From IMG/VR virus record IMGVR_UViG_3300017706_002418, positions 1 to 23,283 of that record: 23,283 bases of DNA, one strand, 5' to 3'. Shown piece after piece: positions 1-23,283 of this stretch (positions are counted from its first letter, which is position 1; each line of letters starts with the position of its first letter). The notes under the pieces are model-generated. The model searched no databases and was not told the DNA's origin. It saw only the letters and a program-made list of their open reading frames with translations. Both the position numbers and the translations under genes were made by a program. This DNA comes from a virus.

Positions 1-22
1 ATTGTTTTTTAATTTGTTTCAT
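1..22 (-). CDS. 5' end of a further gene, cut by the window edge
   Basis: An ATG at 22-20 overlaps the TGA stop of the primase gene (ATGA, 4-nt overlap), the same junction used by several other gene pairs here. Only seven codons remain before the edge (MKQIKKQ). Nothing can be said about the product. The call rests on the overlap and on the consistent strand and packing. Confidence 0.4.
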
Positions 23-942
23 AGGGCTAATTTTCTAGCCAAAAGCCCAGATAAAGTTAGGGGGGTAGACTTTTGAATAAGTTCAGTAAAACGTTTGAAT
101 CCTAAATCACCAGGGTCTTTATCGTCCATTTCTAATAAATGAACCTCTTTACCCTCATTCATAAACTTTTCACAAAATTTAAGTGATGATTTTATTGCAT
201 CACTATCTAGTGCTATATAAATTTTTTCGACTTTAGAAGAAACAATTTTCTTCATTAGATTAGTTTGTATATTTTTTCCTAACAACGGGATAGCATTTCT
301 TTTGATGGCTATGGCGTCAAATGGTCCTTCGCACAATACTAACGGGCTATTCCAGTTTATAAACATTTCAAACGGCACAATATCGCGGGATACTGATGGG
401 TTTTTATATTTTCTATATGGTTCTTTTTCAAAACTGCGAGCTGTAAAATAATTTAAATTACCTATAGCATCATAGGAGGGAATAATAACCATATTTTGGT
501 ATTCTCCTGTTTCGCAATACCCCATATGATATTTAATCATATCCTCTCTAGTAACTCCTCGGGTTTTTAAATAAGCGAGAGCGTGTCGGGCCATCAAACT
601 ATTAGGTTTATCTATAAATGGAATATATTCTTTAGGAAGAAATAAATTATTTTTTACTATGACTTCTTCAACAAATGAACCCTGGGGGATTAATCGTTTT
701 GCTTCTTCGATTTTATCATATGCCTCTATTTTCTTTAGAAGATTAGGGATAGTCTTACCTCGGGTATTACACACCCAACAATGCCAAGGATTATGTCCTT
801 TTTTATTTTCTGTAAAGTTCACTTCCATTTTGGGTTTGTGATGCTTACAAAAAGGGCAGTGATAAGCATGATTACCCCTGGATGTTTGTTTACCTTTGCC
901 TAGGACAGAATCCATTAAAGATACTAGTAACTGATTTACCAT
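19..942 (-). CDS. gp61: DNA primase, DnaG/T4 gp61-like (zinc finger plus Toprim)
   Basis: Likely primase that makes RNA primers for lagging-strand phage DNA synthesis together with a replicative helicase, which is not in this window. At 307 aa it is close in size to T4 gp61 and shorter than cellular DnaG. An N-terminal zinc-binding region has two CxxC pairs (C29/C32 in CPFC and C55/C58 in CWVC). The Toprim core has the catalytic glutamate in CEGPFDA (E205) and the DxD pair in ALDSDA (D246, D248), followed by DKDPGDLG (273-280), which resembles the DPxD region of DnaG. No C-terminal helicase-binding domain is obvious. It is the only clear replication gene here and lies downstream of the fibre and GIY-YIG genes. 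A promoter-like element precedes it, so it may be transcribed early and independently. The family call is firm; choosing gp61 over a generic DnaG-like primase is inference. Confidence 0.88.
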   Translation of the reverse strand: MVNQLLVSLMDSVLGKGKQTSRGNHAYHCPFCKHHKPKMEVNFTENKKGHNPWHCWVCNTRGKTIPNLLKKIEAYDKIEEAKRLIPQGSFVEEVIVKNNLFLPKEYIPFIDKPNSLMARHALAYLKTRGVTREDMIKYHMGYCETGEYQNMVIIPSYDAIGNLNYFTARSFEKEPYRKYKNPSVSRDIVPFEMFINWNSPLVLCEGPFDAIAIKRNAIPLLGKNIQTNLMKKIVSSKVEKIYIALDSDAIKSSLKFCEKFMNEGKEVHLLEMDDKDPGDLGFKRFTELIQKSTPLTLSGLLARKLAL

Positions 943-947
943 TGGTG

Positions 948-978
948 GTAATATACGAATCTTAATTTAGGGAGCAAA
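948..978 (-). promoter_or_regulatory. Candidate Bacteroidota-type promoter for the primase gene
   Basis: Reading the minus strand, TTTG (978-975) is followed by 19 nt and then TATATTAC (955-948), just before the primase ATG at 942. The Bacteroidota housekeeping consensus is TTTG, about 19-20 nt, then TAnnTTTG, so the -33 element is exact and the -7 element partial. The 10-mer TTCGTATATT (959-950) recurs in the same arrangement upstream of the DUF932 gene. The -33 element lies inside the 3' end of the GIY-YIG gene. Confidence 0.45.
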
Positions 979-1416
979 GTCTGATGTAAAGAATTTCCCC
1001 AATATGTTATCGTTATAATATAAATCTGGGTTTTCTAATACTTCAAGCTTAAATAGATATTTAGTTTCTAAGTATGTAAGATGTTTTTTATTAAAACCTA
1101 TTTCAATAATGTGTTTTTTCAGATTTTCCAGCGTAACTTCTCCTTCAGCAATTTGATTTTTTAATTTAGTATTTGATCCTATATATTTTTTCCAATCGCT
1201 TTCTTTTTGAACTATTTTAAAGGTTTTTCTTCTCCCACGTCCCGTCTGTTCTGATAGTTCTACTTTAGTAAGTTTTTTCTTTTGGTTGTGGTATAAAACT
1301 TTTTTACCCACATATTTTTTCCCCTTAGGGGTAATCACTTCATATATAAACCCAAAGGTATCTGATGGGAATTGTGATATGTCCGTGATTTCTTTTCCAT
1401 TATATAACCAATTCAT
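967..1416 (-). CDS. GIY-YIG family nuclease, probable free-standing homing endonuclease
   Basis: 149 aa protein with a GIY-YIG signature near its N-terminus: GFIY (22-25) replaces GIY, and KYVGKK (34-39) replaces YIG. The fold's catalytic glutamate is probably E117 in YLETKYLF. The stretch SDWKKYIGSNTKL (73-85) resembles the W..Y.GSS..L segment of phage Seg-like and related enzymes. Residues 45-66 are rich in lysine and arginine and could contact DNA. It lies between the fibre gene and the primase, overlapping neither, with a 10-nt gap from the fibre stop and an A/T-rich leader. No intron or intein is visible around it, so it would be a free-standing homing or DNA-cleaving enzyme. The fold is well supported; target and mobility are inference. 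Confidence 0.78.
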   Translation of the reverse strand: MNWLYNGKEITDISQFPSDTFGFIYEVITPKGKKYVGKKVLYHNQKKKLTKVELSEQTGRGRRKTFKIVQKESDWKKYIGSNTKLKNQIAEGEVTLENLKKHIIEIGFNKKHLTYLETKYLFKLEVLENPDLYYNDNILGKFFTSDFAP

Positions 1417-1426
1417 GTTTTTATTA

Positions 1427-3325
1427 TTAAATTATTCGATCTGCATGAACTCCTATTAATCCCTTAGTGCTACTACCCGAGGCCCAACAAGTTACTTTAG
1501 CAACCGCTAACCCACCACCTACTGTAGAGGAAGAAACTTCAAGAGCATTGCCTGTAATACCATCTTCAAAACTTCTAGAAACGTGACCATTAGCGTAAGC
1601 ATACATAAGCTTAAATTTAGATCCATTAGCACCTTGGTATAATTCTAAAATAGAATCATCTCCAAAATTCATATCATCACCTGCTCTTAAAACAAAGGGA
1701 GTATCGAGAGTATCCGACATATTTAAAACTGTTAATTCATTATAACCTTGGGGAACGGAATATTCAAACCAGGCAGCATCTATATCAAAAGTTGAAGTTG
1801 TTTGACCCTTGGCATAAGTTCCTGCACTATTTATTGTTCTAGTTTGGTAAGTTACTGTTATATAAGTTCCATCTTCTGAAACTCCTAAATCGCTGAAAGT
1901 CATATCAACACCTGCTGTTGCAATTCTAATAGAACCACTATTATTTAAAGTATTATTAAGTGCGAATTCATTATGTGCACTCCCAGTATTAATTTTGAAA
2001 AATCCTGTAGCTCCAGGAGTAGCCGGAATTAAAATTTGATTGGTAATAGGAGTACCTGTAGCAGCATCATCTGTTTCTACTTGGTAAGTTGAACCGAAAG
2101 ATTCATCTATACTAAAAGATACTGATGTTTGTGTCGCTCTAAGATAAGCATTATTTCCATTTCCAGTATCAGACCCACCACCACCACCTGCAGAAACTAG
2201 GAATGTACTAACTGATCCCGCAATTCCTAAACAAGATATAATAACGTCCGTTTCCCCAGATGATACTGTTGGGGGGCTAGTAGCAAAAATTTGAGCACTA
2301 TAATTATTATCACCTATAGGGCGAATAGCACCATCAGGACATCCTATATCAGCATTCCAACCTGTATCATCCATAGGTGCATATACTTTTAATTCACCAA
2401 ATGTTACATTAGAAATATTTTTATCGAAAGTAATACTAGTATTTCCTGGGGAAGTTACAGTTGGGTAACCATCACTGTCATGGGCTGAGTTAGCGAATGG
2501 GTATATTTGACCTGTAAGTGGATCTGCGGATTGGGATAATGATGCTGTAAAATCATTTCTCTTAATTCCCCCAATCTGAAAGTTAGTACTTCCTCTATAC
2601 CCACTATCAGCAGCTACTTGTCCATTATAAATCATCATAAACCTATCAGGAATACTGGCAGCATTACATGATATAACTACGCTACCTGTATCTGTTCCAA
2701 AATTAATAGGTTGTTGGACAGGATATCCTATATTACCAGCAAATGATGTTGCATTGTTACAGTCTATAGTGGGTAATATAGTAAGAGTAGCACTACCCCC
2801 ATCACATTCACAACTAGGATATGCTAAAATAGACTGACCAGCAGTACTAGGTACCACAGAATATTCATAACAAGTATTACCACTAGTACCTGAAGTACCT
2901 GAACCTGAGGTACCTGATGATCCTGAGGTGCCCGATGAACCTGATGTACCTGAAGATCCTGATGAACCCGATGCTCCTTGGGGTCCCTGAACTGATTGTC
3001 CTGAAGTTCCACTACTTCCTGAAGCTCCGGATGAACCCGAAGAACCTGATGATCCTGAGGTACCCGAAGAACCATTAGCCCCACCTGATTGTTTTTTAAC
3101 AGTATTACCATCTAAAACTAAAAAATCAGTTTGACCTGTAGTAGTTGCTTGGTTTAATAAATCGAGTGGACCATCAACTTCTAAACTACCACTTATTTCA
3201 ATGTCATAAGCTTGTGCTCCTGTAAATGCATCTACAGATTGAGAAACATGCCAAGAATTAATAGTAAAAGCTTGTTTTATTTCATCAGTTGAGGAAGCGA
3301 ATATTTTTTTTAATTGTTTTGCCAT
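1427..3325 (-). CDS. Tail fibre-like structural protein with collagen-like G-X-Y repeat
   Basis: 632 aa. The N-terminal part (1-80) contains SGSLEVDGPLDLL and DFLVLDGNTVKK, resembling attachment regions of fibre proteins. Residues 82-149 are an almost unbroken glycine-every-third-residue tract (GSS, GTS, GAS), expected to form a collagen-like triple-helical rod. After this comes a beta-rich region with several cysteines (CECDG near 172; DCNN; ISCN) and a PDRFMMIYNGQVAADSGYRG segment, which I recall as a recurring motif in structural proteins of marine phages. A GGGGGSDTGNGNN linker leads to a beta-rich C-terminal part ending in AVAKVTCWASGSS, which may be the receptor-facing tip. Being last in the structural block fits a distal fibre. 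No T4 fibre protein is recognisable. Host receptor binding is inference. Confidence 0.72.
   Translation of the reverse strand: MAKQLKKIFASSTDEIKQAFTINSWHVSQSVDAFTGAQAYDIEISGSLEVDGPLDLLNQATTTGQTDFLVLDGNTVKKQSGGANGSSGTSGSSGSSGSSGASGSSGTSGQSVQGPQGASGSSGSSGTSGSSGTSGSSGTSGSGTSGTSGNTCYEYSVVPSTAGQSILAYPSCECDGGSATLTILPTIDCNNATSFAGNIGYPVQQPINFGTDTGSVVISCNAASIPDRFMMIYNGQVAADSGYRGSTNFQIGGIKRNDFTASLSQSADPLTGQIYPFANSAHDSDGYPTVTSPGNTSITFDKNISNVTFGELKVYAPMDDTGWNADIGCPDGAIRPIGDNNYSAQIFATSPPTVSSGETDVIISCLGIAGSVSTFLVSAGGGGGSDTGNGNNAYLRATQTSVSFSIDESFGSTYQVETDDAATGTPITNQILIPATPGATGFFKINTGSAHNEFALNNTLNNSGSIRIATAGVDMTFSDLGVSEDGTYITVTYQTRTINSAGTYAKGQTTSTFDIDAAWFEYSVPQGYNELTVLNMSDTLDTPFVLRAGDDMNFGDDSILELYQGANGSKFKLMYAYANGHVSRSFEDGITGNALEVSSSTVGGGLAVAKVTCWASGSSTKGLIGVHADRII
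2879..3082 (-). repeat. G-X-Y triplet-coding repeat (collagen-like rod)
   Basis: About 68 codons encode Gly every third residue, with Ser/Ser, Thr/Ser or Ala/Ser between. Synonymous codons vary (Gly as ggt, gga, ggc), so the DNA repeat is degenerate and the periodicity is kept mainly at protein level. One interruption (QSVQGPQGASG) splits the tract. The bias also opens a second long frame on the same strand (2824-3111), which is an artefact. Confidence 0.85.
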
Positions 3326-3329
3326 GAGA

Positions 3330-4349
3330 TTATCTATCTATGTTTATAAGTATGGTAGTATCTGTGGTTTGCGATGTAGGAAGAGGTTGAGCTAATTTTC
3401 CTACGGCAATTAATTCTTGATTTTCATTATATAATCCTACAGTAGTTATAAAAGGACTAAAATCAGAACCTGTTACATAATTGTTATATTCGTTGCTTCC
3501 TGAAGTTAGTATTTTATTTTGTCCATGACTTTTTAATAAACTAGGATTTAATGAATAATTATACTCATTAGCTCTAAGAGTACATTTATATTGTGTTTCA
3601 TATATGTTAAAGGAAGAATTAAATGAACAACTAATATTAGAAGCACTTACAAAATTATTAGCAAATGCGCTATCATTAATAGAAGCACTTCGTGTTAAGA
3701 TAGCAATTCCCTGATCATAAATAATATTTCCGCAATTGTCATTATCTAATAATAAATTTCCTTCTCCATCATCTGTTACTGTAAAATCTCCAAACACTAA
3801 ATTAAAACTGCTAGGTTGGATATAATTTCCATATAATTTAGAAGGTACTGATAATACTCCTAAAGAAGCACCTGATTCAGAAGGAAAATATCTACTAGCG
3901 GTTAGAGTTGTTTGGGGGAAGTTATAAAATCTTCCTCTAGATGAACTAGGTCCTTCTAATCTATCTCCTTCAGAATTTGCTCCTGGGATTAGGCTTGAAG
4001 TTGCTAATGAGTCCCCAAAAGATGAAGTTGTGAAATTAGAATAATATAGTTGCTTAATAGAATTAAATACTAATTTTTGATAATAGGAGGTTTGATACCC
4101 AGTAGTAGGTTCACTATTAGTGTCAAAAAAATTAGTTTGAGTAGTATCTACTGCTAAGAATCTATCTATACTATTTATATTAATGGTATTTCCTGCAATG
4201 GTTTCATCTCCATAGGTAGCAGTACCATAATCTACACCTCCATACCCACCACCAACGGTAATTGATGGTCCAATAAAAGAAAAAGCTTTATTAACCTCAA
4301 AGGGGGTTATTACTATATCGGTACTGTTGAGGGGTTTTAAGTAACTCAT
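3330..4349 (-). CDS. Structural protein, paralogue of the adjacent upstream gene
   Basis: 339 aa, no T4 counterpart recognised. The last third matches the product of 4353-5396: NEYNYSLNPSLL here against SEFNYSANPSFI there, and FITTVGLYNENQELIAVGKL against FISTIGMYNDSNELLAVAKL. A middle segment also corresponds: VLSVPSKLYGNYIQPSSFNL against VLSVDRSKFKGNIFPGTLDL. The N-terminus has a glycine-rich patch (GGGYGGVDYGTATYG, about 33-47). There is no signal peptide, membrane helix or catalytic motif; it is Ser/Thr/Asn-rich and beta-like. It starts 3 nt after the upstream stop and ends 4 nt before the fibre gene, so it is surely co-transcribed with both. The likely role is a baseplate-peripheral or fibre-connecting protein, inferred from position and composition. 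Confidence 0.7.
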   Translation of the reverse strand: MSYLKPLNSTDIVITPFEVNKAFSFIGPSITVGGGYGGVDYGTATYGDETIAGNTININSIDRFLAVDTTQTNFFDTNSEPTTGYQTSYYQKLVFNSIKQLYYSNFTTSSFGDSLATSSLIPGANSEGDRLEGPSSSRGRFYNFPQTTLTASRYFPSESGASLGVLSVPSKLYGNYIQPSSFNLVFGDFTVTDDGEGNLLLDNDNCGNIIYDQGIAILTRSASINDSAFANNFVSASNISCSFNSSFNIYETQYKCTLRANEYNYSLNPSLLKSHGQNKILTSGSNEYNNYVTGSDFSPFITTVGLYNENQELIAVGKLAQPLPTSQTTDTTILINIDR

Positions 4350-4352
4350 TCA

Positions 4353-5396
4353 TTAGAAGTCTAACTTAACTCTAACAAGGGCTTCTTTAGTAAAGTCTTT
4401 TTTAAGAGGCTTACTTAATTTAGCTACTGCTAATAATTCATTAGAATCATTATACATTCCTATAGTAGAAATAAAGGTTTGAGGGGCATTAATGAAATCA
4501 TTATAAATTACTTCACCAGTAGATCCTGAAATAAATGATGGATTTGCTGAATAATTAAATTCTGAGTTTCTAGCTCTTACAAAGACAAAATCAGAAGTTA
4601 CATTTTCTTGACTGTTTAGGGTAAAATTCCCAGCAGCACTTAGACGACTAAATAATCGCCCAGGATTATTATCTGCTGTATTAGAATTAAATAGAGTTCC
4701 TATTTCAGCTCCTCCATTACTACCCGCTAAATCTAAAGCAGCAGCATTTAATATAATAGTTCCCACATCGGGAAGGAATAAACCATAAGAACCCGATATA
4801 GTCATACCATTAGCTACAGCATTAGCTGGAGTAGGGGTTGAACTAATAGCTGATCCATTTGATCCTGAAACAATTTGGAAGACTCTACCTGCTTCATTAA
4901 AAGTTACAGTAGAAACATCTTTACTATTGTCCGTCAATCTTAAATTAAAAGCACTAGAACTTTGAATTCTTAAATCTAAAGTACCTGGGAATATATTACC
5001 TTTAAATTTAGATCTATCGACAGATAATACATAAACACTTTGTTGGTTAGGAGTAACTCCTCCAAATACAAAGCTATTATTTTCATCACCCAAAACAATA
5101 TTTTGCCATTGACCAAATACAGTAGATGTATATGATCTTCCATTAATACCAGCATCATATAAAACTGATCCAGATCCTGCTGAATCTCCAAAAGCTATAT
5201 TAAATTGCACTTCAGAACCTACTGCGGTAGATTCTCCTTGGAAAACACTTAAATAATAATTTCCACTAGTAGCTGCGGCTTGTACTGAAGAAGTGAAAAA
5301 TTGGGTTAAAGTTGGTGAATTACCAGTCCAAGCTCCCGCAGTAATGCTCTCAGCACTAATTAAGAAATCATCTGGGTCAAATCTTTTAAATGACAT
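4353..5396 (-). CDS. Structural protein, tandem paralogue of the next gene
   Basis: 347 aa. The C-terminal 90 residues and a middle segment (DRSKFKGNIFPGTLDLRI) match the product of 3330-4349, so the two probably arose by tandem duplication and then diverged, most strongly at the N-terminus. This copy starts MSFKRFDPDDFLISAESITAGAW, unlike its partner. Composition is Ser/Gly/Asn-rich with alternating hydrophobic residues, typical of beta-rich virion proteins. The start shares one base with the upstream stop (TAATG). Function is inferred from its place among baseplate and fibre genes. It could be a fibre adaptor or one of two related subunits of a mixed structure. Confidence 0.7.
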   Translation of the reverse strand: MSFKRFDPDDFLISAESITAGAWTGNSPTLTQFFTSSVQAAATSGNYYLSVFQGESTAVGSEVQFNIAFGDSAGSGSVLYDAGINGRSYTSTVFGQWQNIVLGDENNSFVFGGVTPNQQSVYVLSVDRSKFKGNIFPGTLDLRIQSSSAFNLRLTDNSKDVSTVTFNEAGRVFQIVSGSNGSAISSTPTPANAVANGMTISGSYGLFLPDVGTIILNAAALDLAGSNGGAEIGTLFNSNTADNNPGRLFSRLSAAGNFTLNSQENVTSDFVFVRARNSEFNYSANPSFISGSTGEVIYNDFINAPQTFISTIGMYNDSNELLAVAKLSKPLKKDFTKEALVRVKLDF

Positions 5397-6055
5397 TATG
5401 AGTTAGTTTTTGTTATTTTTACGGGGATTGTGATTCTAGCTCCGCTATCTCTTCCTACTATCTGGAGAGAAGTATTTAATTCAATATTACTTCCAAATAA
5501 AGTATTAACAGTAGTAGCAGTTAGGTTAACAGTAGTACCTACAACAGTTTTAGATACATTTGTTCCTAAAGTTTCAGTTTGATTTAATTGAGTAGCTTCT
5601 TCTGTTTGAATACCTACCCCATTAAAAGTATTTAATACTCTAACATCAGCTATAGTAACTGTATAACCACTTGCTTCAAATACTTGGTTATTACCTAAAT
5701 AATTTAAAGTTTGAGGAGTAATAGCTAAAGATGCTCCCTGTTTTAAGGTAACCGAAGCAAATCCTACATCAAGTATAGGCATTTTGGCTGTACCTCTAGG
5801 TAGAGTTATTAATTTATATCTTAAATTTTGAGTAGTCTCAGGAAAAGCCTCTAATAGGGGCATATTTTCTATAGCTTGACCATAGAAAGCACTTCCTGAA
5901 GGATGGGTTGGGTTATACAAAGTATAATCAATTTCATCATCCGAAAGAGCAAATTGAGTGATTCTAAAAGAACCATCACCCCTTGCTAAGAGTTCTCTAC
6001 CTTTGTTTGTTAAGATAGCATCTACTGTTACTACCGAATTATTTAAATATCCCAT
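5396..6055 (-). CDS. Conserved phage structural protein (unknown role)
   Basis: 219 aa. The N-terminus is the distinctive part: VVTVDAILTNKGRELLARGD followed by FRITQFALSDDEIDYTLYN, a pattern I associate with small structural proteins in the tail clusters of marine phages, though I cannot name a T4 equivalent. The rest is beta-like and Thr/Asn/Val-rich (TVVGTTVNLTATTVNTLFGS). A TAA stop lies in frame at -6 to -4, so the ATG at 6055 is the only sensible start. It directly follows a pair of late-box-like elements (6059-6082), suggesting it heads a transcription unit with the two paralogues and the fibre gene. Confidence 0.65.
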   Translation of the reverse strand: MGYLNNSVVTVDAILTNKGRELLARGDGSFRITQFALSDDEIDYTLYNPTHPSGSAFYGQAIENMPLLEAFPETTQNLRYKLITLPRGTAKMPILDVGFASVTLKQGASLAITPQTLNYLGNNQVFEASGYTVTIADVRVLNTFNGVGIQTEEATQLNQTETLGTNVSKTVVGTTVNLTATTVNTLFGSNIELNTSLQIVGRDSGARITIPVKITKTNS

Positions 6056-6058
6056 TGT

Positions 6059-6082
6059 TTATAAATATGTGGTTATAAATAT
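6059..6082 (-). promoter_or_regulatory. Tandem pair of late-promoter-like boxes
   Basis: Two copies of ATATTTATAA (minus strand) lie at 6068-6059 and 6082-6073, 14 nt apart, between the 485 aa and 219 aa genes. On the minus strand the adjoining octamers are TATAAACA and TATAACCA, one and two mismatches from the T4 late box TATAAATA. On the plus strand both contain an exact TATAAATA. Only 3 nt separate the proximal copy from the ATG at 6055. Confidence 0.5.
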
Positions 6083-6100
6083 TATTATTTTATTTTTCTA

Positions 6101-7558
6101 TTAACTATCAGCTAATATTCCTTTATCTTTTAATTCTAAAACTAAATCATCAATATTATCTTTTAATTCTTGAGTAGGAAACTCAGGAAGTATAACTCCT
6201 TTAAAAGGTGAACTCCCAGGACTTAGTTGATTTTTAGCAACATCTAATATTATATATACAGGATCATTCACATCTACTCTATGAAGAATAAAGTTATCTC
6301 TATTAACAGTATCAGGTATACGTTGATTTAATTTTAACCTTAATAATCCTTCAGGATCAGCACCTGGTTCGATTACCTCATATACAATATAATCTGTTTC
6401 CATATTATACTCAAATCTTATTCTGTCACCAACTTTTACTTTAAAGGGGACATTAATAGAAGAAAGATTAAAATCATTAGCACTTGCTAAATCTGTAACT
6501 GGATCTGAATTTTGGATGTTAGTATAATTCTCAGAAAGTTCTGCAGAAGCAGTTAAATATAAATTAGTAGAATCACTTCCAGTAGACCAGTAAGGAGGAA
6601 CAGCATCAGGAAATCCAGGTAGTGGACTTTGGGCAGAAACTTGTAGTCGAATAAAATCAATAAACAAATCATCAGTTCCACCATTAGGGAATCTTACTTG
6701 AACATCAAAAACTGGGTTACCCGCTAAAGCGTTTCCAAAAACAAAAAATTCAAATGGATCATTACCATTAGCAATATTTAATTCATCATCATCAGGAACT
6801 GTATAGCTTTTAGTTGCTACTATATTACTACCTCTTCTAATGCTAAAATCTACAGCAAAACTATCATCGGTATTATTATTTGAAATTTGTGCTAAAATTT
6901 TAATTTTAAAAAATTGAACATCTCCCAATCCACTACTAACTACAGAATATGTTCCATTTGTAGCATTATAAGCTGCTGCTAAGGGATCAGGTTCTATAGT
7001 AGGGGCACTATATCCAGTAATAGGTTGATAATCAACATAACTACTATCAGGATTAATATTTGTTTTAGTCATATTTCCTAACATACTAGGAGATGATTGA
7101 TTAAGACTACCATCAAAATTTAATGTATTAATATTAGCCCCCGCAGTAGACCCAGTTGCCGAATATAAAATTGGAACTTGTCTTCCTATGCCTGTTATTT
7201 TTTGTTTTCCAAAAATATTACCATTAGAAGTAGAAGGAGTACTATTTCTAAGGACAACATTTTTTCCAACTTCAAAATTTTGAATTAAATTATCAAGAGA
7301 AGCATATTCTGTTGAAGGTTTACTTAAATTACCCTTAGCATCTACTAAATAACTAATAAAGACTGCAGTTTGATCTATAATTTCAGGACCTGTTCCTCCT
7401 GCTCCTGTGTATACCGCAAAATATTCAGAGGTCCTTTCGGCAACAGGTAACCCACCTAAAGCTCCATTAATAGGACCCAAAAAATTATTTAATTGTTCCT
7501 GTTCTAAACTTGTTGCTTGGGGTGATGGGGTTTGTTGTGCTATGGCTTGTGTTGGCAT
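6101..7558 (-). CDS. Virion structural protein (unknown), likely baseplate or fibre associated
   Basis: 485 aa with no recognised domain. The N-terminus is Gln/Pro/Ser-rich and flexible (AIAQQTPSPQATSLEQEQ). The middle alternates short beta-type stretches with Asn/Asp/Gly loops. The C-terminal 110 residues look like a compact domain: VGDRIRFEYNMETDYIVYEV, then LKLNQRIPDTVN, then NFILHRVDVNDPVYIILDV, ending in an acidic helix (ELKDNIDDLVLELKDKGI). I believe similar C-termini occur in other marine phage tail proteins, but this is memory and not a search. It sits 6 nt after the upstream gene's stop and about 45 nt before the 219 aa gene, the gap that holds the paired late boxes. Confidence 0.6.
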   Translation of the reverse strand: MPTQAIAQQTPSPQATSLEQEQLNNFLGPINGALGGLPVAERTSEYFAVYTGAGGTGPEIIDQTAVFISYLVDAKGNLSKPSTEYASLDNLIQNFEVGKNVVLRNSTPSTSNGNIFGKQKITGIGRQVPILYSATGSTAGANINTLNFDGSLNQSSPSMLGNMTKTNINPDSSYVDYQPITGYSAPTIEPDPLAAAYNATNGTYSVVSSGLGDVQFFKIKILAQISNNNTDDSFAVDFSIRRGSNIVATKSYTVPDDDELNIANGNDPFEFFVFGNALAGNPVFDVQVRFPNGGTDDLFIDFIRLQVSAQSPLPGFPDAVPPYWSTGSDSTNLYLTASAELSENYTNIQNSDPVTDLASANDFNLSSINVPFKVKVGDRIRFEYNMETDYIVYEVIEPGADPEGLLRLKLNQRIPDTVNRDNFILHRVDVNDPVYIILDVAKNQLSPGSSPFKGVILPEFPTQELKDNIDDLVLELKDKGILADS

Positions 7559-7564
7559 GTTTTA

Positions 7565-8584
7565 TTAATTAAAATCTATTGAACTAACTTTACTTCCATT
7601 ATATCTCCCATTGGTCCACCCATGTTGGGAATAATTAGAGTCTTGAACTCCCGCTCTACGGGCTGAACCACTAATAATTAAATCAAAATTAATAGGGTCA
7701 AGTCCCTGGGCACTGGAGTAATCTATTTTTTGGAATACTGAAGAAAATTGAGAAAACTCCGCATTACCTAATATAGCATTGTAATCCGAGTACTCAAAAT
7801 TACCAATTTCAGGATTAATATTTAGTATTACTTCATTATTTGTACTATCTGCGGCAATAGATTGGTTAAAATTTATTTGTACTTGGGTTAAAGTAATAGC
7901 TCCGCTAAAAGCTATATACATACCTGCAAAGAAACATGGACCTCCTGATGTAGCATAAAATTCAGTTTGGGCTGATGCTAAACCGTTTGCACCAACAGGT
8001 ATAACATTTACAACTTGGATTCCTAGTTGATCGAATTGAGTATAATCAAATCCTTCTATAAAAGCATCTATAGATTGAGTAGGTACTAATAAAGAAAAAT
8101 AATTACCCCCAAATCCGCTAAAGCCACTTACCTGAATACTGGATGTTACAGATACTGGAATATTGGGAGCGTTTAAAGTGTATACATCTGTAGTATCATT
8201 ATAATAATTTTGGGGGTTAGCTCCTATAACATACATCCCCGAATCGTTATCATTATTCCAAACGGCTACATCAAAAGGGTTTAAGGTTTTACTTAAAGTA
8301 CCTCTAGCTAAATCTAAATTCCAATCTCTAATTTCATTAAGGGAAGATGTATTTTCATTAGCAACAACCCCCATTAAATAATGCCCCCCCTGGTCTTGTG
8401 TAGTTAAAATATTATATTGAACACTACCTATGTCGGGGTAATTGAGATTAAGACTATCAGCAATTGCTAATTGAGGACCATAATCCTCCCCATCCTTATC
8501 TAATTTATTAATTTTGATATACTTTACTCCTTTAGTAAAGTTTTGACCATAATTAGGATTATCTGGTGGTGGTGCTAGTGCCAT
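7565..8584 (-). CDS. Virion structural protein (unknown)
   Basis: 339 aa, beta-rich, no membrane segment or catalytic motif. The N-terminus NYGQNFTKGVKYIKINKLDKDG and the C-terminus SARRAGVQDSNYSQHGWTNG followed by RYNGSKVSS are the most family-like parts. The VQDSNY...W...RY.GSK pattern is one I associate with structural proteins of Bacteroidota and marine phages. The start lies 12 nt after the stop of the large wedge gene with an A-rich leader (AAAAAATAAACAAA). Co-transcription with that gene suggests it assembles on or near the baseplate. The exact role is not visible. Confidence 0.6.
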   Translation of the reverse strand: MALAPPPDNPNYGQNFTKGVKYIKINKLDKDGEDYGPQLAIADSLNLNYPDIGSVQYNILTTQDQGGHYLMGVVANENTSSLNEIRDWNLDLARGTLSKTLNPFDVAVWNNDNDSGMYVIGANPQNYYNDTTDVYTLNAPNIPVSVTSSIQVSGFSGFGGNYFSLLVPTQSIDAFIEGFDYTQFDQLGIQVVNVIPVGANGLASAQTEFYATSGGPCFFAGMYIAFSGAITLTQVQINFNQSIAADSTNNEVILNINPEIGNFEYSDYNAILGNAEFSQFSSVFQKIDYSSAQGLDPINFDLIISGSARRAGVQDSNYSQHGWTNGRYNGSKVSSIDFN

Positions 8585-8596
8585 TTTGTTTATTTT

Positions 8597-11500
8597 TTAT
8601 CCTCCGCTAAAGGCATTAGTTTGTGTTTGTATTTGTTCTTGAGGAGAAACTCCTTCTCCTGTGCTTAAGAAACTCCCAGTATCATACCATAAATATAATT
8701 CTCCTTGTTGGGGACCTTGGAAGGCACTTTGAAATGGAGGTAATGGTGAAGTACTACTACTATAGAAAAAAACATCGTAATTTATTTCTATTACGTTAGC
8801 TTTTTTACTTGTGTTTTCATCATTTAATTCCCCGGTAGTTGCAACAAATTCACTTCCACTAAACTCTCCATCATAAAATTCTTCTTGAGAGGATTGGGTC
8901 AATGCAAAGGGACCTTGTGGAGTATTTACATCATACACCCAACTTTGAGTAACAAACGGTGAAACTCTATTTACATGTCCCTCTAATTGTCCTTCAGGAG
9001 AAGTTCCTAATACATTTAAATCATTTAAAACTCCCCCTGCCCCACCTGAAATAAATCCAGATTCTATAGAAGCACTATAATCATGTTGAGATGTTTCAAC
9101 TTGAGCTGGTCGTTGTTTATTTCTTTCTAATAGGTGTTGTTTAATTACAACTCCTGAGGCTAATCCTGAACTCGCAGGTACAAAATCTTGTACCATTTTG
9201 AATAAAGAATTATCAAAATACTTAATAAGTCTTATATAATCTTTCCAATTGTAATTTTTATAATATTTGTCGAAATAATTATCTCTTAACTTATCTAAAT
9301 CAGGATATGAATATGATGATGAATTAAATTGTCTAGGATCACCTATATATTCACCTATATTAAAGTAACCAAAACTATTATTAATATTATCATTAATTTC
9401 GTTTTGAGGTGAAAATGCAACTTCAATATAATTTATATCCTTAGTGTAATTACTAGAACTTTGTGGATAATTTTGTTGGATACTCCTATAAGATGATAAA
9501 GTATTTCCAACTTCGGGGAGGACTTTAGGCTGAGTTCTTATTTTTTCAGAAATTCTATTTTTAATACCAACTGCAGGTTGATCATAATAGATAAATTCTG
9601 AGTTACTAATATATGTAACTGCTCCCCCTACAAATTGATAATTACTATTTGCTGAAAATGATTGGGTTATAGATGAACCTGTAATAGCAGGGTGAATCGA
9701 GGTATAATTGGTAGATAATGCGTTATTATCTGTATCGATATTCGCTCCTAATGAAGCTCTAAATGCTAGCTCATCTTTTGATGAATTAAATGAATTTCCT
9801 TCAATTGAAAGGGGATTCATTACTAAGTCATTAAATTGAGTATCGGTAGTTGCTTTGCTATATAATCTTAATTCCTGGAAGGCTATTTTACTACCTACTC
9901 CTTTTAAGGTCATTCCAGTTCCATAAGTTAATGCGGGGCCTACCGAAGAAGTATTAAATCCAATTTTGAAACCATCATTTCCATTATATATCTTAGTTCC
10001 TGTTCTTAATTTAGTTTTACCAACACCTACTGTCCACCATTCCCCATTGAAGAAAGAAGCTGTTACTTGATTTGATCCTATCCTGAATGCTCCATCGTAA
10101 ACACTTTGTGAAACTATAGATCCCGAATAACTAGCGCTAACCATTCCTCCTCCTGCATATTGAAGGTTTATATTTTCACTTCCAATAGTACCCGCTATTA
10201 AAACATTTCCATTAGGAGGGAGAGCACCACTTATGTATTTGAATCTAAAACTAATATCATTTAATCCCCCATCAAATGCGGAATTTAAAGCAGTAGCAGA
10301 TAAAGTTACATCTGTTCCTGTTAAACCATAATTAAATTTAGATTGATGGTAATCCCAATCATTAGAGTTAGTTTTATCTTTCCCCCCAAATTCAGATATT
10401 CTAAGAATTGTATCAGGGATACCAAAGCAATTTATTAATGCTCTTAATCCTTCAACCGTACCTTTTTTCTTTAGAAGATAAGGTAAGTTATGGTATAAAC
10501 GTTTATAAGTTCCTTTATTTACATTATCTAAAGGAATAGCTACATTAGAAGCCGAAACATAAGTTTCTATCACCTCAGAACCTGTAGGAGCTAATAAGCT
10601 TCCTGAGCCATTTATACCTAATAAAGAAGCATATAAATCATCAGATGAAAAGTTATTTTGGTATAATTTTAATCCCGCCCCCCTTAAGGCATCAGATACT
10701 AAATCTTTTGATATACCAAAATCTAATCTATTATCACCATTATATCTTTCAGTAATAGTATTAATATAAGAATAAACTATATCAAAATGCTGCCCTATCA
10801 TATTTAAAAATAGTTCATAACCTGAGTTATCCGAGTCATTTCTTAAATAGTCTGGGATAGTGTTTATTAAACTATCTTGATTTTCATTATCATATTGAGA
10901 TGCCGAAAATATTCTTCCCCCATATTCAGATGTAGCTTCATCTTTACTTCCTAACCAATTTAATACTTCTGTGCTTCCCGTAGATTGTAATAAATAAGGT
11001 TGATTAGTATTGGATTTAGGGTAGGATAAGGCTCCTGAGGTATAATAGAGATAGTTTTCATAACCGTCAAAATTTTTAATAACATCTGTTATTTGGGCTT
11101 CATAAGTTGCTCTACTTGAAGATATTTGTAAAGAGGAAGAAGTTGAACCCGTAATAGAATTAATACTATTTATACTATTATTATACCCTTCAATTTGTCC
11201 TACTTTATAATAAAAATTTAATAATCTTTCTTCAGCTGAACTATACTGGACAAAATTAGCAAACTCGGTATAATCTATATTAATATTTATACCTTTTTCG
11301 TTTAAAATATTTTCTAGTTCATTATAGGATGAACTTAATTGAGAAACTTCTAACAGAGAATTGTAATCTCTCAATTCAGTAGAATTATTAATCTGATCAG
11401 AGATTTGATAATTAAAGTTTGGACCTTTAAGATATACAATATCTTCTTCTACAGTAATAGGTTTAGGAGGTAAATTTAAACTATACCCTACAGTTTCTGC

Positions 11501-12121
11501 TGTTTCTAATACTACTTGTAATTGAGAATTAACTAAAATAGATGGTGGAAGGGGTTGATATAATTTTATTAATACAGTACTAGGAACTGAGGTACTATCT
11601 ATTGTAATATTATTAGCTATATAATAAGACCCATCAACATTAATATAAAAATCTTTAAAAGCATTACCTTCTAAAGTAGATTTAAATTTTTCTACTAATA
11701 AATTAATTTCCTCATCAGAAATATTATTAACAGATAATCTTAATTCAGTTCTAGTAGGGGATATTTCTTGAATAAAATATTTATATTCATCTGATTCTAG
11801 AGCAGTTCTATAAAAATTATAGTATACATTATATACTCCTATATTATATCCACTATTTTGTAAATCCCTAATAGGAAATACCACAACTGAAGAAATTTGG
11901 TCTTCATTCAGAGTATTTTCATAATTTCTAATTGTAAAATTAGAAACTTTTCCACTTTGTAATAATTCCCCTGTAACAGTTTCAACAGAAAATATAACTT
12001 GATCCGTTACAGGATTAAACTCCGAAGTAGAATCCACCACAGGAATAAGTGCTTCTTGAGAAGAACTATATTCTTGTTGGATAGCTCCTTCAGGATTATT
12101 CAGTGGGGTTAATGTTATCAT
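8597..12121 (-). CDS. Large baseplate wedge-type protein with P2 gpI-like core and LamG-like domain (gp7 candidate)
   Basis: 1174 aa, the largest gene here. Residues 1-240 look like beta-sandwich repeats. Residues 410-580 contain SLINTIPDYLRNDSDNSGYE, a helical segment, and YKRLYHNLPYLLKKKGTVEG with LRALINCFGIPDTILRISEF (539-578). The KGT-x-x-x-x-LR-x-L motif with its following GI turn resembles the P2 tail protein I family, whose T4 counterpart lies in gp7. Residues 620-775 resemble a LamG/concanavalin-like domain: ISFRFKYISG at its start, WWTVGVG (695-701), and IAFQELRLYSKATTDTQFND at its end. The C-terminal 350 residues are Asn/Ser/Tyr-rich. In the gene order gp25, gp6, two other genes, then this one, a gp7-like wedge protein would be expected. 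It overlaps the upstream gene by 26 nt. The gp7 equivalence is inference. Confidence 0.72.
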   Translation of the reverse strand: MITLTPLNNPEGAIQQEYSSSQEALIPVVDSTSEFNPVTDQVIFSVETVTGELLQSGKVSNFTIRNYENTLNEDQISSVVVFPIRDLQNSGYNIGVYNVYYNFYRTALESDEYKYFIQEISPTRTELRLSVNNISDEEINLLVEKFKSTLEGNAFKDFYINVDGSYYIANNITIDSTSVPSTVLIKLYQPLPPSILVNSQLQVVLETAETVGYSLNLPPKPITVEEDIVYLKGPNFNYQISDQINNSTELRDYNSLLEVSQLSSSYNELENILNEKGININIDYTEFANFVQYSSAEERLLNFYYKVGQIEGYNNSINSINSITGSTSSSLQISSSRATYEAQITDVIKNFDGYENYLYYTSGALSYPKSNTNQPYLLQSTGSTEVLNWLGSKDEATSEYGGRIFSASQYDNENQDSLINTIPDYLRNDSDNSGYELFLNMIGQHFDIVYSYINTITERYNGDNRLDFGISKDLVSDALRGAGLKLYQNNFSSDDLYASLLGINGSGSLLAPTGSEVIETYVSASNVAIPLDNVNKGTYKRLYHNLPYLLKKKGTVEGLRALINCFGIPDTILRISEFGGKDKTNSNDWDYHQSKFNYGLTGTDVTLSATALNSAFDGGLNDISFRFKYISGALPPNGNVLIAGTIGSENINLQYAGGGMVSASYSGSIVSQSVYDGAFRIGSNQVTASFFNGEWWTVGVGKTKLRTGTKIYNGNDGFKIGFNTSSVGPALTYGTGMTLKGVGSKIAFQELRLYSKATTDTQFNDLVMNPLSIEGNSFNSSKDELAFRASLGANIDTDNNALSTNYTSIHPAITGSSITQSFSANSNYQFVGGAVTYISNSEFIYYDQPAVGIKNRISEKIRTQPKVLPEVGNTLSSYRSIQQNYPQSSSNYTKDINYIEVAFSPQNEINDNINNSFGYFNIGEYIGDPRQFNSSSYSYPDLDKLRDNYFDKYYKNYNWKDYIRLIKYFDNSLFKMVQDFVPASSGLASGVVIKQHLLERNKQRPAQVETSQHDYSASIESGFISGGAGGVLNDLNVLGTSPEGQLEGHVNRVSPFVTQSWVYDVNTPQGPFALTQSSQEEFYDGEFSGSEFVATTGELNDENTSKKANVIEINYDVFFYSSSTSPLPPFQSAFQGPQQGELYLWYDTGSFLSTGEGVSPQEQIQTQTNAFSGG

Positions 12122-12485
12122 CTTCTGTTAAATCAATAATGTTTTGTTGTAAAGTAAGATTCTCTTGTCTTAAAAAAGTTATCTCATCTAAAAGAGCTTG
12201 GATTTCATTTGATATACCTTGTGAACCCACGTATTCAGTACTTTGTTTTATTAAAAACTCGTGAGAATTTACACTACCTTCTTTTGGAATTTCATAAAAT
12301 AAACTTTCGTATATTTGAAAAAATTCATCTACAGTTGTTACTTCTTCTACTGGGGTAGGAAGCGAAGGGGGAAGTAATTCATTAAATTGAGTATTAATGG
12401 TATTAAGGTAAGCTTCTTTATTATATAATTTCTTCCTTAAGTTCAAAGCACTCCCAGAATCATATGTGTTTAAATTATTATCCAT
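12096..12485 (-). CDS. Small coiled-coil protein, probable baseplate assembly or structural factor
   Basis: 129 aa, acidic. Residues 1-40 are polar with an RKKLYNKEAYLNTINTQF segment. A proline-rich stretch (LLPPSLPTPVEEV, 38-50) follows. Residues 90-120 (ISNEIQALLDEITFLRQENL onward) have heptad spacing typical of a short coiled coil. It overlaps the 376 aa gene by 8 nt (ATGGATAA) and the large wedge gene by 26 nt, so the three are translated as a coupled set. It may be a chaperone or a small subunit for the large wedge protein. No family is recognised. Confidence 0.65.
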   Translation of the reverse strand: MDNNLNTYDSGSALNLRKKLYNKEAYLNTINTQFNELLPPSLPTPVEEVTTVDEFFQIYESLFYEIPKEGSVNSHEFLIKQSTEYVGSQGISNEIQALLDEITFLRQENLTLQQNIIDLTEDDNINPTE

Positions 12486-13608
12486 TTATAACTTTAAAAT
12501 AATAATTATCGTCTAATATTAAGGTTTCTCCACTAATATTTACTTTAAGTAAAATTTGATAATACCTTTCAGGTTCTAACCCATTCATGTATAAAGTAAA
12601 ATAGCTACTTTCACTATCTGCACTAATTTTAGTATAAGTAGTATCAAAATCAATTACAAATTCATTAGTATCTAAATCTTTTACAGCATAATATGAAGCT
12701 GTAGGAAGATAATGACATTTAGTATACGATGAACCTGTTTCAAAATCCCTTTGGGGGAATTGAGGTCTAGAATTAATTCTAATTTTTTTAACACTATCCC
12801 TTCTAAATGTTCCATTATTATTATCCAACGTAGCGACCATGCGAGCGGTATCAATTTCCGTATTAGACGATGATCCAGTGTCATATATAAAATCATCCCA
12901 CTTAAATTCGAGCTGTGGCGGGTAGATAGTGTGGGTGTCTATAGAAAAGTATTTAACAGTAGTAACATAATCTCTATTGGCGATAAATTCATCTGAGTCA
13001 GATTGTTTAATTAAAAATCCATCATTAGTGAATCCTCCTAAGCTTTTAGAAGAACTATACCAAGTTCTAATAGTATTAGTAACATCAACATTTAAATCTT
13101 TTTCACTAGCGTAATCTAATATTTGGGAATGGGTTACATTTAATCCTAAACTTGACCCTGTATACCAAGTTCCCCCACCCGTATTTCCTTCGGTATAAGA
13201 AGCGGTAACACGTGGTTGGAATGATGTAGGCCATTCACCTGATCCCGATGTAAGTCTAAATTTCCAAGATACCCCATTAGTAGTAATAGGATTATTTGAG
13301 TATCTCCCGGTTCCCATATTCCAAGAACCTGAAACTGGGTAAATTTCTAAAGTAGTTTCAGCGTTAATCCCAGTAACATTTGCTATGTAGTTTTTAAGAT
13401 TAACTTGGAAGTTTTTAGTACCAATTTTATTATCTATTACGTCTCCAATTTCTGTTTGAGCAAATTTAATTACATACCTACTTACTTGGGGAAGTAAAGA
13501 ATTATAAAAAGTAGAAGCTTCTATAATTTCATCTAACCCCGTATTTAGAGCAGGAAACTCAGAATACATAGTTGAATCTTTTTCGGGAAATAAGTTATAT
13601 ACTGCCAT
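12478..13608 (-). CDS. DNRLRE/CBM96-like structural protein
   Basis: 376 aa. The N-terminus FPEKDSTMYSEFPALNTGLD followed by QVSRYVIKF (about 42-50) fits the DNRLRE/CBM96 pattern: a D-x-x-x-Y start, an N-x-G turn, and a strand ending in 'sR.likF'. The closing part of that domain type is also visible: LNVDVTNTIRTWYSSSKSLG followed by NDGFLIKQSDSDEF. After it comes FSIDTHTIYPPQLEFKWDDF. The last 120 residues look like one or two Ig/fibronectin-like beta domains ending in LDDNYYFKV. In T4 the gp8 wedge gene lies in this vicinity with a similar length (334 aa), but I see no sequence evidence that this is gp8. It starts 9 nt after the gp6 stop. The domain call is from pattern recognition only. Confidence 0.6.
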   Translation of the reverse strand: MAVYNLFPEKDSTMYSEFPALNTGLDEIIEASTFYNSLLPQVSRYVIKFAQTEIGDVIDNKIGTKNFQVNLKNYIANVTGINAETTLEIYPVSGSWNMGTGRYSNNPITTNGVSWKFRLTSGSGEWPTSFQPRVTASYTEGNTGGGTWYTGSSLGLNVTHSQILDYASEKDLNVDVTNTIRTWYSSSKSLGGFTNDGFLIKQSDSDEFIANRDYVTTVKYFSIDTHTIYPPQLEFKWDDFIYDTGSSSNTEIDTARMVATLDNNNGTFRRDSVKKIRINSRPQFPQRDFETGSSYTKCHYLPTASYYAVKDLDTNEFVIDFDTTYTKISADSESSYFTLYMNGLEPERYYQILLKVNISGETLILDDNYYFKVING

Positions 13609-13616
13609 GGTTTATA

Positions 13617-15545
13617 TTATAATGGTACTACTCTACCTTTTATGTCTGTGTTAGGAAATTTAACTTCAAAAACTGAGGGATCCTGAGAAGGATAAACTAC
13701 ATTATTTTGAGTTGCTCCTTTAATGTCATAAGCATATTGAGAATAACCTGAACTTTCACCTACTTTATTAACTATTTCAATACTTTTTACATTTTGTACT
13801 CCTTTTAAATCTTCTGAGTATCCTAAAAGAGCAAATAACTCACTAAGTAATAGTGGTTGGTTAATTTGCATATTTTTATTATCAAAATAAGTTTGTAACT
13901 TAAGAATACATTGGGTAAGTACTTCGTTACTATTAAAATTAGGCAATACTACAATTTCAAAATTAACACCTATATTAATAATAAAAGCATCTTTAATCCT
14001 AATAGAATCATTTATCATTCTATATTGGGAAAGATAAGTAGATAAATTTTGCTTCAATGTAGAAGTAGCAGTTGTAAAATTAGTATTATTATCATAAGCT
14101 AAAACACATAAATCTAAAGTAGACGGCTCCTCCCCAGGGAGGAGACTATCATATTTTTGAGACTCAATATAAGCCTTAGCTAAGGACCCATATTGAGAAG
14201 GCATACTTAACGCCCTTACTAAATAGTCATCTTGTGTTACACTTCTTAATTGGGAGGCATAATTAGCTAATGAATTTTTTCGTATATCTTGAACAGAATC
14301 ACCATCTCCACCTCCAGTAGCGGCATCAGGGTTATTTGCGGCTAAGGAACTAAAAGATTCCTGAGCTAGAGTAGCATCTAAATTATTTGAAGTTGTGAGG
14401 AGCACATTGCCTGCTACTGTTATATCTGTTAATGTGTTAGCAGGAACATTAGATGCAACTCCCCCTCCAGTTAAATATCTTACAGTTAAAACGGTGTTAG
14501 AAGGGGCTACACCATATGTTTTAGTAAACATAAAATTAGAAGGTGAAAATGCCGTCTTAAGTTTATCCTGAGTAGATGGTAATCCTATTCCTACATTATC
14601 AGGATTAGGAACGATTTGTTCATCAAAATCTTCAGCAGTGCCCGCACCAAATTGAAGTTGTAAAGTGGCACTGTTATCATCAACATTATTGCTACTTACA
14701 ATTCTAGTAGCAAATCTTTTAGAAACTTTTTTCAATCTTAATAAATCTCCTACCTCTGAAGAGTCAGCTTGAGTATTAGGATCAGTAACAAAAGGATTAG
14801 TATTTTTAATAGTTTCAAATACTGTTTCTTGAGCTAAGTAATCTACTTCGGTCCAATCATTTCCATCACTATCAACAATATCTAAAATTTTTAAAGGTTG
14901 TTGTGTACTAATATTATGAGTAAAAAATCTTTCAGGTTCCCCTACTGTTACTGTAGTTGTATTGATAGTAGCGGAAATAGCTTTAGTGGTTTTTTTCAAT
15001 AAAAAAGAAACTGGTTGGTCTCCCGAGATTTCATATACACTTATTGTTGTAGGGTCTAATGAGCTAGATTCACTAAAATCAACTTTGTTTTGGGTTAAAA
15101 AGGTGGGCCCTTCTCCTCCACGTATAGGAGTATTTTCAGATATGGCTAAAGCATATTTAAAATCAGGTACATTTTCATCTGCATCCGCATCATATATAGC
15201 GGGTACAGTTTGAAATAATTCAATTTGGGTCGTTGCAGCTGTACTTACAGAAGGTTTATACCCCATCATGTAAGCTAAATCGTATAAGTTATTTAACTGT
15301 TTAGAATATTGAATAAAATTTTCTTGTATTTGATTATCTGTGTAGAATGAAAGAACATCACCTACATATGAAGCCATCTCAATAAACATAGTTCCTGGTG
15401 AGGAGGGGCTAAAGTCATTGACAGTATTAGGAAAATAAGTTTTAGCAAACCCTATAAGATTTGATCTAAAATCAGAAAAATTCTTATTAATATATTTAAT
15501 ATTTCTATTAATTCCGTTATTACTATTTATTAAATCGTATGGCAT
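13617..15545 (-). CDS. gp6: Baseplate wedge protein gp6 (baseplate J-like)
   Basis: 642 aa, close to T4 gp6 (660 aa). gp6 dimers form the ring that clamps the wedges of the contractile-tail baseplate. The N-terminus shows the family pattern: INRNIKYINKNFSDFRSNLI, then SPSSPGTMFIEMASYVGDVL (46-65) and LYDLAYMMGYKPS (87-99). The C-terminal half carries the baseplate-J signature (NSLANYASQLRSVTQDDYLV, 424-443, followed by RALSMPSQYGSLAKAYI). It shares one base with the upstream gp25 stop (TAATG). The gp25-gp6 adjacency matches T4-like phages in general and strengthens both calls. Confidence 0.9.
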   Translation of the reverse strand: MPYDLINSNNGINRNIKYINKNFSDFRSNLIGFAKTYFPNTVNDFSPSSPGTMFIEMASYVGDVLSFYTDNQIQENFIQYSKQLNNLYDLAYMMGYKPSVSTAATTQIELFQTVPAIYDADADENVPDFKYALAISENTPIRGGEGPTFLTQNKVDFSESSSLDPTTISVYEISGDQPVSFLLKKTTKAISATINTTTVTVGEPERFFTHNISTQQPLKILDIVDSDGNDWTEVDYLAQETVFETIKNTNPFVTDPNTQADSSEVGDLLRLKKVSKRFATRIVSSNNVDDNSATLQLQFGAGTAEDFDEQIVPNPDNVGIGLPSTQDKLKTAFSPSNFMFTKTYGVAPSNTVLTVRYLTGGGVASNVPANTLTDITVAGNVLLTTSNNLDATLAQESFSSLAANNPDAATGGGDGDSVQDIRKNSLANYASQLRSVTQDDYLVRALSMPSQYGSLAKAYIESQKYDSLLPGEEPSTLDLCVLAYDNNTNFTTATSTLKQNLSTYLSQYRMINDSIRIKDAFIINIGVNFEIVVLPNFNSNEVLTQCILKLQTYFDNKNMQINQPLLLSELFALLGYSEDLKGVQNVKSIEIVNKVGESSGYSQYAYDIKGATQNNVVYPSQDPSVFEVKFPNTDIKGRVVPL

Positions 15546-15970
15546 TATAATGGTATGTTAAGTTCTATAAATTGGTCTACACTTGAAAATACTGAGTAGA
15601 ATATTTGAGCTTTGATAGTATGTCCATCTAAGCTTTCTGTAACTATAACTTCTTTTAATTTAACCATAGGGAATACTAAGGTTATATCATCTTCAATACT
15701 TTTTTTTAAAGTTTCAAGTACTGAAGGGCCATTTTGCTCAAAAAGGTATGTAGATATATCTCCCCCAAAATTAGGATCAAATACTCTTTCCCCCTTATTA
15801 GTAAGAAACCAATTGATCATGTTAAATTTTACTTGCTCTGCACTAGTATAGTTTATCCTAAAAACAGAATCAGAACCTGAAGTTGCAAGGGATTTAAAAG
15901 GAAGGGCTAACCCCAGCCCAACTGATGGAGTTTGATCAAATGCTGGTATGTTTCCTACTTCTATTGCCAT
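15545..15970 (-). CDS. gp25: Baseplate wedge protein gp25 (sheath initiator, GPW/gp25 family)
   Basis: 141 aa, typical for gp25 (T4: 132 aa). Its role is to connect the baseplate wedge to the first ring of the contractile sheath. The diagnostic core is NMINWFLTNKGERVFDPNFG (50-69), including the conserved G-E-R and P-x-F-G positions of the gp25-like fold, followed by ISTYLFEQNGPSVLETLKKS (72-91). The N-terminal extension (1-30) is short. It sits between a 106 aa unknown and gp6, with TAATG junctions on both sides, so the three are tightly coupled. Confidence 0.92.
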   Translation of the reverse strand: MAIEVGNIPAFDQTPSVGLGLALPFKSLATSGSDSVFRINYTSAEQVKFNMINWFLTNKGERVFDPNFGGDISTYLFEQNGPSVLETLKKSIEDDITLVFPMVKLKEVIVTESLDGHTIKAQIFYSVFSSVDQFIELNIPL

Positions 15971-16290
15971 TATTTAGTGGGGTTTAAAAGACCCATAATT
16001 TGGTCCATACCTACATTACCTTGAGGTAAATCTCCCCCGGGCATTATTCCTTGGGGATTAAATTGGTTAACATCTTGGCTAGTAAATTGGGATGCGGTTT
16101 CCCCTAAAATATTGGCATAAGCTGCTCTTTTATCTTCACTAATTGGTTTATTTTCAATAGGTGATGAAGGTGCAGAATTGGAAACTTGTCTAGGGGCTCT
16201 AACTGCTTCTAGTAAGATTTCTTTTAATTCTTCTTGAATTACTTCTCTTACAGATTCTTTAATTAAAGTTTTAAGTACTTGCGATTTCAT
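15970..16290 (-). CDS. Small conserved unknown with basic-acidic N-terminal helix
   Basis: 106 aa. Residues 1-32 form a strongly amphipathic helix (LKTLIKESVREVIQEELKEI). Residues 33-55 are Pro/Ser-rich and probably disordered. The end is Gly/Pro/Gln-rich with NQFNPQGIMPGGDLPQGN and a final helix (MDQIMGLLNPTK). Such proteins often act as short adaptors or scaffolds, but no family is recognised. It lies between the 282 aa gene and gp25, behind a late-box-like element, and may head the gp25-gp6 unit. Confidence 0.6.
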   Translation of the reverse strand: MKSQVLKTLIKESVREVIQEELKEILLEAVRAPRQVSNSAPSSPIENKPISEDKRAAYANILGETASQFTSQDVNQFNPQGIMPGGDLPQGNVGMDQIMGLLNPTK

Positions 16291-16293
16291 TGA

Positions 16294-16303
16294 TTATAAA
16301 TAT
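16294..16303 (-). promoter_or_regulatory. Late-promoter-like box
   Basis: ATATTTATAA on the minus strand lies in the 18-nt gap between the 282 aa gene and the 106 aa gene. It is followed by TCA and then the ATG. The minus-strand octamer is TATAATCA; the plus strand has an exact TATAAATA at 16295-16302. Confidence 0.45.
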
Positions 16304-16308
16304 TATAT

Positions 16309-17157
16309 TTAATAAGCTTTTAAATTATCTCTGTCAATAATGAATTTTAACTCATCTATTAATACTTTGTCTGATGGGGTAAAGGAAAGTTCGGTTTGAA
16401 TTAAAGTAATCCCATCATCATTTTTCCCTAAGGCTCTTTTTCTATTTATAGTAGGGGAAAATGGAACTTCTTCAATTTCAAAAACAAATCCTTGGTAAGT
16501 AGATAGATTCACACTCTCTTCGGCTTGTCTTTGTACAGTGGAAATTTCTACTAATGCCTCATCAGGTTGAGGTAAAATTACATTACGGCATCTATTGATA
16601 TTATCATCTAATGATTTTAGTTTTATAATAAATTCATTGATATAAAATGATATTAATGCTAACGGGATTGAAATACTATTTATAGCAGTTCTAACGGGAG
16701 GAATTTTAGGATTCCCAAATTTGTCAAAAGTTTTACTAGTAATAAGAGTATCTAAATCATTTAAAGAAGCGGGAATTGCCCCTGGAAGACCGAATGGGAT
16801 TAATTTTGATATTATAGATACTGCTATTCTACCTGTTTTTAGAGCAGTTATTAATTTTACTAAAGTGTTTATACCTAATCTAGCTAAATCAACTGTAAAT
16901 GTTACTCCCTTAAGAATTTTAGCTATACTATTAGCTTGATCTAATATGTTATTTCTAATAGAAATTACTTTAGATAATTCCTCTCGGGTAGGACAATCAC
17001 CTTCAACTTTGATTAATTGTTTTTCTAAAGAAGGTATTAATCTATCCGAAAATAACATGGCTTGATTTGTTACTAGTACAATTAAAGCCTCAATTCCTTT
17101 TTTTTTAAATTCTCCTGGAGTAGAGCTATTGATTATATTTTCTTCGATTTTAGCCAT
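16309..17157 (-). CDS. Conserved tail-cluster protein of unknown function
   Basis: 282 aa. The N-terminal 200 residues are helical, with hydrophobic stretches around 75-125 and 160-180 (INSISIPLALISFYINEFII), too interspersed with charge to call firm membrane helices. The C-terminal part has a clear pattern: YQGFVFEIEEVPF, then NRKRALGKNDDGITLIQTEL and LIDELKFIIDRDNLKAY. I believe this ending recurs next to gp5-like hub genes in related phages, but I cannot name a family. It shares one base with the gp5-like stop (TAATG). Position between hub and wedge genes suggests a hub, tube or tail-length role. A gp27-like function is possible but not supported by sequence. Confidence 0.6.
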   Translation of the reverse strand: MAKIEENIINSSTPGEFKKKGIEALIVLVTNQAMLFSDRLIPSLEKQLIKVEGDCPTREELSKVISIRNNILDQANSIAKILKGVTFTVDLARLGINTLVKLITALKTGRIAVSIISKLIPFGLPGAIPASLNDLDTLITSKTFDKFGNPKIPPVRTAINSISIPLALISFYINEFIIKLKSLDDNINRCRNVILPQPDEALVEISTVQRQAEESVNLSTYQGFVFEIEEVPFSPTINRKRALGKNDDGITLIQTELSFTPSDKVLIDELKFIIDRDNLKAY

Positions 17158-18344
17158 TATATAGTTTTACTTACTTTAGACTTAGTTTTAGTTTCTAAAT
17201 CATTTTTTAATGAAACTAAAGTACTAATTAATGGGGTAGTTGAAGCAATCATGTAAGCCATGTAGGGAGAAGGATTATTATTAAATTGGCTCATCCATTT
17301 CCTTAACTCGCCTACTAATTCAGATAATAATTGTATAGTGATATCACCTTTTAATAAGGGTTCAGTTGCTTCTTTATCTCCCAATAATATATTAGGAGAA
17401 TTTATTGTAAATGAATTTTTACTATCTATGTTAACTGTATCCTGAGAATTTAAATTTACGGATTTAGCCGAACTGATCAAAACACTATCCAGATTAGAAT
17501 TTAATACTATTCTTCCTGAGTTTATTAGAACCTGATTTGACGCATAATTGGGTATAAATTCAGGTGCAAGTGATGATGAATATGAATCATAATTAAAAAT
17601 ATTAGGTTCTAATTCTATTTGCTGGTCGGAAGTTAAGTATATAGAAGCTTTATCTAAGTTTATATCTTCTTCAATTGTATTCCATCCTTCATCAGTGTCT
17701 TCACCCTGCCCATTTCTTATTTTAGTAATAGGTGAAATGCCTTCACTACTACCAAATCTTAGTGATTGACCAAATCTTCCTTCTATTATATGATCTCCTT
17801 CAAAAGGTTTTAAAGGATTTATATTAGATTGTTCTATAAAAGTATCCCCTAACTTTAAATCATTTGTTTCATCAACAGCCTTATTAGGACTTCCTCCTAA
17901 TATTTGAGAAATATTTTTACTTAATGAAAAGGGTGGATTAGAGGAACCGGGAATACCATTATGGTGTGGGTTACCCCAAATATTTATAGGGGGAAAATAG
18001 TAAGATATTTTAGAATTACCTGCTTCTTCTAATTTATTATCTGGGAGGTCAATGACTGCTACAATTTCATTAAGTAAAGGGTAATGTTTTATATTGGGAA
18101 ATAGAGGATATGCTACTCTTATAGCATCATCATTTTCACTAGGATTAGTTACATCTTCTATTAAAACCATACCTATAGAAGACCATTCTCCATAAGTACT
18201 AAAATAGGGATGATTTTCATCTAAAATAATATCCTTTACCCTAAAACTATTAATTTCTTTAGGAACAGCTAAGTCTACAGTATCACTAACTAAATTTCTA
18301 GCATAATTAGCAAACCCCCCTATACCATAGTTTAACTTAGGCAT
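17157..18344 (-). CDS. gp5: gp5-like baseplate hub/spike protein lacking a lysozyme domain
   Basis: 395 aa. Residues 35-125 look like the OB-fold that seats gp5 in the hub (FRVKDIILDENHPYF; GMVLIEDVTNPSENDDAIRV; LLNEIVAVIDLP). Residues 185-200 hold IIEGRFGQSLRFGSS, a segment I recall from gp5-like proteins. From 232 the chain becomes regularly alternating (SIYLTSDQQIELEP), and residues 269-322 form short beta repeats (NQVLINSGRIVLNSNLDSVL, SSAKSVNLNSQDTVNIDSKN) consistent with the trimeric beta-helical needle. T4 gp5 (575 aa) has a lysozyme domain between OB-fold and needle. Here that interval (126-185) is too short and has no lysozyme catalytic motif. TAATG overlaps occur on both sides. Confidence 0.78.
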   Translation of the reverse strand: MPKLNYGIGGFANYARNLVSDTVDLAVPKEINSFRVKDIILDENHPYFSTYGEWSSIGMVLIEDVTNPSENDDAIRVAYPLFPNIKHYPLLNEIVAVIDLPDNKLEEAGNSKISYYFPPINIWGNPHHNGIPGSSNPPFSLSKNISQILGGSPNKAVDETNDLKLGDTFIEQSNINPLKPFEGDHIIEGRFGQSLRFGSSEGISPITKIRNGQGEDTDEGWNTIEEDINLDKASIYLTSDQQIELEPNIFNYDSYSSSLAPEFIPNYASNQVLINSGRIVLNSNLDSVLISSAKSVNLNSQDTVNIDSKNSFTINSPNILLGDKEATEPLLKGDITIQLLSELVGELRKWMSQFNNNPSPYMAYMIASTTPLISTLVSLKNDLETKTKSKVSKTI

Positions 18345-18685
18345 TATTTCTTATCGTCTTTGAACTTTTTTACTTCATTTAGCAATTGTTGTTTTTCGTC
18401 CTCTGTCATTCCAAAATTACCATCATCTACCCCATCACTTTGAATTGCTCTTTGAGCAATTGTAGCCATTTTAATAAGTTGCTCATCATTTTTAACTGAG
18501 ATTTCTAAATACTCCTTAAGGAGAGGAACGACTAAAGTAGCATCACCAATATCTTGTATCAAAGGTTTTAATTCTGATATAAGAGTTGAAATTTGTTCTT
18601 CTTTTTTCTTTTGGTTATTGTAAATTTCTTCTAAAATATTAGAGAATTTTTTTTTACCAAATATATTTTTATCTAACTGCCCCAT
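18344..18685 (-). CDS. Small helical protein upstream of the gp5-like gene
   Basis: 113 aa, charged and mostly helical: KFSNILEEIYNNQKKKEEQI is followed by ISELKPLIQDIGDATLVV, and the C-terminus is lysine-rich (LLNEVKKFKDDKK). No motif is recognised. It shares one base with the gp5-like start (TAATG), so the two are translationally coupled, which suggests a partner or chaperone for hub assembly. An exact late box lies 8 nt upstream of its ATG, making it the first gene of the baseplate unit. Confidence 0.62.
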   Translation of the reverse strand: MGQLDKNIFGKKKFSNILEEIYNNQKKKEEQISTLISELKPLIQDIGDATLVVPLLKEYLEISVKNDEQLIKMATIAQRAIQSDGVDDGNFGMTEDEKQQLLNEVKKFKDDKK

Positions 18686-18693
18686 ATTTATTT

Positions 18694-18706
18694 TATTTAT
18701 AAATAT
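18694..18706 (-). promoter_or_regulatory. Late-promoter box overlapping the gp55 stop
   Basis: The minus strand reads ATATTTATAAATA and contains an exact T4-type late box, TATAAATA, at 18701-18694. The plus strand has the same octamer at 18698-18705 because the site is partly palindromic. The gp55 stop (TAA, 18699-18697) is embedded in it. The ATG of the 113 aa gene is 8 nt downstream, so initiation about 6-7 nt beyond the box would give an almost leaderless message. Confidence 0.6.
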
Positions 18707-19434
18707 GAAGTATCTTTAAAATTAGTATATCCATTTTCTTTATAAAAGAGATAATGGGCTTTATAAATGTCTCCTAATTTACCGGCGACTTTAGTGATCT
18801 GGGGAGTTTTAGCATCTACCATTTCTCTTATATAAATGTATAGTGCTTTTTTATTAAATACATCCAATTGGTCTCTTGAAGCAAAAATAGATAAAATAGC
18901 ATCTGCTATTTGAGCATCCCTTAATTTAGGAAATAAGTCCGTAAGGATTGAATTGCAATATTTGATATACTCATCCATAAAAATAGAATCCTTGTCCTTT
19001 TCCATAGGATCATAATCCAAATCATATGAATATTTTAGATTATGATGTAATTCATCAACGGGGGCTTTATCTACTCGTTTTTTATAGTTTTTGGTATTTT
19101 GTATAATTAAATACCGTTTTGCAATCGTACCAAAATATGAAAATGCTTTTGTCCCACGTGTAGGATCAAATAAATGAATTTTATCTAATAAGAATGTAAT
19201 TACTTCATGTTGAAGGTGTTCAATTTCATTTACCTCTGTATAATAAAATTTAAAGGTATGGATTATATTCTCCGTAAGTTTAAAAAATCCGTAATGGATT
19301 CCCGTACGGTAGATTTCACTTCTTTCCTCGGGATCAGAAGAGCTATTGTATCTAACAATAGCGTCTTCCGTATCTTGAGTAAAATATAAGTTTTTTGTTT
19401 TCTTTTTTCTTTTTCTGGGGGGTAATGTGCTCAT
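18697..19434 (-). CDS. gp55: Late-transcription sigma factor, T4 gp55-like
   Basis: 245 aa, longer than T4 gp55 (185 aa). gp55 binds host core RNA polymerase and recognises the TATAAATA late box; in T4 it works with co-activator gp33 and sliding clamp gp45, neither of which is seen here. The basic N-terminus (PRKRKKKTKNLYF) is followed by TQDTEDAIVRYN (19-30), a pattern typical of marine T4-like gp55. The sigma region-2-like core is LLDKIHLFDPTRGTKAFSYF (82-101) with GTIAKRYLIIQNTKNYKKRV (102-121), whose FDP..G.kafSYF..iakr pattern is diagnostic. Residues 205-232 (VDAKTPQITKVAGKLGDIYK) could act in DNA binding. It is chained by ATGA to the membrane-protein gene upstream. Confidence 0.88.
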   Translation of the reverse strand: MSTLPPRKRKKKTKNLYFTQDTEDAIVRYNSSSDPEERSEIYRTGIHYGFFKLTENIIHTFKFYYTEVNEIEHLQHEVITFLLDKIHLFDPTRGTKAFSYFGTIAKRYLIIQNTKNYKKRVDKAPVDELHHNLKYSYDLDYDPMEKDKDSIFMDEYIKYCNSILTDLFPKLRDAQIADAILSIFASRDQLDVFNKKALYIYIREMVDAKTPQITKVAGKLGDIYKAHYLFYKENGYTNFKDTSYL

Positions 19435-19712
19435 AATTTATCTATCCTAAATTTAGATAGAATTCTCTGAAGATCTGTAATTTGTTGAAAGATAAAACCA
19501 ATTTCGTCATCGCTTTTAAAAATACCACGCTCATCAATTTTTTTGAGCTTTTCATCAGAGATTTCTATAATTCGACTAAATTGATCTAAGTAAGTAATAT
19601 ATCCGGCAAGAATATCTTCTTGCTTTTCATTCTTACGTAAGAGGTTTATGGTTGTAAATCCTAAGATTATAACCAATACCCCTAATACACTGATGACTAT
19701 TGTTTCTATCAT
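19431..19712 (-). CDS. Small single-pass membrane protein
   Basis: 93 aa. Residues 3-24 (ETIVISVLGVLVIILGFTTI) form one strong hydrophobic helix followed by LLRKNEKQ, which suggests N-terminus out and the rest cytoplasmic. The remainder is a charged helix with coiled-coil character (ISDEKLKKIDERGIFKSDDE, then FQQITDLQRILSKFRIDKL). It is coupled by 4-nt ATGA overlaps to the HD-domain gene upstream and gp55 downstream. Function unknown; it may tether something to the inner membrane during infection. No lysis-gene features such as a holin hairpin or a spanin lipobox are present. Confidence 0.68.
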   Translation of the reverse strand: MIETIVISVLGVLVIILGFTTINLLRKNEKQEDILAGYITYLDQFSRIIEISDEKLKKIDERGIFKSDDEIGFIFQQITDLQRILSKFRIDKL

Positions 19713-20482
19713 AATTTATCAAATAAATCTTTAAGACCTTTACTTTCAAGTTGAGAAAGTGCTTTGTCTTTGGTTGATTTTTTAGATTCTGTGGTCAATA
19801 TAAAATTCTCCTTCTGGGGGGGCACGGAATTTTTAAATTTAGGTAACCATTCCCTTTCAAACTCAATACGAGCCGCCATCATATCCGCCTGGTGTAAAAT
19901 GAATGGTAAAGAAGTACGTGGTTTTTGTTCGGGCATATATGCTTTAAGATATTTTTCATTAGCAGCATCATATAACCCATCATGAGTTTGAATTGCAAGC
20001 ATTTCATTAAATGTGTATTTAACACTATGAGATTGAAGCATAAATAAACCTCTATCAGGAACAGAAGCAAATGGGACTTGTTTATTAAACATATAATCCT
20101 CACCTAATTTTTCTTTTCTCCATTTATCGGTTTGGGGGATATAAGATTCATTTTCTTCATCTCCCATTTTTCCAAGATCATGGTTGATTGCCGAAAATAC
20201 TAATTCTTCTTTAGTAAACGTAGTCATATCAGCACCCTCTTCTTCCCAAAGATCATATTGTTTAAGAGAACACCTAACTACTCTGTTAACATGTTCAACA
20301 TAACCCCCTGGGAAAGCATTATGGTATTCTTTTTTATGAGCAGCGGGCATCATCATAATACGTTCTTTATAGGTATCATAGAACGCTATAAGCATTTCTC
20401 TTCGGGGACGGGAAATGTGAATTTCAATATTATCGCAGAATTCATCCCAATTCTCCTGGATTTGTTCAGCTGTTAGCTTCAT
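19709..20482 (-). CDS. HD-domain metal-dependent phosphohydrolase
   Basis: 257 aa. HD-superfamily ligands are visible: H64 in GGYVEHVNRV, the H-D doublet in INHDLGKMGD (H101-D102), a second HD pair in QTHDGL (H167-D168), and D200 in HQADMMAARIEFE. Spacing H...HD...H...D matches a divalent-metal phosphohydrolase. HD proteins act on nucleotides, cyclic nucleotides or nucleic-acid ends; the substrate cannot be read from the sequence. Residues 220-245 are a polar linker before a C-terminal helix (LESKGLKDLFDKL). The start overlaps the previous stop by ATGA, and its own stop overlaps the membrane-protein start the same way. Nucleotide-pool or signalling-nucleotide turnover is plausible inference. 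Confidence 0.82.
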   Translation of the reverse strand: MKLTAEQIQENWDEFCDNIEIHISRPRREMLIAFYDTYKERIMMMPAAHKKEYHNAFPGGYVEHVNRVVRCSLKQYDLWEEEGADMTTFTKEELVFSAINHDLGKMGDEENESYIPQTDKWRKEKLGEDYMFNKQVPFASVPDRGLFMLQSHSVKYTFNEMLAIQTHDGLYDAANEKYLKAYMPEQKPRTSLPFILHQADMMAARIEFEREWLPKFKNSVPPQKENFILTTESKKSTKDKALSQLESKGLKDLFDKL

Positions 20483-20673
20483 ACTTTATTCTGTTCATTA
20501 GGTGACATAGGCTCTCGCTCAATTGCGGCCTTAATCTCTTCAACTAAATCTTCACAATGTTCTTTAGCGGATTCAACTTCCTGTCGATTTCCTCTACCAT
20601 TGTGATATTCAACATGTTTTAATTTTGCTTGGAGATTTTCAAGTTTTCTCTGAATGTGTTGTCTATATTGCAT
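20479..20673 (-). CDS. Small coiled-coil protein preceding the HD gene
   Basis: 64 aa, almost entirely helical and charged (YRQHIQRKLENLQAKLKHVE; ESAKEHCEDLVEEIKAAIER), ending in EPMSPNEQNKV. Residues 4-24 and 34-54 look like two antiparallel helices around an HNGRGNR turn. I have the impression that closely similar small proteins occur in other marine T4-like phages, without a known function. It is joined to the HD gene by ATGA. An exact late box lies 9 nt upstream of the ATG. Confidence 0.7.
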   Translation of the reverse strand: MQYRQHIQRKLENLQAKLKHVEYHNGRGNRQEVESAKEHCEDLVEEIKAAIEREPMSPNEQNKV

Positions 20674-20682
20674 AGTTTTTAT

Positions 20683-20690
20683 TATTTATA
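20683..20690 (-). promoter_or_regulatory. T4-type late-promoter box
   Basis: The minus strand has an exact TATAAATA in the 23-nt gap between the 149 aa gene and the 64 aa gene, preceded by CGT and followed by nine nucleotides and the ATG. It would drive the 64 aa, HD, membrane and gp55 genes, which would let gp55 promote its own late expression. Confidence 0.55.
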
Positions 20691-20696
20691 ACGAAG

Positions 20697-21146
20697 TTAC
20701 GATGAAAAATTTAAAAAATCAAGGTATTTTTTAAGAACTGCACATTTTTCGTATTCTTCTAAATTTTCGAAATGGTCTATACTTTTATTTAAAGCGGATT
20801 CAAAATCTATTTTAGAATTTCTAGCTTCTCTAAATAAAGCATTAATGTGTTCTTTATCTTGTAAGTTTATATCTTTAATATAATCATATGCTCTTTCATA
20901 AAGCATAAATTCACCTACTCTTTTAATATCTTTTATATCTAATGTTGGGTCTGCTTTATCAAACAAACCTATTACTTGGGTAGTATAATTTAAATAGTTT
21001 AAAATTAACTTTCTAAACATTCCTAATTTATATGAAGGACTATCTTCATCAACTACAGATACCCTTTTAAGGGGTGTAAAGGAAGACAGACTCCCTTCAT
21101 CCCTAGATGATGAATTAAATGACCCAAATATTTTATTAATGTCCAA
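20697..21146 (-). CDS. Conserved unknown, TTG start, UVR-like C-terminal motif
   Basis: 149 aa if started at TTG (21146), which overlaps the previous gene's end by 11 nt. There is no ATG before residue 43 (GMFRKL), and an in-frame TAG stops the frame 12 nt upstream of the TTG. The TTG start keeps an N-terminus INKIFGSFNSSSRDEGSLSS. The body is helical (RKLILNYLNYTTQVIGLFDK, IKRVGEFMLYERAYDYIKDI). The end, FENLEEYEKCAVLKKYLDFL, resembles the UVR motif of UvrB/UvrC-type proteins, a short helical hairpin used for protein contacts. The resemblance is weak and function unknown. Confidence 0.62.
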   Translation of the reverse strand: MDINKIFGSFNSSSRDEGSLSSFTPLKRVSVVDEDSPSYKLGMFRKLILNYLNYTTQVIGLFDKADPTLDIKDIKRVGEFMLYERAYDYIKDINLQDKEHINALFREARNSKIDFESALNKSIDHFENLEEYEKCAVLKKYLDFLNFSS

Positions 21147-21345
21147 AGTGTCGTTCTAGAGTTTCAAGCTGATCTTCTGCATCAGCTAATTTTTGAATGG
21201 CTTTTTGACCCTCTTCTAGAAAATGTCCTGATGTATGTTCACCAATGCCAGCCGGTGAATGTATGAGGGTTTCTAGTGTAAGCAATGCTTCCTCTCGGTC
21301 CGCTTCTGCTTGTTTTCTTAGAGCCTTTATTAATCTGTGTTCCAT
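21136..21345 (-). CDS. Small helical protein
   Basis: 69 aa with two helices (EHRLIKALRKQAEADREEAL, EGQKAIQKLADAEDQLETLE) joined by a HSPAGIGEHTSGHF loop that contains several histidines. There is no second methionine and a stop lies in frame 18 nt upstream, so the ATG at 21345 is required. It is preceded within 2 nt by a late-box-like element and overlaps the next gene by 11 nt. Function unknown. Confidence 0.65.
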   Translation of the reverse strand: MEHRLIKALRKQAEADREEALLTLETLIHSPAGIGEHTSGHFLEEGQKAIQKLADAEDQLETLERHFGH

Positions 21346-21347
21346 GA

Positions 21348-21357
21348 TTATAAATAT
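21348..21357 (-). promoter_or_regulatory. Late-promoter-like box abutting a start codon
   Basis: ATATTTATAA on the minus strand is followed by TC and then the ATG of the 69 aa gene. The plus strand carries an exact TATAAATA at 21349-21356. The minus-strand octamer is TATAATCA, whose last A is the A of the ATG. Confidence 0.45.
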
Positions 21358-21402
21358 AGTTTATTTCTAAATTTTTATATGTTGTTATATATGTCCAGTA
21401 AT

Positions 21403-21864
21403 TCATCTGCAATGATGGTCTGCGGCCCGCGTAGCTATTTGCTTATTAGGCTTTATATTAACTTTATACCCGTAAGATTGTGCCCACCCCCGCGCAGCTG
21501 ATACGAGTTTATTACTCATATAATATTCATCATCATTATAATCCATATCAATTTCAAAGCGAATCCCTGGGAGATTATTAGAAAGTTTTTCTGCTATTTG
21601 CATTGTCATTTCGGTCTCCATCCATAATCTAATCCAATCATCTTTAATTGCGGAAAATGTTTCTTTACAATAAATATAATGAACCCCTCTCATTGGGTAA
21701 CGATATGCAATAGCTGTTACATAATTAATACTAGAACCAACTCTTTGAGAATCAGTTCCAATATGGGTTTCAACAAAAGGATTATCCTGGATTATTTTAG
21801 CTGTATAATTAACAGGATTAACTTTCTTATTTTTTACTGTTCTAAAATTCACAATACATCCCAA
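21403..21864 (-). CDS. YkuK/DUF458-type RNase H-like protein
   Basis: 153 aa with an RNase H-fold acidic pattern: THIGTDSQRVG (34-43, D38), an acidic patch WMETEMTM (81-88), EIDMDYNDDEY (104-114), and ATRAADHHCR at the end (D149). The HIGTDSQ motif and the closing 'aa.aAdh' are the features I recall from the YkuK/DUF458 family, whose members are presumed nucleases without a well-defined substrate. Two starts are possible: ATG at 21864, or GTG at 21852, which would overlap the upstream small ORF as GTGA. The conserved region begins near residue 20, so either fits. The role may be RNA or DNA processing, by inference. Confidence 0.72.
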   Translation of the reverse strand: MGCIVNFRTVKNKKVNPVNYTAKIIQDNPFVETHIGTDSQRVGSSINYVTAIAYRYPMRGVHYIYCKETFSAIKDDWIRLWMETEMTMQIAEKLSNNLPGIRFEIDMDYNDDEYYMSNKLVSAARGWAQSYGYKVNIKPNKQIATRAADHHCR

Positions 21865-22010
21865 TCACGAGCAGCCATAACATACGCAGAACCCGTGTCT
21901 AGAGTTGGATCTTCTTTTATCAAAGCTAGGGCTTCAGCTCTTACTTCTGATCTTAATCCCCATTGCCCTGCTTTTTCCATTACAGATTCAACTGTCTGAT
22001 TCCTTTTCAT
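21849..22010 (-). CDS. Small overlapping ORF, 53 aa
   Basis: It reads MKRNQTVESVMEKAGQWGLR, then SEVRAEALALIKEDPTLDTG and AYVMAARDWDVL. It fills the space between the 100 aa gene, overlapping its end by 23 nt, and the RNase H-like gene, overlapping its start by 16 nt, leaving no unused bases. The sequence looks like a folded helical mini-protein: amphipathic helices, a DPTLD turn, and a tryptophan near each end. An internal ATG (21980) could give a 43 aa form. It resembles my recollection of small proteins ending in A..W in T4-like cyanophages. Function unknown. Confidence 0.62.
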   Translation of the reverse strand: MKRNQTVESVMEKAGQWGLRSEVRAEALALIKEDPTLDTGSAYVMAARDWDVL

Positions 22011-22290
22011 CAACATAAAGAGTTTCATTACCTAAAATAAAATGCCTAGTATTAGCACTCGGGATTTTAACCATTTCTGCAAGACGACTTATAGCGTCTT
22101 CAATATCAACCGCAATAATATATGTTTGATGGATATTCTTTTTTTCAACATATTGACATTCGTAGATATAATGATCTCTTACCTTAGAAGTTTCTATGAG
22201 TTCTATTTTAAGAACTTTAGTTTCATTCCCAATTTTAAGTTTATTAAGGAGTTCAACTTTAGGAGAAGTATATTTATTTTTAAGTCCCAT
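21988..22290 (-). CDS. Small unknown, 100 aa
   Basis: The frame is open from 22350, but the upstream 20 codons include a GC-rich hairpin and read like non-coding sequence (CCLRGELPLPP). I choose the ATG at 22290 (MGLKNKYTSPKVELLNKLKI), preceded by an A/T-rich leader. The product alternates beta strands and a helix: VLKIELIETSKVRDHYIYEC, TYIIAVDIEDAISRLAEMVK, HFILGNETLYVDE. Such a small alpha/beta fold could be regulatory or nucleic-acid binding. No family is recognised. Confidence 0.6.
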   Translation of the reverse strand: MGLKNKYTSPKVELLNKLKIGNETKVLKIELIETSKVRDHYIYECQYVEKKNIHQTYIIAVDIEDAISRLAEMVKIPSANTRHFILGNETLYVDEKESDS

Positions 22291-22312
22291 AATTATATTA
22301 TTTAGTGTTATT

Positions 22313-22334
22313 GGGGGGAGCGGCAACTCCCCCC
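22313..22334 (-). terminator. GC-rich hairpin, possible terminator or mRNA structure
   Basis: A perfect 8-bp stem, GGGGGGAG with CTCCCCCC, closes a 6-nt loop in the gap after the DUF932 gene. It stands out sharply in this A+T-rich DNA. No clear T-tract follows on the minus strand (AATAACACTAAATAA), so it is not a textbook intrinsic terminator. It may partly terminate or protect the upstream message's 3' end. Confidence 0.5.
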
Positions 22335-22358
22335 TTAAACAACATGGCAACTGCTTCT

Positions 22359-23192
22359 TTACGCTGCAAATTCCTTTGCAATTTCAAAAAGCTTCTGGTT
22401 AACATCTAAATCTTGCTTAAAGTTCTTAATCTTACGAGCTTTACGCATTTTAACACCCGAAACATATTCAAAATCTCCTTCAACAACTTTTTCCTGAACA
22501 AGGTTAAATACGCTCCACAGGTCATCTCCTGCATCTTCTTTACGGACGGGCCTCAATACTTCATCCAAATCAATCTTATAAACTTGATCAACCTTTTGAT
22601 CTTTTTGTAGCTTAAATCGAGTTGCAATTGCTCTTCGAGCCAAATCATATTTTTGGGGTTGAGTCAATTCTGTGCCTTTAAACTTATTCATGCTCTCTAC
22701 TGTAAGAGGCAATTTTTCAACCATTTCTCCAATGGTTCCACGCAAAGCTTCAAAATCATAACCCATATGGCGGATTTTCATTTTCCCAAACTCTTGATCG
22801 GCAATTACCAATCCATTAGAACATACAAATCGATACATTCCTGCCTGGAAGGTAAATGAATTTTTACCATCGTGGGAATTAGTCATGATAATTTGTGGCC
22901 AAACATTATCTCCATCTTTTCCCTCAACCATCAAATCTGGGTGGCGGAAAACGAGCATGTGTTTTTGGAAACCTTTAGTAGCTTTTTTACGAGCTGATAC
23001 TTGTTTAGCATCAATAACACCCCATCCCAGTTTTTCCATATCGTCAATAACACGATCTGTAGGAATGTGGGTGTAGTGCTTAGAAACTTCACTACTTGGA
23101 GTTTCTGAAAAGGCAACTGGGCAAGCTTCTTGAATTTGCTCGCGGGTCATGAACTCTGAGTTCACATCGTTTGAAAACATTAAATCTTCCAT
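22359..23192 (-). CDS. DUF932 family phage/plasmid-like protein
   Basis: 277 aa. It matches the general pattern of DUF932 (TIGR03299-type) proteins: an early HIPTDRVIDDMEKLGWGVID segment, HMLVFRHPDLMV, QIIMTNSHDGKNSFTFQAGM, then YRFVCSNGLVIAD (121-133), and a C-terminal helical region (VESMNKFKGTELTQPQKYDL, ALAIATRFKL-like helix). The '..R..CsNGl' stretch is the most diagnostic. The family is common in phages and plasmids, with no agreed biochemical role. It is the first gene here, with a promoter-like element 55-85 nt upstream and a hairpin after it, so it may be a separate, probably early, unit. Confidence 0.78.
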   Translation of the reverse strand: MEDLMFSNDVNSEFMTREQIQEACPVAFSETPSSEVSKHYTHIPTDRVIDDMEKLGWGVIDAKQVSARKKATKGFQKHMLVFRHPDLMVEGKDGDNVWPQIIMTNSHDGKNSFTFQAGMYRFVCSNGLVIADQEFGKMKIRHMGYDFEALRGTIGEMVEKLPLTVESMNKFKGTELTQPQKYDLARRAIATRFKLQKDQKVDQVYKIDLDEVLRPVRKEDAGDDLWSVFNLVQEKVVEGDFEYVSGVKMRKARKIKNFKQDLDVNQKLFEIAKEFAA

Positions 23193-23246
23193 AACTAATT
23201 ATTTAGGTTTCTATTTAATTCTGGCTGCTGCCGCAACCTTACCCCG

Positions 23247-23278
23247 TAAATATACGAACAGTCTCCTGTGACTCCAAA
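23247..23278 (-). promoter_or_regulatory. Candidate Bacteroidota-type promoter for the DUF932 gene
   Basis: On the minus strand TTTG (23278-23275), 20 nt, then TATATTTA (23254-23247). This is one mismatch from the TAnnTTTG -7 consensus with the expected spacing. TTCGTATATT (23258-23249) is shared exactly with the element before the primase. The remaining 55 nt to the ATG are an untranslated leader with a GC-rich patch (GGTTGCGGCAGCAGCC) followed by A/T-rich sequence. Confidence 0.5.
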
Positions 23279-23283
23279 TTTTA

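Follow-up and report, generated by a model that had tools for sequence, protein, structure and literature searches.

A probable variant of the T4-type late promoter, read on the coding strand, in a lineage of T4-like phages

The ten-base sequence ATATTTATAA, which recurs at gene boundaries of a virus, is very probably (we put the probability at roughly 0.83) the late promoter of a T4-like phage, read on the minus strand, with a phage-encoded gp55-like sigma factor as its putative reader. The in silico support for this reading comes from the enrichment of the box, its orientation, its preference for virion genes, an invariant core, the lack of a -35 element and a bimodal spacing to the start codon. 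The stretch of DNA analysed here, referred to as the window in the following, is the entire virus record of 23,283 bases. Its GC content varies between 26 and 40% per kilobase, and all 27 genes that we accepted as real lie on the minus strand, among them a DNA primase gene, genes of the baseplate wedge and further genes of the virion region. Scans of the window with Rfam and for tRNAs gave no matches. A protein with a long Gly-Ser-Ser-Gly-Thr-Ser-Gly repeat is encoded in the tail-fibre region (1427-3325, minus strand). Relatives are numerous, with at least 600 matches in each of two relative searches, and the nearest cultured one by its sigma gene, among the matches listed, is Flavobacterium phage Immuto (46% identity), which has the same gene order around this gene. 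We regard the window phage as T4-like and infer that its host group is probably the Bacteroidota.

The five copies of ATATTTATAA in the window, whose positions had been given correctly in a preliminary description of the sequence, are listed in Table 1. Dinucleotide shuffles contained 1.01 copies on average, in agreement with the earlier estimate of about one copy by chance, and five copies were reached in none of 100. Zones of 45 nt before gene starts cover 5.2% of the window, which puts the chance of finding all five copies there at about 4e-7. The copies had also been described as lying at or between genes: all five are indeed located upstream of starts, but the one at 18697-18706 additionally lies inside the end of the sigma gene, where its minus strand forms the last codons and the stop (TAT TTA TAA).

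Table 1. Probable late boxes, the genes behind them and the proposed reader in the window. Gap, distance from the end of TATTTATA to the ATG; the transcripts are predictions.
Feature	Position	Strand	Gap (nt)	Context	Predicted transcript
Late box ATATTTATAA	6059..6068	-	4	gene 5396-6055	leaderless mRNA, start ~6055
Second, tandem late box	6073..6082	-	18	gene 5396-6055	leader of ~13-14 nt
Gene in virion region	5396..6055	-		downstream of tandem late boxes	
Late box, baseplate unit	16294..16303	-	4	gene 15970-16290	leaderless mRNA, start ~16290
Baseplate unit, first gene	15970..16290	-		downstream of 16294-16303 box	
Late box	18697..18706	-	12	gene 18344-18685	
113-aa gene, function unassigned	18344..18685	-		downstream of 18697-18706 box	
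gp55-like late sigma, proposed box reader	18697..19434	-		245 aa, region 2 only	
Late box	21348..21357	-	3	gene 21136-21345	leaderless mRNA
69-aa gene, PHROG_1811 (function not known)	21136..21345	-		downstream of 21348-21357 box	

The orthologue of gene 5396-6055 in Immuto (90688-91347) is likewise preceded by the box, and the box at 16294-16303 stands before a baseplate unit that runs from gene 16290 through gp25-type and gp6-type genes and onward. Two further details concern overlaps between the box and coding sequence. The codons for the C-terminal Tyr-Leu of the window's sigma factor lie within the promoter of the gene behind it (18697-18706, minus strand), and a tiny reading frame (MKNYWTYNTTIGDLEINYIYK and similar; ~21346-21412, minus strand; L011-L013), which is common to relatives, overlaps with its 3' end the late box of the gene 21345 orthologues.

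The preliminary description had suggested a search for enrichment of the motif upstream of starts in relatives, and this search was positive. Across 80 gp55-anchored contigs and the window, ATATTTATAA occurs 114 times within the 40 nt before starts, compared with 0.58 expected from gene bodies and no occurrence of its reverse complement; these sites are largely orthologous junctions and hence not independent. Allowing for at most one mismatch, the box precedes 76 of the 79 orthologues of gene 18685, 47 of the 48 orthologues of gene 16290 (nearly all 2-4 nt from TATTTATAA) and all six orthologues of gene 21345, while almost none of the internal operon genes in relatives carries it. More independent evidence, from many different genes, is provided by three long genomes, in which TATTTATA was found before gene starts 19 times (G003; 0.44 expected), 22 times (G002; 0.46 expected) and 23 times (Immuto; 0.23 expected). 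The same script recovered the T4 box TATAAATA before T4 starts as a positive control (8 versus 0.16 expected); the late region of Syn1 yielded too few TATAAATA sites to serve as a second one. Neither box showed a promoter-like pattern within 40 kb around the gp55-like genes of Microcystis phage Mel-JY01 and the uncultured LR756508, whose gp55-like proteins are 38-43% identical; consequently, these two phages do not place the change in the box that is described below. When viral sequences were scanned with the Mel-JY01 protein, no relatives came to light. Near gene starts of the Immuto-clade loci (L091-L170), we also observed a strong enrichment of a further element, ATGCTCCC followed by C or A (41 versus 0.04 expected).

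As all genes of the window lie on the minus strand, the relevant reading of the box is TATTTATA. The preliminary description had instead equated it with the T4 box and proposed a divergent or bidirectional form, in which the working element would be TATAAATA on the plus strand or a degenerate TATAAnnA on the minus strand. An exact plus-strand TATAAATA is present at each site, as had been stated, and T4, KVP40 and S-PM2 use this very box (PMC2988020, PMC2984593), but the plus-strand copies are merely the reverse complement of coding-strand TATTTATA and point antisense, away from every gene, with no plus-strand genes to serve. On the coding strand, all five copies of TATTTATA fall in the 45 nt that precede a start, but of the nine copies of TATAAATA seven are inside genes. 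The bases conserved among relatives in the direction of the genes are TATTTAT, while those following TATAA on the minus strand vary, and the reverse complement of the ten-base sequence is absent upstream of starts in relatives. On grounds of orientation and placement, we rejected plus-strand TATAAATA as the working element. A bidirectional palindrome was likewise rejected, since the palindromic form TATTTATAAATA occurs in just 30 of 381 late sites of the family and at a single site in the window (18694-18705, at the 18697-18706 box). Together with the lack of a virion-gene preference of TATAAATA in Immuto, these results leave us with very little credence in the T4-box reading. An additional TATAAATA reported at 20690-20683 does exist (20683-20690, minus strand). 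It heads the unit that runs into the sigma gene, 9 nt in front of gene 20479-20673. We rejected it as a late promoter and place it outside the late set, as it is not conserved upstream of orthologues; CGTAACTTC, located upstream of it, is common to close relatives, unlike the octamer itself.

The core of the coding-strand box, TATTTAT, does not vary among the 126 sequences from the two most conserved junctions; an A stands before it in 124 and after it in 111 of them. In the Immuto clade, the base before TATTTATA is either C or A, with C at about half of the sites. The box also marks particular genes. Among Immuto genes preceded by a gap of at least 15 nt, an exact box stands upstream of 15 of 33 genes in virion blocks, as we defined them from the annotation, compared with 7 of 72 others (p = 7e-5), so that the preference is not exclusive. 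In G003, the units behind the box encode sheath, tube, tape measure, virion, head-completion and baseplate proteins. The proposal of a late promoter in the preliminary description thereby becomes very likely, given the enrichment upstream of starts across relatives and the preference for virion genes.

A second promoter class is found before other genes in Immuto and G003, with the form TTG-N~18-TTCGTATATTTAGG (L087-L088, L223-L228). In G003, it reads GTTCGTATATTTAGGTATAAT...AAAGGTT-ATG and precedes mostly small genes of one region as well as a dksA-like gene; none of the G003 genes listed carries both this element and the late box. We refer to this class as early for its resemblance to host promoters, not for its timing: the primary sigma factor of the Bacteroidota recognizes TAnnTTTG with TTTG at -33 (PMC7366714, PMC9723704). 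In the window, TTCGTATATT is found at 23249-23258 and 950-959 (minus strand), before a DUF932 gene (23192) and the primase gene (942). An upstream TTG accompanies 14 of 17 and 60 of 60 early sites, compared with 28 of 170 and 26 of 154 late sites; unlike the early class (TTG...TATATTTAGG), the late box has no -35 element.

These two classes also bear on the question whether any phage sigma factor is required. TATATTTA, which covers part of the late sites, resembles the flavobacterial TAnnTTTG box (PMC9723704) and could be a variant of it, read directly by the host sigma factor, all the more as the early class of these phages looks host-like. The late boxes, however, have neither an upstream TTG nor a G after TTT, TATATTTA is not kept at the roughly half of Immuto-clade sites with C before TATTTATA, and late and early boxes mark different genes. 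We therefore consider a host-sigma promoter unlikely.

The distance between box and start codon is bimodal. Across 284 dereplicated sites from 82 families, the box ends 3-5 nt before the ATG at 116 sites, 6-8 nt at 13 and 9-22 nt at 134, corresponding to 26, 6 and 78 distinct family-spacing pairs, respectively. The start codons appear to be real, as the N-termini are conserved. In flavobacteria, transcription starts 5 nt after the box (-12 to -5; PMC9723704), and in T4 geometry it starts 6 nt after it. With a start 4-6 nt after the box, transcripts of the close mode would begin approximately at the A of the AUG; since the exact T4 step would place the start 1-3 nt inside the ATG at spacings of 3-4 nt, a slightly shorter step must be assumed. 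On this basis, the close mode is predicted to give rise to leaderless late mRNAs and the 9-22 nt mode to mRNAs with short leaders. Such a bias would be unusual, given that just 5.5% of the mRNAs in F. psychrophilum are leaderless (PMC9723704).

The many copies 3-5 nt before the ATG are also what one might expect if the AT-rich box acted on the mRNA, as a translation-initiation element in Bacteroidota, which make no use of Shine-Dalgarno sequences. Sequences resembling the latter are scarce in the window, and translation signals of the host group do differ from them (PMC9723704). Yet among the orthologues of a single gene, gene 18685, the same box lies anywhere from 3 to 21 nt from the ATG, a variation that a translation signal would not tolerate, and neither its absence from internal operon genes nor its preference for virion genes fits such a role. 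This alternative appears very unlikely to us, and we return to the late promoter and its potential reader.

The gp55-like sigma factor that the preliminary description had placed in the window is indeed encoded there, although the relationship is a distant one. The window protein alone found no match in PHROGs and Pfam, hhalign gave a weak result against the single T4 gp55 sequence, and no PDB sequence was retrieved by profile searches; with single-protein searches failing, only a family-level comparison revealed the relationship. Among the 53 family members, 33 match Pfam Sigma70_r2 (best 5.7e-5, none of the 53 passing Pfam's cut-off) and 19 match PHROG_234 'late sigma transcription factor' (best 8.5e-4), while a profile-profile comparison with the T4 gp55 family yielded an E-value of 2.9e-4 at 40% probability. 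The predicted structure (pLDDT 80, pTM 0.44) retrieved mostly sigma factors as top Foldseek matches, none of them significant. When the genomes of four relatives were searched in all six frames, region-2 matches were obtained only in G003 and G002, all of them inside the gp55-like gene, and no convincing match to region 4 was found. By these searches, the gp55-like protein is the only detectable candidate for a phage sigma factor, and one with region 2 only would suit a promoter that has no -35 element. In the T4 structure, gp55 accommodates the flipped bases A-12, A-9 and A-8 in pockets made up of Y97, N13/H95 and T99 (PMC7892883). Our profile alignment, with a register uncertain by 1-2 residues, pairs Y97 with an invariant Tyr and has N13, H95 and T99 replaced. 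It is suggestive only to tie these replacements to the altered bases of the box, as the gp55 of one cyanophage also replaces H95 although cyanophages keep AAATA. The clamp profile PF02916 detected the T4 clamp but no counterpart in these phages; cyanophage Syn1, which is expected to encode gp45 (PMC2984593), gave no match either.

Known late promoters of the T4 family offer the closest comparison. Like the T4 promoter and its gp55 (PMC2988020, PMC7892883), the system described here combines a single AT-only -10-type box of 8 bp before virion genes, with no -35 element, with a region-2 sigma factor encoded in the phage genome. It departs from the T4 consensus TATAAATA, however: in an ungapped alignment (-13 to -6), AA is changed to TT at -10/-9, the gp55-like protein is only very remotely related and shows altered pocket residues when the profiles are aligned, and the box often lies 3-5 nt from the ATG, compared with 14-28 nt in T4. 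T4, KVP40, 44RR and S-PM2 have late boxes that closely resemble each other, while Aeh1 differs at -13/-12 (PMC2988020, PMC2984593). The marine T4-like cyanophages also use a short box before virion genes (NATAAATA in S-PM2; PMC2984593), but they keep AAATA where the family of the window phage has TTTAT(A). With Aeh1 (a/gC at -13/-12; PMC2988020), a case of late-box divergence in the T4 family is already known, albeit at positions other than -10/-9. The Bacteroidota primary-sigma promoter (TTTG -33, TAnnTTTG -7; PMC7366714, PMC9723704) is similar to the early class and has TATATTTA in common with some late sites, but differs from the late box in its G after TTT and its upstream TTG. Our literature search, which covered mostly papers available outside subscriptions, found no report of a TATTTATA late box. 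On the in silico evidence, TATTTATA is best read as a T4-type late promoter in a new form, which would work in the manner of the T4 box but lies outside its strict consensus.

According to this interpretation, the box, whose core is (A)TATTTATa, would act on the coding (minus) strand as a -10-type element that needs no -35 partner. The gp55-like sigma factor, whose region 2 would read the -10 element, may place the host RNA polymerase on the box late in infection and thereby switch on the transcription units of the virion genes, and with the box ending 3-5 nt from the ATG in one mode and 9-22 nt in the other, late mRNAs would be leaderless or have short leaders. More tentatively, a large T4-like lineage infecting Bacteroidota may have re-coded its late promoter and gp55 together, by the AA to TT change at -10/-9 and the changed pockets, with leaderless mRNAs making up a substantial share of late units, far above the ~5% in a flavobacterium.

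For a common and little annotated group of phages, these findings provide a late-gene signal that is sharply defined. They suggest that positions -10/-9 of the T4 late box, which include a base flipped into a pocket by gp55, are able to evolve jointly with the protein that reads them. Finally, they lead to a concrete prediction, namely that leaderless late mRNAs would occur in hosts whose translation does not depend on Shine-Dalgarno sequences.
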